DNA of 64,000 nucleotides, taken from assembly GCA_022509185.1 (NCBI GenBank), contig JAFLTS010000010.1, positions 1 through 64,000 of the forward strand, read 5' to 3'. Position 1 is the stretch's first letter, and each line of letters opens with the position of its first letter. The position numbers and the translations under genes are program-made. A model generated the notes under the pieces. It was not told the origin of the DNA. It did not search any database and worked only from the letters and a program-made list of their open reading frames with translations. Positions 1 through 64,000 of the stretch are shown here, piece after piece. This DNA comes from Muribaculaceae bacterium (GTDB lineage Bacteria; Bacteroidota; Bacteroidia; Bacteroidales; Muribaculaceae).

Positions 1-210
1 GGTCGACTAAAAATTTAGATTTCTTCATATTTTTTCTTTGAAATTACAAAGTTAAGAATAAATTTATGATGAGCTATCCAAAGCTATCCCAGAACCTCAT
101 ACAATCTTTTTTTGCATTTCATTTCACGTGCAACCCAATGATTTTTATTTCTTTATCCGTAGGCTACCCCCCAAGAGTAGGGAAAGGAGTTTTTCTTAGT
201 ATAATCGGAA
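1..210. other. non-coding flank, possible leftward promoter
   Basis: No convincing gene is visible here. On the minus strand a TAACTTTG box (positions 54 down to 47) fits the Bacteroidetes -7 consensus and could drive a leftward gene lying outside the window; a well-spaced -33 TTTG is not evident (nearest match about 25 bases away). The short open frames in this stretch resemble no known protein and run into the repeats that follow. Confidence 0.3.
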
Positions 211-262
211 GCTTTTTACATCACTTCGCTCCACAAAAGCCCCTGACGTACGCTAAATCATT
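211..262. repeat. 52-base imperfect repeat, copy 1
   Basis: This unit matches the copy at 430-481 at 48 of 52 positions and more loosely the unit at 321-370. The right half contains CTGACGTACGCTAAATC. Short arms (ACGTC / GACGT in copy 3) let each unit fold as a weak hairpin. There is no transposase nearby, so it looks like an intergenic palindromic repeat family; genome-wide copy number cannot be judged from this window. Confidence 0.7.
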
Positions 263-320
263 GTTTTTTAGTTAATATTGAGGACTGAATTTTGCCTTTC
301 GGCAACGAGCACCAGACTGA

Positions 321-370
321 CTTGTTACGTCGCTTCGCTTTGCACAAGCCTTCTGACGTTCTCTAAGTTC
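321..370. repeat. imperfect repeat, copy 2 (diverged)
   Basis: A diverged relative of the units at 211-262 and 430-481. It keeps the CGCTTCGCT and CTGACGT blocks and the overall spacing, with several substitutions and one indel. Confidence 0.55.
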
Positions 371-429
371 AGATCCTCGATAAAAATATTGCCTCATGAT
401 TTTTTACTTCGTAAACCGCTACCCCGCAG

Positions 430-481
430 GCTTTTTACGTCGTTTCGCTCCACAAAAGCCGCTGACGTACGCTAAATCATT
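430..481. repeat. 52-base imperfect repeat, copy 3
   Basis: Near-identical to copy 1 (four differences over 52 bases). ACGTC and GACGT arms flank a loop of about 20 bases. It ends just before the terminator hairpin of the DUF2795 gene. Confidence 0.7.
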
Positions 482-490
482 TCGGCGATA

Positions 491-520
491 CTAAAAAAGA
501 GGCCTAAGCCTCTTTTTTAG
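491..520 (-). terminator. intrinsic terminator of the DUF2795 gene
   Basis: A perfect 13-base-pair inverted repeat with a CTAA loop. The arms are A-rich outside and GAGGC inside, so a T tract follows the stem on both strands. The stop codon of the minus-strand gene (517-519) lies inside the arm. Confidence 0.85.
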
Positions 521-738
521 TATTCATCTTCGTTAAAGAAGAAGTCGTCTTTGGATGGGTAATCGGGCCAAATTTCTTCGATACTTTCGTAGGTTTCGCC
601 TTCATCTTCCATCTCCTGAAGATTTTCTATCACTTCCATGGGGGCTCCACTTCTCATTGCATAGTCTATCAACTCTTCCTTGGTAGCGGGCCAAGGTGCA
701 TCTTCAAGTTTTGATGCTAATTCTAATGTCCAGTACAT
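517..738 (-). CDS. DUF2795 domain-containing small protein
   Basis: A 73-residue acidic protein. The pattern PATKEELIDYAMRSGAP followed by an EVIENLQ helix and a C-terminal IEEIWPDYPSKDDFFF block matches the short DUF2795 family that is strongly conserved in Bacteroidales; its function is unknown. It has no signal peptide or membrane segment, so it is probably cytosolic. It lies 131 bases downstream of the corrinoid adenosyltransferase gene on the same strand and ends in its own strong terminator. The long AT-rich spacer suggests it could have its own promoter, but I see no clear -7 box. The start is the only reasonable ATG. Confidence 0.85.
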   Translation of the reverse strand: MYWTLELASKLEDAPWPATKEELIDYAMRSGAPMEVIENLQEMEDEGETYESIEEIWPDYPSKDDFFFNEDEY

Positions 739-869
739 ATGTTATTTTATAGTTTATTTAAATATTAAGACGTTGAAAATATTAAAATTTAGACTGTAAA
801 TTATAATTTATTAAACTCGATTTTAATCTTATATAATAATTTATTATAGAAAAATCAATATTTCAAAAA

Positions 870-1436
870 TCAAAGATTTTCAGGTTTTTGCCAATAGATT
901 TCTTCATAATCGGCAAATTTGTTGAGATACCTTCCTATTACAAATAAATAATCCGATAATCTATTAATGTAGGCAATAACCAAAATGTTGATTTCCTCCT
1001 CAGCAGCAAGTTGCAGAATTCTTCTCTCCGCTCTTCTGCAGACCGTACGTGCCATATTTGCCTTAGCAGACGCCTTACAACCTCCTGGTATAATGAAATT
1101 ATTAAGTTTCGGTAATTGTTCATCCATTACGTCGATCCATCCTTCCATCTCAAGAATATTGTCTTGTGACAGACCCGGAACCTCTTTATGTCTGATAGCA
1201 GGAGGGGTGGCTAAATATCCTCCGATATTGAAAAGCATGTTTTGCACTTTTATAAGCTCGATTCTTTGCTGATCAATCACAGCATCATCAGCAACAAGAT
1301 TGCCAATAAATGAGGATAATTCATCCACAGTGCCGTAAGCCTCAAGTCTTAATGAATATTTAGGAATCCTTTCTCCTCCGATTATGGAGGTGGTGATGCC
1401 ATCTCCGGTGCGGGTATAAATATTTGATTTGGCCAT
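870..1436 (-). CDS. pduO: PduO-type cob(I)alamin adenosyltransferase
   Basis: A 188-residue enzyme that transfers the adenosyl group of ATP to cob(I)alamin to make coenzyme B12, used for example by methylmalonyl-CoA mutase in Bacteroidales propionate metabolism. Family marks: the N-terminal ATP-binding block YTRTGDGITTS (residues 7-17), YGTVDELSSFIG (34-45), FIIPGG (114-119), the R-x-x-C-R-R-A-E-R block (130-138) and YINRLSDYLFVIGRY (156-170). Length is typical for the PduO family and it is unrelated to CobA/BtuR. It is cytosolic and would act as a trimer by family knowledge. It is transcribed divergently from dnaX; no mutase gene is in the window. Confidence 0.93.
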   Translation of the reverse strand: MAKSNIYTRTGDGITTSIIGGERIPKYSLRLEAYGTVDELSSFIGNLVADDAVIDQQRIELIKVQNMLFNIGGYLATPPAIRHKEVPGLSQDNILEMEGWIDVMDEQLPKLNNFIIPGGCKASAKANMARTVCRRAERRILQLAAEEEINILVIAYINRLSDYLFVIGRYLNKFADYEEIYWQKPENL

Positions 1437-1553
1437 ATATTAAAAGGATTATATTTCTTCAATTTAAACGCTTGTGAAGCTATATTGTTGCGGATGGCTC
1501 AATATTTTAATTTATAAATTTATCAAAGAGGACTTAAAGCCATATAAAAAAGT

Positions 1554-1561
1554 TATATTTG
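1554..1561 (+). promoter_or_regulatory. -7 box of dnaX
   Basis: TATATTTG fits the Bacteroidetes TAnnTTTG consensus; no good -33 TTTG is seen at the usual distance. The in-frame TTG at 1559 lies inside this box, so it cannot be translated from this promoter. That supports the ATG at 1580 as the dnaX start. Confidence 0.6.
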
Positions 1562-1579
1562 CAAAGAATAAAACAAAAA

Positions 1580-3298
1580 ATGTCATCAGAACAATACATA
1601 GTATCAGCCCGTAAGTACCGTCCTGCCAACTTCAGCAGTGTAGTGGGTCAACGGGCATTAACCGCCACTTTGAAGAATGCTATTTTAGGTGGTAAATTGG
1701 CACAGGCTTATCTTTTCTGTGGTCCCCGAGGTGTTGGAAAGACTTCCTGTGCGCGAATATTTGCGAAAACAATCAATTGCCTACATCCTACTTCTGACGG
1801 AGAAGCTTGTGGAGAATGTGAATCATGCCAGGCTATAGAAAAAGGTAATTCCTTTAACCTCATAGAGCTGGATGCCGCCTCAAATAATTCGGTTGATAAT
1901 ATCAGGAATATTTCCGAACAAGTAAACATCGCTTCGCAGGATGGCCGTTACAGAGTTTTCATAATAGATGAAGTGCATATGCTCTCAAATTCAGCTTTCA
2001 ATGCATTTCTAAAAACTTTAGAGGAACCTCCACGTAATGTGATTTTTATATTGGCTACTACGGAAAGACACAAAGTTATTCCTACTATCCTAAGTCGCTG
2101 CCAGATTTACGATTTCCGTAGAATAACAGTAGCAGATATAACTGACCACCTGGAAGAAGTGGCTAAAAAAGAAGGTATTAATGCTGAGAGAGAAGCTTTA
2201 GGAGTAATTGCTTTGAAGGCTGATGGAGCGATGCGAGATGCCCTGTCAATATTTGATCAAGTTGTTGCCTCCACTCATGGAAATGTAACTTATAAATCTA
2301 CTATTGAAGCGCTTAATGTACTTGATCAGGAATTTTATTTCAGATTGATAGACATTTTCAAGGAAGGAGATATACCAGCGGCTCTACTCACTTTAAAGGA
2401 AGTGACTGATAAAGGTTTTGATATGCAATTCTTTATAAATGGATTGGCCGAACATATCAGAAATTTAATGGTGACTTTGGACCCGAGAACCGTGTCATTA
2501 TTGGAAACGTCGGAAGAATGGTCAAAAAAATATCTTCAGCAGGCTCCGCAATTCCCGGTGGAATGGTATTATTCAGCTATTAAAATACTTAATGAAACTG
2601 ATTTCAATTATCGCACATCGGGGAATAAAAGATTATTGGTAGAACTTGCTTTAATAAGACTAAGCCGTTTGTTGACTCCAACTTCTGAAACACTGAAATC
2701 TAACAATTCCCAAACTCCAGATAAAGCTCCTACACCCCCTTTCGAGGTGCCGACCGGCTCCAATAAGCCTCAAGCCGTTCGGCCAAATATCCATAAGGCT
2801 CCCTTGATAAATGAGATTAAAAAAACTTATAGTAAAGAACCCTCATCTACGAAACAAACGTCGGTACGTCCGGCCAGTTTCAGGATTTCAAAAGATAAAG
2901 ACACAATCTCAAAAGGGAAAGATATAGATCCCCAAAACCAACCTTTTACCGAAGAGGATTTAAATAAGAAATGGGAGGAATATATCGGAAAACATCCAGA
3001 GCAAAGAATTCTAATTGCTGCTATGAGATCTTCAAAGCCGGGAAAAATAGATGATACTACCTATCGAGTGATGGTAGATCACCCGGCTCAAAAGCAGGCC
3101 TTTGAAAGCGCTCTTCCTGAATTGCTTTCTTTCTTTAAAGAAAAACTCCACAACGACTTTGTGGGATTACAAATAAGTATTTCCGAAAAAGAAGATAAGG
3201 ATAAAGGCTTAAATAAAAAGGAATTCCTTAAACTGGCAGTAGATGAGAACCCATTGCTTGCAGATTTTTTGAAGGCTATAGATGCTGAGTTAGAGTGA
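1580..3298 (+). CDS. dnaX: DNA polymerase III subunit gamma/tau
   Basis: The clamp-loader ATPase of the replicative polymerase (572 residues from this start). It shows Walker A GPRGVGKT (48-55), a zinc module with cysteines in the GEACGECESC stretch, Walker B with the DEVHML motif, and the sensor region ATTERHKVIPTILSRC. These make up domains I-II; clamp-loader domain III follows, then a variable Pro/Ser/Lys-rich linker from about residue 375 and a C-terminal globular part. The upstream TTG at 1559 is rejected because it overlaps the promoter. A run of seven A at 2819-2825 (codons 414-416) in the linker would give an immediate stop (K-K-N-L-stop) in the -1 frame. A shorter gamma-like product is therefore possible but unproven. 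Confidence 0.95.
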   Translation: MSSEQYIVSARKYRPANFSSVVGQRALTATLKNAILGGKLAQAYLFCGPRGVGKTSCARIFAKTINCLHPTSDGEACGECESCQAIEKGNSFNLIELDAASNNSVDNIRNISEQVNIASQDGRYRVFIIDEVHMLSNSAFNAFLKTLEEPPRNVIFILATTERHKVIPTILSRCQIYDFRRITVADITDHLEEVAKKEGINAEREALGVIALKADGAMRDALSIFDQVVASTHGNVTYKSTIEALNVLDQEFYFRLIDIFKEGDIPAALLTLKEVTDKGFDMQFFINGLAEHIRNLMVTLDPRTVSLLETSEEWSKKYLQQAPQFPVEWYYSAIKILNETDFNYRTSGNKRLLVELALIRLSRLLTPTSETLKSNNSQTPDKAPTPPFEVPTGSNKPQAVRPNIHKAPLINEIKKTYSKEPSSTKQTSVRPASFRISKDKDTISKGKDIDPQNQPFTEEDLNKKWEEYIGKHPEQRILIAAMRSSKPGKIDDTTYRVMVDHPAQKQAFESALPELLSFFKEKLHNDFVGLQISISEKEDKDKGLNKKEFLKLAVDENPLLADFLKAIDAELE

Positions 3299-3405
3299 TT
3301 AGAATATCGGTTTCAAATTGTTAAATAAAATTAAAAAGTATTAATAAGCCAATTTAAAGGAAGAATAATGAGTCTATCTTATTCTATAAAGGTATAAAAT
3401 TCATT

Positions 3406-3413
3406 ATATTTGC
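3406..3413 (+). promoter_or_regulatory. -7 box of the rimP-nusA-infB operon
   Basis: TATATTTG fits TAnnTTTG. Transcription would begin around 3418-3421, so the ATG at 3415 is probably not transcribed usefully and the ATG at 3466 is the preferred rimP start. No clear -33 box. Confidence 0.6.
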
Positions 3414-3425
3414 AATGAAAATCCT

Positions 3426-3455
3426 GGAGGGGGCGATAGTCTCCTCCTCTTTTTT
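3426..3455 (+). terminator. attenuator-like hairpin in the rimP-nusA leader
   Basis: An 8-bp stem (GGAGGGGG 3426-3433 pairing with TCTCCTCC 3440-3447, two G-U pairs) with a 6-base loop is followed at once by TCTTTTTT (3448-3455). It has the form of an intrinsic terminator lying between the promoter and the rimP start at 3466. The operon encodes NusA, which modulates termination, so autogenous attenuation is a natural hypothesis. Confidence 0.6.
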
Positions 3456-3465
3456 AAGAACAGAG

Positions 3466-3930
3466 ATGTTAGACGCCAAGGCAATAAAAGAATTTGTGGA
3501 GAAGGAGTTGGAAGGAAGCGACCTTTTCCTTGTGGATGTTTCGGTAAAGCCTGACAACCAGATAGAAGTAGAGATAGACAGCGATACGCCCGTTTCTATA
3601 GAGGAATGTGAGCGACTTACCCGTGCTATCGAGCAGGAGTTTGATCGAGACCAAGAAGACTACACACTTGAAGTGGGGAGCGCAGGACTAACTTCACCAT
3701 TCAAAGTGAAAAGACAATACCGCAAATATATAGGCCATGAAGTTGAGGTCTTAAAGAAAGACGGAAAGAAACTGAGTGGCATATTGAAAGATGCCGGCGA
3801 AGACACCTTTACTGTAACAGTAAAAGAAAAAGTTAAGAAACCCGAGAGCAAAAGGCCTATAATAGAAGATGTAGACCATGTCTTGGGCTATGATGAAGTA
3901 AAACAAACGAAATACATATTGAAATTCTAA
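3466..3930 (+). CDS. rimP: ribosome maturation factor RimP
   Basis: A 154-residue protein of the RimP family, which helps assemble the 30S subunit. The N-terminal alpha-beta domain carries the conserved VEIDSDTPVSIEECERLTRAIEQEFD pattern, then LEVGSAGLTSPFK, which matches the family signature for the domain junction, and an SH3-like C-terminal domain with a KKDGKKLSGIL strand pair. An upstream in-frame ATG at 3415 would add 17 residues. I prefer 3466 because 3415 sits at the predicted transcription start and the extra residues would be encoded by the hairpin. First gene of rimP-nusA-infB-folK, four bases before nusA. Confidence 0.93.
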   Translation: MLDAKAIKEFVEKELEGSDLFLVDVSVKPDNQIEVEIDSDTPVSIEECERLTRAIEQEFDRDQEDYTLEVGSAGLTSPFKVKRQYRKYIGHEVEVLKKDGKKLSGILKDAGEDTFTVTVKEKVKKPESKRPIIEDVDHVLGYDEVKQTKYILKF

Positions 3931-3934
3931 CCCT

Positions 3935-5182
3935 ATGGCTAAAAAGGCTGAGACGGTCAATATGGTAGACCGGTTCGCGGAGTTCAAGGAACTCAAGAAC
4001 ATTGACAAGACCACTATGATCAGCGTGCTTGAGGAATCATTCCGCAATGTGCTGGCAAAAATGTTTGGATCGGATGAGAATTTTGATGTCATCATGAATC
4101 CAGACAAAGGCGACTGTGAAATATACCAGAATCTCGAGGTTGTGCCTGATGAGGCCGTTGAGAACCCGGATAAAGAAATAGGAATAACAGAAGCACGTGA
4201 AATCGACCCTGAATGTGAAATCGGGGAAGATGTATCAAAACAAATATATTTTGAAAAATTTGGCAGAAGGGCTATTTTAAATCTGCGTCAGACTTTGCAG
4301 TCGAAAATTCTGGATTTGCAGAAAGAGGCTCTTTCACAGAAATTTAAAGAACTTGAAGGAGAGATAGTCACAGGAGAAGTTCACCAAGTGTGGAAACGTG
4401 AGGCCTTATTACTTGACGAAGAACACAATGAATTGATAATGCCTAAAGATGAACAGATTCCGAGTGACAATTTCAGAAAAGGAGATATGGTTAGGGCAGT
4501 TGTAAAAAGAGTCGACAACGCTAACACAAATCCTAAAGTGATTGTTTCAAGGACAGATGAGGCATTTCTACGAAGATTGTTTGAGCAGGAGGTGCCGGAG
4601 ATTCACGATGGATTAATAACTATCAGGGCGGTAGCACGAATCCCGGGTGAAAGAGCCAAGATAGCAGTAGAAAGCTATGATGACCGCATTGATCCCGTAG
4701 GAGCCTGTGTGGGAATTAAGGGAAGTAGAATACACGGTATTGTAAGGGAATTGCGCAACGAGAATATCGATGTGATTTCCTATACATCAAATCCTCAGCT
4801 GTTTATACAAAGGGCATTAAGTCCGGCAAGTATCTCATCTATTCGTCTAAACGAAGAAGAGAAGAAAGCGGAGGTCTTTCTTCATCCCGATGAAGTATCT
4901 CTGGCAATAGGTAAAGGAGGCTTAAATATCCGCTTAGCTACAAAGTTAACCGGTTATACTATAGACGTATACAGAGATATAGAAGAAGGAGAGGAAGATA
5001 TTTATTTGGATGAATTTGCAGATGAAATAGATTCCTGGGTGATCGAACAACTCAAAAATATAGGATTGGGTACAGCTAAGTCGGTGTTGAATGCCACACC
5101 GGAAAAACTTGAGCAGGCTGATCTTGAAGACGATACTTTAGCCCATGTATTGGAAGTGATTAAGGCAGAATTTGAAGATTGA
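3935..5182 (+). CDS. nusA: transcription termination/antitermination protein NusA
   Basis: A 415-residue RNA polymerase accessory factor that modulates pausing, termination and antitermination. Order of parts: an N-terminal RNAP-binding domain (about 1-130), an S1 domain (about 135-200, GEIVTGEVHQV onward), KH1 and KH2 (KH2 contains VSLAIGKGGLNIRLATKLTG, about 320-345), then an acidic helical tail with the helix-hairpin-helix-like NIGLGTAKSVLNATPEKL. It lacks the two acidic repeats found in the E. coli C terminus, which is usual outside Proteobacteria. The leader hairpin at 3426-3455 could let NusA control its own operon. Confidence 0.95.
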   Translation: MAKKAETVNMVDRFAEFKELKNIDKTTMISVLEESFRNVLAKMFGSDENFDVIMNPDKGDCEIYQNLEVVPDEAVENPDKEIGITEAREIDPECEIGEDVSKQIYFEKFGRRAILNLRQTLQSKILDLQKEALSQKFKELEGEIVTGEVHQVWKREALLLDEEHNELIMPKDEQIPSDNFRKGDMVRAVVKRVDNANTNPKVIVSRTDEAFLRRLFEQEVPEIHDGLITIRAVARIPGERAKIAVESYDDRIDPVGACVGIKGSRIHGIVRELRNENIDVISYTSNPQLFIQRALSPASISSIRLNEEEKKAEVFLHPDEVSLAIGKGGLNIRLATKLTGYTIDVYRDIEEGEEDIYLDEFADEIDSWVIEQLKNIGLGTAKSVLNATPEKLEQADLEDDTLAHVLEVIKAEFED

Positions 5183-5206
5183 AGTAAATAACCACCTATC
5201 AGCAGA

Positions 5207-8116
5207 ATGCGAACAAAAATAAGTAAAGTAGCCAATGATTTAAATGTGGGGGTAAATACAGTAGTAGAATATCTCCGCAAACATAATATTGAGGTTGACA
5301 GCAATCCCAATGCCCGTATAGATGAAGAGGCAGTGGCCCTGTTGCGCAAAGAGTTCAGCCACGATAAAGCTGAGAAAGCAAAGGTAGAGGGAAAATTAAA
5401 TGAACGCCGTTCAGATCGGGTGGAAAAGGCAGAAAAGAGGCAACAGGCCCCCGAACCACCTCAGCTGAAAGTGGTGGGTAAAATCAATCTTGATGATTTA
5501 AAACGCAAGCCACAGGAAGTTAAGCCAAAAGTTGAATCCCCTAAGAAGGTACAGGTTTCCGTAGAACCGCAACCTCCAGTTTTTAAAAAAACTGAAAAAT
5601 CTGTGGCGCCAGAACTTCCCAAAAAAACTGTAGAACCTGAAGTTCTTAAAGAGAAAGAAAACAAAGGTCCTAAAGAATCCGGGGTTGTAGAAAAAAGAAT
5701 TCCTGAAGAAAAGAGTATAAAGAAAGAGAAGGAGCCCCAGGAGGAATCTAAAGTAGCTTCACAACCAAAGGCAGTTCCTGTTGTAGAAAAGAAACCTGAA
5801 CACCCACAAGAGGAAAGGATTGAAATTAAAGAAGATATAAATATATCATCTAAGAAAGAAGCTGAGTCGGAAGATGAAAATGATGTATTCCGTCTTAATA
5901 CTCCAGAAGCACCCAAGGAATTGAAAGTGATAGGGAAGATAGATCTTTCCAGTCTGAATCAGTCTACAAGGCCTAAGAAAAAAGGCCATGGTGCAAAAGG
6001 AGAAAATGAAGGAGGAAGCGATAAGAAAAAACGTCGCAGAATAGGTAAAGAAAAGGTAGATATCGAAAAAGCTGCCGCACAGGCTGCCTTAGCGGGCGAC
6101 GGTAAAAAAAATAAAGATGACCGTAGAGGTCCTCAAAATGATCGCGACCGTAAAAGAGGAGATAAGAAAAGTGAGCGTCACGGCAAGAAAGGTGAAAAGA
6201 ACCGTGCAGAGGAATATTCACAAGAGGATGTTCAGAAACAAGTTAAGGAAACATTGGCCCGTCTCACCACAAAGGCTCCCAAAAAGAGTCTGAAATGGAG
6301 GAAAGAAAAGAAAGAGGCTATCCATAACAGGGAACTTGAAAACCAAAGAAGGGAAGAAGAGGAAAGCAAGATAATCAAACTAACAGAGTTTGTAACCGCT
6401 AACGATCTTGCTAATCTAATGGAAGTTCCTGTGAACAATGTAATAGCCACCTGTATGAATCTGGGTGTCATGGTGTCAATAAACCAGCGCTTAGACGCCG
6501 AAACCATCAATATCGTGGCTGATGAATTTGGTTACACCACAGAATATGTTAGTGCTGAAGTTAGTGAGGCAATTGCCCCGGAAGAAGACAGTGAGGAAGA
6601 TTTGCAGTCTCGTCCCCCGATCGTTACAGTGATGGGCCACGTAGACCACGGGAAAACCTCATTACTTGACTATATCAGAAAGGCAAATGTAATTGCCGGT
6701 GAAGCGGGAGGAATAACTCAGCATATAGGTGCCTATAATGTAAAATTGCCTGACGGAAGAAGGATTACATTCCTCGACACACCGGGCCATGAAGCCTTCA
6801 CGGCCATGCGAGCCCGTGGAGCCAAAGTAACGGATATCGCTATCATAATTGTAGCTGCTGATGATGATGTGATGCCACAGACTGTTGAGGCCATCAACCA
6901 TGCATCTGCAGCAGGCGTTCCAATGGTATTTGCCATAAATAAGATAGATAAACCCACGGCCAATCCGGATAAAATCAAAGAACAGCTTTCTGCTATGAAT
7001 TATCTTGTGGAAGACTGGGGAGGGAAATATCAGAGTCAGGACATTTCAGCCAAAAAAGGAATGGGTGTGGAAGAGCTGATGGAAAAAGTTTTGCTGGAGG
7101 CAGAAATGCTTGATCTAAAAGCGAATCCCGACCGACTCGCAATGGGGTCTGTTATAGAATCCAGTCTTGATAAAGGCCGTGGATATGTAGCTACAGTTTT
7201 AGTTCAAAACGGTACTTTAAGAATCGGTGATGTTATACTGGCCGGAACCCACTATGGAAGGATCAAGGCAATGTTTAATGAACGTAACCAGAGAGTAACA
7301 GAAGCCGGGCCGGCCACACCGGTTATGATTCTGGGAATGAATGGAGCTCCCACTGCCGGTGATACTTTCAATGTGCTTGAAACGGAACAGGAAGCACGTG
7401 AGATTGCAACTAAGAGAGAACAATTGCAAAGAGAACTTGGTCTGAGAACTAAGAAACGTCTTGGGTTGGAGGAATTGGGACGTAGAAGAGCTCTCAATGA
7501 TTTCCATGAACTCAACCTTGTGGTTAAGGGTGATGTTGACGGTTCTGTAGAAGCGATCTCTGATGCCTTAATTAAACTTTCAACACCTGAAATTCAAGTA
7601 AATGTGCTTCATAAGGGTGTAGGTGCGATATCAGAAAGTGATGTAACTCTTGCCGCGGCTTCAGATGCAATTATTATAGGCTTCCAGGTTCGTCCCTCTG
7701 CAGCTGCTCGTAAAGAGGCAGAGAAAGAGGGGGTAGAAATAAGACTTTACTCTGTGATTTATAAAGCCATAGAGGAGGTGAAAGATGCCATGGAAGGATT
7801 GTTGTCACCTGAAATCAAAGAGGAAGTTACCGGAACTGCTGAAGTTCTTCAAACTTATCATATTTCTAAAGTCGGTACTATTGCGGGAGCTATTGTACGC
7901 GATGGAAAGATAAAGAGAAGCAATAAAGTCAGAGTGATACGAGACGGTATTGTAATCTATACAGGAGAACTAGGATCCTTGAAACGCTTCAAAGATGATG
8001 TAAAAGAGGTTGTTTCCGGTTATGACTGTGGTCTTTCAGTTCAAGGTTACAACGATATCAGGGAAGGTGACCTGATAGAAGGTTTCGAAGAGGTGGAAGT
8101 GAAGAGAGGCCTATAA
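5207..8116 (+). CDS. infB: translation initiation factor IF-2
   Basis: A 969-residue GTPase that places initiator tRNA on the 30S subunit. It has an IF2_N helical domain at the start, then a very long Lys/Glu/Pro-rich low-complexity linker (about residues 70-380), a second IF2_N-like block, and the G domain: G1 GHVDHGKT (477-484), G3 DTPGHEAF, G4 NKID. Domains II, III and IV follow to the end. The long charged linker is typical of Bacteroidetes IF-2. The stop TAA shares its last A with the ATG of folK (8116), so the two are probably translationally coupled. Confidence 0.97.
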
Positions 8117-8556
8117 TGCCTGTAGTCTACGCCAATTTAGGCAGTAATCTTGGCAATAGAAGAGCCTTTATAGAAACCGCTCTAATTAAGATATCGGAAG
8201 ATTTCGGTGTTTGTTGCATCAGTTCCTTTATAGAGACAGAACCCTGGGGTTATGAATCTGCCAACAGATTTCTAAACCTCGGGGTTTCTTTTAAAAGTGA
8301 GGATAAACCGGAAGATATTCTTTTTAAACTGCAGAGAATAGAGAAGTCGATTTGCGCTGAGAGTCATCGTGACGTTAATGGAGGGTATAAGGATCGTGTG
8401 ATTGATATAGATATAATGGCCATAGATGATATTGTTTTAGAAACACAACAACTGATACTTCCTCATAAACATTTGAAAAAAAGGGAATTTTTCTTAATCC
8501 CCTTAAAGGAACTTAATCCGGAATGGAAATTTCCCAAGAGAGAAAATTCAAAATAG
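8116..8556 (+). CDS. folK: 2-amino-4-hydroxy-6-hydroxymethyldihydropteridine pyrophosphokinase
   Basis: HPPK transfers pyrophosphate from ATP to the pterin in folate synthesis (146 residues). Family marks: N-terminal YANLGSNLGNR, the ETEPWGY stretch, and YKDRVIDIDIMAIDD, which carries the paired magnesium-binding aspartates, followed by LPHKHLKKREFFLIPLKEL. The usual R-x-F box is SHRDVNGGYKDR here, somewhat different from the E. coli form. The start overlaps the infB stop by one base. It is the last gene of the rimP operon; a new promoter box appears before the next gene. Confidence 0.92.
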   Translation: MPVVYANLGSNLGNRRAFIETALIKISEDFGVCCISSFIETEPWGYESANRFLNLGVSFKSEDKPEDILFKLQRIEKSICAESHRDVNGGYKDRVIDIDIMAIDDIVLETQQLILPHKHLKKREFFLIPLKELNPEWKFPKRENSK

Positions 8557-8642
8557 CAAGACCGGTGGCAGAAATAAAAATTTTAAATGGAACAAGGGTT
8601 TTGCTAATCAAACGAATATATAGATATAAAGGAAATTTTATA

Positions 8643-8650
8643 TAAATTTG
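8643..8650 (+). promoter_or_regulatory. -7 box of the VanZ-like gene
   Basis: TAAATTTG lies four bases before the ATG at 8655. Transcription from it would start close to that ATG, giving a nearly leaderless message, or would favour the second ATG at 8682. Confidence 0.5.
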
Positions 8651-8654
8651 CAAT

Positions 8655-9071
8655 ATGGAGAGGATCCGCCGAAGCCTTTCAATGTTGCCACCGTGGATTT
8701 TTACTGCAATAGTGACAATAGCTATCTTATGGCTTACCTTGGCTCCGAAACCATTGGGAGATAATCCTCCACCCCTTTTCCCCGGTGCTGATAAACTGGC
8801 ACATTCCCTTATGTTCGGTGGTCTTGCAATCGTTATTCTAATAGACCAGCAGAGGAGAAAAAATTGGAAGCCGGAGGTATTACTTCAGATTTTTATTGCG
8901 GGCCTGATTTCAGCTTTTTTCGGAATTATGATAGAGTTCGTTCAAGCATGGATGGGTCTTGGAAGAGGTTTTGAATATGGAGATATAGTAGCTGACACCA
9001 CTGGTGCATTCTTTTTCGCCTTTTTATTCTTCATACTTCAGAAATCATGGCTTCCTGATAAGCCCGCATAA
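8655..9071 (+). CDS. VanZ family membrane protein
   Basis: A 138-residue integral membrane protein with about four hydrophobic segments (roughly 13-30, 50-67, 77-98 and 110-130). It carries the VanZ-like pattern GADKLAHSLMFGGL between segments 1 and 2, then the IEFVQAW and GDIVADTTGAF blocks. VanZ was first linked to teicoplanin resistance, but most homologs, including single-copy ones in Bacteroidales, have no known function. The start is uncertain: ATG 8655 is almost at the predicted transcription start, and ATG 8682 (129 residues) would still keep all membrane segments. Confidence 0.82.
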   Translation: MERIRRSLSMLPPWIFTAIVTIAILWLTLAPKPLGDNPPPLFPGADKLAHSLMFGGLAIVILIDQQRRKNWKPEVLLQIFIAGLISAFFGIMIEFVQAWMGLGRGFEYGDIVADTTGAFFFAFLFFILQKSWLPDKPA

Positions 9072-9115
9072 GTCAATTAGAAGATAAAGATTCAGTATAG
9101 CCTCGAACTCAAAGA

Positions 9116-12100
9116 GTGACTGAAGATATAGAAAAAAAATCTCCACAGGAAGAGACGGGAGATACTCTTAAAAAAGAAAAAAAGCATTGGATCCATCCCA
9201 AGTGGTTAAGGTTAGTGCTTAAGACTTTTATGTGGATAATAATCAGCGTTATATTTATAGCTATTATTATTCCCATACTTCTTTATGTGCCTCCCGTACA
9301 GACTTTTGTGAAAAATGTTGCCTGTAATGTAGTGGAGAAATCCACCGGGATGAAAATAGGAATAGACAGATTTCGTCTGAAGTGGCCGGTAGATGTTGCT
9401 TTAGACGGAGTTACAATTGTTGAAGCCCCGGGAGATACCATGGTTTATGCCAAGGAAGTTGTGGCCGATGTCAAGCTGGCTCCATTGTTTCATTTAGATG
9501 TAGATATCAATGAACTGAAGCTCGAAGAAGCCGGGATCAGGATAATGGCTCCCGATTCATCCATGCTTTTAAAATTAAAAGCAGGTTTAATCGAAATTGA
9601 CGATAAAAGTTCGGTAGATATCAAGACAATGACAGTTGATGTCAATAAGTTGCTTATCAAGAGAGCCGATCTTAGTCTTAATATGGATGTGTGGAAGAAA
9701 AAGCCTTCCCCTAATGACACAACGGCTCCGGTGAATTTAAAAATACTTCTTCACGATGCCAGTATTGAGGATTTCACCTTTGGGATGGCAATGTTGCCTA
9801 CAATAGACACCTTGTCTTTGATTTCACAAAATGTGGCGATCAGAAATGGAATAATTAATCTCTCGGACAATCTTATTACAGCTGATTATCTTGGTACTTC
9901 AGACGGTAGTGTAACTTATCTTACTCCAACTCCGGAATATATCAAGACCCATCCGGCTCCTATAGATACTGTTTCAACCTCCGGACCCCCCATTATTATA
10001 AAAGGAGATACAGTAAGAGTAAAAGACTTCAAAGCACTTTATGCAACTAAGGGAGCCAAACCTTTACCCGGATTTGATCCTTCCTATCTTGAATTTTCCA
10101 ATGTTAATATAACATTAGATAATTTTTATAATGAATCTTCCACAGTCAGGCTCCCGATTGCAGACATTTCAGCACAGGAAAGGTGTGGTTTGATTGTGAC
10201 TCAAGGTACGGGTACTATCGCTGTGGATTCTACAGGCCTGGCTCTTCAGGAGGTTTTTCTTGCCACTCCTTATACAGAATTAAATGCCAATGCATCCATT
10301 CCATTCTCAGTTATGGCATTGGAACCCTATGCTTTATTCAATCTCGATGCTTTCGGAAATGTAGGTTGGCCTGATATCGAGGCTTTCGTTCCTGCCTTAC
10401 ATCCATATACTTCCAAACTTCCTGAACGTAATCCTTTGGAATTTAATGTAGAGGCGGGTGGTTCTTTATCGGATATTAATCTCACTGAACTTAAAGTGGG
10501 CATTGATAATGTAATGGATATAACAGCACATGGGAAAGCTCAAAATGTGTTAGATATCAAGAAATTAATCGCCAATATTTCATTCCAGGGTGAAGTGACT
10601 TCTCCCAAGATAATCGACAATATATTGGAGCTGAAAGGTTTTTCTGTTCCAAAGTTAAAATTGACGGGAAAGGCCACAGCGCGCAACGAATCTTTCACAG
10701 CAAATTTTGATTTAAAGACTTCTATGGGAGAAGTATTGGCTGACGGTGCTGTGGATTTGAGACCTGAAACTTATAAAGCTTCAGTAAGTGTCAACAATTT
10801 GGATATTAGAGGATTTATGCCTGATCTCGGCATTGGAGAAGTTAGTGCCACACTAACGGCTCAAGGTTCAGGATTCAATCCCACCAAACCAAAAGCGATT
10901 AGTGATATTCATTTGCTGGTTTCTTCTATAGATTATAATAACCAGACTCTAAATGACATCACGGCAGATATTGGTCTGAGTAACGGAATCTTCGATATTA
11001 AGTTAGATTCACCAAATGATATTTTGCGTTTAGATATTGAAGGAAGAGGTACAGTAGCACCTGATCTTTATACAGCCGATTTAAAAGCAGTTATTGATAA
11101 AATAGATCTCTTCTCTTTAGGATTATCTAAAGACAATAGTACTTTAAGCGGTACAATAACACTAAAGGCTGATGCCAGTCCGGATAAATGGCTATATGAT
11201 GTAAATCTTTGTCTTCAAGACATGGCATTCATTTCCGGAGCCAGTTATTACGCCATCCCGAATGATATTGATATAATTTTCAAGAGCACCTTGGATAAGG
11301 TTATAGCTGATGTGGATGCAAAGGGCACATGCCTGAATTTCGAAGCCGATTCCGGTCTAAAAGGTCTTATAAACTCGTTTACGATGGTAGCTGATACTGC
11401 ACGCCGACAAATAGCTGTGAGAGACCTGAATATTGAAATGCTGCAAAGGATGTTGCCACAATTCAGATTGAATCTGGACGCATCAGGAAACGGAGCCATT
11501 GCGGATATATTAGCAGGGGCAGGACTAAGCGTAGACTCTTTATATGGCCATATTGTAAATGATACTATAATAAGTGCTTCTTTCGGAGCAAGACAATTTG
11601 CCAATTCCAGCCTTCGCGTGGATACCTTGACTCTCAATCTAAAACAAAGGGGTGAATTGCTCGACTACAGAGCACATATGGGGAATAGAGCCAACAATCC
11701 TATAGGAGATTTTGCTGATGTCAACGTCAACGGATACGTAGGAGAAAATCGTCTGATGTTGGGACTCAGGCAATTAAATCAGAAAAAAGAAATGGGCTAT
11801 CGTTTAGGTCTGACGGCAGCTTTCCAGGATTCACTCATAACGGTGCATTTCACTCCTCTGAAGGCAATGATAGGTTATATCCCCTGGACTTTCAATTCTG
11901 ATAACAGTTTGCAATTGAATACCAAGAATTTCAAGATTGATGCTAATTTGCAGGCTACCAGCCCTAAGAGTAGTATTCTTTTGAAAACAGAACCGGGACC
12001 TGAGGGTAATGATGAATTACATCTTGCTTTAGACAATATCTTGCTTCAGGACTTTCTTCAACTTTCAGTTTTTGCGCCCCCGATCACGGCAGCTATAGAT

Positions 12101-14122
12101 GCAGATCTGAGGGTAGGTTATTACGAAAGTTGGCTATATGGTACCGGAAATGTTGGTATACATAATTTCACCTACGATAAAATGCAGGTAGGTGACTTCA
12201 ATCTTTCACTTCGTGCAGGAAGAAATGACGATGGTTCCACTGGAGCACGGATAGGATTAAAAATAAACGGACAGAATGCTTTGGCAGCTAAAGCGCTGTT
12301 GGAACCGGATTCTGCAAAGGTTTTACAGGTGAAGACCATGGAACTTGATCTGACTAGATTCCCTCTTAAGATTGCGAATCCTTTCCTGGGGAAAGATATG
12401 GTGCAAGTTGCAGGTTATCTTAATGGTGAATTTGATCTGAGCGGATCTTTAAAACTGCCTAAATTGAACGGTTATCTGGCATGCGACTCTGTAGGTGTTT
12501 TCATCCCTATGATGGGCAGTTCAGTCAAATTCAATCAGGATTCAATTTTTGTAACGGATAATGTAATAGACTTTAAAAAATTTGATATCTACGGAGCAAA
12601 CAAGAATCCTATTCAGATAGACGGCACCATAGATATGAGTGATTTAAGATCAATGGTGTTCAACCTTAAACTTGACGCGAATGATTTCCAATTGATCAAT
12701 AATGATCAGAAAGCCCATTCGGATCTATATGGAAAGCTATTCCTGGATTTACATGCAAATGCCCGTGGACCATTGGAACATCTTAATCTCGGAGCCGGAG
12801 TTTCCATACTGTCTAAAACCAATGTGACTTATTCCATACCTCAGACTACTGCCCAGCTAACCTCCCACAATACTTCCGGAATTGTAAGATTCGTAAATTT
12901 CAATGACACTGTTTTGACTTTGAAAGAGGATACCGTGGCATCTAATGTTTCCATGAGAATACTTGCGGGACTCACCTTAGAACCGGGTATGCAGGTGAAG
13001 GTGATATATCCCGGTTCAACAACTACCGGATCGGCAAAAGTAGAGTTAGAACCAAGCGGACAACTTACTTATTTCCAGAATTATCTGGGAGACATGAGGC
13101 TCAATGGCCAGGTTTATTTAGGAAATGGATATGCAAGTTATAGCATGCCTATTGTGGGAGAAAAGAAATTTGTTTTTGATCCAACGAGCTATGTTATGTT
13201 CCAAGGGGATATAATGAATCCTTCTTTCAATATATCTGCAACTGATGATGTAAGGGCAAGTGTGATTGAAAACGGAAACTCTAGAATTGTGAATTTCCAG
13301 GTTGGTGTAGATATCACCAACAACCTCAGGGATCCTAAGATTGAATTCAATCTGGATACCGATGATGATATGTCTATCAGAAACGAATTGCAATCGATGA
13401 CACCGAATGCAAGGAGTATGGCTGCACTTAATATGCTGATTACAGGTCAATATTCAGGTGCCGGAGTTAAGACCGCCAGCAGTGACATCTTACAGGGAAC
13501 AATGTATAATATTCTAACTTCTACTATTAACGGATGGCTTGCCAATAACGTAAGAGGAGTAGATATCAGTCTGGGTGTAGATCAGTATGGAAATTCTTAT
13601 AATGGTGAAACAGGTTCTTCCACAAGTTATAGTTACCAGGTTTCAAAATCACTCTTTAATAATAGATTTAAAATCTCTGTAGGTGGTAATTACACTACTG
13701 ATGCGGCTGCAGATGAGAACTTCTCGGAAAACCTTATCAGTGACATTTCCTTTGAGTATATTCTCAAACAAACAAGTAATGTCACCATGTATGCCCGTTT
13801 ATTCCGTCATACAGGTTATGAAAGTATTCTGGAAGGTGAGATAACAGAAACAGGTGGTGGTTTTATGTTACGTAGACGCCTGTCGAATCTAAAATCACTC
13901 TTTAAATGGGGATCATCAAAGAATAAAAACCGTCCCGGTTCTCCTATGCCCGGTTTGGGATCGGGTAACTTCAGACCAGGTGTCTCGCATACCACGGATT
14001 CCTTGAAATCGGAAACATCAGAAAGGGTTGATTCTGTTTCCAAAGGAAAACAAGAAGTCAGGAAAGAAACAATGTCCAACGATTCCATAAACGTTAAGAA
14101 GATAGAAGGCAATGAAAATTAA
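9116..14122 (+). CDS. tamB: translocation and assembly module protein TamB
   Basis: A 1668-residue AsmA/TamB-type protein: a cytoplasmic N terminus, one membrane anchor (about residues 33-57), a very long periplasmic region of repeated beta-rich segments, and a C-terminal DUF490/TamB domain (roughly the last 450 residues, with MNPSFNISATDDVRA and DITNNLRDPKIEF-type stretches). By family knowledge it bridges the envelope and is proposed to shuttle phospholipids or assist outer-membrane protein assembly. The start is GTG; no upstream in-frame ATG is available. It overlaps the next gene, the TamA-like partner, by 11 bases, which supports the assignment. The Lys/Ser-rich tail after about residue 1600 looks disordered. 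Confidence 0.93.
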   Translation: MTEDIEKKSPQEETGDTLKKEKKHWIHPKWLRLVLKTFMWIIISVIFIAIIIPILLYVPPVQTFVKNVACNVVEKSTGMKIGIDRFRLKWPVDVALDGVTIVEAPGDTMVYAKEVVADVKLAPLFHLDVDINELKLEEAGIRIMAPDSSMLLKLKAGLIEIDDKSSVDIKTMTVDVNKLLIKRADLSLNMDVWKKKPSPNDTTAPVNLKILLHDASIEDFTFGMAMLPTIDTLSLISQNVAIRNGIINLSDNLITADYLGTSDGSVTYLTPTPEYIKTHPAPIDTVSTSGPPIIIKGDTVRVKDFKALYATKGAKPLPGFDPSYLEFSNVNITLDNFYNESSTVRLPIADISAQERCGLIVTQGTGTIAVDSTGLALQEVFLATPYTELNANASIPFSVMALEPYALFNLDAFGNVGWPDIEAFVPALHPYTSKLPERNPLEFNVEAGGSLSDINLTELKVGIDNVMDITAHGKAQNVLDIKKLIANISFQGEVTSPKIIDNILELKGFSVPKLKLTGKATARNESFTANFDLKTSMGEVLADGAVDLRPETYKASVSVNNLDIRGFMPDLGIGEVSATLTAQGSGFNPTKPKAISDIHLLVSSIDYNNQTLNDITADIGLSNGIFDIKLDSPNDILRLDIEGRGTVAPDLYTADLKAVIDKIDLFSLGLSKDNSTLSGTITLKADASPDKWLYDVNLCLQDMAFISGASYYAIPNDIDIIFKSTLDKVIADVDAKGTCLNFEADSGLKGLINSFTMVADTARRQIAVRDLNIEMLQRMLPQFRLNLDASGNGAIADILAGAGLSVDSLYGHIVNDTIISASFGARQFANSSLRVDTLTLNLKQRGELLDYRAHMGNRANNPIGDFADVNVNGYVGENRLMLGLRQLNQKKEMGYRLGLTAAFQDSLITVHFTPLKAMIGYIPWTFNSDNSLQLNTKNFKIDANLQATSPKSSILLKTEPGPEGNDELHLALDNILLQDFLQLSVFAPPITAAIDADLRVGYYESWLYGTGNVGIHNFTYDKMQVGDFNLSLRAGRNDDGSTGARIGLKINGQNALAAKALLEPDSAKVLQVKTMELDLTRFPLKIANPFLGKDMVQVAGYLNGEFDLSGSLKLPKLNGYLACDSVGVFIPMMGSSVKFNQDSIFVTDNVIDFKKFDIYGANKNPIQIDGTIDMSDLRSMVFNLKLDANDFQLINNDQKAHSDLYGKLFLDLHANARGPLEHLNLGAGVSILSKTNVTYSIPQTTAQLTSHNTSGIVRFVNFNDTVLTLKEDTVASNVSMRILAGLTLEPGMQVKVIYPGSTTTGSAKVELEPSGQLTYFQNYLGDMRLNGQVYLGNGYASYSMPIVGEKKFVFDPTSYVMFQGDIMNPSFNISATDDVRASVIENGNSRIVNFQVGVDITNNLRDPKIEFNLDTDDDMSIRNELQSMTPNARSMAALNMLITGQYSGAGVKTASSDILQGTMYNILTSTINGWLANNVRGVDISLGVDQYGNSYNGETGSSTSYSYQVSKSLFNNRFKISVGGNYTTDAAADENFSENLISDISFEYILKQTSNVTMYARLFRHTGYESILEGEITETGGGFMLRRRLSNLKSLFKWGSSKNKNRPGSPMPGLGSGNFRPGVSHTTDSLKSETSERVDSVSKGKQEVRKETMSNDSINVKKIEGNEN

Positions 14123-16424
14123 TAAAAGGATAAATTTAGCTTGGATATTGCCGGTGTCGTTCCTTCTCTTATGGATTGTCTCCTGTTCCACAACAAAAAG
14201 ACTTGAGCCCGGAGAGACTCGATATACAGGTTTAGGAACTTTTGATGTATTAACCGCAGACCATGAAAAGTTACCTGGGGCATTGGAATCAGAGTTGAAG
14301 AAAACAGGTACTGCCGATGCAAACGACTATATCATAGCACCATTTATAAAGATACCATTAGGATTATGGGTTTATAATAACTGGAATGATTCTGCCAAGG
14401 GTCTAAAAGGATGGCTTTATAAGAAATGGGTGAAACCTCCTGTGCTTGTAAGTGAGGTAAAGCCGGAAGTCAGGGCAAAACTTATGCAACAATTACTTGA
14501 CGATAACGGATACTTTGGTTCGCAGGTAGTTTATAATATAGAAAATAATAAAAAGAATGATCGGAAAGCGGCCATAGGATATACTTTACATGTAACAAAG
14601 CCCTATCGAATAGATTCTATTCAATACCTGAATACCTCCACAAAGATCAACAGGTTTATAGATTCCGTTGCTCGTAGAAGTCCTTATCTGCAGAAAGGAG
14701 AAATATTCAGTGTTGATTCACTTGAAGCAGAAAGGGTAAGGATCGTGAATTCGATGCGAAATCATGGTTATTATTATTTCCGTCCGGAATATATAGAATT
14801 TCTTGCCGATTCACTGATCACACCCGGGGAAGTTGCAATAAAGCTTAATCTTGTGAATAATATTCCAAGTATGGCTAAATTACAGTATAGAACGGGAAAG
14901 ATAGAAACTATTATCTTGAGAAACAGTGAGGAATCCATGGGTACACCGGATACTACACAGACGGCAAGAGGAGAGTTGATTGTTTATGAACCGGCACGTC
15001 TCAGGAAGAATCTGGTGCCCGGTTGTATCACTTTCCGCGAAGGTAAGATATTTTCCGTAAGGGACATGAATCTTACCCAAACCCGGCTGTCAAGATTAGG
15101 AATCTTTGGAGGTATTCAAATTAATGTTCTACCTTCCGACACCAATCCTGAGCATCCGCTGGTAGATGTTTACACTACGGCCCGTTTCCAGAGTCCAATC
15201 GAAGCTACCATTGCGGCCAACTTAACTTCTAAATCCAACAGTTATCTTGGGCCCGGTATCGTATTAGGGCTTTCTCACAACAATATATTCGGAGGAGGAG
15301 AAAAACTGAGTGTGCAAATAAATGCGGATTATGAATGGCAAACTGGAGGAGAAAGAAATAAAAATTTCAATAGTTACCAATTCGGAATCACTGCCTCTCT
15401 GGCTTTCCCAAGATTATTAGCACCACGTTTCGTAAGAAGAATCCAAAGAGATTTAAACTGGACAACCATCAGTGTTGGTGCCAATACCTTGAATAGACCA
15501 CAATTTTTTAATATAGCCGAATTTAATGCTGGGATTACCTATGAGTGGAGAGCAACGCGACATGCACTCAATCAATTAACCCTCTTTAAACTCAGTTACA
15601 CCAAGCTTTTAAGCCATACTCCGGAATTTGATGAAATAATGATGCAGAATCCGGCTATAGCCTTAGGTTTCCAAAGCCAGTTTATTCCTCAGATGAGCTG
15701 GACATATACTTATGACAAATTCTTTGAAAGAGAAAGGATCAACGGCATAAATTTCCAGACTATTCTAACTGAAGCGGGAAATATATTCGACGGTATCTAT
15801 ACTCTTGCCGGGGTAAAAGGTACTAAAACTTTATTCGGTACACCCTTCTCACAGTTTATCAAAGGCCAGGTTCAGCTGGTTTATAACCGTCGTTTGATAA
15901 GAAAATCTGATCAATGGATTGTGAGCAGAGTCTTAATAGGTGCCGAGCATCCATATGGTAATTCAAAACAGGTGCCTTACTCCGAACAATTCTATATCGG
16001 AGGAGCTAACTCCATCCGTGCTTTTACGATTCGTTCATTGGGTCCTGGTTCTTATCGGCCACCAAATCAATACCGTGACGGATATTTTGATCAGACCGGT
16101 ACTTTTAAATTAGAGGCTAACGTGGAATATCGTTTCCCTATTGTCAGTATTTTACATGGGGCAGTTTTCCTGGATGCAGGAAATGTATGGCTTTTGAAAA
16201 ATGATCCGCAACGTCCGGGCGGCCTCCTAACGGGAAAAACATTTCTTCGCGATATTGCCTTGGGAACAGGAGTAGGTCTTCGAGTAGACATAGGAGTGAT
16301 GGTATTGCGAGGTGACTTGGGATACGGTCTTCATGCTCCTTACAATACGGGAATTCCTCATTATTTCAATATTAAATTCACAAAGGCCTTTGCTTTCCAT
16401 CTGGCTATAGGTTATCCATTCTAA
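14112..16424 (+). CDS. tamL: TamL: lipoprotein BamA/TamA-family outer membrane protein
   Basis: A 770-residue Omp85-superfamily protein with an N-terminal lipoprotein signal (LLLWIVSC, lipid-modified Cys near residue 26). That makes it the lipidated TamA variant known from Bacteroidetes as TamL. POTRA-like segments occupy about residues 100-360 and a 16-strand barrel the rest, ending in a C-terminal aromatic (GYPF). The loop-6 motif usually written (V/I)RGF reads IRAF here (SIRAFTIRSLGPG), so the conserved glycine is replaced. It is translated from an ATG inside the end of tamB, so the pair is an operon and very likely a complex across the periplasm. Confidence 0.92.
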   Translation: MKINKRINLAWILPVSFLLLWIVSCSTTKRLEPGETRYTGLGTFDVLTADHEKLPGALESELKKTGTADANDYIIAPFIKIPLGLWVYNNWNDSAKGLKGWLYKKWVKPPVLVSEVKPEVRAKLMQQLLDDNGYFGSQVVYNIENNKKNDRKAAIGYTLHVTKPYRIDSIQYLNTSTKINRFIDSVARRSPYLQKGEIFSVDSLEAERVRIVNSMRNHGYYYFRPEYIEFLADSLITPGEVAIKLNLVNNIPSMAKLQYRTGKIETIILRNSEESMGTPDTTQTARGELIVYEPARLRKNLVPGCITFREGKIFSVRDMNLTQTRLSRLGIFGGIQINVLPSDTNPEHPLVDVYTTARFQSPIEATIAANLTSKSNSYLGPGIVLGLSHNNIFGGGEKLSVQINADYEWQTGGERNKNFNSYQFGITASLAFPRLLAPRFVRRIQRDLNWTTISVGANTLNRPQFFNIAEFNAGITYEWRATRHALNQLTLFKLSYTKLLSHTPEFDEIMMQNPAIALGFQSQFIPQMSWTYTYDKFFERERINGINFQTILTEAGNIFDGIYTLAGVKGTKTLFGTPFSQFIKGQVQLVYNRRLIRKSDQWIVSRVLIGAEHPYGNSKQVPYSEQFYIGGANSIRAFTIRSLGPGSYRPPNQYRDGYFDQTGTFKLEANVEYRFPIVSILHGAVFLDAGNVWLLKNDPQRPGGLLTGKTFLRDIALGTGVGLRVDIGVMVLRGDLGYGLHAPYNTGIPHYFNIKFTKAFAFHLAIGYPF

Positions 16425-16717
16425 TGTCGCGTCATTCATATTCAGCATCCGAGCGTAGAGGTATTTTGGCTATTGCCTTAGTTGCTTTGATTATAATAGC
16501 AGCCGGAATAGTTTTGCCTCTTTGTAGTCGTAGAGAAACCGGGCCTCATGAGTTGCCTGTAGTAATAGAACATACTGAATTGATTGACTCCACTTCGACT
16601 GTTAAATCACACCAAACAAGAGGGAAAGCAAAATCCGGGATTAATAAAGCCAAAGAATCGAAAACTAAGACAAAGAAAAGTTATCGGAGAAGAAGTCCTC
16701 TCGACGAACCCGTTTAA
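16424..16717 (+). CDS. small single-pass membrane protein, basic tail
   Basis: A 97-residue protein of unknown function. It has a short N-terminal segment, one strongly hydrophobic helix (about residues 13-33, ending LPLC), then a hydrophilic part that is very Lys/Arg-rich toward the end. The ATG shares a base with the tamL stop (TAATG), so it is co-translated with tamB-tamL. I do not recognise a family. Its position suggests an envelope role, but that is inference only. Confidence 0.7.
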   Translation: MSRHSYSASERRGILAIALVALIIIAAGIVLPLCSRRETGPHELPVVIEHTELIDSTSTVKSHQTRGKAKSGINKAKESKTKTKKSYRRRSPLDEPV

Positions 16718-16751
16718 ACAAAAATTTGTCTTTCAAGGACTTCTATTATTT

Positions 16752-17567
16752 ATGTCTGAACTTGACATTGCCATATGCACCTATAAACCTCAGGGTATGG
16801 AGAAGGTTGCTTCCGAGGTAATGCCTCCAAGTCCCGGAATAAGGTATGTTGTATCCTGGCAAGATCATAATAACACTCCTTTGCCTCAGTCTATAAGTTC
16901 AAGAAACGATGTGAGGGTATTCAGATACGACGAAACAGGACTTTCTAATAATCGTAACAATGCTATCAACCACTGTGAAAGTGATATAGTGCTGATTAGC
17001 GACGATGATCTGCAATTCCATTCTGAGGCTATAAAAAAAATAGCTGAGATATTTAAGGATAGGCCGGAAATGGATATTGCAGTTTTTAAAATTAAATTTC
17101 CATTAACAAAAAAATATCCTGAAAAAGAACAAAAGCTTTCTCTTCCTTTACCAAAAGGGTATTATGCATCCTCGGTGGAGTTGGCTTTTCGACGGTCTCA
17201 GATCGGTAATCTCCGGTTTTGGCCGGAATTAGGATTGGGAAACTCCTTTTACCAGGCCGGTGAAGACGAGTTGTTTTTAATTTCCGCAATAAAGAGAGGA
17301 TTAAATGTCAGGTTTATTGATCTGGAAATAGCTATACATCCTACGATGTCTACAGGCGACAAGGTTTCACCCGGTATTCTAAGAGGGCAAGGATTTATCA
17401 TGGGAATTTTATATCCCTTTTCATCCTTGGCAAGAATTCCTGTTAAAGCATATAGAAATTACAAGAGCCGGAAAAGCACATTCTGGCTAAGTTTAAAGGA
17501 ACTTGGCAAAGGTTACTTACATTCGGTGAAAAAAACCAAGACTATTCCACATTGTTACAGATGGTGA
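16752..17567 (+). CDS. family 2-like glycosyltransferase
   Basis: A 271-residue GT-A fold protein: N-terminal SELDIAICTYKPQGMEK strand-turn, an SNNRNNAI segment, the nucleotide-sugar metal motif LISDDDLQF (DxD type), and an acceptor-side acidic site AGEDELFL. It has no strong membrane segment. The reading frame is open from 16584, but those upstream codons overlap the preceding gene, and the glycosyltransferase fold begins at the ATG at 16752, which I use. It is followed after 16 bases by a second GT2 gene. The sugar and acceptor cannot be told; a lipopolysaccharide or capsule sugar is possible. Confidence 0.8.
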   Translation: MSELDIAICTYKPQGMEKVASEVMPPSPGIRYVVSWQDHNNTPLPQSISSRNDVRVFRYDETGLSNNRNNAINHCESDIVLISDDDLQFHSEAIKKIAEIFKDRPEMDIAVFKIKFPLTKKYPEKEQKLSLPLPKGYYASSVELAFRRSQIGNLRFWPELGLGNSFYQAGEDELFLISAIKRGLNVRFIDLEIAIHPTMSTGDKVSPGILRGQGFIMGILYPFSSLARIPVKAYRNYKSRKSTFWLSLKELGKGYLHSVKKTKTIPHCYRW

Positions 17568-17583
17568 AAAATTCAGTTTACTA

Positions 17584-18591
17584 ATGGAAAAAGATAAAAT
17601 CAAAGTAACAGTGATTGTGGCCACCTATAATCAGGAAGATACCATTTCCCGCACCTTAGACTCTATATTAGTACAGGATATTGATTTTAATATGGAGATT
17701 ATTATTGGTGATGATGCTTCCACTGACTCTACAGGAGATATATGCAGGAATTATCAGGAGAGGTATCCCGATATTATTCGTTATATACGAAATGATATTA
17801 ACAAAGGAGTAAGAGATAATTACATCGATTGTGTACTTGAAGCTCGAGGGGAGTATATAGCCGACCTGGCTGGTGACGACTTCTGGATTCGAAAAGATAA
17901 ACTTAAAAGGGAAGTGGCCGTGTTGGATCAACAGAAAGATGTGGTACTTGTCTGCACGGACTGGTTTTATTTTGAAGAAGACAAAAAAATATTAAGTTCT
18001 CCTTGGGATAATAAAACTTATCCATTTACAGCATTATTCAACGATCCGAAAATAACGGAAAGACTCCTGAGCCATTTACATCCTGTTCCGGTACATTTAT
18101 GCACAGCTCTTTACCGCAAGAATGTTTTTGAAAAAATCTACAAAGAGAATACAGATTTTTTCAGGAATAGGGAGTGGCTCATGGAAGACTTTCAGTTAGT
18201 TGTATTAATGTCTCATGAAGGGAGGTTCCAATATCTCGATATACCTTCTTTGGGGTATTCGGTCAATAATAAAAGTATAACAGGAAATCCTGATTTTAGA
18301 AAAAGGTTTGATTTATATTATTCATCTCTCAAGCTCACTTACGATTTGGCACAAAGACTCGGTATATCTCATGAAAAATTAGAAGATACTTATAGAGGTT
18401 TACTTCACTATATCACAATGCAGGCTTTTCATGGATTCGATAAATCAAGGATGCAGGAAGTCAGAAAATTAATAAAGGAAAGAAATATAAAACCTCGAAT
18501 TAAAACAGCCATTATATTGGGATTGAGCAGAGGAAAAGCCATTTGGGAAACATCAAGGAAAACTTGGCAAAAATTAAAATCGACAAGATAA
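17584..18591 (+). CDS. glycosyltransferase family 2
   Basis: A 335-residue typical GT2 enzyme: KVTVIVATYNQEDTISRTLDS at the N terminus, the EIIIGDDASTDST motif, the donor-site DLAGDDFW motif, then an acceptor-domain region with HPVPVHLCTALYRK and WLMEDFQL. It is cytosolic or membrane-associated, with a basic C terminus. It probably adds one sugar during surface glycan synthesis. It forms a two-gene glycosyltransferase pair with 16752-17567, downstream of tamB-tamL. The specificity is not predictable from sequence alone. Confidence 0.88.
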   Translation: MEKDKIKVTVIVATYNQEDTISRTLDSILVQDIDFNMEIIIGDDASTDSTGDICRNYQERYPDIIRYIRNDINKGVRDNYIDCVLEARGEYIADLAGDDFWIRKDKLKREVAVLDQQKDVVLVCTDWFYFEEDKKILSSPWDNKTYPFTALFNDPKITERLLSHLHPVPVHLCTALYRKNVFEKIYKENTDFFRNREWLMEDFQLVVLMSHEGRFQYLDIPSLGYSVNNKSITGNPDFRKRFDLYYSSLKLTYDLAQRLGISHEKLEDTYRGLLHYITMQAFHGFDKSRMQEVRKLIKERNIKPRIKTAIILGLSRGKAIWETSRKTWQKLKSTR

Positions 18592-18647
18592 GACTTCATC
18601 CATAACTCTCATCCATCTTTATACTTAAGAAATAATTTGAAATTATC

Positions 18648-18679
18648 TTTTGAGTAATAAATAAAATTATATAACTTTG
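18648..18679 (+). promoter_or_regulatory. promoter of tRNA-Pro / metK unit
   Basis: A -33 TTTG (18648-18651) and a -7 TAACTTTG (18672-18679) separated by 20 bases give a textbook Bacteroidetes promoter. It is the only good promoter before metK, because just nine bases separate the tRNA from the riboswitch. Confidence 0.8.
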
Positions 18680-18706
18680 CAGACGCAAAAGGGCAACCTG
18701 AGCACT

Positions 18707-18780
18707 CGGGGTGTAGCACAGTTGGTTAGCGCGCTACGTTCGGGACGTAGAGGTCGGAAGTTCGAGTCTTCTCACCCCGA
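18707..18780 (+). tRNA. tRNA-Pro (anticodon CGG)
   Basis: A 74-base cloverleaf. The acceptor stem is CGGGGTG / CACCCCG with discriminator A. The anticodon arm is CTACG-TTCGGGA-CGTAG with anticodon CGG, and the T arm carries the TTCGAGTC loop. The 3' CCA is not encoded. The CGGGG acceptor start is typical of proline tRNA. Confidence 0.95.
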
Positions 18781-18789
18781 CAAACCAAA

Positions 18790-18846
18790 AGGTGGATAAA
18801 TTTGGCTGCTTGCAACCACTTGAAAAAATGCTAAAAATGCAAAGTC
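18790..18846 (+). promoter_or_regulatory. SAM-II-like riboswitch aptamer
   Basis: P1 stem AGGTGG (18790-18795) pairs with CCACTT (18816-18821) around a 20-base loop. The loop ends in the conserved TTGCAA, and a GCTAAAAA block follows at 18830-18837. Loop TTGC (18810-18813) can pair with GCTAA (18830-18834), giving the H-type pseudoknot of the SAM-II class. The order stem, loop ending TTGCAA, stem, A-rich linker, GCTAAAAA matches that class as I know it. It lies upstream of metK, which fits feedback by S-adenosylmethionine. A covariance-model search has not been run. Confidence 0.75.
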
Positions 18847-18871
18847 ATAGTTAGACTTGAAGTTATTGCAC

Positions 18872-18907
18872 GACATTCAATGGTGAAAGCCCTGAATGTC
18901 TTTTTTT
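18872..18907 (+). terminator. riboswitch intrinsic terminator
   Basis: GACATTCA (18872-18879) pairs perfectly with TGAATGTC (18893-18900), followed by seven T. It sits between the aptamer and the metK start at 18929 and is the likely expression platform. TTGAA (18857-18861) can pair with TTCAA in the 5' arm as a weak competing antiterminator. A small AAGTC/GACTT hairpin (18842-18858) lies in between. Confidence 0.85.
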
Positions 18908-18928
18908 ATATTTTATAACACTTAGACA

Positions 18929-20251
18929 ATGTCATATCTATTTACATCAGAATCTGTTTCCGAAGGCCATCCGGATAAAGTGGCAGATCAGATTAGTGAT
19001 ACCTTACTGGATGAATTCCTTGCCCGCGATCCGGAGAGTCATGTGGCCATAGAAACCCTCTGTACAACAGGGCAGGTTGTTGTGGCAGGCGAAGTTTCAT
19101 CCGAAGCCTATGTGGATCTTCACTCTTCTGTCAGAGACCTTATAAAAAAAATAGGTTATGACCGTGGGGAATACCGTTTTGACGGTGACTCTTTAGGTAT
19201 CCTTTCAGCTCTTCACGAACAGAGTCCTGACATTGAAAGGGGAGTGGATCACGGAGAGCTTTCTTTACAAGGGGCAGGTGATCAAGGTATGATGTTTGGT
19301 TATGCAGTAGATGAGACAGATAATTATATGCCCCTGACTCTCGATCTTTCCCATATGCTTCTGAGGGAACTATCAGAAATAAGAAAAGAAGGGAAGGAGA
19401 TGACATATTACCGTAAAGGTAAACAAAAGACCTATCTTCGTCCTGACTCCAAAAGTCAGGTCACTGTGGAGTATGATGAAAACAGGAGGCCTTTGAGGAT
19501 ACATACTATTGTTTTATCTACCCAACATGATGAATTCGTGGATCCTCTTGATGATACACCGGCAGCTCGTGATGCGGCTGAAGCCAAAATGCTTGAAACA
19601 ATACGTGAAGATGTGAAACATGTTTTGCTTCCCAGGGTAATAGAGAAACTTCCGGAGGATGTCAGGAAACTTTTTGACGGGAATTTGATACTTCATGTAA
19701 ATCCTACAGGAAAATTTGTATTAGGCGGACCGCATGCAGATACCGGATTGACCGGGCGTAAGATCATAGTAGACACTTACGGAGGCCGGGGCGCTCATGG
19801 AGGCGGAGCTTTTTCAGGGAAAGATCCTTCCAAGGTGGATAGATCGGCAGCTTATGCTTGCCGCCATATAGCCAAAAATCTTGTGGCCGCAGGAGTAGCC
19901 CGGGAGGCCTTGGTGCAGGTAAGTTATGCAATAGGAGTGGCTGAACCTATAAATATTTATGTGAATACTTATGGTACAGCCCGAGTGCCATATAGTGACT
20001 CAGAGATAGCTTCAAAGATATCAGAAATGTTTGATCTACGACCGGGTGCGATAGAGAAAAATTTGGGACTGAGAAATCCTATCTACAGTGAGACAGCAGC
20101 TTATGGTCATATGGGAAGAACTCCGGAAACAAAAAGGAAAGTTTTTTCATCCAAATATGACGGCAAGGATATAGTGAAAGACGTGGAACTTTTTACCTGG
20201 GAGAAACTCGACCGAGTGGAAGATTTGAAAAAAGCTTTCCATATGTCGTAA
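18929..20251 (+). CDS. metK: S-adenosylmethionine synthetase
   Basis: MetK makes S-adenosylmethionine from methionine and ATP (440 residues, the longer form usual in Bacteroidetes). Visible marks: [20 protein letters not shown] at the N terminus (catalytic His and metal-binding residues), the central [16 protein letters not shown] block, and the phosphate-binding glycine-rich loop [28 protein letters not shown]. It lies behind a SAM-II-like riboswitch and terminator, so high SAM should end transcription before the gene. It appears to be co-transcribed with tRNA-Pro. A new promoter lies downstream for the next operon. Confidence 0.97.
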
Positions 20252-20263
20252 TCTAACCTATTT

Positions 20264-20295
20264 ATTGTGCAATTCCACGGAATGTGTTATCTTTG
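20264..20295 (+). promoter_or_regulatory. promoter of the ppiD-rlmN-pdxA-inositol operon
   Basis: A -33 ATTG (20264-20267) and a -7 TATCTTTG (20288-20295) lie 20 bases apart. The leader of about 70 bases holds a small GCGGC/GCCGC hairpin (20306-20328). Confidence 0.65.
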
Positions 20296-20370
20296 CGTGA
20301 TATTTGCGGCAAAATTAAAAATAGCCGCTAAGATAATTTGTAATCAATAACCTAACAGTTACATCATAGA

Positions 20371-22503
20371 ATGGCAACCTTAGAGAAAATCAGAAGCAAA
20401 TCAGTGCTATTGATAGTAGTGATAGGCGTCGCTTTGCTCGCTTTTATTATCGGCGACGCAATCACCAACAGCCGCAATTTGTTTGGCGACCAGACCACGG
20501 TGGCTAAAGTGGGCGGTACAAAAATCGAATACAACGATTATATCAGAAAGCGTGAGGAACTTAATTCACAACTTGAGAATGCACGGAAACAGAATCCGGC
20601 TCAATATGCGAATTATGATACCCAGGTGCTCTCACAGATGGCTCTTGACCAATTGATGGGAGAGGCTCTTTTGGATAAAGCGGCAGACAATGCCGGTATA
20701 CGCACCTCTTCTTCACAACTTTCTTATTATATATTGCAACAGCCAATTAATCCTCGCATCAACGAAATTTTGCAACAATTGAATGCAGCAGGATACGGAG
20801 TCTCTACCCCGGCACAGGCATATGAAATTATTTTCAACCCGAAGCGCAACGGTATCACTGAAGCTGAAATGGCTCCTTATCAGAGATATTGGGTGGCAAT
20901 GGAAAGCGAAACGGCTCAAATGATACGTCGTAACACCTATCAACGTCTTCTGATGGGAACTGTAAGAGCCAACGAACTTGACAAGAAAGCACTTTATAAT
21001 GACTATGTAGCAACACGTAATGTAGATCTTGCATTCAAACCTTATGGCAACGTCAACGACGAAAAATATGCTCCTACCGAGCAAGAGATTCGCGAGGAAT
21101 ATGAAAACAACAAGAGTGACTATAAAGTTGAAGAACTTACTAAAGAGGTAGCTTTTATAGCTGTAACCATAGCTCCTTCAGATGCAGACCGTCAGGCATC
21201 CTCACAATTAGCTCAACAGACAGCTGTAGCACTCAGAAGCGGTAATGAAAATCTCAGTAAGGATCTCCGCAAAGAGGGTGTAGTTGTTACTCACCGTCAG
21301 CTTCGTGAACAGGATCTTCCTCGTGGGAAAGTTAAGGAATTTGTCACTTCAGCACCTAAAGATTCAGTAGAAATCCTTACTGAAAATATCAAAGGTTTTA
21401 CTGTTGTAAAAGTTGGACCGCGTAAAACTGAAATCGATTCATTGCAACTCGATATTGTACAAGTGCTGGGTCCGGGTCTTGCAGAAAAAACTCTTGTAAG
21501 TCTGAACGAAGGACTTGCCATAGATTCAGTTTCTAACGTTTATCCGGCAGACAGTGTATTCGTACAAAAAGAGCAATGGATCGCCCTTTACAATGCACAG
21601 GGTCCTACAGGCGCACTTGATGCAGCACAGGTAGACACATTGCTCAATAGCAATGGCAAATATATTAATCTGCTTTCTTCACCTCAAGGGTCTTTGTTAG
21701 CAAAAGTCACTAAGAAGAGCAATCCGGCTGTGATCTATGAATTTGATGAAGTGAACTATGAACTTAAACCGAGCACAGCTACAGTAAGCGATGCACGTAC
21801 TAAGCTCGAAGATTTCATCACAGCCAATGAAAGTGCAAAGTTATTTGTTGAAAATGCTCCGAAAGAGGGTTATACCATCAGAAACGTTGATCTTACGGCT
21901 TCCACTCCAGCAGTGCCTAGAATGCCGAATATGCAAAGTTTCTATCCCGACAGCCGTCAGGTGGTTCGTTGGGTTATGATCGATGGAAAACCCGGAAATG
22001 TAAGCCATGTTTATGAATCGAAAGATGCAACGAGTCCCGCACTTTATGCAGCAGCCGTTCTGGCTTCTTATGAAGATTATGTGCCTGTAAACAACAGCGA
22101 GGTTCAAAACGCTCTATCCACAAAGGTAAGAAAGTCAAAAGCCGGTGATGATCTTCTTGGTCAATACAGTTCACAGACCTCTACTATGGAGAGCGCTTCA
22201 ACAGCAATGGGAGTAGAAGCCAAGAATAATCCTAATTTCCGTTTCGGACGCAATGCACAGGTGCGTGATGCATCAGTGATAGGTCAGATAGCCGGAGGGA
22301 AACCGGGTGATGTAGTATTGGTAAAAGGTGATAACGGTGTTTACGCTTATCAGATAGTTTCTGAAAATACAGAAAATTTCCCTTACACTGATTCACAATA
22401 CGAACAGCAATATTTCCAGCTCATAAATCCTAATATGGGCGAAATGCTTAAAGGAGCAAAGCACTTTAAGAATAATATCTATAAATTCGAAGCAGGCGAC
22501 TGA
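20371..22503 (+). CDS. ppiD: PpiD/SurA-type periplasmic peptidyl-prolyl isomerase
   Basis: A 710-residue membrane-anchored folding factor. An N-terminal helix (about 12-29, VLLIVVIGVALLAFIIGDAI) anchors it in the inner membrane. The SurA_N-like chaperone segment follows (VAKVGGTKIEYNDYIRKREEL and the MALDQLMGEALLD helix), then parvulin-like segments in the middle (roughly 235-345) and the C-terminal half. By family it acts in the periplasm on unfolded outer-membrane proteins. First gene of a long tight run. Its last codons are part of a 19-base tandem duplication whose second copy starts rlmN. Confidence 0.85.
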   Translation: MATLEKIRSKSVLLIVVIGVALLAFIIGDAITNSRNLFGDQTTVAKVGGTKIEYNDYIRKREELNSQLENARKQNPAQYANYDTQVLSQMALDQLMGEALLDKAADNAGIRTSSSQLSYYILQQPINPRINEILQQLNAAGYGVSTPAQAYEIIFNPKRNGITEAEMAPYQRYWVAMESETAQMIRRNTYQRLLMGTVRANELDKKALYNDYVATRNVDLAFKPYGNVNDEKYAPTEQEIREEYENNKSDYKVEELTKEVAFIAVTIAPSDADRQASSQLAQQTAVALRSGNENLSKDLRKEGVVVTHRQLREQDLPRGKVKEFVTSAPKDSVEILTENIKGFTVVKVGPRKTEIDSLQLDIVQVLGPGLAEKTLVSLNEGLAIDSVSNVYPADSVFVQKEQWIALYNAQGPTGALDAAQVDTLLNSNGKYINLLSSPQGSLLAKVTKKSNPAVIYEFDEVNYELKPSTATVSDARTKLEDFITANESAKLFVENAPKEGYTIRNVDLTASTPAVPRMPNMQSFYPDSRQVVRWVMIDGKPGNVSHVYESKDATSPALYAAAVLASYEDYVPVNNSEVQNALSTKVRKSKAGDDLLGQYSSQTSTMESASTAMGVEAKNNPNFRFGRNAQVRDASVIGQIAGGKPGDVVLVKGDNGVYAYQIVSENTENFPYTDSQYEQQYFQLINPNMGEMLKGAKHFKNNIYKFEAGD

Positions 22504-22526
22504 TTCTGATGCAGGCGACTGATTCC
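22489..22526 (+). repeat. 19-base tandem duplication at the ppiD/rlmN junction
   Basis: Unit 1 (22489-22507) holds the ppiD stop, and unit 2 (22508-22526) differs at only two of 19 positions. They share GCAGGCGACTGATTC. One difference (A to T at the third base) creates the ATG used by rlmN. Confidence 0.85.
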
Positions 22527-23567
22527 AATAAGGTAACTCCGGTTGTCCTTCTTGGGATGGACCTCGAACAATTGAAGAGGCTTGCCATCTCAGGAGGGAT
22601 GCCTGCTTTTACGGGCAAGCAACTTGCGGAGTGGATTTATAAGAAAAAAGCCACTGACTTCGATGTAATGAACAATATATCGAAGAAAAACCGGGAATGG
22701 CTGGCTGCCAATTGTGTTATAGGCAGGGAGAAACCTATAGCCAGTTATAAATCAGCCGACGGTACAATAAAGTACCTCTTCAATACCCCTAAAGGGAAAA
22801 AGATAGAATCGGTGATGATTCCTGATAAGGAGAGGGCCACTCTGTGCGTCTCATCCCAGATAGGATGCCGTATGAACTGTTATTTCTGTGCCACAGGAAG
22901 AAACGGATTCTCCGGAAATCTTACCGCTGCACAGATACTAAACCAGATACTCACGGTCAGTTCTTTGCTTCATGGTGATTCAGACGACGATCTTACTAAT
23001 ATAGTATTTATGGGAATGGGGGAACCTTTGGATAATTTCTCTGAAGTTAAGAGGGCCATAGATGTTCTCGTTTCCTCCTGGGGTTTAGGTTGGAGCCCGA
23101 AACGTATCACCGTTTCAACTGTAGGTAAACTTCCACAGCTAAAAGAATTGCTTGATGATACCAAAGTGCACATAGCAGTTAGTCTTCACACTCCAAATGC
23201 AACTCTTCGTCAGCAGATGATGCCGGCACAGAAAGCCTTCCCTATTTCATCGGTTATTAAGGTTTTGAAATCATACGATTTCAGCCATCAACGTCGTCTG
23301 TCGTTTGAATATATCATGTGGAAAGGAGTTAATGACGACATTGAACATGCGCGCGCTTTAGAAGCCATGATAAGCGGCCTGGATTGCCGAGTGAATCTTA
23401 TCCGGTTTCATAAGATACCGGGTGTAGATCTCCAGCCGGCCACAGAAGAGAGAATGATAATGTTCCGCAATTTCCTTAACAGCCATGGCATCATAGCCAC
23501 AATAAGGGCTTCACGCGGAGAAGATATAATGGCAGCCTGTGGAATGCTTGCAGGCAAAGATTGTTAA
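22509..23567 (+). CDS. rlmN: 23S rRNA (A2503-C2)/tRNA (A37-C2) methyltransferase RlmN
   Basis: A radical-SAM methyltransferase (352 residues) that methylates A2503 of 23S rRNA and A37 of some tRNAs. The iron-sulfur motif C120-x3-C124-x2-C127 (GCRMNCYFCATG) is intact. MGMGEPLDNF and ITVSTVG follow, and the C-terminal AACGML carries the methyl-carrier cysteine. The first ATG (22509) lies in the second copy of a duplicated 19-base unit. An internal ATG (LLGMDLEQL, residue 17) could also start the conserved part, so the first 16 residues may be a recent extension. It ends three bases before pdxA. Confidence 0.94.
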   Translation: MQATDSNKVTPVVLLGMDLEQLKRLAISGGMPAFTGKQLAEWIYKKKATDFDVMNNISKKNREWLAANCVIGREKPIASYKSADGTIKYLFNTPKGKKIESVMIPDKERATLCVSSQIGCRMNCYFCATGRNGFSGNLTAAQILNQILTVSSLLHGDSDDDLTNIVFMGMGEPLDNFSEVKRAIDVLVSSWGLGWSPKRITVSTVGKLPQLKELLDDTKVHIAVSLHTPNATLRQQMMPAQKAFPISSVIKVLKSYDFSHQRRLSFEYIMWKGVNDDIEHARALEAMISGLDCRVNLIRFHKIPGVDLQPATEERMIMFRNFLNSHGIIATIRASRGEDIMAACGMLAGKDC

Positions 23568-23570
23568 GAT

Positions 23571-24683
23571 ATGTCAGAACCCGTAAGAGTAGGAATAACT
23601 CACGGAGATATAAACGGAATAAGCTATGAAGTGATCCTTAAGGCTATCGCCGAAGAAGAGATCACAGAACTTTTTACACCTGTGGTGTTCGGTATCCCCG
23701 AATTGGTGAAAAAAGCCATAAAGGAGTTCAATCTTCCGGATCTTAATTTTACTATTGCAGACGATCTTTCAGGCATAAAAGACGGGATGATAAATATAGT
23801 TCCGTTAAAGTTTCATCCTGAATTTCATCCGGGAGAAATTAGGAAAGATGCGGGTAAAAGCGCGGTAGAGGCGCTTGAAAAAGCTGTAAAGGCGTTACTC
23901 AATCAAGATATAGATGTATTGGTAACTGCCCCTATTTCCAAAGAAGCAGTTCAATCGGAGAACTTTTCTTTTCCCGGACATACAGAATTTCTCTCATCGC
24001 GTCTTGGCGAGGGGGAGGAGGCGCTGATGATTCTTTGTAATGATAGCCTTCGGGTAGCCTTGCTCACTGTGCATCTTCCCATCACTAAAGTGTCGGAAAG
24101 CATTTCAAAGGAAAGGATTATATCCACAGCTGAAAAATTTGCAGATACGTTAAAGAAAGATTTCGGCATAGTCAGGCCGACTATAGCTGTGCTTAGTCTC
24201 AATCCACATGCCGGAGATGGGGGTCTGTTAGGAACTGAGGAGGAAGAAGTGATTAAACCTGCTATCAATGAGCTTCTTGAGAAGGGTAGGCTCGTGTTCG
24301 GTCCCTTCCCGGCAGATGGTTTTTTCGGTCATGCCAACTATCGTAATTTTGATGGTGTCCTGGCAATGTATCACGATCAGGGTCTTGCTCCTTTTAAAAC
24401 TTTGGCCTCTTCCGGAGGGGTTAATTTCAGTGCCGGTCTACCTTACGTCAGAACTTCTCCGGACCATGGCACCGCGTATGACAAAGCCTGGAAGGGTGAG
24501 GCCGAAGCTGTATCTATGAGAGATGCCATTTATATGGCCATCGATATTTATAGAAGAAGAAAGACATTTGAGGAGTCGGCTTCCAATCCTCTGAAAAAAC
24601 AGGTGCATGAAAAGCCTGAAAGAATAGATAAGCCTGACCGTCCCCATTTAGGAAACGAAATAAATCAGGATCCAGATGATTGA
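23571..24683 (+). CDS. pdxA: 4-hydroxythreonine-4-phosphate dehydrogenase
   Basis: PdxA of the DXP-dependent vitamin B6 pathway (370 residues). The N terminus reads VRVGITHGDINGISYEV, the Bacteroidetes form of the GDPAGIGPE motif. PISKEAVQSENFSFPGHTEFL carries the metal-binding His, and the AMYHDQGLAPFKTL block and the later His-Gly-Thr (DHGTAYD) complete the active site. The C-terminal 35 residues are a charged, probably disordered extension. It overlaps the next gene by eight bases. Its place inside the inositol-lipid operon is likely a matter of operon sharing rather than function. Confidence 0.94.
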   Translation: MSEPVRVGITHGDINGISYEVILKAIAEEEITELFTPVVFGIPELVKKAIKEFNLPDLNFTIADDLSGIKDGMINIVPLKFHPEFHPGEIRKDAGKSAVEALEKAVKALLNQDIDVLVTAPISKEAVQSENFSFPGHTEFLSSRLGEGEEALMILCNDSLRVALLTVHLPITKVSESISKERIISTAEKFADTLKKDFGIVRPTIAVLSLNPHAGDGGLLGTEEEEVIKPAINELLEKGRLVFGPFPADGFFGHANYRNFDGVLAMYHDQGLAPFKTLASSGGVNFSAGLPYVRTSPDHGTAYDKAWKGEAEAVSMRDAIYMAIDIYRRRKTFEESASNPLKKQVHEKPERIDKPDRPHLGNEINQDPDD

Positions 24684-25401
24684 CTTCGGAATAATAGCAG
24701 CCGGTGACGGTAATAGAATAAAGGAGGAAGGGTCTCTTCTTCCAAAACCATTGGTAAAAATAGCAGGGAAACCGATGATAGGGCGTCTCATTGATATAAT
24801 GCAGGACTGCGGGGCTCGCTCTATAAGCGTTATTGTTAACAGCGATATGCCTGAAGTTTGGGAATATCTCCAACAACAGGTGCCATTATTGAATTGTGAA
24901 CTGAAACTCCTTTCAAAGAAGACACCATCCTCTATGCACAGTTTTTACCATCTCCTCAATATAATGAAACCTGAAGACCGTTTCGTTATTACAACAGTCG
25001 ATACAATCTTTCGGGAGGAAGACTTCAGGAAATATGTTGAGAGATTTCAAAATGCACCCGCAGATTTAGACGGAGTAATGGGAGTAACTGCTTTCATCGA
25101 TGATGAAAAGCCTCTTTATGTGCAGACTGAAGATAATGGTAGGATTACAGCCTATCTCGACCAACCTGTGGAGGGTATCCAATATGTTAGTGCGGGAATC
25201 TATGGTTTGAGACTATCCTCCATACCAGTATTACAGAATTGCATGGATAACGGTGTGAACCGAATGAGGAATTTCCAGAGGAAACTTATAGAGAGTGGAT
25301 TATCCCTTGATGCCTTCCCTATGGGAAAAGTTTTGGATGTGGATCATCTCTCCGATATAGAGAAAGCAAATCTCTTTCTCCAAGAAAACCAGGCTAAATA
25401 G
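24676..25401 (+). CDS. sugar/polyol-phosphate nucleotidyltransferase, probable CDP-inositol synthesis
   Basis: A 241-residue GT-A-like nucleotidyltransferase: the signature AAGDGNRI (8-15), LPKPLVKIAGKPMI (22-35, catalytic Lys in PKPL) and a metal-binding TTVDTIF stretch near 105. Related domains in archaea use CTP and inositol-1-phosphate. Here the gene sits two genes before a CDP-alcohol phosphotransferase and five before inositol-3-phosphate synthase. My inference is that it activates inositol phosphate as CDP-inositol. A different NTP or alcohol phosphate cannot be excluded from sequence. No signal peptide, so cytosolic. Overlaps pdxA by eight bases. Confidence 0.75.
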   Translation: MIDFGIIAAGDGNRIKEEGSLLPKPLVKIAGKPMIGRLIDIMQDCGARSISVIVNSDMPEVWEYLQQQVPLLNCELKLLSKKTPSSMHSFYHLLNIMKPEDRFVITTVDTIFREEDFRKYVERFQNAPADLDGVMGVTAFIDDEKPLYVQTEDNGRITAYLDQPVEGIQYVSAGIYGLRLSSIPVLQNCMDNGVNRMRNFQRKLIESGLSLDAFPMGKVLDVDHLSDIEKANLFLQENQAK

Positions 25402-25409
25402 AAAAAAAG

Positions 25410-26282
25410 ATGGCTGAAATAAAGATAGCCGGAATCATGAGGGCCGGAGCTTACTCGCCAAACCATATCGGTAATGATGCGGCGATATTCAATGCAGTGG
25501 CCGATCAGCTTCGACGTAGAGGTTGTGAAGTGGAAGTGATGAGTGAAGAGCAATTCCGAAATTCCACACCTACACAATCCATAATCATGGATATGTGCCG
25601 GGAAAAGGAATCGATTATTAAGCTTCAGAAATTGGAAGAGGAGGGAAGATTAGTAATAAATTCCGGATTCGGCATTGAGAATTGCACACGCGAGAGAATG
25701 ACACGTATTCTCATAGGTAATAACATACCTACCGCAGACAGTCTTATAGTAAATACAAACGAAAAGATAATTCCCGATCTACAAAAAAACAATATCACAT
25801 CCTGCTGGATAAAACGGGGAGAACTCCATTCCATGCATAAGGAGGATGTAAGTTATTGTCGTCATCCGGAAGAAGCTCAGGAAGTTCTCCATGAATTCTT
25901 CTATCGCGGCATCAAGCGAGCTGTGATCAATCGCCATCTTCAAGGAGATCTGGTGAAATTCTACGGGGTGGTAGGACAGCCATTTTTCTTTTGGTTCTAT
26001 CCTTTTGATGACCATCACAGCAAATACGGATATGAAGAGATAAACGGGGTAAGCCAGCATCTCCCGTTTGATGATGAGGCCCTTCATGCACTCTGTACTC
26101 GTACGGCAGAAATTTTCGATATAAAGATTTACGGTGGAGATTGTATTGTGGATAAGGATGGTGCCGTAAGGATAATCGACTTCAACGACTGGCCCAGTTT
26201 CGCACCTTGTAGAAAGGAAGCAGCTCCATATATAGCCAAAGGGATTTTTGCAGCCATCAAGGAATGGAAAAAGAAGAATTGA
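25410..26282 (+). CDS. ATP-grasp-like protein of the inositol-lipid cluster
   Basis: A 290-residue cytosolic protein. I read it as ATP-grasp from an N-terminal substrate-domain-like half, a central Lys/Arg-rich ATP-subdomain region, and a C-terminal acidic metal site: GGDCIVDKDG followed by IDFNDWPSF (about 256-264). The D-x-N-x-x-P end resembles the magnesium site of ATP-grasp kinases, including the inositol-phosphate kinase ITPK group (D-x-N-x-F-P). The resemblance is by eye and short. The neighbours point to an inositol phosphate or inositol lipid head group as substrate, but ligase activity on an amino acid is equally possible. It lies between the nucleotidyltransferase and the CDP-alcohol transferase with small gaps. 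Confidence 0.6.
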   Translation: MAEIKIAGIMRAGAYSPNHIGNDAAIFNAVADQLRRRGCEVEVMSEEQFRNSTPTQSIIMDMCREKESIIKLQKLEEEGRLVINSGFGIENCTRERMTRILIGNNIPTADSLIVNTNEKIIPDLQKNNITSCWIKRGELHSMHKEDVSYCRHPEEAQEVLHEFFYRGIKRAVINRHLQGDLVKFYGVVGQPFFFWFYPFDDHHSKYGYEEINGVSQHLPFDDEALHALCTRTAEIFDIKIYGGDCIVDKDGAVRIIDFNDWPSFAPCRKEAAPYIAKGIFAAIKEWKKKN

Positions 26283-26297
26283 AAAGGAGGTAGACAA

Positions 26298-27257
26298 GTG
26301 TCTGAAGAAGCAATTAAAAACCGACAAACGGCCACCGGTAAGAAACCGGGATTCAAGGATTCCTTGAAATCGATGGACACGGAGGAGACCTTCGATCTGA
26401 TTTTTTATCGTCCCATCGGATATATGTGGGCTCTTATTGCCAGAAGATTCGGCATCACACCTAACGTGATAACCATAGCATCAATTTTTTTAGGAATAGG
26501 TGCAGGAGTATGTTTTTATTTTAATAATCTCTGGATAAATATAGGAGGTGTGATTCTTCTTGTATGGGCGGATTCTTTTGACAGTGCCGACGGTCAGCTG
26601 GCCCGAATGACGGGTCAGTACTCTCGACTCGGCAGGATTCTTGACGGTCTTAGCGGAGAGATATGGTTTTGTGCCATCTATGTAGCCATTTGTCTACGCG
26701 AGAATCATACGAGCCACTTTTTCATGACCCATCTATGGGCTATCTGGATCTTCGCATTAATAACAGGTTTTTTTCATGGTATACAGGCTGCAATGGCCGA
26801 TTACTACCGTCAGTTCCATCTTTTCTTTGTAAAGGGTAAGGAAGGTAGTGAACTTGAATCTGCATCCCATTTATGGGAACAGTTCCATGCCTTGTCATGG
26901 AAAAAAGATTTCATCAAAAAAATAGTGATGGGCTTTTATGCCAATTATACCACAAGCCAGGAGAAACGCACTCCCTGGATGCAGAAATTAAGAAAGACTC
27001 TGAAAGAAAAATTCGGGAATCATATTCCTAAGGAATTCCGTGAAAGATTCCGAGAAAAGAGTCTTCCGTTGATGAAATATACCAATATTCTGAGTTTTAA
27101 TGTAAGAAGTTTCGCCCTTTTTGCGGCCATATTGATATTCAGAATGCCTTGGCTTTATTTTGCATTCGAGGTGATAGTGCTAAATATAATTCTTGTTTAT
27201 ATGGTGGTGCGTCACGAGCATATCTGCAAAAAATTTTATTTAGAGTTAAAAGATTAG
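26298..27257 (+). CDS. CDP-alcohol phosphatidyltransferase family protein
   Basis: A 319-residue integral membrane enzyme with about six membrane helices. The family motif D-x2-D-G-x2-A-R-x8-G-x3-D-x3-D is present at D95, D98, G99, A102, R103, G112 and D116. The last position, normally the catalytic-base Asp, is Gly120 (followed by Glu121). Family members join a CDP-linked alcohol and a second alcohol to build a phospholipid. The neighbours suggest inositol-phospholipid or inositol-phosphoceramide formation. The start is GTG at 26298; the next Met is at about residue 26. A long hydrophilic insert around residues 170-250 is unusual for the family. Confidence 0.85.
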   Translation: MSEEAIKNRQTATGKKPGFKDSLKSMDTEETFDLIFYRPIGYMWALIARRFGITPNVITIASIFLGIGAGVCFYFNNLWINIGGVILLVWADSFDSADGQLARMTGQYSRLGRILDGLSGEIWFCAIYVAICLRENHTSHFFMTHLWAIWIFALITGFFHGIQAAMADYYRQFHLFFVKGKEGSELESASHLWEQFHALSWKKDFIKKIVMGFYANYTTSQEKRTPWMQKLRKTLKEKFGNHIPKEFRERFREKSLPLMKYTNILSFNVRSFALFAAILIFRMPWLYFAFEVIVLNIILVYMVVRHEHICKKFYLELKD

Positions 27258-27292
27258 AGTTACAACCCATTTCCAATAACTTTTCCCGGAAT

Positions 27293-28000
27293 ATGATAAA
27301 AGGAATAATTTTTGATTACGGAGGAACTTTAGATACCGGTGGTGACCATTGGAGCCACGTTATACGCGACGGCTGGAACAAAGCCGGAGTTATTGCCAAC
27401 GATGCTCTTTTTCGTGAAGCATATGTATATGGAGAGCAGGAACTGGAACGAACCCTCCATATCCTTCCGCATCATAATTTTGGTGACCTGCTTGATATTA
27501 AAATGCAGATAGAGCTTCAGTATCTTGCACAGACTGGAAATTTCGCTCCTGCACAGGTAGAAGAGAAAGCTAAAGAGATCGCCGCCTATTGTTATGAAGT
27601 GGCCAAGGAGAACGTGACTAAATCGAAAGCAGTTCTGGAGGAGCTATCAAAAAAATATCCTTTGGTGCTGGTTTCTAATTTCTATGGAAATATAGAGGCC
27701 GTTTTAAAGGATTTCGGCATTTATGATTGTTTTAAGAAAATAGTGGAAAGCGCCAAAGTAGGCGTGAGGAAACCTCATGAAGGTATATTTCAGCTTGGCC
27801 TTAAAGCTTTGGATTTAAAGCCGGAAGAAGTATTGGTGGTGGGAGATAGTATCAAAAATGATATTGTGCCCGCTCGTAAGTTAGGTTGCCATACACTATT
27901 ACTCGAAGGAAAGGGTTGGGATTCTGATACTCCGTTAAAACATGATGGAGAAGCCATTAAAAATCTTGATGAGATATTATCCTTTTTGGAAGGAATATAA
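27293..28000 (+). CDS. HAD-superfamily hydrolase
   Basis: A 235-residue subfamily I HAD protein: motif I IIFDYGGTLD (nucleophile D8, with Gly10 where the general acid/base Asp usually sits), motif II S128, motif III K160 in GVRKPHEG, and motif IV GDSIKND (184-190). A four-helix cap lies between motif I and II. The open frame extends upstream into the preceding gene, but the domain begins at the ATG at 27293, 35 bases after that gene. In an inositol-lipid cluster a phosphatase removing phosphate from an inositol phosphate or a lipid intermediate is expected. The assignment to that step is inference. Confidence 0.85.
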   Translation: MIKGIIFDYGGTLDTGGDHWSHVIRDGWNKAGVIANDALFREAYVYGEQELERTLHILPHHNFGDLLDIKMQIELQYLAQTGNFAPAQVEEKAKEIAAYCYEVAKENVTKSKAVLEELSKKYPLVLVSNFYGNIEAVLKDFGIYDCFKKIVESAKVGVRKPHEGIFQLGLKALDLKPEEVLVVGDSIKNDIVPARKLGCHTLLLEGKGWDSDTPLKHDGEAIKNLDEILSFLEGI

Positions 28001-28223
28001 AGAATTGAAACTCACCTCTCTATAAAGATCGGTCAATAGTTATAGCAGTTCCTTAGATCCGGGAGCTTAACCATTGATTTTAACAGAAATAAGTGGTAAT
28101 GGCCTGAAATTGTTTCATATCTATTGAGGGCATAATTAACATATATTAACTAAAATTCTTTAGTTGAGTTAGAATTTAATATAAATTAACTATATCAATT
28201 ACTCTTTACGAATTTTTAAGAAT
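28001..28223. other. AT-rich spacer before the ino1-like gene
   Basis: No gene is seen. It contains a small AACTAAA/TTTAGTT hairpin (28148-28165) and repeated TTAACTA-like words, then the terminator and the promoter described separately. Confidence 0.5.
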
Positions 28224-28250
28224 AAAATAGGGCTATTTTAGCCCTATTTT
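28224..28250. terminator. terminator after the inositol-lipid operon
   Basis: A perfect 11-bp stem (AAAATAGGGCT / AGCCCTATTTT) with a five-base loop and T-rich 3' side. It is AT-rich outside and GC inside, so it can work on both strands. It lies 223 bases after the HAD gene. Confidence 0.75.
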
Positions 28251-28251
28251 A

Positions 28252-28282
28252 TTTGTAATATCTGAATTTGAGGTTAATTTTG
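28252..28282 (+). promoter_or_regulatory. promoter of the inositol-3-phosphate synthase gene
   Basis: A -33 TTTG (28252-28255) and a -7 TAATTTTG (28275-28282) are 19 bases apart, giving a leader of about 65 bases. Confidence 0.7.
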
Positions 28283-28354
28283 TCTCGTAAAATCGTATAA
28301 AGGCTTAAAAGCTTAAAAAATACTAACAGACTAACTAAACACACGATATAAGAT

Positions 28355-29662
28355 ATGGAAAATCAAAAGGCTGCACCGGCACAAGGTAAACTTGGAGTAC
28401 TCGTAGTAGGACTTGGAGCTGTAACCTCCACATTCATGACCGGTGTCCTCATGGCTCGCAAAGGGCTTGCAAAACCCGTGGGTTCTATGACCCAATATGA
28501 TAAAATCAGGGTTGGAGAAGGTGAAAATAAAAAATATCTGAAATATAAAGATATCATTCCTTTGGCTACTTTGGATGATATCGTTTTCGGCGCATGGGAT
28601 GTATATCCGGCCAATGCATTTGAATCAGCAGTCAACGCAGAAGTTCTTAAAGCAAAAGACATTCTCCCTGTTAAGGAAGAATTAGAGGCTATCAAGCCGA
28701 TGAAGGCGGCTTTTGACAAAAATTATGCACGTCGTCTTGACGGAGATAATGTAAAGGTTGTGAAGGATCGCTGGGACATGACTGAACAGATTCGTGAAGA
28801 TATCCGTAACTTCAAGAAAGAGACCGGAGTTGACAGAATCGTAGTTCTATGGGCTGCTTCAACCGAAGTCTATGTACCTTACGATGAAACTGTTCATAAA
28901 ACATTGGCAGATTTAGAGAAGGCCATGAAGGATGATGACAAAGACCACATCGCTCCTTCAATGTGCTATGCCTACGCTGCAATTGCGGAAGGATGTCCCT
29001 TCATTATGGGAGCTCCGAATACCACAGTCGATATCCCGGCTATGTGGGAGTTTGCTGAAAAGATGAGGGTGCCTATTGCCGGAAAAGACTTCAAGACAGG
29101 TCAGACTCTGGTGAAGTCAGGTTTCGCTCCTATCATCGGCGTTCGTTGTCTTGGCCTTGCAGGATGGTTCTCAACCAATATCCTTGGCAACCGCGATGGG
29201 CTCGTGCTTGACGAACCTGCTAATTTCCGCACCAAAGAGGTTAGCAAGCTTTCAACTCTTGAAAGTATCCTGGTGCCCGAGGATCAACCCGATCTCTATA
29301 AAGATTACTATCATAAAGTGCGTATCAATTATTATCCTCCACGCAACGACAACAAAGAGGGTTGGGATAATATCGATATCTTCGGTTGGATGGGTTATCC
29401 GATGCAGATCAAGATCAATTTCCTCTGCCGTGACTCAATCCTTGCAGCACCTCTCTGTCTCGATCTCGTGCTCCTCAGCGACGTGGCCAAGAGAGCCGGA
29501 AGATACGGAATACAGAGATTCCTCAGCTTCTTCCTCAAGAGCCCGATGCACGACTATACCAAGGATGAGGTTCCTGTTAACAATCTCTTCCAACAGTATG
29601 TCATGCTTAAGAACGCTATCCGCGTGATGGGTGGTTATAAAGCTGATGAACTTATTGACTGA
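28355..29662 (+). CDS. ino1: inositol-3-phosphate synthase (MIPS)
   Basis: A 435-residue NAD-dependent enzyme that converts glucose 6-phosphate to 1L-myo-inositol 1-phosphate (the 3-phosphate by other numbering). The N-terminal Rossmann stretch is GVLVVGLGAVTSTFMTGV, followed by VLWAASTEV, the FIMGAPNTTVDIPAM segment, and the catalytic lysine region AGKDFKTGQTLVKS. The C-terminal block FLCRDSILAAPLCLDLV is also conserved. In gut Bacteroidetes this enzyme supplies inositol for inositol phospholipids and inositol phosphoceramides. It has its own promoter and terminator but directly follows the operon with the nucleotidyltransferase and CDP-alcohol transferase. Confidence 0.93.
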   Translation: MENQKAAPAQGKLGVLVVGLGAVTSTFMTGVLMARKGLAKPVGSMTQYDKIRVGEGENKKYLKYKDIIPLATLDDIVFGAWDVYPANAFESAVNAEVLKAKDILPVKEELEAIKPMKAAFDKNYARRLDGDNVKVVKDRWDMTEQIREDIRNFKKETGVDRIVVLWAASTEVYVPYDETVHKTLADLEKAMKDDDKDHIAPSMCYAYAAIAEGCPFIMGAPNTTVDIPAMWEFAEKMRVPIAGKDFKTGQTLVKSGFAPIIGVRCLGLAGWFSTNILGNRDGLVLDEPANFRTKEVSKLSTLESILVPEDQPDLYKDYYHKVRINYYPPRNDNKEGWDNIDIFGWMGYPMQIKINFLCRDSILAAPLCLDLVLLSDVAKRAGRYGIQRFLSFFLKSPMHDYTKDEVPVNNLFQQYVMLKNAIRVMGGYKADELID

Positions 29663-29683
29663 TAACTTTTCATAGACTCATGG

Positions 29684-29725
29684 GCGGGAAGATGCAGGGA
29701 TTGTATCCTCCCGCTTTTTATTTTT
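29684..29725 (+). terminator. intrinsic terminator after inositol-3-phosphate synthase
   Basis: GCGGGA (29684-29689) pairs with TCCCGC (29709-29714), with an A/C mismatch and then a GAT/ATC extension, followed by TTTTTATTTTT. It separates ino1 from trmD. Confidence 0.8.
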
Positions 29726-29741
29726 AAATATAAGAGGGATT

Positions 29742-30416
29742 ATGAGAATAGATATAATCACCGTTTTGCCGGAAATGTTTGAGTCGGTCTTATCCTGCTC
29801 TATACTTAAAAGAGCCCAACAGAAGGGCCTTGTTGAAATTGTGGTGCATAATCTGCGTGATTATACCCGGGATATTCATAGAAAAGTTGATGATTATCCT
29901 TTTGGAGGGGAGGCGGGAATGGTGATGAAGATAGAACCTGTTGACCTTTGTATCGCAGATTTGAAAAGCCAAAGGAAATATGACGAGATCATATTCACTT
30001 CTCCTGATGGAGAGACATTTAACCAGCAGATTGCCAATCGTTTGTCAATGTTTGAAAACATAGTGATTTTATGCGGTCATTACAAAGGAGTGGATTATAG
30101 AATAAGAGAACATCTGGTGACACGGGAGATATCTATCGGGGATTATGTGCTGACCGGTGGAGAACTTCCTGCTATGGTTATGACAGACGCCATAGTCAGG
30201 TTAATCCCCGGGGCTATCGGTGACGAGCAATCGGCTCTATCCGATTCTTTTCAGGATAACTTGCTGGCGCCGCCTATCTACACTCGTCCTGCAGACTATA
30301 AAGGATGGAAAGTACCGGAAATTCTGTTATCGGGTCATGAAGCTAAAATATCGGAATGGCGTCATACGCAAAGTCTTGAAAGAACCAAACGCCTTCGTCC
30401 CGATCTACTTAAATAA
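29742..30416 (+). CDS. trmD: tRNA (guanine-N1-)-methyltransferase
   Basis: TrmD methylates N1 of G37 in tRNAs with a G36, using SAM (224 residues). N-terminal [14 protein letters not shown], the [14 protein letters not shown] segment, the trefoil-knot SAM site with ILCGHYKG and [12 protein letters not shown], and the C-terminal [10 protein letters not shown] and [24 protein letters not shown] blocks are all present. Unlike many genomes it is not next to rpsP, rimM or rplS here; it stands alone between a terminator and a repeat-bearing spacer. Confidence 0.96.
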
Positions 30417-30432
30417 AATTTCGGAGAAACTG

Positions 30433-30510
30433 TTTAAGCGGACGTACGAGCCGTACGTCCCTACTTCCATTATTTTGGGTATTTAGTGGATCATTATAAT
30501 TTTTTATGAT
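30433..30510. repeat. REP-like palindromic repeat, copy 1
   Basis: A unit of about 78 bases repeated 179 bases further on with roughly 90% identity. Its core is a perfect inverted repeat, GGACGTACG (30440-30448), AGC loop, CGTACGTCC (30452-30460), then the shared CTACTTCCATTA and GTGGATCAT words. No transposase is nearby. It resembles REP/RAYT-type or small non-autonomous palindromic repeats. Confidence 0.75.
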
Positions 30511-30611
30511 TATCCGTAAAGTATCCAAAATTCATTATCAATATGATTAACCTCTCAAATATACGGACACACAGCTCATGTATCCGGGAAATGAGTGAAA
30601 AACACTCTCTT

Positions 30612-30690
30612 TTTAAGCGGACGTACGAGCGGTATGTCCCTACTTCCATTACTTTGGGTATTTTTGTGGATCATGATAATTTTTTTGAAT
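30612..30690. repeat. REP-like palindromic repeat, copy 2
   Basis: The second copy. Its palindrome is decayed at two positions in the right arm (GGTATGTCC at 30631-30639 instead of CGTACGTCC), while the flanking sequence is conserved. The 100 bases between the copies hold nothing recognisable. Confidence 0.75.
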
Positions 30691-30747
30691 ACTGATCTAA
30701 CCATGAATTACAAATCTCAAACTCCATACAAAATGTCTCATCATTTC

Positions 30748-30779
30748 TTTGTGAAAACAGGGATTTTTTAATAATTTTG
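30748..30779 (+). promoter_or_regulatory. promoter of the secreted starch-binding-type protein
   Basis: A -33 TTTG (30748-30751) and a -7 TAATTTTG (30772-30779) lie 20 bases apart. The leader is about 50 bases. Confidence 0.75.
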
Positions 30780-30834
30780 ATGTGATAAAATGAGGAGAAA
30801 GATATCTCCGCAAGAATAACTTAAAATTTAAAAC

Positions 30835-33399
30835 ATGAAAAAACTTTTACAGAAAAGCATTGCCGGTGGTGCGTTAGCATTGATGGCGTTCGGAGGTCTG
30901 ACCGCACAGGCAGCAGATCCTACTCTCTATGTCAGAGGAGACATGAATGGATGGGGAACAAACGATGTAATGGTCTCCCAAGATAACAACATTTATACTT
31001 ATCAATTTGAAAATGTGGCGCAAGGAGAAGCAACATTCAAGATAGCTGATTCTGATTGGGGAGCCAACAATTATGGGGGAACTTCCATGAATGTTTACAG
31101 CAATCGACCCGGTATTCAGACTTTGGAAAATGGTTCCATTGACAATATTAAGATTACTAACTGGGAGGGTGGACCCATGGAAATAACTTTTAACTTACAG
31201 ACGAAAGAGTTAGAAGTAAAAGGAGAAAATCAACCTGCGTTTTCTGATGTAACTAAAACGTACACAGCTTATTTTGAGGCTCCGGAATATTGGGAGAATG
31301 TTTATGTTTACTACTGGGACAGCAATGTAGGTAATGTGTCTTGGCCCGGAGAACAATTGCAAGCCAATAATGAGGGTCTATATGTCTGGAATTTTGAACT
31401 CCCGGAGAGCGAATCACCATACTTCGGAGGTATAATTTTCGATGCAGGACAGGACATGGATCAGACTGCAAATTATTATCTTTATGTTGAAGGAGCTACT
31501 TATAACGCATATAGCGGCTTTAAAGATGGAGATTTCGAATATCCTGAGTTGTTTGCACGAGGTCTGGTAGTAAACCAAGATGGTTGGCCTGCCTCGGATC
31601 AGGTTAAAATGACCCAATTCTCCGATGCCCCATATTTTTATGCAATATCTTTTGAAGATAACACTGCTACTGAATTCAAGATAGCTGACAGTAATTGGAG
31701 CACCTATAATTTTGGTGTTGGTGATAATGTACCTAACCTTGATGTATATGCAAATGTACCTAAAAATGTAGGACTAGTGCCTGGTGGAGGAAATGTCGTG
31801 CTTAATAATTGGGGAAATGGTACTTTGAATCTAACTTTCAATCTACTAACCCGTAATTTGGAAATAGCAGGTCCGGATCAACCTAAATATTATTCTGAAA
31901 AACTTTGGGTACCAGGCATCGGAGGTAATTGGGGTAATTGGGATGAAATGAATACTCTTGAAAGAGTAGAGGAAACTTCGGTTTATACCGGAACATTTGA
32001 AGTTACCGCTCCCGAAGAAGGAAACCTAGAATTTAAACTTACCAATGATGAAAGCTGGAATATTAATAGCTGGGGTACATTACAAAGCAATATAAATGTT
32101 TATTCCGACAAACCTTATAGCGGAGAAATTGTTAATGGTGGTGATAATTTTATTGTGAAAAATTGGGTTACCGGAACGATGACACTTACCGTTGATATAG
32201 ATGAGATGACAATCGAAATCGAAGGTTCAAATCAGCCTGCGGCTCCTGTTATGGTAACATACAAAGTATATGCATACAACTTGACCGAATGGAATCCTAC
32301 TTACCTTTATCTTTGGGATGAAAATGGAGATGTAGGCAATTCATGGCCAGGATTTGCTCCTGCAGGTAAAGAGATAATAAATGAACTTGAATATACTTAT
32401 TATAATGTAGAACTCCCGGAGGAGATAAAAGTTGCCAACCTAATCTTCAACAATTATGATAAAGCTCAAGTGGAATTAGCAAACGTTACTTTGGCTCCGA
32501 CTCTTTATTATGAGGTAACGTTAACTAAAGTTACACCGATTGACCCGGCCACCTATACGCCGAGTGATGCTCCGGTAATCGGCAAATACACAGTTTATGC
32601 TTACGACCAGACTGACTGGGAAGATCTCTATCTATACATCTATTCTGGTAATAATACTGTTGGCACTGCTTGGCCCGGTATAGCTCCGGCTACCACAGAA
32701 ACAATCAACGGTAATGTATTCAATGTTTACAATTTTGAAGCTGAAGAGGGTTCTACAGTTAATCTGATATTCAACAACAAGGATAACGGTAAGCAAGTAG
32801 AATACGCAGGTTATGTGCTCGAGGATGATATTTATCTCGAAGTAATGCCTACAGTTATCAACCTTATCGAAGATCCTAACAAATTCAATCCGGGTGAGGT
32901 GATTGAATACGATCTGTTCCTCCGTGGCACAATGAACAATTGGAATGCCATGAGTTCATATGCTTTGGTTAATACTGAAAATGCTCCCAATGTTTACACA
33001 GGCTCATTCATGGTTTACAAACCGACAGAAGGAAATTTGGAATTCAAACTTGGAAGCAATGACTGGAATGGTGAATACAATTTAGGCGTAGCTTCCACAT
33101 CAGAAACTTTTGAAGCTTACAAAAATCAGCCCTTGGAAATCAAACTTGTAAACAAGGACTCTGCCAATATTGTTATCACTAACTGGAACGGTGGAATGTT
33201 GAATCTTTCACTAAATATAGATACATTTGTTCTTACAATCAATTCACCGGATCAAGACAATACGACAGGAATCGTTAGCATTTTAGATTCTCTCAATGGT
33301 GACGAAGTAATCTATAACCTTCAGGGCGTTAAAGTAGACCGCAACAACATGAAAGCCGGAATCTACATCATCAACGGTAAGAAGGTAATGGTGAAATAA
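30835..33399 (+). CDS. secreted multidomain glycan-binding protein (starch-binding-type modules)
   Basis: An 854-residue secreted protein with a type I signal peptide (about 1-26, ending AQA). I see seven modules in the order A-B-A-A-B-B-A. A modules (about 27-128, 238-345, 350-470, 700-805) carry DMNGWG, FKIADSDW and ITNW words like the repeats of SusE/SusF-type and pullulanase-linked domains. B modules (about 130-235, 475-575, 585-690) carry a Y-x-Y-x-W-D...WPG pattern like starch-binding module CBM26. No catalytic domain is visible. The last 40 residues (NLQGVKVD...GIYIINGKKVMVK) form a C-terminal tail also seen in the protein at 46236. Likely role: surface or secreted alpha-glucan binding; inference. 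Confidence 0.75.
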   Translation: MKKLLQKSIAGGALALMAFGGLTAQAADPTLYVRGDMNGWGTNDVMVSQDNNIYTYQFENVAQGEATFKIADSDWGANNYGGTSMNVYSNRPGIQTLENGSIDNIKITNWEGGPMEITFNLQTKELEVKGENQPAFSDVTKTYTAYFEAPEYWENVYVYYWDSNVGNVSWPGEQLQANNEGLYVWNFELPESESPYFGGIIFDAGQDMDQTANYYLYVEGATYNAYSGFKDGDFEYPELFARGLVVNQDGWPASDQVKMTQFSDAPYFYAISFEDNTATEFKIADSNWSTYNFGVGDNVPNLDVYANVPKNVGLVPGGGNVVLNNWGNGTLNLTFNLLTRNLEIAGPDQPKYYSEKLWVPGIGGNWGNWDEMNTLERVEETSVYTGTFEVTAPEEGNLEFKLTNDESWNINSWGTLQSNINVYSDKPYSGEIVNGGDNFIVKNWVTGTMTLTVDIDEMTIEIEGSNQPAAPVMVTYKVYAYNLTEWNPTYLYLWDENGDVGNSWPGFAPAGKEIINELEYTYYNVELPEEIKVANLIFNNYDKAQVELANVTLAPTLYYEVTLTKVTPIDPATYTPSDAPVIGKYTVYAYDQTDWEDLYLYIYSGNNTVGTAWPGIAPATTETINGNVFNVYNFEAEEGSTVNLIFNNKDNGKQVEYAGYVLEDDIYLEVMPTVINLIEDPNKFNPGEVIEYDLFLRGTMNNWNAMSSYALVNTENAPNVYTGSFMVYKPTEGNLEFKLGSNDWNGEYNLGVASTSETFEAYKNQPLEIKLVNKDSANIVITNWNGGMLNLSLNIDTFVLTINSPDQDNTTGIVSILDSLNGDEVIYNLQGVKVDRNNMKAGIYIINGKKVMVK

Positions 33400-33428
33400 C
33401 ACACCTTGACTAATCCAATAAAAACACA

Positions 33429-33458
33429 GAGGGAGGCTCATTCGGGCTTCCCTCAATT
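33429..33458. terminator. bidirectional terminator between convergent genes
   Basis: GAGGGAGGC (33429-33437) pairs with GCTTCCCTC (33446-33454), one G-U pair and an eight-base loop, flanked by A- and T-rich runs. It lies between the stops of the convergent genes at 33399 and 33507. Confidence 0.75.
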
Positions 33459-33506
33459 TTATAAATATTATCAAGTTCCTTATTTATATTCAGACCAGTA
33501 ATATAA

Positions 33507-34751
33507 TCAAGACTTTACTTCATCCCAACGGTAAAGACGGTCGGAAGGTCTTACTTTTGCGGGTACCGGCATAGAGAAAAGGTCGCCTTTCTTCACTTCT
33601 TTCACAGGTTCCAAGTCAAGTCTAAGTTCCTCCACCTTGAAAATCAGAGCTCCGGTAGTTGGTCCTGTTATTATCGCTTCATCTCCCGGATGCAACTCAC
33701 CGGCTTCCATTCTAAACTCTCCGACTCCTAATTTAGAGAAATAGCGAATTGTCTTGGCCACATATTGTTTTACACGGGTAGCTGAAGAGCCGTATTTTTT
33801 ACTCCATTCCCCAAGACGTTGTCCCAAATAATACCCGTTCCAGAAACCCCGGTTGAATACCTTCCCTAATCTTTCATCCCATAGTGTAATCTCATTTTCA
33901 GTAAAAGTTCCCTTGCATATAGCTTCAAGAGCTTCCGAATAGCACCTTACGGTTTCAAAGACATATTCAGGTCCTCGGGCTCTCCCTTCGATTTTGAAAA
34001 CAGATACTCCGGCATCCACCATCCGGTCAAGAAAATGAATTGTCTTAAGGTCTTTGGGCGACATGATGAATTTATTATCCACTACAAGTTCATCATCAGT
34101 TTCCATATCCGTGACGCGGTATGCCCTTCGGCAAATCTGGTTGCAGGCTCCACGGTTGGCACTTGAGTTCATTTCGTGAAGACTCAAATAGCATTTACCG
34201 CTCACGGCCATGCATAAAGCACCGTGGCAGAACATCTCTATTCGTATAAGCTCTCCCTTCGGTCCACGGATATTTTCCTTTACGATAGCGTCATGGATAG
34301 CTTTAACCTGATCCATGTTAAGCTCCCGGGCCAAAACCATCACATCAGCATATTGAGCGTAGAATCTTACTGCTCCGATATTAGAAATATTTGCCTGGGT
34401 GGAGATATGCACTTCTACGTCTATGCTTCGTGCATAGAGTATTGTAGAGATATCCGTCGCTATTATAGCCGTCACTCCGCTTTCTTTCGCCACATCCACA
34501 ATAGAATGCATATATGATATATCTTCATCATAGATTATGGTGTTTACAGTGAGGTAGGTCTTTACATTTTTTGAATTACATTCGGCCACAATAGCTCGAA
34601 GATCATCAAGATTGAAATTGGAACTCGAACGGCTTCTCATATTCAATCCCTCGATACCGAAATACACGGCATTTGCACCTGCGGCGATAGCGGCATATAA
34701 AGATTCAAAGCTCCCTACAGGCGCCATTATTTCAAAGTCCGATCTTTTCAT
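33507..34751 (-). CDS. trhP: U32-family protein, TrhP/YegQ-like tRNA hydroxylation protein
   Basis: A 414-residue U32-family protein. N-terminal FEIMAPVGSFESLYAAIAAGANAVYFG is the family TIM-barrel opening. EMFCHGALCMAVSGKCYLS and the following NRGACNQICRR cysteines match the cluster-binding pattern, and the U32 signature is near FKIEGRARGPEYV. In E. coli the closest family members (TrhP/YegQ, RlhA/YdcP) hydroxylate tRNA or 23S rRNA, so peptidase is a historical label. A longer open frame begins upstream, but the conserved part starts at this ATG, which overlaps the ubiE stop as ATGA. Last gene of the serS operon. TrhP rather than RlhA is chosen on length. Confidence 0.82.
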   Translation of the reverse strand: MKRSDFEIMAPVGSFESLYAAIAAGANAVYFGIEGLNMRSRSSSNFNLDDLRAIVAECNSKNVKTYLTVNTIIYDEDISYMHSIVDVAKESGVTAIIATDISTILYARSIDVEVHISTQANISNIGAVRFYAQYADVMVLARELNMDQVKAIHDAIVKENIRGPKGELIRIEMFCHGALCMAVSGKCYLSLHEMNSSANRGACNQICRRAYRVTDMETDDELVVDNKFIMSPKDLKTIHFLDRMVDAGVSVFKIEGRARGPEYVFETVRCYSEALEAICKGTFTENEITLWDERLGKVFNRGFWNGYYLGQRLGEWSKKYGSSATRVKQYVAKTIRYFSKLGVGEFRMEAGELHPGDEAIITGPTTGALIFKVEELRLDLEPVKEVKKGDLFSMPVPAKVRPSDRLYRWDEVKS

Positions 34752-35494
34752 TTCGCTATATAATAAGTCAGAGCCCCGAAAGTAAGGGATTTCCAATTTA
34801 CATCGCTGAACCCGGCTTCCTTCAATAGAGATGCCATCTCCTCTCGTTGCGGGCACGCCGCAATGCTTTCCGGAAGATATGAATATGCCCGTGAATCTCC
34901 CGTGACTCTTTTTCCCAACAATGGAATTATTTTGCCGGAATAAAGATTATATAAAGGTTTTGTCAAAGATCCTTCCGGAGTTGAAAGTTCGATTATGCAG
35001 AGAACACCGTCATCAGAAAGTACCCGTCTCATTTCTGCTAAACCTTTTTTAAGGTCGCTAAAATTTCTCACGCCATATGCCACCGTTATAAGGTCAAACT
35101 GAGAATTGTGAAAGGGCATATTTAAGGAATCTCCCTTACCGAAAGCAATCATTTCCCGTTGAGTTAAAGGTAATTGCAGGAGTTTCTTTCTAGCCACCTG
35201 TAACATTCCCTCGGAAAGGTCTATGCCGGTGATTTTGGATTCGGGTAATAATTCCTGAAGTCTGAAGGCTACATCTCCCGTTCCGGTGGCGACATCCAAC
35301 ACGGAATGAATTTTTTTATCCGGAAGAGCCTTTAGAGCTGCCTTCAACGCTCTGTTGCGCCATAGCTTATGTTGCCCCAGAGACATGGCAGTATTCATTA
35401 TATCGTATCTTCGGGCAATCGAATCGAACATTGCCTCAACCTGGCCACCCTTTTCTTCCCTCTGATTGTAGGGATTGATTTCCTCTACTTTCAT
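34748..35494 (-). CDS. ubiE: demethylmenaquinone methyltransferase
   Basis: A SAM-dependent C-methyltransferase making menaquinone from demethylmenaquinone (248 residues; also called menG). N-terminal MFDSIARRYDIMNTAMSLGQHKLWR, SAM motif I VLDVATGTGDVAFRL, then FDLITVAYGVRNFSDLKKGLAEMRRVL and the YSYLPESIAACP block are all characteristic. Menaquinone is the only quinone in Bacteroidales, so this is the final step. The start ATG shares a base with the stop of the preceding gene, and its own stop overlaps the next start, so the three are translationally coupled. Confidence 0.95.
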   Translation of the reverse strand: MKVEEINPYNQREEKGGQVEAMFDSIARRYDIMNTAMSLGQHKLWRNRALKAALKALPDKKIHSVLDVATGTGDVAFRLQELLPESKITGIDLSEGMLQVARKKLLQLPLTQREMIAFGKGDSLNMPFHNSQFDLITVAYGVRNFSDLKKGLAEMRRVLSDDGVLCIIELSTPEGSLTKPLYNLYSGKIIPLLGKRVTGDSRAYSYLPESIAACPQREEMASLLKEAGFSDVNWKSLTFGALTYYIAK

Positions 35495-36621
35495 TACAGT
35501 AGTTTACGGTAGGCCCTTCTGCGCCGGTGCTGACGGTTGGTGAAATAATCCCACTGTCCCTGCACCTTATTGTTGGTTTCAAGCTCCAGATTTGATTCGG
35601 CGTATTTAAATCCGTATTTTATATAATAAGGGATAAGGTCCTGGAAAAGCAAGGCATTCACCCCCTTGTTCTGGTATTCGGGTTTTACAGCTACAAGAAG
35701 CAGGTCAACCCTATCTGTTTTACATTTCAAAGCCCTGAGCAGATGATACCATCCGAAAGGAAACAGTTTTCCCCGGCTTTTCTGTAACGCCCGGCTTAAT
35801 GATGGCATAGATATTCCGATTCCCACAAGATTGTCATCTTTATCAAGTATTGCTGTAAGGAGATCGAAGTTTATAAGCCCAAGATAAATATCGATATAAT
35901 ATTCAATCTGTTTGTCTGTGAGCCGTGAATATTCATAAAGGCCGTCGTAAGCATCATTAATAAGATTGAAAAGGGGACGTCCTATCTCTGCCTTGGCTTT
36001 TTTAGGACTTTTATATTTCTTGATCTTCAGACCATATTTTTTCTTTACAATGTCGGCGATACGATCATATTTTTCAGGAATCTTATCAGGAACATCCATC
36101 AGGAATTCCACCCAATCGGCCTCCTTTTCATAGCCCAATCTTTCAAGATGCCTAGGATAATAGTCATAATTATAGATAGTGGCCATTGTTCCCAATTCCT
36201 CGAAACCTTGCACCAACATTCCTTCATGATCCATGTCGGTGAAACCCATGGGCCCGATAAGCTTATTCATGCCGTTTTCCGTTGCCCAGTCCTCCACTGC
36301 GTTAATCAAGGCTGCCGACACTTTTTCATCGTCGATAAAATCGACAAATCCGAATCTGGCCGTAGCCGTGTTATGCTTTTCATTCACCTGTTTATTGATT
36401 ATTCCTGCAATACGCCCAACAGGTTTTCCGTCTTTATACGCCATAAAATAGACTGCATCGCAGAAATCGAAGGCCGGATTCTTATCAGGCGACAGGGTGC
36501 CGAGATCGTCGGAGATCAACGGGGGCACGAAAAAAGGATGATCCTTGTATAAATCAATCTGAAACTGAATGAATTTCTTGAGATTAGATTTTGTAGGTTC
36601 TATTTTCTTTATTTCTATCAT
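35494..36621 (-). CDS. GNAT-superfamily-like protein
   Basis: A 375-residue cytosolic protein. The N-terminal half (about 1-170) begins IEIKKIEPTKSNLKKFIQFQIDLYKDHPFFVPP and has an AYKDGKPVGRIAGIIN acetyltransferase-like strand pair. The C-terminal half has a second GNAT-like region with VDLLLVAVKPEYQNKGVNALLF, close to the acetyl-CoA-binding Q/R-x-x-G-x-G/A motif. It ends in a very Arg-rich tail. Such proteins are common in Bacteroidales, but the substrate is unknown. A longer frame opens at 36654 but overlaps the preceding gene; ATG 36621, seven bases after its stop, is preferred. Confidence 0.7.
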   Translation of the reverse strand: MIEIKKIEPTKSNLKKFIQFQIDLYKDHPFFVPPLISDDLGTLSPDKNPAFDFCDAVYFMAYKDGKPVGRIAGIINKQVNEKHNTATARFGFVDFIDDEKVSAALINAVEDWATENGMNKLIGPMGFTDMDHEGMLVQGFEELGTMATIYNYDYYPRHLERLGYEKEADWVEFLMDVPDKIPEKYDRIADIVKKKYGLKIKKYKSPKKAKAEIGRPLFNLINDAYDGLYEYSRLTDKQIEYYIDIYLGLINFDLLTAILDKDDNLVGIGISMPSLSRALQKSRGKLFPFGWYHLLRALKCKTDRVDLLLVAVKPEYQNKGVNALLFQDLIPYYIKYGFKYAESNLELETNNKVQGQWDYFTNRQHRRRRAYRKLL

Positions 36622-36628
36622 AAGGATC

Positions 36629-37408
36629 TTATAAAGTGAGCCAGATGAGAACAAAGGCCATAATAATAATAAAAATACAGATAATGATATAAAGCTGGCT
36701 CGATGTGCGTCTCTCCATATCGAGCTGCAGATCGGCTACCGTACGGTAGGGAGAATCGGGAGCTTCACACTTCCCGGCAATCTTTTTCAGTTTGGGAAGG
36801 TTGGCCGGCAGATGTTGAAGCACTTCCTCAAGTACTTTACCATAGGAAGCTATATCTTGTCTTGTGTCTTGCTCACTGAGAGCATCCTGCTGATCGTAAC
36901 CAACATTTATAAGCTTGAGGTTTTCGTTGTATTCCGTAAAGATAATAGTGTCGGGAGTGATAGGCATATGTCTCACATGATTCTCCTGGATATATTGCAT
37001 GGCATCCAGAAGCTGGGTTTCAAGGCGTCTCACTATTCTCGGGGTAAGTCTTCTTTCATCTATAAGTCTTCTGAGGGAATAACCGTAAACGTCGTCGGTT
37101 ATGATTGCCAGCCCTACGCCCGGCACCTCCTCCAGATCGTTAACCATAACGATATTTGGATGACAGAGATTATATCTCACGTCGAATTCCTTTTCGAGCA
37201 TAGCCTTATATTCCGGCTTATCCGCATATTCGGGTTTCAACGCCTTTAGCATCACCCATTTACCATGCTTCTTCACCGTATAGACGTTATAATATTTCTC
37301 CTCCCACTCCGGCAATAAAACGAGGTCGCTCCATTTCCCGGATGGATCGTTGATAGGAATCTTTTTCTCCTCTTTGCTCACATAGGGATATGGAACTTCC
37401 TGGTTCAT
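36629..37408 (-). CDS. tail-anchored protein-kinase-fold pseudokinase
   Basis: A 259-residue protein with a eukaryotic-like kinase fold followed by one C-terminal membrane helix (about 240-258). K55 (VMLKAL) and E74 (KEFDVR) of the N lobe are present. The catalytic HRD loop reads H147-M-P, the K and N of HRDxKxxN are Thr151 and Thr154, and DFG is N168-V-G. DIASYGKVLEEVL matches the F-helix region. It is therefore probably a catalytically dead kinase, or one with unusual chemistry, facing the cytosol. It lies five bases after serS and seven before the GNAT-like gene. Regulatory targets are unknown. Confidence 0.72.
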   Translation of the reverse strand: MNQEVPYPYVSKEEKKIPINDPSGKWSDLVLLPEWEEKYYNVYTVKKHGKWVMLKALKPEYADKPEYKAMLEKEFDVRYNLCHPNIVMVNDLEEVPGVGLAIITDDVYGYSLRRLIDERRLTPRIVRRLETQLLDAMQYIQENHVRHMPITPDTIIFTEYNENLKLINVGYDQQDALSEQDTRQDIASYGKVLEEVLQHLPANLPKLKKIAGKCEAPDSPYRTVADLQLDMERRTSSQLYIIICIFIIIMAFVLIWLTL

Positions 37409-37413
37409 CTTCT

Positions 37414-38685
37414 TCAGTCTATAATGTCAAATCCTGTATATTTACGTAGACACTCAGGGATTACAATCCCTTTGTCGGTCTGATTATCTTCAAGCAGCGA
37501 GGCCACTATGCGGGGTAATGCAAGAGCGGAACCATTGAGCGTATGGCAGAGTTTAATTTTTTTGTCTTCGTCACGATAGCGGCATTTCAATCTGTTAGCC
37601 TGATAGGTTTCGAAATTGGAAACTGATGAAACTTCGAGCCATCTTTGCTGAGCCGCACTCCATACTTCAAAATCGTAGGTAATAGCAGAAGTAAAGGACA
37701 TGTCGCCTCCACATAGTCTCAGTATTCTCCAGGGAAGTCCCAAAGTATTCAGAAGATTTTCCACATGGCTTTTCATATCCTCGAGAGCAGCGTATGAATC
37801 CTCGGGTTTCTCTATTCTTACAATCTCCACCTTGTCAAACTGATGCAGACGGTTTAAGCCTCTCACGTCTTTTCCATAACTTCCTGCTTCGCGACGCCAG
37901 CATGGTGAATATGCACAATTCTTCTTGGGAAGTTCATTCCCGGGAATTATCACGTCTCGATACATATTGGTCACGGGCACCTCAGCTGTGGGAATAAGAT
38001 AAAGATCATCCACGCATACATGATACATCTGACCTTCTTTGTCGGGAAGTTGGCCGGTGCCGTAACCTGAAGCTGCGTTCACTACGAAGGGAGGTTCCAC
38101 TTCGGTATATCCGGCATTCCAGGCACTGTCCAGAAAGAACTGGATTAAAGCCCTCTGAAGGCGTGCTCCCTTCCCAATATAAAATGGGAAACCGGCTCCG
38201 GTTACTTTCACTCCGAGTTCAAAATCTATCAGATTGTATTTCTTAGCAAGATCCCAGTGGGGGAGAGCATCAGGCCCCAGTTCCGGCATTTTTCCGCCGG
38301 TTTTAACCACCACATTGTCTTCGGCACACTTTCCTTCCGGCACATCGGCATTCGGCAGATTAGGTACCGTGAGAAGAAGGTCACGCATTTCATTTTCGCT
38401 TTCTTCAAGCTCATCCTGAAGTTTCTTAGTGTTCTCCTTTATTTCAGCTACTTTGGATTTGACAGCTTCCGCCTCCTCTTTTTTTCCCTCTTTCATGAGA
38501 GCTCCGATTGAAGCGGCAAGTTTTTTCAATTCAGCGGCATCGTTGTCGCATCGTTGCTGGAGTCGGCGACGTCTTGCATCGATATCGAGAATATCATTTA
38601 TTACCTTGCTTCCGTCGAAGCCTTTCACGGCCAGTCGGTTTATCACAAAATTGGGATCTGCCTTTATAGTCTGGAGTGTTAACAT
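37414..38685 (-). CDS. serS: seryl-tRNA synthetase
   Basis: A class II synthetase charging tRNA-Ser (423 residues). The N-terminal coiled-coil arm (about 30-105) binds the long variable arm. The catalytic domain has motif 2 PCWRREAGSYGKDVRGLNRLHQFDKVE and motif 3 with the NGSALALPRIVASLLE segment. First gene of a five-gene minus-strand operon (serS, pseudokinase, GNAT-like, ubiE, U32) with gaps of a few bases. A promoter lies directly upstream. Confidence 0.97.
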   Translation of the reverse strand: MLTLQTIKADPNFVINRLAVKGFDGSKVINDILDIDARRRRLQQRCDNDAAELKKLAASIGALMKEGKKEEAEAVKSKVAEIKENTKKLQDELEESENEMRDLLLTVPNLPNADVPEGKCAEDNVVVKTGGKMPELGPDALPHWDLAKKYNLIDFELGVKVTGAGFPFYIGKGARLQRALIQFFLDSAWNAGYTEVEPPFVVNAASGYGTGQLPDKEGQMYHVCVDDLYLIPTAEVPVTNMYRDVIIPGNELPKKNCAYSPCWRREAGSYGKDVRGLNRLHQFDKVEIVRIEKPEDSYAALEDMKSHVENLLNTLGLPWRILRLCGGDMSFTSAITYDFEVWSAAQQRWLEVSSVSNFETYQANRLKCRYRDEDKKIKLCHTLNGSALALPRIVASLLEDNQTDKGIVIPECLRKYTGFDIID

Positions 38686-38739
38686 TGCAATATGGATTTT
38701 TCTACTTTTGAGGCCGGAATACTATCCCGGCTAATTATG

Positions 38740-38771
38740 CAAAAATAATTCAAAATCAGCTATCCGCCAAA
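38740..38771 (-). promoter_or_regulatory. promoter of the serS operon
   Basis: On the minus strand a TTTG (-33, 38771-38768) and a TATTTTTG (-7, 38747-38740) are 20 bases apart. The leader includes a small GCCGG/CCGGC hairpin around 38713-38732. The -33 box abuts the terminator of the next gene upstream. Confidence 0.75.
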
Positions 38772-38776
38772 TAAAA

Positions 38777-38801
38777 GCGGGTCAGTGCTATACTGACCCG
38801 C
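38777..38801 (-). terminator. terminator of the TPR lipoprotein gene
   Basis: A perfect 10-bp GC-rich stem (GCGGGTCAGT / ACTGACCCGC), five-base loop, followed on the minus strand by TTTTATTT. Confidence 0.88.
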
Positions 38802-38827
38802 CAGTAAGTTTTAGGGTAATCCCCGGA

Positions 38828-40510
38828 TTAGATTCCGCTGAGGTTGTAGTTAGCGAATTCGAGGTCGTTTTGAGCCTGTTGTGCCATTGCAGGATCAAGT
38901 GCTACAGCTTTCTTCAGGTTGTTTACAACTGCAGTCTCGTTGTTAGTCCGTGCACCTACCACTGCTTCAAGATAATAGGTTGTAGCATTGGGATCCGGAA
39001 CAGCTGAGAGAATAGCCTGGGCAGCTGAATAGTCTTTTGAAAGAATCTTTGCCAAAGCTGCATTATTTGTCTTGGCGTTGCCGAAAGCTGTGTTGGCCTT
39101 GCTAACTTCACCCTGGGTTAGGTAGTAAACGCCGAGAGCATCATTGGCTTCGGGAACTCCGGCAGCAGAACCGATATATTCATTAGCCTTGTTATAGTTG
39201 CCGTTTAAGAGTTCGATAAGACCCATGTTCATATCAACTTCCTTGGAGCTCGGATCAAGTTTCTTTGCTTTCTCGAAATCAGCTTTTGCCTGATCATAGT
39301 TTCCTGCGATATATTCAGTCATACCGAGGTTGTTGTAAGCACGATAGCTGTTGGGGAAGAGCTCGGTGGCTTTCTTATAGATCGCCATTTTCTGTGCATT
39401 GTCGGTAGTCAGAGTTGCAGCATAAAGAAGCTCATCTTCAGTGAGTGCTTTGGGATCTGTAGCAGCGAGGTTAGCTATCTCTTCATCGCTCTTTCCGATG
39501 ATATTGATAGAAGCCTGGATCTTTGAATATCTCAGTTTCGGAAGAATCTCCTTGGCGAGTTCATCGAATACACTGGTCATATTCTTGATTTCCTGTTCCC
39601 TCTGATTGGGATCCTTATACATTGTGAGAACTGCGAGAATCAGGTCTTTATCCTGAATATTGCTTTTCTCTACGAGTTCTTTGAAACCTTCCCAGTCTTC
39701 CGGAGTGAAAGAAGAAGTGATTTCACCGAAATTGGTGATATTATCTTTCTTAAGCTGGTTTTCCATGAAAGCTGTTGTTACTTCCTCACGTCTTTCAGCA
39801 AGTGCTGTATTGAAAGCGAGTGTACCGTCGGGAGAAGCTGTAGAAGCGATGTTCACACCTACGATTTCCTGATTGGGAGCCTGGTTAGCTTCAATTAGAC
39901 GTTTGTTGAGGTCAACATAGTCGGGAGCATCGATCTGGTTCTTGCGGATGATGGCCTGATTGATGAGGAACAGGATCTCTGCATTGTATTTTTCGTTGAT
40001 AACCCTCTGGAACTTGTCGGCAGCGATAGCCGGATGAATGGTTTCTGCAGATGCAAGAGTTGATGTTGCGATAATACCGTAACCTACTTTCACGCGGGGA
40101 AGTCCGTAAAGCTTACCGTTCTGGTCTACTTCAAAATCAAGGCAAAGGTCTGATTCAGCCATTTCAGGCTTGTACTGAGCATTGAAAGGCACGTTCACTG
40201 TACCTCCGGTAGCATAGCTTACCACCTGTCCGTTGGCACGCACATTTTCTCCTTGAATAACCACAGGAGCTCCTTTAGTTTCACCATCAGCATAAGTGAG
40301 CACCGGTGTCACTGTCACCTTTGCGTTCTTCTGCATGAATTTTGCCGGGATATTTCCGGTTACAACAGCGGGAACATTTTCTCCCACAGTTTCAAGTGGA
40401 GTGGGATCGGTTGAGAAATAGGAACTTTGGAATTCGCCCACTTTTTTGTTGCAACCGGTAAGGCTGATAAGGGCGGCGCCCAAAGTCATGATGAGGATCT
40501 GTTTCTTCAT
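38828..40510 (-). CDS. TPR-containing lipoprotein with OmpA-like region
   Basis: A 560-residue envelope lipoprotein (signal ending ISLTGC, lipid-modified Cys about 20). A beta-rich N-terminal region (about 25-170) is followed by an OmpA-C-like segment (ASPDGTLAFNTALAERREEV near 230-250) and then TPR repeats (about 370-550, e.g. YRAYNNLGMTEYIAGNYDQAKADFEKAKKLDP). It is probably anchored in the outer membrane facing the periplasm and contacting peptidoglycan or a partner. It is transcribed alone, with a strong terminator. Its stretch of alternative codons preferred in abundant proteins suggests high expression. The exact function is not known. Confidence 0.78.
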   Translation of the reverse strand: MKKQILIMTLGAALISLTGCNKKVGEFQSSYFSTDPTPLETVGENVPAVVTGNIPAKFMQKNAKVTVTPVLTYADGETKGAPVVIQGENVRANGQVVSYATGGTVNVPFNAQYKPEMAESDLCLDFEVDQNGKLYGLPRVKVGYGIIATSTLASAETIHPAIAADKFQRVINEKYNAEILFLINQAIIRKNQIDAPDYVDLNKRLIEANQAPNQEIVGVNIASTASPDGTLAFNTALAERREEVTTAFMENQLKKDNITNFGEITSSFTPEDWEGFKELVEKSNIQDKDLILAVLTMYKDPNQREQEIKNMTSVFDELAKEILPKLRYSKIQASINIIGKSDEEIANLAATDPKALTEDELLYAATLTTDNAQKMAIYKKATELFPNSYRAYNNLGMTEYIAGNYDQAKADFEKAKKLDPSSKEVDMNMGLIELLNGNYNKANEYIGSAAGVPEANDALGVYYLTQGEVSKANTAFGNAKTNNAALAKILSKDYSAAQAILSAVPDPNATTYYLEAVVGARTNNETAVVNNLKKAVALDPAMAQQAQNDLEFANYNLSGI

Positions 40511-40610
40511 AGTGTTTTATATTGTTTGTTTTTGGTTTCTTGTCAGTTAGAAAAGTGCTGTATTAGAAATTGCACAATGGTTATCTTAAAGTGTTAACAA
40601 TCAAATTATA

Positions 40611-41570
40611 TCAAGAGTTCACAATAATTGCCGAATTGGCTAATCTTGTTTCTATTTTTTCTGCCAGGGCTGCATTTTCTTTAATGAAGTCGTATAGTTC
40701 TTCCACGGCCTGAAGGTCAGGATCGGGAGGAAGATCGGTATCATTTTTATAGTCCGATATCTTTTGCGACAATATTTGTTCTGCAGTTTTCTCATCTCCG
40801 TTTTCTGTCAGCACTATCTTGTCAGGATTACGGAACATGATGTCAGTATTTGAAAACATCTGATAATTGGCTACAAATGAGAAGCAGTCTTCCAAAAGAT
40901 CAGGCCATAAAGTCAGGTCGATTCTTTGTTGCAGGGAATCCAAAGCCAGACTTGCATGGTCGGCACTGTGCATGAGCCGTTCCACAGCCGGCATTGAGGT
41001 ATGGTCGAAACTCAGGCCGGAAGGCTTGAACATATCGGCAAGATCATTGAATCTGAAGTCGGGATTATATCTTATCTCATCTTCATCTCTGGCTCCCACC
41101 CGTGTTGTAACGGCGTAACAGTAAGCTAAGAAAACATTTAGGGAATTCAGAATCATCGGCATCGACTTCTGCAATTTATCACTTTCCATTGCATGATGCA
41201 AAGCTTTCTGTTTTTCAATTTCCGATTCGACATCTATTTCCGACTTCATCGCACCTACTGCATTTAGGAAAAGACCCAGGAAAATTAATCCGCACATCAC
41301 TTCCACTGCTGTCACTGCCTGTGCCCCGGGATGAGCAGGAGTATAGTCTCCGAAACCGAGAGTAGTGATGGTCACAATGCTATAATATAGCCAACTTCCG
41401 TAATCAGTAGAAGCCCCGTCGGGCACTCTGAACTGATCATCGGGCAAACCCCAGTAAATTAATGCAAATATAGGCGTCACGCAGATATAAAGCCCAATCC
41501 AAACCACGGGTCTTATATTAGAGATCACGTGGAAGAAGTGGGCTAAACGCTGCGAGAAGGTATACTTCAT
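40611..41570 (-). CDS. two-transmembrane potassium channel protein
   Basis: A 319-residue ion-channel family protein. The pore unit is N-terminal: helix 1 (about 22-42), pore loop with the selectivity filter TTLGFGD (about 68-74), helix 2 (about 83-106). A long cytosolic C-terminal region of about 210 residues follows; it does not look like a standard RCK/TrkA_N domain, and I see no nucleotide-binding motif. The third gene of the luxS-lipoprotein-channel operon, three bases after the lipoprotein. The filter has Leu-Gly-Phe-Gly in place of the classical Val-Gly-Tyr-Gly, a known variation in potassium channels. Confidence 0.85.
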   Translation of the reverse strand: MKYTFSQRLAHFFHVISNIRPVVWIGLYICVTPIFALIYWGLPDDQFRVPDGASTDYGSWLYYSIVTITTLGFGDYTPAHPGAQAVTAVEVMCGLIFLGLFLNAVGAMKSEIDVESEIEKQKALHHAMESDKLQKSMPMILNSLNVFLAYCYAVTTRVGARDEDEIRYNPDFRFNDLADMFKPSGLSFDHTSMPAVERLMHSADHASLALDSLQQRIDLTLWPDLLEDCFSFVANYQMFSNTDIMFRNPDKIVLTENGDEKTAEQILSQKISDYKNDTDLPPDPDLQAVEELYDFIKENAALAEKIETRLANSAIIVNS

Positions 41571-41573
41571 CAG

Positions 41574-42083
41574 TTACTTCTTTTTCTGGGCTGCCATCTT
41601 TTCAAGGATTTCAAGAGCCGTGCCTTCGTGACGAGGCTTGGGATCGAATCCGATCTTGATGTTTTCCTGTCCTCTTTGGAAATCAAGGAAATAAGTTGTA
41701 CTGTCGGTATTTATACACACAGGCTGGTTTTTTGCATCAATACTTACATAAACACCGCTGTCGTTCTTTTCAAAAGGCTTCTGCAGATTCACCTGGTAGT
41801 CTATCTTGGTTCGGTTGCCGTTCTCGAAGACATAGAAAGCTGATGTTTCAGGGCTCAGACTGAAATAGATTCTACCGTCGAATTTGCCTTTTCTTTCTGA
41901 TGTACCTGTAATATCATAATAATCGGCATTGTAAAGACCGCTGTGCACAGGTTGTGTGGCATAGAAAGCATCGTCGTCTATAGCCTTTGTTTCATCTTTT
42001 GTTTCAGTTTTACCCCCTGCTCCACAAGAAGCCAGCATAAAAATAAAAGAGGATACTGCTAAGAATAAGAATTTTTTTGTCAT
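41574..42083 (-). CDS. small lipoprotein of unknown function
   Basis: A 169-residue lipoprotein (signal ending MLASCG, Cys about 20). After an acidic linker there is a beta-rich domain with VHSGLYNADYYDITGTSERKG and a following GRIYFSL strand pair, loosely reminiscent of small NlpE-like or lipocalin-type barrels, but the cysteine pair of NlpE is absent. Family unknown. It sits between luxS (11 bases upstream) and a K+ channel gene (3 bases downstream), so co-expression is likely. Confidence 0.72.
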   Translation of the reverse strand: MTKKFLFLAVSSFIFMLASCGAGGKTETKDETKAIDDDAFYATQPVHSGLYNADYYDITGTSERKGKFDGRIYFSLSPETSAFYVFENGNRTKIDYQVNLQKPFEKNDSGVYVSIDAKNQPVCINTDSTTYFLDFQRGQENIKIGFDPKPRHEGTALEILEKMAAQKKK

Positions 42084-42094
42084 ATCTTATATGT

Positions 42095-42586
42095 TTATTG
42101 GGAAATCGACGGATAATTAATATTCTCGTAGTCCGGGTTTTCAAGTACTTCCGACAGGAAGGATGAAGCTGTTTCTTTGGCCACCTTAAGATTGTTGAAC
42201 AGATAGTTTCCGCAATCTTTAGCAGTAGCTCCCGGAATCTCTCCTTCAAATTCTGCTATAAACCGGAAAGTTTCACGCAACAATGGCAATATATCTTCCG
42301 GGTTAAGATAGCCCTGGAGAATCAGATAGTTGCCGGTGCAACATCCCATCGGTCCCCAATATACGATTTTGTCTTTCCATACGGGGTGATTTCGTAAAAA
42401 CGTGGCTGCAAGATGTTCCATGCTGTGGAGTGCCATGGGATCAACCGCTGCCATTCTGTTCGGTTCCGTCAGCCTTATATCGAAAGTGGTAAGATGATCT
42501 CCAAGAGGTGTGATGTCTCTCCGCGAAACATAAACTCCTCTCAGCAACTTTTCATGATCTATCTTGAAACTATCTATCTTTTCCAA
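42095..42586 (-). CDS. luxS: S-ribosylhomocysteine lyase
   Basis: LuxS (163 residues) cleaves S-ribosylhomocysteine to homocysteine and DPD, the precursor of autoinducer 2. The zinc site H54-S-M-E-H58 is intact, the active-site cysteine lies in GPMGCCTG (C82), and the third metal ligand is the Cys in AKDCGNY. N-terminal SFKIDHEKLLRGVYVSRRD is typical. The cycle connects with metK in the same window through SAM recycling. It heads an operon with a lipoprotein and a potassium channel gene, an uncommon association for luxS. Confidence 0.97.
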   Translation of the reverse strand: MEKIDSFKIDHEKLLRGVYVSRRDITPLGDHLTTFDIRLTEPNRMAAVDPMALHSMEHLAATFLRNHPVWKDKIVYWGPMGCCTGNYLILQGYLNPEDILPLLRETFRFIAEFEGEIPGATAKDCGNYLFNNLKVAKETASSFLSEVLENPDYENINYPSISQ

Positions 42587-42610
42587 ATCTGTATTTATAA
42601 TGATTCTCTA

Positions 42611-42618
42611 CAAAAATA
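42611..42618 (-). promoter_or_regulatory. -7 box of luxS
   Basis: On the minus strand it reads TATTTTTG and fits TAnnTTTG, 25 bases before the luxS ATG. A -33 box is not obvious. Confidence 0.5.
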
Positions 42619-42737
42619 GCCAAAAAATAATTTCACTATGATTATCCTGTTAAAATATAGGGTCTTCTTGAGCTATATATGCATAATTTGGAAACCGGGA
42701 TACTCTTTTATCGGAAAGAACTGATTCCACATCCTGA

Positions 42738-43478
42738 TCAGGGATTCCAGATCATTTCAACTTTACCCACCGGAATACTTGCACTCAGGAAAATTGGAAG
42801 CCGGTTTTTGCAGTCAATCCTCATTTGTACCGGATATCCTGACATTTTACCCTGATAGTTATATTCAAACATAATGTTATAGGTGGGATAAACAGTGTTT
42901 TCAATTTCGTAAGAACCTTTGCCTAAATATGTCACCTGAACTTCCTGAGCATAAATTCCCTGGATAGGGATTGTAATTTTTTCATTTGGAGTCATATTTT
43001 CGAAATCGAGTTCATTGGCATAATAATACATACCCACCATGTCGGAAGTGATTGCAATGGCCTCCATTGAATTGGGACTGGCGGAATACTCTCCGGCTCC
43101 GGCGATGGTGCGATAGATCTCCGGATTGGCCGGATTATAGTCCGGGCTTCTGAAATACTTGGCTTTTGGACGACGGTACCATCCCGACTGATAATTTATT
43201 TTCTCAGTGCTGAATTTTGAACCCGGCAACATCTGGGTTTCCAAAGTGTCGGCAATTATGATAACATGTCCTTCCCAAGGAATGCTCACTCCATCAAGTG
43301 TACCTGAAAAGTTCGTGCCGTCACAATGATATTTCACAGAACCATGTGCTATGTTGACATTGATAATACCCCAATGATAATTAACGTTATAGGGAACTTC
43401 TGTAGGAGGTATAGTCACCCCGGCCCAAAGCGCAACCACACTAAAAACAACCAGGCAACTTAATAATGCTCTTTTCAT
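42738..43478 (-). CDS. DUF3108-type periplasmic protein
   Basis: A 246-residue exported protein with a type I signal peptide (about 1-20, ending WAG). The mature part begins VPYNVNYHWGIINVNIAHGSV, the alternating pattern typical of DUF3108 beta-sheet proteins (Y-x-x-x-Y-x-x-G-x-x-x-G-x-x), followed by extended strands with a WYRRPKAKYFRSPDY region. The family is widespread in Bacteroidetes and its function is unclear; it has been thought to be involved in the envelope. It has its own -7 box and is divergent from the carboxyltransferase gene. Confidence 0.75.
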   Translation of the reverse strand: MKRALLSCLVVFSVVALWAGVTIPPTEVPYNVNYHWGIINVNIAHGSVKYHCDGTNFSGTLDGVSIPWEGHVIIIADTLETQMLPGSKFSTEKINYQSGWYRRPKAKYFRSPDYNPANPEIYRTIAGAGEYSASPNSMEAIAITSDMVGMYYYANELDFENMTPNEKITIPIQGIYAQEVQVTYLGKGSYEIENTVYPTYNIMFEYNYQGKMSGYPVQMRIDCKNRLPIFLSASIPVGKVEMIWNP

Positions 43479-43506
43479 GCTCTTTTCTCTTTGCTTTTTT
43501 ACACCG

Positions 43507-43514
43507 CAAAAATA
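43507..43514 (-). promoter_or_regulatory. -7 box of the DUF3108 gene
   Basis: TATTTTTG on the minus strand, 29 bases before the ATG; the -33 is weak. Confidence 0.45.
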
Positions 43515-43589
43515 ATAAAATCCCTCTTATTTACCCCAATTTTTCTTCTGTCATCCCTAAAAATTTTTTCTCTTTTTGAAATTTATTCT

Positions 43590-43597
43590 TATCTTTG
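43590..43597 (+). promoter_or_regulatory. -7 box of the biotin carboxyltransferase gene
   Basis: TATCTTTG fits the consensus; a TTTG at 43575-43578 is too close to be a regular -33 box. Confidence 0.5.
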
Positions 43598-43639
43598 AAA
43601 ATTAATCAATACCATTAAAACTACGCGTAAGAAAAGACT

Positions 43640-45988
43640 ATGGCAAGAAAACTGAAAATAAGAGACCTAACCTTGCGTGACGGCCAGCAATCATTGTTTG
43701 CAACACGCATGAAACAAGAAAATATAGATAAACTCCTTCCTTTATATAAGGAGGCGAAATTCTACATCATGGAAGTATGGGGCGGCGCTGTGCCTGATTC
43801 CGTGATGAGGTATCTGGGGGAAAGCCCATGGGACCGTTTGCGTGAATGTTCCAAAGCCATGAAGGGAATTTCTTTACTCAGCGCTCTTTCAAGAGGCCGC
43901 AATCTGTTCGGATATGTTCCTTATCCTGAAAGTGTGCTTGAAGGTTTTTACCGTGAGGCAATAAAAAACGGCTTGAATATCATGCGTATATTCGATGCCC
44001 TCAATGATATCGACAACATAAAGTCGTCAATCAAGATGATCAACGACCTGGGAGGTATTGCAGATACGGCAGTGTGCTACACTATTGACCCGAAGGGGAC
44101 TCCTGAAGATGAAAAAATATTCACCGACGAATATTTCGTAAATCTTGCCTTGGAAATGGAGAAACTGGGTGCCAAGATGATAACGGTTAAGGATATGGCC
44201 GGATTGGTGAATCCTTCACGTATCTATACCCTTATGCCCAAACTCAAGGCTGCATTGAAGGTGCCTGTGGATTTCCATACACACTGCACCCCGGGTTACG
44301 GTCTTGCTTCCGTACTGACAGCAATTATTCAGGGAGTGGATATCGTTGATACAAACATTTGGTGGTTTGGTGGTGGTTCAGCAGCTCCGGCTATTGAACT
44401 GGTGGATATCTTCTGTCAAAAGTTAGGGGTGGAACTCGATGTAAATATGGAGGCTGTGGCCAAGATACGTGAAACTCTCAAGGAGGCAAGAATGGCCCTC
44501 TCAGATTTCGACCTGAACAAAGACAAATGGCAACGTGACTTCGAGGAAGCATATGCAGCAATGCCCAAAGAGATAGATGCAGAGTTCGACCGTGCGATTG
44601 AATGTGCTAAAGATAACCGTGAAGAGGAACTTCTTGATGCCTGCCATAAGATCGATGCATATTTCGGATTCCCTAAACCGAATGAGATAGTGAAGAATGC
44701 CGAGGTTCCCGGAGGTATGTATTCCAATATGGTGGCCAACCTTCGTGCTCTCAATGCTGAAGATGTAATTGAAGAAGCAATGGCTTTGATTCCCAAAGTG
44801 CGTCGTGATGCAGGTCTGGTGCCTTTGGTTACACCCACCAGCCAGATTGTGGGATCACAGGCTGTTTCTTTAGCTATGGACAGAAGGAACGGGAAACCCG
44901 ACTATACCAACAAGAGCAACCAATTTATAGCTCTCGTTAAAGGGGAATATGGTAAGACTCCGGTGGAAATTGACCCTGAATTCAGGAAACACATAACCGG
45001 TGAAGCCGAAGAGAAACCATTTGATGTATCCACATATAAGAAACCGGAGAATCCTGAATTGCCTCAATTCGGTGGAGTTAAACTCGCTCAAAATGAAGAG
45101 GAATATCTTCTTTTGGAACTTCTGCCTGCTGTAGCCAAAACCTATCTTACCAACAAACGTAAGGCTGAATTCGAGGCTTCAGGTAAAAAAGCATCGGAAA
45201 CGGGCAAGGCAGACAACAAGGAAGCACAGACTGCCGGGTCAGGTCCGGTTTTCCGTGCGCCGATGGGTGGTACTGTTATGACTATAAAGGTGAAACCGGG
45301 TGATGAAGTTAAGCCGGGAGACACAGTGCTTATCTATGAAGCCATGAAAATGGAGAATGACCTTGCATCTGAAATGGGTGGAAAGGTTAAGAAAATTCTC
45401 GTGAATGAAGGAGACGTAATGGCCACTGACCAGCCTCTTATCGAATTTGAGGGTGCAACTGTGGCTGCCCAGCCCTCTTCAGGAGAACAAAAAACTGAAG
45501 GAGAAGTAATGTTGGCTCCTATGGGAGGTACGGTGCTTGAGTTTAAGGTTAAACCGGGTGATGCTGTCAAGGCGGGTGACACTATACTAACTTATGAAGC
45601 CATGAAGATGGAAAATAATCTTGTGGCTGAAAGAGATGGGGTAGTGGAAGCTCTGTTGCTTAATGACGGCGATGTAATGGCTACCGACCAACCCATACTT
45701 CGTTTTGCAGCCGGAGGAAAGAAAGCGGGTGCTCCGGCACCCAAACCTGCACCTGCCGCACCGGCCCACAAACCGATGAAGATAGCTCCGATAGAAGTGA
45801 AACCTGTGGAAGGGTATGACGACAGCAGAGCCTTGCATCCGGTTGAAGGTGGCAGCGGAAGAGCTCCCGAGTCACTGAAAAACTATCAGGGAGACGAAAA
45901 AGGGATAAAACTGCCGGCCGGAACAACCCTTGATATCAGTGTGGCTCCCGACGGTACTGTCAACATCAGAATCTCTTGCGGTAAATAA
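43640..45988 (+). CDS. biotin-dependent carboxyltransferase (pyruvate carboxylase B / oxaloacetate decarboxylase alpha) with two biotinyl domains
   Basis: A 782-residue enzyme. The carboxyltransferase TIM barrel comes first: LRDGQQSLFATRM, the ITVKDMAGL motif with the carbamylated-Lys position, and the VDFHTHCTPG metal site. A helical region extends to about 530. Two biotinyl domains follow in tandem, each with the E-A-M-K-M-E-N motif: K570 and K656, 86 residues apart. A Pro/Ala linker and a short beta-rich tail complete it. Family members usually have one biotinyl domain. It exchanges CO2 between biotin and pyruvate/oxaloacetate; direction and partner subunits (biotin carboxylase, sodium pump) cannot be read from this window, as none is adjacent. 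Confidence 0.9.
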   Translation: MARKLKIRDLTLRDGQQSLFATRMKQENIDKLLPLYKEAKFYIMEVWGGAVPDSVMRYLGESPWDRLRECSKAMKGISLLSALSRGRNLFGYVPYPESVLEGFYREAIKNGLNIMRIFDALNDIDNIKSSIKMINDLGGIADTAVCYTIDPKGTPEDEKIFTDEYFVNLALEMEKLGAKMITVKDMAGLVNPSRIYTLMPKLKAALKVPVDFHTHCTPGYGLASVLTAIIQGVDIVDTNIWWFGGGSAAPAIELVDIFCQKLGVELDVNMEAVAKIRETLKEARMALSDFDLNKDKWQRDFEEAYAAMPKEIDAEFDRAIECAKDNREEELLDACHKIDAYFGFPKPNEIVKNAEVPGGMYSNMVANLRALNAEDVIEEAMALIPKVRRDAGLVPLVTPTSQIVGSQAVSLAMDRRNGKPDYTNKSNQFIALVKGEYGKTPVEIDPEFRKHITGEAEEKPFDVSTYKKPENPELPQFGGVKLAQNEEEYLLLELLPAVAKTYLTNKRKAEFEASGKKASETGKADNKEAQTAGSGPVFRAPMGGTVMTIKVKPGDEVKPGDTVLIYEAMKMENDLASEMGGKVKKILVNEGDVMATDQPLIEFEGATVAAQPSSGEQKTEGEVMLAPMGGTVLEFKVKPGDAVKAGDTILTYEAMKMENNLVAERDGVVEALLLNDGDVMATDQPILRFAAGGKKAGAPAPKPAPAAPAHKPMKIAPIEVKPVEGYDDSRALHPVEGGSGRAPESLKNYQGDEKGIKLPAGTTLDISVAPDGTVNIRISCGK

Positions 45989-45993
45989 AGAAT

Positions 45994-46048
45994 AAAAAAT
46001 TACACATAATTTTCTGAAGATTCAATTGAGAATTATGTGTAATTTTTT
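45994..46048 (+). terminator. terminator of the carboxyltransferase gene
   Basis: A perfect 18-bp inverted repeat (AAAAAATTACACATAATT and its complement) with a 19-base loop, ending in a T tract. Confidence 0.85.
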
Positions 46049-46058
46049 TATTGTTTTA

Positions 46059-46090
46059 TTTGGATTGCAGCCAAATTTTCATCAAATTTG
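46059..46090 (+). promoter_or_regulatory. probable promoter of the tandem-repeat protein
   Basis: TTTG (46059-46062) and CAAATTTG (46083-46090, one mismatch to TAnnTTTG) are 20 bases apart. The leader would be about 140 bases. Confidence 0.45.
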
Positions 46091-46235
46091 CATCGTAATA
46101 TAAAGTTATAGACAATCTCTCTCCCTTATGAAGCCGAAAGACACCGAGCAAATGCTTGACTATCAATTCCCTATCTATTAGCCTATTCAGGAATAAAAAA
46201 TAAACTCAATTTTTAATAACCAATTTTACAAACAC

Positions 46236-49200
46236 ATGAGAAAATCTACTATTTTTGGATTGACTGCTGGTTTGGCTCTCAGTGCCGGTATCGTATTTGC
46301 CGCTCAGAGCACAAATAGCAGTCCGGCTACACAAGCTGATGATGATGTCATTAACGACGGAACCATCAGTTATGTGCTGACACCTGCTCCCGGTTATGTT
46401 GCTGAAGGTGATCTCAGCCAAATAACCGTTGTTTTCAACAACCCTAATGTTGGTTTCTACGAAAATATGTCAGTAGCAACATTGGAATTAATAGGGGGTG
46501 AAACTTATTACTGTTCAGAGCCTGAGTATGGAAGTCGTACAGAAGATGGATATCAAACCTGGATACTTAACTTCCAAGAATTGGGTGAAGAAGAAAATGT
46601 GACCATTAACCAAACTGGTACCTATATCCTTACACTCCGTGGATGGTATACTACTACTCTCGAAGGTGAGGTTGAAAGTGAGCCGGTTGACCTCCCGGTT
46701 ATGACTGCCGGTTATACTATCTACCCAGAAGAGTATACTATTTATCCTGCAGTTAACGGTTATGAATCAACTTACAACTTTACAGGTGTAAAAGTTTACT
46801 TTGAAGAGGGTCAGGAACTTGGTGAAGGTATCACTCTCGAAGGTGGTAATGAAGAAGGTACAAAGACCTATACAGGCCAAGCTTACCCCGCTAACGAAAA
46901 TGATAATACTGAATGGTTAATTGAATTCAACAATGAAGGTAATTTGCCGGCCGGAACTTATACAGTTACTATTCCTGTAGCGGGTCAAGATGAACCCATC
47001 GTTTCTGTATTCAATTTGGTTGATGTTGACACTACTCCTTCATTCAACCTTGAACCCGGTATTGTTAATGAACTTAACGGTCTGATCGTTACTTTCGCTG
47101 ATCCGAACGTAGGCGTTATGGATGGAGTAATGCCGGCTGTTGCTGTTCTTGAAAACACTACAACTGAAGATGTTTACTATTGCTGGGAACCTACCGACCT
47201 CGGCCGCAATAGCGAAGGTGGAAGATCTTTCCAATTTGAATTCTCAGAACTGACTTCAAAAGACGTTGTTGCAGAACTTCCTATTGGTAATTATACACTT
47301 ACCCTCAAAGGTTTCTATGTAGACGTTATCGATGAAGATGTTGTTCTCGGTTCATTCAATCTTCCTGTTATCGAAGAGTCATATACTTTGATTCCTAATG
47401 GTCTTGTATCTCTTTCACCATCAACTTTAAGCACTGTTACCGATCTCAGCACAATCACTGTTACATTAAATGACAAATTGGCTGGTTTCCAGGATAATAA
47501 TGTCATATATCTTGAAAATACAACTGCAGATGTTACATATCAGTGTACTGAACCGGAACAGCAGAGACCTGATGAGGATGGTTACAAGAGCTGGGTTCTT
47601 ACATTTACTTTAGCTGGAGAGAATACACCGGTTGAAATTACAGAAGTTGGTGCATATGTACTTACTCTCAGAGGTTTCTACCTGACACTTGGTCAAGATG
47701 AAGAAGGAAATGATATTAATTTCGATCTTCCTCCTTTGACTTACTACTATGATCTTCTTCCCGAAGGTTATATCTCATTCGATCCGGAATCAGGTGCAAC
47801 TGTAGAAAACCTCAGCACAGTAACAGTTACCATCCAGGATAATGTAAATGTTGAAAATCAACGTGGCAATGCTGTTATGCTCCAAAACGCTACAACAGGC
47901 GTTGAATATTTAGGCTCAGTAGATGTAGACTATACTGAAGATGCTAATGGAGCTTATACTACTCTCACAGTAACATTTGTTGACGAGGAAGGAAATGATG
48001 TAGTAGTTAATACAGTAGGAAACTACATTCTCTCTCTCAGAAACTGCTACGTTGTAAATGAAGAAGATGAAACAGATGTAATGAGTGTTCTTCCGGTATT
48101 TACCGCTGAATATTCAGTTATCCCGGAAAACTATCTGTCAATCTCACCTGAAAATGGTTCAACCCTTGCTCAGATCCAAGAGCTTACTCTTACATTCGAA
48201 GGCCGTGTAGGATTCGAACAGGCATATCCCGGAAATGTAGTAATCGAAAACACTACTACAGGTAATGCATGGTATTGCTCAGAACCTCTGTTCGTTGGAT
48301 ATCAATACAATGAAGAAACCGACCAGGTATGGAGCGTTTATACAGTAGAATTTACTGATCTTAACGGTACAGAAGTTGTTACAATTGACGAAGTTGGTAA
48401 CTATGTAGTATCTGTAAAAGGATTCTATATCAACCAGAACGAAGATGCTGAAGAAGAAGAACCCGGATATCTCCCGGTATTCAGTGCAGGTTATACTATC
48501 CTTCCTTCAGGCTATGTAACCTTCTCTCCGGAAGCAGGAACAACAGTAGAAAACCTCAATGAAATTACTATCACATTCGAAGGTAAGGTAGGTTACACTG
48601 AAGTAGTACCTGCCAACGTAACTGCAGAAAACACTACAACCGGTAACTCATGGTATAGTTCAGAGCCATTATTCAAAGGATATGATGAAAACGGTAATTC
48701 AGTTTATTCAATCACCTTTAAAGAAATTGGCGGAACAGAAGCCGTTCAAATTACTGAAGCCGGTAACTATGAAGTAACTGTAAGAGGATTCTATATCAAC
48801 AATAACGAAGATATTGAAGATGAAGAAATTCCCGGATATCTCCCTGTTATCACAGTTAAATACTCAATCTACGAAGAAGGCACATTCACTTTGACACCGG
48901 AATCAGGTTCAGAAGTTAAGTCAATCAACACAATCGTATTGACCTTCAATGAAAATCCGATGGTAGGTATCTATGAACTCCGTCCTGCTCCCGTAGTTCT
49001 TGAAAACCTCACAACAGGTGATGTATGGTATTGCGAAACTCCGTTGAAGAATCGTCTTGGCGATGCTAGCACAGAATTCACAATGAACTTCTCATCACTT
49101 GGTGCTGAAGAAGAAGAGGACATCATGACAGAGGGAACATATCAACTCATCGTTAAGGGTCTCTATGAAACAAAGACTATAAATGAAACAACTGATAAAG

Positions 49201-49436
49201 ACGGAAATGTTACTTCTTATGAAGAAGTAAATGAAGATCTTCCGAATGTATACGCTACATATTACGTAGTAAACGGAACAACAGGTGTTCAAAACCTCTT
49301 CAACGCAGACAGCAAGTTCAATGTATACAGCATCAATGGTATCCAGATTGTAAGAAACGGCAACGCTGACTCACTCAACAGCCTCACCCCGGGTCTTTAC
49401 ATCATCAACGGTAAGAAAGTTCTTATCCGCAAATAA
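46236..49436 (+). CDS. secreted protein of tandem ~120-residue beta-rich repeats
   Basis: A 1066-residue exported protein with a type I signal peptide (about 1-22, ending FAA) and about eight repeats (first about 43-160, a diverged second, then 265-1010 in regular succession). Each reads: P-x-x-G-x-x-x-x-L-x-x-I-x-V-x-F, an ENTTTG segment, a Y-C-x-E-P box, G-x-Y-x-L-x-x-R/K-G-F-Y, then an LP-x-x-x-x-Y close. The pattern is Ig-like beta sandwich. The last 40 residues (VYSINGIQIV...LYIINGKKVLIRK) repeat the tail of the protein at 30835. No catalytic motif. Codon use looks strongly biased, as in highly expressed genes. Probable surface or matrix protein; inference. Confidence 0.72.
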   Translation: MRKSTIFGLTAGLALSAGIVFAAQSTNSSPATQADDDVINDGTISYVLTPAPGYVAEGDLSQITVVFNNPNVGFYENMSVATLELIGGETYYCSEPEYGSRTEDGYQTWILNFQELGEEENVTINQTGTYILTLRGWYTTTLEGEVESEPVDLPVMTAGYTIYPEEYTIYPAVNGYESTYNFTGVKVYFEEGQELGEGITLEGGNEEGTKTYTGQAYPANENDNTEWLIEFNNEGNLPAGTYTVTIPVAGQDEPIVSVFNLVDVDTTPSFNLEPGIVNELNGLIVTFADPNVGVMDGVMPAVAVLENTTTEDVYYCWEPTDLGRNSEGGRSFQFEFSELTSKDVVAELPIGNYTLTLKGFYVDVIDEDVVLGSFNLPVIEESYTLIPNGLVSLSPSTLSTVTDLSTITVTLNDKLAGFQDNNVIYLENTTADVTYQCTEPEQQRPDEDGYKSWVLTFTLAGENTPVEITEVGAYVLTLRGFYLTLGQDEEGNDINFDLPPLTYYYDLLPEGYISFDPESGATVENLSTVTVTIQDNVNVENQRGNAVMLQNATTGVEYLGSVDVDYTEDANGAYTTLTVTFVDEEGNDVVVNTVGNYILSLRNCYVVNEEDETDVMSVLPVFTAEYSVIPENYLSISPENGSTLAQIQELTLTFEGRVGFEQAYPGNVVIENTTTGNAWYCSEPLFVGYQYNEETDQVWSVYTVEFTDLNGTEVVTIDEVGNYVVSVKGFYINQNEDAEEEEPGYLPVFSAGYTILPSGYVTFSPEAGTTVENLNEITITFEGKVGYTEVVPANVTAENTTTGNSWYSSEPLFKGYDENGNSVYSITFKEIGGTEAVQITEAGNYEVTVRGFYINNNEDIEDEEIPGYLPVITVKYSIYEEGTFTLTPESGSEVKSINTIVLTFNENPMVGIYELRPAPVVLENLTTGDVWYCETPLKNRLGDASTEFTMNFSSLGAEEEEDIMTEGTYQLIVKGLYETKTINETTDKDGNVTSYEEVNEDLPNVYATYYVVNGTTGVQNLFNADSKFNVYSINGIQIVRNGNADSLNSLTPGLYIINGKKVLIRK

Positions 49437-49456
49437 TCTGAGATACAGATAAATAA

Positions 49457-49488
49457 AAGAAAGGGTGACTTTGCGGTCACCCTTTCTT
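49457..49488 (+). terminator. terminator of the tandem-repeat protein gene
   Basis: A perfect 13-bp stem (AAGAAAGGGTGAC / GTCACCCTTTCTT) with a six-base loop. Confidence 0.9.
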
Positions 49489-49510
49489 CCAGTTAATATA
49501 TGTTAAAGCT

Positions 49511-49542
49511 TTTGCTTTTGGTCCGAAATTTGACTAATTTTG
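49511..49542 (+). promoter_or_regulatory. promoter of the 49771 lipoprotein gene
   Basis: A -33 TTTG (49511-49514) and a -7 TAATTTTG (49535-49542), 20 bases apart. The leader would be about 220 bases. Confidence 0.7.
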
Positions 49543-49612
49543 TGTTATAAAGCATAAAAAAGCAACATAAAAGGTAACAAAAGGTAGAAAGATTGAATTA
49601 GGTTGGCGGCTT

Positions 49613-49661
49613 CTCCGGTGCATGATTTAATTAACTAATCCTACAAAAAGTAGCACCGGAG
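49613..49661 (+). promoter_or_regulatory. leader hairpin
   Basis: CTCCGGTGC (49613-49621) pairs perfectly with GCACCGGAG (49653-49661) around a 31-base AT-rich loop. It lies inside the long leader of the 49771 gene and has no T tract, so it is not a terminator. Confidence 0.6.
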
Positions 49662-49708
49662 GAATAAGAGAAAAATTACAAAACAAAGTATGAAACCTAT
49701 TCGCATCC

Positions 49709-49758
49709 CCTAATCGATGTGAATAATTCTGAACCGATTTACCTAATCGATATGAATA
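49709..49758 (+). repeat. pair of 17-base direct repeats in the leader
   Basis: CCTAATCGATGTGAATA (49709-49725) and CCTAATCGATATGAATA (49742-49758) differ at one base and start 33 bases apart, about three turns of DNA. The second ends 12 bases before the ATG at 49771. Could be a protein- or RNA-binding site. Confidence 0.7.
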
Positions 49759-49770
49759 GAAATTAATGCA

Positions 49771-51480
49771 ATGAAGACTATGATTAAGTTTAGGAAACAA
49801 TACATAATGACGGCAGCCGCGATAGCGACTATCGGTTTGGCCTCATGTTCCAATGAGCTTAACGAGGCTGATTTAGGAAATTCAGGAGGAAACCTTACTC
49901 AGATAGGAGAGGTTTCTTTAGTCAAGACACCTGATGTGGTGGCCTGGTCTGGTAAACAAACTTTAGGCAACAGCACAAAGGCTATTCAAACAAGAGGAGG
50001 TCAAAATGCCAATGGCAATATGTGGTCCAACACATATGATGTGCCGGGAGCAATTTCACAGGAGGAGAAAGACAAAGTTGTGGCTGAATTTTCTAAAGTT
50101 CGTGAAAATTGGGTAAACAAAACTGTTGTAACCTGGGATAACTTCTTTATTCAGCAAGTATATAAGGGAGAAACCCATTATAAGGATGGTTATAATCAAG
50201 ATTTCTTGGGTTCAGACAAGATGAATGAACTTTATGTTTATTGTCCTTTAGATTGGAATTCATGGAATGGCGGTTATGACCATGCTGGTGGTTTCAACGG
50301 TGGAAAAGGAGATCAGAACAATGGTATTGCTTTATATGAACATATGAGCGATATTATAGCTAAGGCAGGTAAACAATTCGCGTATTCCAACAGCCAGGAT
50401 GGAGGGAAAATGTATTTTGACTATATTATTCTTCTGATTGACGGAGAATACTATGTAGGTTTCGATTTCTGGGCAAACGGCCAGAACCCAAATGAAAAAG
50501 TAAAAAGAGACTGGGTTTTCAATGACTGGATAGTAAAGATTCTTCCGGGTGAAAACACAAATACTTCAATAGAACCGAATGATCCGAGATATTTAGGCCC
50601 GGGTGATGATGTAGCTGATGATGAGGATGATCCGACCTTACCTGATGATGGAAATGATGAAAATGATGGCGATGATACAGTTATAGCAATTGAACATAAC
50701 CAAGAAGTTGAGGTGAACTATGCAATTCTTGATTCACATTCTGACTATAAAATTGCAGACCTTGTGACAAAATTGTCAATCCACGTGCGTTATGCAACTG
50801 ATGTAGATATTAAGATTCCGGTTCCTATCCATTATCTGATTGAATCTGATGACCTATATATATTCAAAGAACACTTTGTAGAAGGTGATGGAAATGGAAT
50901 TTACGGAGGTTACACAAATACTGACTTTGAGAATTTCCTCGAAAATAAGAATACAAGTGTTTCTTACAATATAGATGGAAATGTCGTGACTCTGTATGTT
51001 GATTTTGAACCTGCCGATATTACTTTAGGTGAGTCATTCAAATTCGGATATATACATGTCTACACAAGAGGAATCAACCAGAATGTGATAGATGCTTGTT
51101 GGGAATATAATAAAGATGGAATAAACTTCGAGGTTTATAACTACTTCCAGACAGAAAAAGTGGTATGGAATGAAGGAGATGAATTTGCAAGTGTGGAAGA
51201 GGCAAACGATCTTAACCGTAAGGATCTCTACAAGGCAATGAATGAATCCCTTATAGAATTCACTTATGAACCACCTTATTATATCAATGCTTTCGGTTAT
51301 GATTATAATAATGGTAATGTAACTGAAGATCAACATCAATGGCATGCAACCGTAGTTCCTATGGAAAAAGAGGGTTATAAGGATCCCTACACTACCACCC
51401 ATCTGAACTCTACGCCTTACAATGATATATACGTACATAGTGACGTAAAAATGGTGGATGACCTTCACAGTGAAAGATAA
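49771..51480 (+). CDS. large lipoprotein of unknown function
   Basis: A 569-residue lipoprotein (signal ending IGLASCS, Cys about 27). The mature N-terminal half (to about 270) is rich in Trp, Tyr, Asn and Gly. A short acidic linker of Asp/Glu repeats follows (about 280-310, DDVADDEDDPTLPDDG-like), and then a second globular domain to the end. No family is recognised and no catalytic motif is evident. Alternative starts exist at residues 4 and 13. It has its own promoter, a long structured leader and a terminator, and lies just upstream of the exopolysaccharide-type operon, so a surface or matrix role is possible. Confidence 0.75.
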   Translation: MKTMIKFRKQYIMTAAAIATIGLASCSNELNEADLGNSGGNLTQIGEVSLVKTPDVVAWSGKQTLGNSTKAIQTRGGQNANGNMWSNTYDVPGAISQEEKDKVVAEFSKVRENWVNKTVVTWDNFFIQQVYKGETHYKDGYNQDFLGSDKMNELYVYCPLDWNSWNGGYDHAGGFNGGKGDQNNGIALYEHMSDIIAKAGKQFAYSNSQDGGKMYFDYIILLIDGEYYVGFDFWANGQNPNEKVKRDWVFNDWIVKILPGENTNTSIEPNDPRYLGPGDDVADDEDDPTLPDDGNDENDGDDTVIAIEHNQEVEVNYAILDSHSDYKIADLVTKLSIHVRYATDVDIKIPVPIHYLIESDDLYIFKEHFVEGDGNGIYGGYTNTDFENFLENKNTSVSYNIDGNVVTLYVDFEPADITLGESFKFGYIHVYTRGINQNVIDACWEYNKDGINFEVYNYFQTEKVVWNEGDEFASVEEANDLNRKDLYKAMNESLIEFTYEPPYYINAFGYDYNNGNVTEDQHQWHATVVPMEKEGYKDPYTTTHLNSTPYNDIYVHSDVKMVDDLHSER

Positions 51481-51511
51481 CGGAGTGATTCCGTAAAGAA
51501 ATTAAACATAG

Positions 51512-51544
51512 AAAAAGGGATGCCTCAGGTATCTCTTTTTTTTG
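51512..51544 (+). terminator. terminator of the 49771 lipoprotein gene
   Basis: AAAAAGGGAT (51512-51521) pairs with ATCTCTTTTT (51531-51540) with one G-U pair, followed by more T. The loop can extend by CCT/AGG. Confidence 0.8.
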
Positions 51545-51552
51545 TAAATTTG
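51545..51552 (+). promoter_or_regulatory. -7 box of the exopolysaccharide-type operon
   Basis: TAAATTTG directly follows the preceding terminator T tract; the ATG of the next gene is 12 bases further on. No good -33 box at the usual distance. Confidence 0.55.
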
Positions 51553-51563
51553 TAATTGGTAAA

Positions 51564-52850
51564 ATGGATTCAATTGCTGAAATATCATATTGGTATAATC
51601 TTGCCCTCACATATATTGTGATCGGGATTACCTGGCTTTTTGATCATTTCCGTGATTTTTCATGGATTATAAGAGTAGCGGCTATTTCACTATCCATTTC
51701 ATTATGGCTGATTCTGATAAGTTTATATAAGATTTTTATCAAAGCCTTCAGGCGTAGAAAAGCCATGAAGCTGGAAAAAAGGCTAACAGAGAGATACGGC
51801 GATGCAATAAATTATATACTTTCTCCACAGGCACCTGACAAAATGGGAAGAGACGAGGAAATGGAGCTTTTAGGGATAGATTCAACCGAAAGCGACCCCC
51901 GTAAACTTCTTAAGGGCTATAAAGAGAAACTATGCATGGCTCGTATAATTTATAAGGCAAGGATTTCTGAAGAAGCGGCTGTGGAAGGGAGCAGAAACCT
52001 CCATGTTTTATTGGGGATTTTTGGCCTTATTGAATTTCTCGAGGAGATAATTGTAAAAGACAGACTTCATCAGAAGGTAGAGGCTTTACTTATGCTCAGA
52101 GCGTTCAAAGCTCCCACCAATCAATGGGTAGCGAATCAACTTATCAACAACAAACGAAGAAGAGTTAAAAGGCTGGCCATGTATGCTTCGATAATGAGTA
52201 GTGCCAATACTGATCTAGGATATTTTGAGAGTGATTTCTTTGCCGAGAATTTCTGCATGTACGACGAGATTCAGCTTGGTTTCGTTCTGCAGAGAAGAAA
52301 GAGTGCCCGACGCAAGATACCCAATCTGGCTCATTGGGCCGTCATGCAGAAGAATCCTCAGACCCAGGCCATGTTTGTGAGAATGATGCGTCAGTTCAAT
52401 CAGAAAGAATATTGCGGAGAACTGGAAGACTTGTTTCAGCATAACAGCGATTCAGAGATTATCGAGGAGATAGCAAGAACATGGGGTTATCTTAAATACA
52501 CTGAAGGGGAGGAACAGATGAAAGACATGATGCTTACTCAACCTGATGGTGGAAAAGTAGCCATAATGCATGCTTTGACGAGACTTAACACCGGTGAAAG
52601 CCTTAATACTCTTCTTGACGGATACAAAAACAGCGGCTCTCAACATGTGAAATTCGAAGCCTTAAGATGTATATACTGGTATGGAGATGAAGGTCGACAG
52701 AAATTCCTTGCATTAAAGGCTTCTGCTACAGAAAAAGAAAAACCTCTTTTTGAATTTTTTGAAAATCCACTTACTCAAAAGGATCTTCCTCTCGAAAAGA
52801 CAGCCCGGTATCATTCCGAATATGGCGACAATCTCTATTCTGTTGTTTAA
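51564..52850 (+). CDS. membrane-anchored HEAT-repeat protein of the exopolysaccharide-type operon
   Basis: A 428-residue protein with two N-terminal membrane helices (about 9-27 and 33-59) followed by a basic stretch, which puts the rest in the cytosol by the positive-inside rule. The remainder is all-helical with repeating pairs reminiscent of HEAT repeats (about 150-400, e.g. HQKVEALLMLRAFK, HVKFEALRCIYWYGD). No enzyme motif. It directly precedes a membrane GT2 synthase (65-base gap). By analogy with small partner subunits in Pga- or Pel-type systems it could be a scaffold or regulator of the synthase; this is inference. Confidence 0.72.
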   Translation: MDSIAEISYWYNLALTYIVIGITWLFDHFRDFSWIIRVAAISLSISLWLILISLYKIFIKAFRRRKAMKLEKRLTERYGDAINYILSPQAPDKMGRDEEMELLGIDSTESDPRKLLKGYKEKLCMARIIYKARISEEAAVEGSRNLHVLLGIFGLIEFLEEIIVKDRLHQKVEALLMLRAFKAPTNQWVANQLINNKRRRVKRLAMYASIMSSANTDLGYFESDFFAENFCMYDEIQLGFVLQRRKSARRKIPNLAHWAVMQKNPQTQAMFVRMMRQFNQKEYCGELEDLFQHNSDSEIIEEIARTWGYLKYTEGEEQMKDMMLTQPDGGKVAIMHALTRLNTGESLNTLLDGYKNSGSQHVKFEALRCIYWYGDEGRQKFLALKASATEKEKPLFEFFENPLTQKDLPLEKTARYHSEYGDNLYSVV

Positions 52851-52915
52851 AAGTAACCTTGTATCGACCATAGGCCATACACTAAAAACCAAAAAAAGCA
52901 AACCATCAACCACCC

Positions 52916-54400
52916 ATGTGGGTCGTAATATATTACATATTTTCTTATTTAGTTTTTTTCTACACCTTGGTAGCCATGGTGTTTCTGGTGTATTTAGCTG
53001 TGAGAAGCAATACGGCACAGAAGAGGCTATTGGTGAATGTACCGGATGATGATACCATAAGATACACACTAAAGTCATCACCGATTACACCGACGGTTTC
53101 CATCATAGCACCTGCTTTCAATGAGGAAAAGACAATTCTTGATAATGTATATTCTCTATTAGGAATATATTATCCTAATTACGATATTATTATCGTTAAC
53201 GACGGGAGTAAGGATAAGACATTGGAACTGTTGATCAAGGAATTTAAACTTGAGAGCATACCATTCATAAATCAAAAGAGAGTACCCTCAAAACCTATCA
53301 AAGCTGTATATAAATCAACCGAAGAAAGATTTTCCCAAATCACGGTAGTAGACAAAGAATCAGGAGGCCATAAAGCTGACAGTGTAAATGCAGGCCTGAA
53401 TGTTTGTTATTCAAAATATTTTGTCAGTACAGATGTAGACTGCATCATAGAACCGATGGCGTTATATCGAATGATATGGACGGTAATAAACAGCCATGAA
53501 CCGATGGTTGGAGTGGGTGCAACCATGTTGATGCTCAATGGCTGCATAGTGGAAGACGGCCGGGTCGTAGAAGCCAAGGTGAGCAACAATCCCTTACCCG
53601 TTTTTCAACAACTGGAATACATGCGATCCTTCCTTATCGGAAAAATGGGATGGTCGAGTATTAACACTCTTCCTAATATTTCGGGCGGCTTCGGACTTTT
53701 TGATACTGAGGTTGTGGTGAAGTCGGGAGGTTATGATTCCACAAGCCTTGCTGAAGACCTGGATCTTCTCATGAGGATTGTGACCTATATGGAAAATACA
53801 GGGAAAGATTATCGCCTTGCTCAATTGCCGCAGGTTTGTTGCTGGACCGAGGGACCATATAACCTTAGACTTTTATGGCGCCAGAGGACAAGATGGTCGA
53901 GAGGCTTGTGTGAGGTAGTGTCGAGTCACCGCAAACTCTTCTTCAATTATAAATATAAGAGGATGGGTCTCCTCACTTTGCCATACATTTTCATATTTGA
54001 ATTTTTAGCCCCGTTGATCGAAGCAAGCGGTTTCCTTTTCATGATATGGTTGGTTCTGGTAGGAGCCGTTAACTGGAATACTGCCTTTGTGATTTTCGGG
54101 ATGATTTATGTGTTTGCAATCTCGCTGACATTCCTTGTGCTCGTTTATGACTATCTGATTAAAGCTGTGAATTGGAAGAGTTCATGGCGCAGCTATCTAA
54201 AACTTATTATAGCGGGAATAACAGAACCTTTCCTATTCCATCCTTTTATCACTTTCTGTAGCCTGGCGGGATATTTCAATTATTTCCGCAACAGAGGAAA
54301 AGAATGGAAAACAATTAAGAGAAAGGGAGCAAAGAAACGGAATGACAGATCCGGAAAAGATAACATTAATGATATTCCTTTGGAAGGGAATATGCCTTAA
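52916..54400 (+). CDS. processive-type membrane glycosyltransferase family 2
   Basis: A 494-residue inner-membrane GT2 enzyme: one N-terminal helix (about 8-29), a cytosolic GT-A domain and four or so C-terminal helices (about 350-450). Catalytic motifs are complete: APAFNEE (65-71), the VNDGS motif (94-98), D173-V-D175, E280-D281 and Q323-R-T-R-W327, the QxxRW box of processive synthases. It belongs to the hyaluronan/chitin/PgaC-like group that makes and extrudes beta-linked polymers. The polymer sugar is unknown. It sits between the HEAT-repeat gene and the outer-membrane exporter gene. The basic C-terminal tail of about 35 residues is hydrophilic. Confidence 0.88.
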   Translation: MWVVIYYIFSYLVFFYTLVAMVFLVYLAVRSNTAQKRLLVNVPDDDTIRYTLKSSPITPTVSIIAPAFNEEKTILDNVYSLLGIYYPNYDIIIVNDGSKDKTLELLIKEFKLESIPFINQKRVPSKPIKAVYKSTEERFSQITVVDKESGGHKADSVNAGLNVCYSKYFVSTDVDCIIEPMALYRMIWTVINSHEPMVGVGATMLMLNGCIVEDGRVVEAKVSNNPLPVFQQLEYMRSFLIGKMGWSSINTLPNISGGFGLFDTEVVVKSGGYDSTSLAEDLDLLMRIVTYMENTGKDYRLAQLPQVCCWTEGPYNLRLLWRQRTRWSRGLCEVVSSHRKLFFNYKYKRMGLLTLPYIFIFEFLAPLIEASGFLFMIWLVLVGAVNWNTAFVIFGMIYVFAISLTFLVLVYDYLIKAVNWKSSWRSYLKLIIAGITEPFLFHPFITFCSLAGYFNYFRNRGKEWKTIKRKGAKKRNDRSGKDNINDIPLEGNMP

Positions 54401-54420
54401 AGAAAGATAGACTCAGGTTT

Positions 54421-57237
54421 ATGAATCTGAAAAATAGAAATATCCTAAAAATATTTATAACGTTGCTCATCGGTTTGTCGGGATGGCCGGTAATTCCGTT
54501 GTATAGCCAACCGCAAGGAAAGGATGTACACACGAGCCGATATTATGTTTCCCGAGCGGAGGAACTTGAGAATTCAAACGCGTGGGAAGCAGCCAAGAAG
54601 GAGATAGACGAAGGGTTGAAACTTTATCCGGAAGATCCCGATCTTCTTTATCTTAATGGAAAATATTATTATCAAGCCAGAAGAGATCTGCAGAAGGCAC
54701 GCTATAATCTTGTCAAGGCCTTGCAGATAAGCGACCATCACTGGGGGGCAAGGCGTCTCCTGATAGATGTGGAAGATGAATCAAATCATTATTCCAGTGC
54801 TATCTGTTATATCAACGAGCTTCTGGAACAACAACCATACGACCGCGACCTCTGGCGCAGAAAGATCGCCTTGTATAGAAAAACAGGTAATAAGGTAGAG
54901 GCTGATGCCGCTTTGGAACGCCTGGCCCGGATATATCCCAACGACTCAATAGTGATAAGGGAGAGGAATGCCATTCAACGTGACAACTGGACCCGAAGAC
55001 TAAGCACATCAAGTATGGCCGAGCAAATAGCAAAGCTTGAAGAGCTAGTGAATAATAATCCGGATGTCCTGGATTACTACATGGAATTGAGCGACCTCTA
55101 TATAAAGATGGGAGATTACGATAAAGCCTTAAATGTGGCAAAAAGAGGATTGGTTGTATTCCCCGCTAACAACACTTTGGTGCAACGGGTGGCAAGCCTT
55201 ATGTCAGAACAGGGATTGTATACAAGAGTTCTCTCATTTCTAAAGGAAAACAGAGTAGGAGGGGCTTATTACGCGAACGCCATGCGAGAGGCTGTGAATG
55301 ATGCACGCTTGAGAGATCCTTATGATATTTCCGGCCGTCTTTATGACACAACCGGAGACCGAGATGCTTTAAGCTATCTGCTGAATACTTCAATCACACG
55401 TGGATATTATGACGATGCCCTGATGTATCTGAAAGAGGCATATAAAATTGAGGGTAGAACAAATGATCTTCTGCTAAAGGAATACGAACTTCATAAAAGG
55501 ATGGGGAACGAAGGAGCGGCTTCAAGACTGCTTCAGGAATTATTTTCAAATAATCCGGATGACCCGGATTTGAAAGAGGAATATATAGCAATGCAGTTGC
55601 AGCTTGCAAATATTGATGGAGAACAGGAAGACTGGGAAGGTGCTTACAAACGCCTTACCGATGCTTCAAAATACATGCCTGTAGGTTCCGACCAGTGGGT
55701 GGCCGCAGTGTCAAGAAGAATCAATATTCTCGGCAAATTAGGAAAATGGGAAGAAGCTCGAAGGCTTTATGGAGAGGCAAGTACAGATGATCCTGTAAAC
55801 CGCAGCCGGTTTGCTGCCGCTTACGAAGATTTCATGGCCTTGAAGATAAAAGATCTAATTGAGAACGACCGTTATGAAGAGGCTTTGCATACGGCTCAGG
55901 ATCTTTTGAGTACAATTCCAGATAGCGAAACAGCAGTGAGGGCATCTATAAACATGAGCCAGACTTTAAAGAAGAATGATCTTTTTTATAAGTATGCAGC
56001 AAAGGGATATGAATTATTTCCTGATCAGCCTTATTTTATTATCAGGCAGGCAGTAGCGCTTCAACAACAAGGAAGGTATCCACAAGCACTCTCACTCCTG
56101 GATCCTAAAAAAGATGGTTCTACATATGCTAATCCACAGCTGATAGCTCCTTTTGCAGGAATGTCGCAGGATTTTGCTCAATATCTTCTTGAGCAAAAAA
56201 TGCCGGAAGAGGCCCTCTCCAGAATTGATGCAGCTCTGGAATTCGATCCGGATAACCGCGACCTACTTTATATGAAGGGCGTTGCTTATGAACAGATGAG
56301 GGATTTTAAAAATGCCTATCAATATCAGGTTAAGAATTATAATCCGAGTAATGCCGAACAAGAGGAATGGATGGAGCATATGAGATATCTGAGCACAAGA
56401 AGTCTTCCCAACCGTTTTATGCTTTCTTATACCGGAGCTTATTATGATACTCGGCAGGAAGAACTTGCATCGGTAGGACATTTATATTCCGTAGCATCTT
56501 TAGGGTATGCTCACTTATGGAAAAACACTTCAATTTCTGCAGGAATTAATTACAAGGCAACAGACGGCTATAACGACGGGACATTATATGAGTCCGGAGG
56601 CTCCGGCTTGGAAGGCTGGGCCGAAGTGAACCAGACATTACCTCACGGGTGGAATATGATGATTAGTGGTTCCTATGGTAATAAATACTTTAATAAGGTT
56701 GGAGGGAACCTGGCTTTTATGGCTTCTTTGAAGAAGGGATGGAGTTTGGGAGCAAAAGCCTCTTACAGGCTTACACCACCGGTGGTGCTCTATGAAAAAA
56801 ATACCGGATGGCAGAAAACTTACAAACGTCGCAATTTAGGGTTATTAGGTCCAAGAGTGTCAAAAGAATGGAATAAAATAGGACTTCACCTTAATTTGGA
56901 TTTAATAGCCCTTGATGTCAAGGAATTCTATTACAACGTGTCCCTGCAAGGTAAATTTTTTATCAAAGATGATGCGGTATCAGCAATATCAGCCTTAGCG
57001 GGAGTGGGTTCCTTCCCGGAGTTGACTTTTTTCGATGAGTTAACAATGAACGGTATCAGTAATATGAATGCCATGGTTGGAGTTGATGGGACTTTCTTAG
57101 TGACAAAAAATCTTATTCTAGGTATATCAGGAGCCTGGAACACATTTTATGATCCCAAATTCACGGAAGAGGGAAAGGCAGTAGACTCTTACCGAAATAT
57201 ATATTCTATTACAGGAAATATCCAAATTTGTTTCTGA
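54421..57237 (+). CDS. TPR plus outer-membrane beta-barrel exporter-like protein (YaiO-type)
   Basis: A 938-residue exported protein with a signal peptide (about 1-30, ending LYSQ). A long superhelix of TPR repeats (about 35-650, e.g. YMELSDLYIKMGDYDKALNVAKRGL) occupies the periplasmic part. From about 664 the protein turns into amphipathic beta strands typical of a barrel, ending in aromatic Phe (IQICF). The architecture is that of PgaA or PelB-type exopolysaccharide exporters: a TPR domain joined to an outer-membrane barrel. It follows the GT2 synthase by 20 bases and precedes the DUF4838 lipoprotein by 12. The identity with YaiO-like barrels is by eye. Confidence 0.8.
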   Translation: MNLKNRNILKIFITLLIGLSGWPVIPLYSQPQGKDVHTSRYYVSRAEELENSNAWEAAKKEIDEGLKLYPEDPDLLYLNGKYYYQARRDLQKARYNLVKALQISDHHWGARRLLIDVEDESNHYSSAICYINELLEQQPYDRDLWRRKIALYRKTGNKVEADAALERLARIYPNDSIVIRERNAIQRDNWTRRLSTSSMAEQIAKLEELVNNNPDVLDYYMELSDLYIKMGDYDKALNVAKRGLVVFPANNTLVQRVASLMSEQGLYTRVLSFLKENRVGGAYYANAMREAVNDARLRDPYDISGRLYDTTGDRDALSYLLNTSITRGYYDDALMYLKEAYKIEGRTNDLLLKEYELHKRMGNEGAASRLLQELFSNNPDDPDLKEEYIAMQLQLANIDGEQEDWEGAYKRLTDASKYMPVGSDQWVAAVSRRINILGKLGKWEEARRLYGEASTDDPVNRSRFAAAYEDFMALKIKDLIENDRYEEALHTAQDLLSTIPDSETAVRASINMSQTLKKNDLFYKYAAKGYELFPDQPYFIIRQAVALQQQGRYPQALSLLDPKKDGSTYANPQLIAPFAGMSQDFAQYLLEQKMPEEALSRIDAALEFDPDNRDLLYMKGVAYEQMRDFKNAYQYQVKNYNPSNAEQEEWMEHMRYLSTRSLPNRFMLSYTGAYYDTRQEELASVGHLYSVASLGYAHLWKNTSISAGINYKATDGYNDGTLYESGGSGLEGWAEVNQTLPHGWNMMISGSYGNKYFNKVGGNLAFMASLKKGWSLGAKASYRLTPPVVLYEKNTGWQKTYKRRNLGLLGPRVSKEWNKIGLHLNLDLIALDVKEFYYNVSLQGKFFIKDDAVSAISALAGVGSFPELTFFDELTMNGISNMNAMVGVDGTFLVTKNLILGISGAWNTFYDPKFTEEGKAVDSYRNIYSITGNIQICF

Positions 57238-57249
57238 CAAACTTTTACA

Positions 57250-58983
57250 ATGAATTTCAGAACTTTTTGTTTTATCAGTATCTTAATATCTGTCTTAACA
57301 TTTCCGAGCTGCTCTCCGGCAAGAAAAATTGAACAAGATAAAGAAATATCAGCTTTCAAATACCGTGAGGTTTATTTACCGGAAGCCTTAGGGAAAGGTG
57401 CCGATTCGTTAGGATTAAATTCGCTGGATGAAGACTGGGGTATCTGGGGGCATAATCTTTCCAATGTGTTGCCAGAAGATCCTTCAGAATCTGTATATGC
57501 CAAAGTGAACGGAGTGACCCACAGGAGTCAGTTTTGTTTCTCTTCAACCAAGCTCCACGAGTATATTTCAGAATATATCAGGGATAATTATGGCAGGAAC
57601 GATAAAGCCAGGTTCTCCATCATCCCTAACGACAATGATATAGTATGCCTATGCCAGGTGTGTGTGGAAATAGGGAATACAAAAGGGAATGCCTCGCCTG
57701 CGTTGTTCAGTTTGATTAACAAATTATCAGAGGAATTTCCCAACCATATTTTCTATACTTCAGACTATCGCACCACGAGCCAAGTGCCAAATGATACCCT
57801 ACCACAAAATGCCGGGGTCTTGATAAGCGCAATAAATTATCCTCTTTCGTACGCTGAAACTCCGCAAGAAATAGCATTTATGGAAAGGCTGGATGAATGG
57901 AATACCAAGACTAAAAGAATACTCATCTGGGATTATATAAATAATTTTGACGATTATTTCACTCCTTTCCCTGTGTTTGGAATAATGCAAAGGAGATTGC
58001 AAAATTACAAGGATAAAAATGTGACCGCGGTGTTTCTTAACGGAAGCGGACCTGATGCAAGCAGTCTTAGTGATTTAAAATCTTTTGTGCTGGCTGAACT
58101 GACGGCCAATCCTGATGCAGATTGGAAGAATCTTTTGGAGAAGAAAGCCCGGGAAAATTATCCGGTTACCGGAAAAGCTATATCTGATTTTATGATAGCC
58201 CAGGAAAATTTTGTGAAAGAAAATTTATCCCTGTTGCCTTTATATGAAGGAGTTAATATAGCTCGGAAAACATATTTGCCTGAGGCCTTATTTCTGACTT
58301 TCCATGATAATATAAAAACTTTACAGGACAAAGCTCAGGGAGAAGAACGTGAAAAAATAGATATTCTCCTGGGAGAGCTGGCATTAACAAGGCTTGAATT
58401 AAATCGACTTAACGGAGATTTCTCCAAGAGTGAAATATGGATTAAAGATATTGAATCCCTTTTAGATAAAAATATTTCATCATATAATGAGTCGGGTTGG
58501 CTTATTGAAAGCTATCTTGCTGATTACAGACTTATGCTTCAAAAGGCAGAAGAATATAAGGATAATAATAAGCTGATGGGAAAGAATTTAAAAGCCTTAA
58601 CGCCTTTGGATGATGAATACTCCGATTTATCGGTTCTGACGGATGGTCTGTTGGGATTACCTTCCAATTATCACAACGGACACGTACTGATTTCACCCTC
58701 TTCTCAAACAAAAATAGAGATTCCCGGCATTGAAAATGGAAGAAAACTTATGGTTTGGCTTTCTTACAATCCGGGATATAAAATTTATTTACCACAAATG
58801 GTGAGTCTTAGTGCTCCAAATATGAATTCTATAGATGTAGAACCTCAATATCCCAAAGATCTTTCAGGACATTCGTTGGTGGAATTTGAGTTGCCGGAGG
58901 AAATTTCAGGCCCCTTCACACTTATTCTGACCAAAGATCCTGAAAAACGCTCTATGGCCATAGAAGAAATAATAATAATATAA
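57250..58983 (+). CDS. DUF4838 family lipoprotein, possible glycoside-hydrolase-like
   Basis: A 577-residue lipoprotein (signal ending LTFPSCS, Cys about 21). The N-terminal half has the DUF4838 pattern: the IIPNDNDIVCLCQVC cysteine-containing segment, a PALFSLINKLSEEFPNHIFYTSDY strand-helix, and RILIWDYINNFDDYFTPFPVFG, with acidic and aromatic residues that could serve a sugar-cleaving site. The family is found in proteins that act on polysaccharides, and several members sit beside hydrolases. The C terminus is a beta-sandwich-like tail. In this operon it fills the position of PgaB-like hydrolases in other exopolysaccharide systems; the reaction is unknown. Confidence 0.72.
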   Translation: MNFRTFCFISILISVLTFPSCSPARKIEQDKEISAFKYREVYLPEALGKGADSLGLNSLDEDWGIWGHNLSNVLPEDPSESVYAKVNGVTHRSQFCFSSTKLHEYISEYIRDNYGRNDKARFSIIPNDNDIVCLCQVCVEIGNTKGNASPALFSLINKLSEEFPNHIFYTSDYRTTSQVPNDTLPQNAGVLISAINYPLSYAETPQEIAFMERLDEWNTKTKRILIWDYINNFDDYFTPFPVFGIMQRRLQNYKDKNVTAVFLNGSGPDASSLSDLKSFVLAELTANPDADWKNLLEKKARENYPVTGKAISDFMIAQENFVKENLSLLPLYEGVNIARKTYLPEALFLTFHDNIKTLQDKAQGEEREKIDILLGELALTRLELNRLNGDFSKSEIWIKDIESLLDKNISSYNESGWLIESYLADYRLMLQKAEEYKDNNKLMGKNLKALTPLDDEYSDLSVLTDGLLGLPSNYHNGHVLISPSSQTKIEIPGIENGRKLMVWLSYNPGYKIYLPQMVSLSAPNMNSIDVEPQYPKDLSGHSLVEFELPEEISGPFTLILTKDPEKRSMAIEEIIII

Positions 58984-59030
58984 TATCTTCTTTTCTATCA
59001 ACGTTTTAAATACGAACAAATATAATAAAA

Positions 59031-59924
59031 ATGAAAACAAAATTCATTAGCGGTGCCTTTTTGTTAGGCCTTGTGGCTTTTACTTCATGTGGTAAAAGCG
59101 AATCAACCATTACTCAGACTTATAATCTGAATGCAGTAAACCTTATCACTGACGTTACAGACGGAAGCACATTTGCTTCAGAAGGTTGGTATTATTTTGA
59201 TCTCACAATAAGTGACATGAAAGGCTCTGTGGCAGCTTCCAATCTTATTCTCAATAATACGGCAGTGAATTTTACTTCAGCTGTTGAACCTTATACCTCT
59301 ACAGGATATGACATTTATTTCAAAAATTTAACCGTGCCTTCCCAAAATGTGACAGACGGAAATTTCCTTCTTTCACCCTATTTTTATTTCCCTAAAATGT
59401 ATAATATCACTTCAGCTGATATGTATGTACCACAGGCTTCATTGGTTTTAATTGCTAATTATAATGTGGGGGAAAATTATAAGGTAAAAACTTTCCAAAA
59501 AAATACTTTCTATGTAGGAAAAACTACCACACAGTATAATATGATGGGTGTGGATCAGACATATGAGACTGAGGATATTTACTACCAACTTTCATTAGAT
59601 TTGAAAGAAAGTAAGGCACAGCTTCTGATGTTTAATGCCAAGTTTTCAAATGTGGAACAAGAGCCTAAGAAAGCACAGATTAATCTTAATGACCTGAAGG
59701 TTGAATACACTGACGGAGTAATTAAGGTTTATGGAGAAAATATAATACCGGAAGTTGTAGAAGGTAATGCAACTACACCGAATGAAGATTTTATTTTCAA
59801 TACAATAGAATTCACTACCACAAGTGAGGATCTCACTCAATGTGAAATCAAATATCAGGTAGCAGGAAGATTTTATGGCTCATTCACAGGTGCATATGCC
59901 GACACTTCATATTTAAAGAAATAA
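59031..59924 (+). CDS. lipoprotein of unknown function
   Basis: A 297-residue lipoprotein (signal ending AFTSCG, Cys about 20). The mature part is beta-rich with many Asn, Thr and Tyr. No family or active site recognised. It follows the DUF4838 gene by 47 bases and ends in a strong terminator, so it is probably the last gene of the exopolysaccharide-type operon, though no coupling is visible. Confidence 0.7.
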   Translation: MKTKFISGAFLLGLVAFTSCGKSESTITQTYNLNAVNLITDVTDGSTFASEGWYYFDLTISDMKGSVAASNLILNNTAVNFTSAVEPYTSTGYDIYFKNLTVPSQNVTDGNFLLSPYFYFPKMYNITSADMYVPQASLVLIANYNVGENYKVKTFQKNTFYVGKTTTQYNMMGVDQTYETEDIYYQLSLDLKESKAQLLMFNAKFSNVEQEPKKAQINLNDLKVEYTDGVIKVYGENIIPEVVEGNATTPNEDFIFNTIEFTTTSEDLTQCEIKYQVAGRFYGSFTGAYADTSYLKK

Positions 59925-59961
59925 TATTCAGAACTAATTCAGAAAAATTTGTTTCCCGTAT

Positions 59962-59995
59962 AAACGGTATCTTGATTTCAAGATACCGTTTTGTT
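59962..59995 (+). terminator. terminator at the end of the exopolysaccharide-type operon
   Basis: A perfect 14-bp stem (AAACGGTATCTTGA / TCAAGATACCGTTT) with a two-base loop, followed by a T-rich run. Confidence 0.88.
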
Positions 59996-60053
59996 TTTCG
60001 AGAAATAAATGAGGAAAGGAATATTTATAGGGATAATCATATTGAATATTTAT

Positions 60054-60084
60054 ATTGTGGAATGGTCTCTAAATAGTATCTTTG
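60054..60084 (+). promoter_or_regulatory. promoter of the ECF sigma gene
   Basis: ATTG (60054-60057, -33-like) and TATCTTTG (60077-60084, -7) are 19 bases apart. The TTG inside the -7 box is in frame with the sigma gene but is not a plausible start. Confidence 0.6.
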
Positions 60085-60102
60085 TGGAAAGAAAAAATTT
60101 TA

Positions 60103-60660
60103 ATGGCTTATAAAGCACCCATAGATGAGAAAGAGCTCGTAAAACAGCTTCAAGACGAAAAGACGGCGTCAAAAGCATTCGAGACTCTTTTACAATACTA
60201 TAGTGAGCCCGTGTATTGGCAGATACGCCGGATGGTGCTTAATCATGACGATGCCAACGATGTAGTGCAGAATGTTTTTATTAAAGCATGGAGTAATCTG
60301 CACAATTTCAGAGGGGATGCCAAACTCTCTACCTGGCTGTTTAAAATTGCCGTAAACGAATCTATAAATTTCCTTAACAAAGAGAAGCACAGAGTTCAAA
60401 GCACCGGGGATATGGAAGAGGAAAGTGTCATGATGCGAAATCTAGAGGCTGATGAATATTTTGATGGAGATGACCTACAGAAAAGGTTTCAGATAGCAAT
60501 TTCAAATTTGCCAGAAAAACAGAAACTTGTGTTTAATATGAGATATTACGACGAGATGAAATATGAAGAAATGTCAGAAATATTGGGAACCTCTGTCGGT
60601 GCATTAAAAGCAAGCTATCATCACGCGGTGAAAAAACTTACAGAATGGCTAAGTGAATAA
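60103..60660 (+). CDS. ECF-type RNA polymerase sigma factor
   Basis: A 185-residue sigma-70 family factor of the ECF type: region 2 (LLQYYSEPVYWQIRRMVLN through AKLSTWLFKIAVNESINFL) and region 4 (LPEKQKLVFNMRYYDEMKYEEMSEILGTSVGALKASYHHAVKKL, helix-turn-helix). It lacks regions 1 and 3. An upstream TTG at 60082 is in frame but lies inside the -7 box, so the ATG at 60103 is preferred. It heads a group with a membrane protein, a Spy-like protein and an alpha-2-macroglobulin gene. Its likely targets are envelope or stress genes; inference. Confidence 0.92.
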   Translation: MAYKAPIDEKELVKQLQDEKTASKAFETLLQYYSEPVYWQIRRMVLNHDDANDVVQNVFIKAWSNLHNFRGDAKLSTWLFKIAVNESINFLNKEKHRVQSTGDMEEESVMMRNLEADEYFDGDDLQKRFQIAISNLPEKQKLVFNMRYYDEMKYEEMSEILGTSVGALKASYHHAVKKLTEWLSE

Positions 60661-60670
60661 AAACAACAAC

Positions 60671-60690
60671 GGCCGGTTTCCCAACCGGTC
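60671..60690 (+). other. small GC-rich hairpin after the sigma gene
   Basis: GGCCGGTT pairs with AACCGGTC (one G-U pair) around a TCCC loop. No T tract follows, so it is not a terminator by itself. It may stabilise the sigma mRNA end. Confidence 0.5.
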
Positions 60691-60729
60691 GGAGCCTATC
60701 ATTAATAAACAATTTTCAACTAACCAAAC

Positions 60730-60792
60730 ATCATGAATTTCTTTATATCATTAGAACATCCTGCAAAAAGAAAAGTTCATGATAAATTTTTT
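60730..60792 (+). terminator. bulged hairpin with T tract between sigma and the next gene
   Basis: ATCATGAATTTCTTT (60730-60744) pairs with AAAGAAA and TTCATGAT (60767-60783) with a two-base AG bulge, and six T follow at 60787-60792. It could end most sigma transcripts or attenuate read-through into the anti-sigma-position gene at 60834. Confidence 0.55.
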
Positions 60793-60833
60793 CCAAGCGT
60801 TAAACTATCTTAAATGAGATTAGTCTTAATGAT

Positions 60834-61298
60834 ATGAGACAGGAAGAAGAACTGATAAATAGATTCGGGAAAGATTCGGGAATGAAAGTTCCCGAGAATT
60901 ATTTCCCTGATCTTCAGAAAAATATATTGAATAAGTTGCCGGAGTATCCTAAGGTTGTTCGCACAGTTGACCACACCAGATGGCAGCGAATAAAACCGTA
61001 TGTTTACCTTGCAGCCATGTTCTGTGGAATATGGTTAATGATGAAGGTGTTTCATACAGCTACACAGCCTATGTCAATGAGCCTCGACAATCCACCTGCC
61101 GCTCTTGTGGATATGATAGACTCTGATTACGATTATGATATCCATTATGTACCTTATATACCGGACAATTTCTATGAAGACGAGGATTTCATAATGAGCT
61201 ATGATAACATAGAGGATTTCGAAAAAGATTTTGATTATTCATTCCAGCCGGAATATTCCACTATTACAACTTCTTCTCAAAACGATAAAAACGGATAA
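60834..61298 (+). CDS. single-pass membrane protein in the anti-sigma position
   Basis: A 154-residue protein: a short cytosolic N terminus (about 1-50, no zinc anti-sigma HxxxCxxC motif), one membrane helix (about 52-71), then an acidic Asp/Tyr-rich periplasmic segment to the end. It follows the ECF sigma gene by 173 bases. Such genes often encode a membrane-bound anti-sigma factor, but the sequence shows no recognisable anti-sigma domain, so this role is inference from position. A Spy-like gene lies 26 bases downstream. Confidence 0.65.
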   Translation: MRQEEELINRFGKDSGMKVPENYFPDLQKNILNKLPEYPKVVRTVDHTRWQRIKPYVYLAAMFCGIWLMMKVFHTATQPMSMSLDNPPAALVDMIDSDYDYDIHYVPYIPDNFYEDEDFIMSYDNIEDFEKDFDYSFQPEYSTITTSSQNDKNG

Positions 61299-61324
61299 AA
61301 AAGACTGATAACCGGATCTTTACT

Positions 61325-61816
61325 ATGAAGAAAATATTCTTATCGATACTATTTATAATAACCTTGATACTTCCTGCATCGGCTAAGGGAGAAGATGGCA
61401 CACGACGAGAGAAAATGATGCGTGAGGTGATGGAATTTAAAATGAAATATCTCGCCCAGGAAATGCAACTTTCTGAATTGCAAAAGAAAAAATTCTATGA
61501 GCTTTATGAGGAAATGTGTGAGAGTAAAAAGGATTGTTACCAAGAGGCAGTGGTAATGGACCGTAAACTGAAAGAGGAAAAGAATCCGAGTGAGGAAGAA
61601 TATCAACAAGTAAGAAATGCATTCAATACTGCAAACGCAAACTGGGCAGCCACACAAAAGGAGTATGACGAAAAATTTTCTGAATTTCTCACTCAAAAAC
61701 AAATATACAAAATGCAGGAAGCTGAATCAAGTTTCCGAGGTAAGTTTGAAGAAATGAAACATAAGCGTAAGAAAGATCATCATAAAGGCAATCAGGTTAA
61801 AATTGGTGAGAAATGA
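61325..61816 (+). CDS. Spy/CpxP-like periplasmic protein
   Basis: A 163-residue exported helical protein: signal peptide (about 1-21, ending ASA), then long amphipathic charged helices (EFKMKYLAQEMQLSELQKKKFYELYEEM and a second pair) as in the LTxxQ/Spy fold, and a basic His/Lys-rich tail. Spy-type proteins act as periplasmic chaperones or stress sensors. The stop overlaps the ATG of the next gene (ATGA), so it is translationally coupled to the alpha-2-macroglobulin gene. Confidence 0.7.
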   Translation: MKKIFLSILFIITLILPASAKGEDGTRREKMMREVMEFKMKYLAQEMQLSELQKKKFYELYEEMCESKKDCYQEAVVMDRKLKEEKNPSEEEYQQVRNAFNTANANWAATQKEYDEKFSEFLTQKQIYKMQEAESSFRGKFEEMKHKRKKDHHKGNQVKIGEK

Positions 61817-64000
61817 AAAAGTTTAAGATATTAAATAACGTCGGAGAGAGTAAACATTTCTTTCCGGCGTTTCTGTTTTTATTCCTCTCTGTCTTTAATT
61901 TCTATTCAGTTGAGGCACAAAACCTTCCGGATTTCGCCTTCCCTGAAACTGTAGACAGAAACGCTCGGTCTTCATTAAATGAAGCTTTGTCCCTGCGGGA
62001 TGACACAAAGGCTCTGAGAGCCATGATGAATATGATAATTGCCAATAATCTGATTGGTGACAGTGAAGCATTGCGCAAAGATTTAAACTTAATTGATTCG
62101 GTAGTGCCTTTTCTTTCTACAAATTCGAAAAGGGTAGCTTTTCTTATTGAGGCTGAAATTCTGAGTCAGGAATATTTAGACAACATAAGCCTTTATGAGG
62201 GAAGAAGTCTTCCTCTTGAGTCTTCATGGCCTTCAGATCCCACAGAATGGAGCGGAGAGATGTATAAAGAAAAAATTCTTTCTCTCATACAAGAATCTAC
62301 AGAAGGAATGTGGCAGGAAAAAGAAGAAGGAATCGCTAAGTTTTCGTCATTACTAACCGATGTTGCCGCAGGAGAAAAAATTGGAATAACCATTCAGGAT
62401 TTCCTTTCATTTAAAAGTGAAGGTATTTTGAAAAATTATTTAAAAGAAGATAATTACACTGTAATACCCTTTTATCCTCAAGAATCAGAACAATCTATTG
62501 AGGGCAGATTTAAAGAAGAATCAAAAAAAATCCTTAACGGTGTAATTAATGCAGAAGGAAAAGAAAGGTCAGTGATCAAAGCTTTAGCCTTTTATGATTA
62601 CTCAGGATTACTCAAACAACCTGATCGTCTTGCTTACTTACTTAATTCTTTAAGAAAATTGGAGGGGGAAGAGGGAGCGGGATATCTTCTTTATCAAATC
62701 TGGAGCAATTATAGTACGTCACAGGTTGAATATAAAAAAGAAATGGCCGGATGGCTTGAAAAATATCCCGACGGTTGTTATCATGAAAAAGTTAGATATG
62801 CTCTCTCTCAGATGAGTGAAGAAAATATCAGCCTGGAATTTCCTAATAAGGTAGTTCCCGGAGATACTCTTAAAGGAAAAGTGACTTTAAGAAATCTTTC
62901 TGAAGGTTATGTTTTGTTGTATCGACTTAGCGATAGTCAAATCTCACCTTATGGTGAAGTTATTGCAAAGAAAATAAAGGGAAAACCTTTTCGCTCAATA
63001 AAAGTCGGGATAGAAGAAAAAGAAGCTAATGATGACGGACAAAGGAGTAAAGAGATAGAGATACCGGGACTATTACCCGGAATGTATGTAGCAATACCCT
63101 CCTTAAGCGGTAATTTACCCCCGGATTGGAATAAAAACTACAGAAATTTCAACTTATCAACTTTCCGGGTTAGTGGCATCACTTTATTGTCTTCTTTTGA
63201 AACCAATATTAAGGATTCGGGAAAAGTTTATGTAGTAGATAGTAAAGATATGCAACCCATAGAGGGAGCTGTAGTAAACTATTATAAAGATGCATCAAAA
63301 GGAGCCAAAGGAAAATTAGTAACCAATAATCAGGGCTTCGTATCTCTTCCTGACGGTTTCTATAGAATAGAAGCTCGGTATGGTGAAAGCAAAGCGACCC
63401 TTGAAGCAGGCTTTCATTATTTCCCGGAACAACCGAGAGTGAGCCATAATATATCCTTGTTTACAGATCTCAGTGTGTACCGACCCGGAGATACGGTTAG
63501 ATTTATGGCTGTAGGCTGGAAACAGGATAAGATTAAGAATTCCTTAATGTCTGATACTGAAATTACAGTTGAATTAAGGGATGTTAATTATATTTCAGTG
63601 GGAGAAAAGAATCTCTTCTTAAATAAAGATGGAAGAAGCACCGATTATTTTGTTATTCCACGAGATAGATTATTGGGTACCTATAGGCTCAAAGCAAATT
63701 ATTCTTCTTTCCCCAACGAATTCGGAGGAGAATGTAGTATAGAAGTAGAGGAGTATAAGACCCCTCCATTTCAAGTTACTTTGGAGCAGGAGGAATCCCG
63801 CAACCCTGAAATTATAATATTCTCAGGTAAAGCGATGACTTATTCCGGTCTACCTATAACGGACGCTAAAGTAGATATAAAAGTAGATTTTATTCCTTAC
63901 CGTTGGTTCTTTAATTCTGTCAATGCAAGTTTTCATACCGATACTATAACCAATAAGGAAGGCTCTTTCAGCATTTCCTTGCCTTTACAGAATCTTAAAG
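61813..64000 (+). CDS. alpha-2-macroglobulin family protein, cut by the window end
   Basis: At least 729 codons are open from the ATG overlapping the previous stop, and no stop is reached by 64000. Signal peptide (about 1-36, ending VEAQ). The first 300 or so residues are helical with a TPR-like feel; macroglobulin beta domains follow, marked by NISLFTDLSVYRPGDTVRFMAV (YRPGDTV about 556-562), which is the typical MG2/MG3 pattern. Bacterial homologs are around 1800-1900 residues and trap proteases in the periplasm. The thioester CxEQ motif would lie outside the window. It is the fourth gene of the sigma operon. Confidence 0.88.
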   Translation, partial: MKKFKILNNVGESKHFFPAFLFLFLSVFNFYSVEAQNLPDFAFPETVDRNARSSLNEALSLRDDTKALRAMMNMIIANNLIGDSEALRKDLNLIDSVVPFLSTNSKRVAFLIEAEILSQEYLDNISLYEGRSLPLESSWPSDPTEWSGEMYKEKILSLIQESTEGMWQEKEEGIAKFSSLLTDVAAGEKIGITIQDFLSFKSEGILKNYLKEDNYTVIPFYPQESEQSIEGRFKEESKKILNGVINAEGKERSVIKALAFYDYSGLLKQPDRLAYLLNSLRKLEGEEGAGYLLYQIWSNYSTSQVEYKKEMAGWLEKYPDGCYHEKVRYALSQMSEENISLEFPNKVVPGDTLKGKVTLRNLSEGYVLLYRLSDSQISPYGEVIAKKIKGKPFRSIKVGIEEKEANDDGQRSKEIEIPGLLPGMYVAIPSLSGNLPPDWNKNYRNFNLSTFRVSGITLLSSFETNIKDSGKVYVVDSKDMQPIEGAVVNYYKDASKGAKGKLVTNNQGFVSLPDGFYRIEARYGESKATLEAGFHYFPEQPRVSHNISLFTDLSVYRPGDTVRFMAVGWKQDKIKNSLMSDTEITVELRDVNYISVGEKNLFLNKDGRSTDYFVIPRDRLLGTYRLKANYSSFPNEFGGECSIEVEEYKTPPFQVTLEQEESRNPEIIIFSGKAMTYSGLPITDAKVDIKVDFIPYRWFFNSVNASFHTDTITNKEGSFSISLPLQNLK

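Follow-up and report, generated by a model that had tools for sequence, protein, structure and literature searches.

A candidate synthase-dependent polysaccharide secretion operon combining HEAT-GT2, TPR-barrel, and DUF4838 genes in a Muribaculaceae genome

Introduction

Activation by c-di-GMP is usual for synthase-dependent exopolysaccharide secretion but is not strictly defining, and the Pel and cellulose systems use synthase parts different from those described here. In Escherichia coli K-12, the yaiO-yaiX-yaiP-yaiS group, for which we know of no product, brings a YaiO barrel and a GT2 (YaiP) together in one gene group; yaiX is split there by an insertion sequence. The E. coli Pga system (pgaABCD), encoded by four adjacent genes in K-12, includes a GT2 with a QxxRW box, a protein whose TPR region continues into an outer-membrane barrel, and a lipoprotein with a glycoside hydrolase domain (PMC9384988). 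The same paper gives predictions of 19 TPRs each for PelB and BcsC, which join a long TPR region and a barrel in one protein (PMC9384988). A survey of synthase-dependent operons covered 1758 genomes, largely from Proteobacteria (47%), Firmicutes, and Actinobacteria, and words that start with Bacteroid, HEAT, or YaiO are absent from the accessible portion of its text (PMC7112194). Our literature searches found no description of a HEAT-GT2-TPR-barrel-DUF4838 layout, the arrangement that we analyze here.

Results and Discussion

A likely six-gene unit

The window, a stretch of 64,000 nucleotides from a Muribaculaceae genome, contains the following features.

49511..49542, + strand: promoter-like match of Bacteroidetes type, TTTG-N-TANNTTTG (consensus match only)
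49771..51480, + strand: X569, lipoprotein with lipobox-like LASC and Cys26 (from the sequence start; no family over cut-off)
51564..52850, + strand: HEAT-repeat protein, 428 aa, proposed synthase partner (HEAT_2, hydropathy, hhalign)
52916..54400, + strand: GT2 glycosyltransferase of processive type, 494 aa (Pfam, NCBIfam, motifs, hydropathy)
54421..57237, + strand: TPR superhelix (residues ~39-660) with C-terminal outer-membrane barrel (~661-938, by homology), 938 aa (Pfam TPR, model, relatives)
57250..58983, + strand: DUF4838 (GH163-like) lipoprotein, 577 aa, proposed polymer-trimming hydrolase (Pfam, lipobox, alignment)
59031..59924, + strand: LP297, small lipoprotein with no family match (family searches)
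59962..59991, + strand: terminator-like site at the end of the unit, 13-pair stem followed by TGTTTTTCGA (consensus match only)

An ORF check confirmed the order and coordinates of the four consecutive genes from HEAT to DUF4838 that an earlier note on this DNA had described, all of them open and in the same direction. The span given there, 51564 to 58983, proved too narrow as a unit, since it omits two flanking lipoprotein genes. X569, HEAT, GT2, TPR-barrel, DUF4838, and LP297 likely form a single six-gene unit with intergenic gaps of 12 to 83 nt, probably extending over 49771-59924 between the promoter-like match and the terminator-like site. The sequence TTTG-N-TANNTTTG, which we take to be the Bacteroidetes-type promoter motif, matched six times in the window against 1.95 expected, a number reached in none of 100 shuffles. 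The region contains 11 terminator-like sites where chance would give 7.9, and the site at 59962-59991 has the longest + strand stem. A sigma-70 scan was uninformative (30 sites against 33.2 by chance).

A recent insertion was considered on the basis of composition and rejected, as the GC content of the four genes equals that of the window (0.406 for both) and that of the six-gene span is 0.395. The unit is followed here by a sigma-factor gene, and at the 12 fetched relatives, some of which are short stretches, no operon precedes that gene. In genome G362, the operon lies on contig C2 and the sigma factor on contig C4, so the place of the operon differs in that genome.

Conservation of the gene order across relatives

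In our search across relatives, the four-gene order was conserved rather than scattered. The order HEAT-GT2-TPR-barrel-DUF4838 occurred at all 16 Muribaculaceae loci examined, including one cut inside HEAT and DUF4838 by contig ends (L053) and one in which the TPR-barrel frame is split (L061). Flanks compared at 15 of these loci fell into 8 contexts. Outside the Muribaculaceae, the same order was found at six loci (L062, L063, L064, L110, L111, and L112), with the DUF4838 gene of L062 cut by a contig end, and a version with a shorter YaiO barrel was found at three more (L122, L169, and L170) from a genome, G633, that may belong to a flavobacterial family. Because the order recurs in relatives, the four-gene grouping is more than chance.

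HEAT-GT2 pairs were widespread in the phylum sample, often with genes for a YaiO barrel and a receiver protein nearby, and HEAT lay directly upstream of GT2 at 38 of 40 phylum loci. DUF4838 was rare among HEAT-GT2 loci (4/40 in the phylum and 3/26 in the order), and the loci carrying it clustered tightly on the GT2 tree, where this label needs 2 changes against 18.8 when shuffled. In the locus counts, HEAT was scored as absent at L053 and DUF4838 as absent at L062, but a tblastn search located the cut genes at the contig ends. YaiO-like neighbors were present at no more than 29/40 phylum and 20/26 order loci, which are upper estimates because our home-made profile also catches TPRs, firing at L082-L086. 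Those five loci were considered as the same system and rejected, since their layout differs (GT2, TPR, a protein of ~1010 aa, and a weak deacetylase match). Five proteins with short barrels were tested against Pfam, and YaiO was confirmed in all of them (L066, L113, L122, L124, and L126).

The putative synthase, its proposed partner, and the TPR-barrel protein

The GT2 protein matched Pfam Glycos_transf_2 (66.6 bits) and has the complete QxxRW box claimed for it, with QRTRW starting at residue 323 and the catalytic acids in TDVD and AED starting at residues 172 and 279. Hydrophobic segments occur at the N-terminal and C-terminal ends, a layout as in processive synthases, and the motifs align with those of E. 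coli PgaC. GT2 thus carries motifs of processive enzymes, and these features together with the conserved gene order support the suggestion of the earlier note that the genes encode a putative synthase-dependent exopolysaccharide secretion system. The HEAT protein matched HEAT_2 (E value of 6.2e-5) at 23.6 bits, below the cut-off of 27.7, and aligned with a HEAT protein encoded at a distant RR-YaiO-HEAT-GT2 locus (hhalign, 99.4%). By hydropathy, it has a likely transmembrane segment at residues 32-62 followed by a basic stretch and a second hydrophobic segment at 146-164; the HEAT solenoid is presumably cytosolic.

The third gene had been read as a TPR superhelix fused to an outer-membrane barrel. 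The TPR part is borne out by many matching Pfam TPR models and by a structural model, built from three sequences and usable for the TPR part only, in which residues 39-660 form 34 helices (~17 helix pairs, compared with the long TPR regions of PelB and BcsC) with pLDDT mostly 55-84. The scaffold may be periplasmic, given its signal-like N terminus. In the barrel part, pLDDT was below 40, so that of the structure prediction proposed for both domains the TPR helices alone were obtained. The barrel of the window protein had no Pfam match, and those of L032, L050, L051, L054, and L055 likewise fell below the YaiO cut-off. YaiO (PF19413) exceeded the Pfam cut-off in the barrels of six relatives (L060, L063, L064, L110, L111, and L112), and the region aligns over its full length with relatives, with a terminal Phe invariant in 17/17 proteins. 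The barrel assignment in the window protein rests on these relatives, which point to a C-terminal barrel of YaiO type.

The DUF4838 lipoprotein

The fourth gene product is a DUF4838 lipoprotein as earlier described, with 124.4 bits against the Pfam cut-off of 26.6 and a lipobox-like FPSC ending at Cys21. DUF4838 is labeled GH163 in a table from the available part of one study (PMC9870897), and in the accessible text of another a Bacteroides thetaiotaomicron GH163 cuts the GlcNAc-beta-1,2-Man bond of complex N-glycans (PMC10154615). D128, D228, and E414 were invariant in 18/18 operon and 20/20 other DUF4838 copies, and H68, Y173, N187, W217, and W227 were likewise common to all 38. Operon copies were mostly changed at many positions kept by other DUF4838 proteins (e.g., 81, 118, 196, and 286), and a CxCxxC motif has lost one cysteine in L054 and one in L111. 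A search of the PDB with a profile of 17 operon copies found one chain, 6q63 (named beta-hexosaminidase), which we rejected as a catalytic template because it matched through the N- and C-terminal parts only (E value of 1e-5). The single-sequence model of the protein had a pLDDT of 41.

Proposed mechanism and alternatives

We consider it probable that these genes specify a synthase-dependent machine for polysaccharide secretion that works without c-di-GMP control, with a product that is probably beta-HexNAc-containing and trimmed by DUF4838. From family knowledge and the motifs observed, the inner-membrane GT2 would polymerize a cytosolic nucleotide sugar and extrude the chain. The membrane-anchored HEAT protein would act on GT2 from within the cytosol, taking the position that PgaD or PilZ parts occupy elsewhere. 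The TPR solenoid would span the periplasm and, by analogy with PgaA, lead the chain to the YaiO-type barrel at its own C terminus, the presumed outer-membrane exit. The DUF4838 lipoprotein, probably at the periplasmic or outer-membrane face, may cut or trim the chain. The polymer, its linkage, and its secretion are inferred from the gene content. More weakly, the family of the hydrolase and the nearness of GT2 to PgaC suggest a polymer that contains beta-linked N-acetylhexosamine. Weighing against the machine as a whole are the low-confidence models of the barrel and of DUF4838, the missing Pfam match of the window barrel, the cysteine losses at L054 and L111, the scarcity of DUF4838 among HEAT-GT2 loci, and the placement of four operon copies on the DUF4838 tree described below.

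An unlikely alternative is that the operon is a disguised PNAG (Pga) system making poly-beta-1,6-GlcNAc, with GT2 as PgaC, the TPR-barrel protein as PgaA, DUF4838 replacing the PgaB hydrolase, and HEAT replacing PgaD. The best NCBIfam model for GT2 was indeed PgaC/IcaA, but its 105 bits are far below the cut-off of 422.3, so that sugar and linkage are not fixed by it, and identity with E. coli PgaC is 22%. Similarly, the TPR-barrel layout is PgaA-like (hhalign, 84.2%), but most of this match falls on the TPR repeats, a type of sequence that aligns with numerous TPR proteins. Although cleavage at a GlcNAc bond is described for one GH163 (PMC10154615), DUF4838 appeared unrelated to PgaB when a PgaB-type part was looked for within the unit (hhalign, 0.2%), as did the HEAT profile to E. 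coli PgaD (0.15%), and no deacetylase domain was among the matches listed for the seven proteins scanned. The claim that the locus shares neither the deacetylase nor the c-di-GMP parts of Pga therefore held, GGDEF having been found in 0/17 carrier genomes searched and in 8/14 controls. Because a control Bacteroides also lacks GGDEF, this absence may be a lineage trait. Unlike in Pga, relatives here have a YaiO-type barrel, and in comparison with the Pel and cellulose systems, no PilZ was among the matches listed for the proteins scanned (25 of 31 matches for the TPR protein). The yaiO-yaiX-yaiP-yaiS group also differs, in that no HEAT or DUF4838 gene is annotated there and YaiP is 22% identical to the window GT2.

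Even less probable is a system in which no long polymer is made and a short glycan is built and displayed on an outer-membrane lipid or on X569 or LP297. Two lipoprotein genes without family apparently belong to the unit, X569 is fast-evolving, and GT2 processivity was judged from motifs only; against this stand the complete QxxRW box, the hydrophobic layout of processive synthases, and the exporter-type barrel in relatives. Moreover, searches of operon loci at a greater distance returned neither lipoprotein. X569 relatives occurred upstream of HEAT in closer kin of the window (64-327 bits at L032, L033/L048, L049-L052, and L054) and at none of the remaining loci searched, and LP297 had no relatives among the ORFs of 105 sequence sets. 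In several relatives, the slot of LP297 holds a DUF1573 protein, with a DUF1573 match in three.

That DUF4838 here serves to degrade host N-glycans, as a catabolic GH163 adjoining an export operon by chance, is very improbable: such activity is described for the B. thetaiotaomicron enzyme in the part of that study available (PMC10154615), and the 20 compared non-operon genes and 18 of the 20 genes in a fetched set sit in other loci, but DUF4838 follows the barrel gene at all 16 Muribaculaceae loci and at the nine beyond them (L062, L063, L064, L110-L112, L122, L169, and L170), and in a tree for which the tool warns of long branches, a single branch (SH-aLRT, 98) sets operon copies apart from others of the same Pfam family. 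When this tree is drawn from its midpoint, four operon copies (L112, L122, L169, and L170) group with non-operon ones.

Returning to the preferred reading of a synthase-dependent machine, we tentatively extend it to a possible large, unnamed class of HEAT-GT2 systems with a YaiO-type exit in Bacteroidota, often coupled to response regulators instead of c-di-GMP, of which the DUF4838 subtype may export a novel beta-HexNAc polymer trimmed by a GH163 recruited from, or ancestral to, glycan-degrading enzymes. If this class is common in Bacteroidota, these bacteria would have matrix-polymer machines of their own, and some GH163 genes now taken as glycan degraders would need rereading.

Going by its published description, we also count in favor of the preferred reading a gene pair of Polaribacter dokdonensis in the region of MED152_03905 and MED152_03915. 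These GT2 and DUF4838 (GH163) genes, two locus tags apart, were reported as induced 8.8- and 18.5-fold (PMC9870897).

Organization and predicted transcription of the locus

The locus under study is genuine and conserved, and is a variant of the synthase-dependent systems that secrete polysaccharides; its polymer and the export of that polymer are proposed here. All four open reading frames described in the earlier note were found in the window, which comes from a genome of 2.19 Mb in 59 contigs (G000) and holds the following features.

18707-18844, tRNA-Pro with a SAM-II riboswitch directly after it
46236-49436, secreted protein of 1066 aa that contains repeat units (judged by eye)
49511-49542, match to the Bacteroidetes-type promoter consensus
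49771-51480, lipoprotein gene (X569)
51564-52850, + strand, HEAT gene
52916-54400, + strand, GT2 gene
54421-57237, + strand, TPR-barrel gene
57250-58983, + strand, DUF4838 gene
59031-59924, lipoprotein gene (LP297)
59962-59991, + strand, terminator-like site, longest of its strand in the region
60082-63999, ECF-type sigma factor, then three further genes, two of 154 and 163 aa and one a long open frame

Gaps within the four genes are 65, 20, and 12 nt, with 83 nt separating X569 from HEAT and 47 nt separating DUF4838 from LP297. Because the promoter match precedes X569 and the terminator-like site follows LP297, the predicted transcription unit is likely to comprise six genes, X569 through LP297; the region contains 11 terminator-like sites versus 7.9 expected by chance. 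Among 61 genomes of the genus, the 1066-aa secreted protein had weak or partial matches in five others, and the sigma factor was present in 50, its own counted. The sigma factor and its three following genes reappear together as a block at several relatives.

Conservation of gene order

At a threshold of E ≤1e-30, GT2 matches occurred in 15 of 297 family genomes and 26 of 198 order genomes (the window's own included in each), and at 1e-50 in 94 of 395 phylum genomes. The search for the four-gene order across Bacteroidetes that the earlier note had proposed recovered it within the family and at some loci outside it. At all 16 Muribaculaceae loci examined (the window, L032, and L048 to L061), the TPR-barrel gene is next after GT2 with DUF4838 nearby, the TPR-barrel frame being split into two at L061. 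Most HEAT-GT2 loci lack DUF4838. By profile, DUF4838 was near GT2 at 4 of 40 phylum loci and at 2 of 26 order loci, the latter becoming 3 when L062, with a DUF4838 start at its contig end, is counted. Comparing flanks at 15 Muribaculaceae loci, we found L032 and L048 alike and L055 to L061 alike, while those of the window, L049, L050, L051, L052, and L054 matched no other. The four-gene order is constant amid these changing surroundings.

On an 80-row GT2 tree, 2 changes accounted for the DUF4838 label, against a shuffled mean of 18.8, and 20 of the 21 labeled rows grouped together (support 82). Locus L122 fell in an adjacent trio with two loci lacking DUF4838; the labeled group and this trio all lie inside a 24-row group (support 99). 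In the family of genome G633, 21 of 249 genomes had a DUF4838 match at 1e-60. Besides G633 itself, L169 and L170 among 20 fetched loci of that family showed HEAT-GT2-YaiO-DUF4838, and their DUF4838 proteins are the closest in sequence to that of L122 (57% and 43%). At the other 18, the HEAT, GT2, and barrel profiles matched none of the up to six genes shown on each side, some stretches being short; one, L178, had a receiver match. L122 carries a tandem HEAT-GT2 pair (3868-16414) with a DUF4838 gene after the second copy only.

Loci L082 to L086, with a more distant GT2, have another layout: GT2, a TPR protein of ~520 aa, a protein of ~1010 aa without a Pfam match at L083, and a protein of ~609 aa, which at L083 has a weak, below-cutoff deacetylase match. 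The ~1010-aa family also occurs near HEAT-GT2 at L065, L066, L068, and L075.

The GT2 synthase and its putative HEAT partner

The nearest named relatives of the window GT2 are from Muribaculaceae MAGs (80 and 79% identity). Its motifs are NDGS (residue 95), TDVD (172), AED (279), and QRTRW (323), the last bearing out the complete QxxRW box previously noted. In an alignment of 14 sequences comprising relatives, Escherichia coli PgaC, and YaiP, D173, D175, E280, D281, R326, and W327 are invariant, and Q323 and R324 are kept in at least 90%. Hydrophobic segments span residues 1-31 and lie inside 350-418. We found no close second copy of this protein in its genome, the other three hits being at E 3.5e-6 or weaker. 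Glycos_transf_2 has 25 matches in the genome, two of them inside this gene.

HEAT lies directly upstream of GT2 at 38 of 40 phylum, 18 of 26 order, and 15 of 16 Muribaculaceae loci; at the sixteenth, L053, it runs off the contig end (tblastn, 60% identity). The protein described earlier as a HEAT-repeat membrane partner has hydrophobic segments at residues 32-62 and 146-164 and a HEAT_2 match below the Pfam cutoff. Its family aligned over 362 columns (hhalign 99.4%) to a HEAT protein from a remote locus; the partner role is putative.

By the tests made, this is not a Pga system. PgaC/IcaA was the top NCBIfam model for GT2 at 105 bits, well below the 422.3 cutoff, and the HEAT family had no alignment support against PgaD (hhalign 0.15%).

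The predicted TPR-barrel exporter

The proposed structure prediction gave 34 helices of usable confidence over residues 39-660, consistent with the TPR superhelix claimed, but low confidence over the final ~280 residues, where the barrel was expected. Neither the window protein nor its relatives at L032, L050, L051, L054, and L055 gave a barrel match above the Pfam cutoff. YaiO was above cutoff in L060, L063, L064, L110, L111, and L112, which share one alignment with the window protein; thus, a C-terminal barrel is predicted by homology. At L066, L113, L122, L124, and L126, the exporters are shorter and belong to YaiO, and they also match TPR models.

The DUF4838 protein

The window DUF4838 protein scored 124.4 bits against Pfam. 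H68, D128, Y173, N187, W217, W227, D228, and E414 are common to all 18 operon and 20 other copies compared, and operon copies diverge at many positions conserved among the others. In a tree of 58 proteins, one branch (SH-aLRT 98) parts 20 operon copies from 38 others; under midpoint rooting, which carries a long-branch warning, operon copies L112, L122, L169, and L170 fall on the others' side. Many relatives have a DUF1573 protein after DUF4838, including, by profile, 9 of the 16 Muribaculaceae loci; none was seen in that position at L032, L048, or L049 or in the window. DUF1573 proteins in this slot include:

L050, 14025-14624
L055, 14778-15299
L063, 14188-14703

Control

A small receiver-type protein was near GT2 at 33 of 40 phylum, 14 of 26 order, and 0 of 16 Muribaculaceae loci. 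Consistent with the reported absence of c-di-GMP parts, GGDEF matched nothing in the genome of the window, nor in any of 17 carrier genomes (several incomplete, 79-99%). GGDEF matches were found in 8 of 14 control genomes; since the control Bacteroides ihuae was not among these, the absence may also be a lineage trait.

Proposed pathway and related systems

In the pathway that we infer for the polymer, its sugar, and its export, the TPR scaffold and barrel would form the export path, DUF4838 would trim the polymer, and HEAT would act as synthase partner. These roles are modeled on the PgaA TPR region, a scaffold that, according to PMC9384988, binds PNAG and modulates PgaB. Counting against this proposal are the lack of a direct barrel match in the window, cysteine losses in DUF4838 of L054 and L111, and the absence of DUF4838 from most HEAT-GT2 loci. 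According to a review (PMC10154615), a Bacteroides thetaiotaomicron GH163 cuts GlcNAc-beta-1,2-Man.

We found no description of this layout in titles or abstracts on DUF4838/GH163, YaiO, HEAT, or Muribaculaceae and Bacteroidetes exopolysaccharides, a search mostly covering journals outside subscription. A survey of synthase-dependent operons (PMC7112194) has no word starting with Bacteroid, HEAT, or YaiO. In PMC9870897 (Table 3), a GT2 and a DUF4838 gene of Polaribacter, two locus tags apart and outside PULs, are co-induced with a picoeukaryote; the DUF4838 protein is labeled GH163 in a table and called an endo-beta-N-acetylglucosaminidase. This Polaribacter DUF4838 gene may belong to such an export operon.
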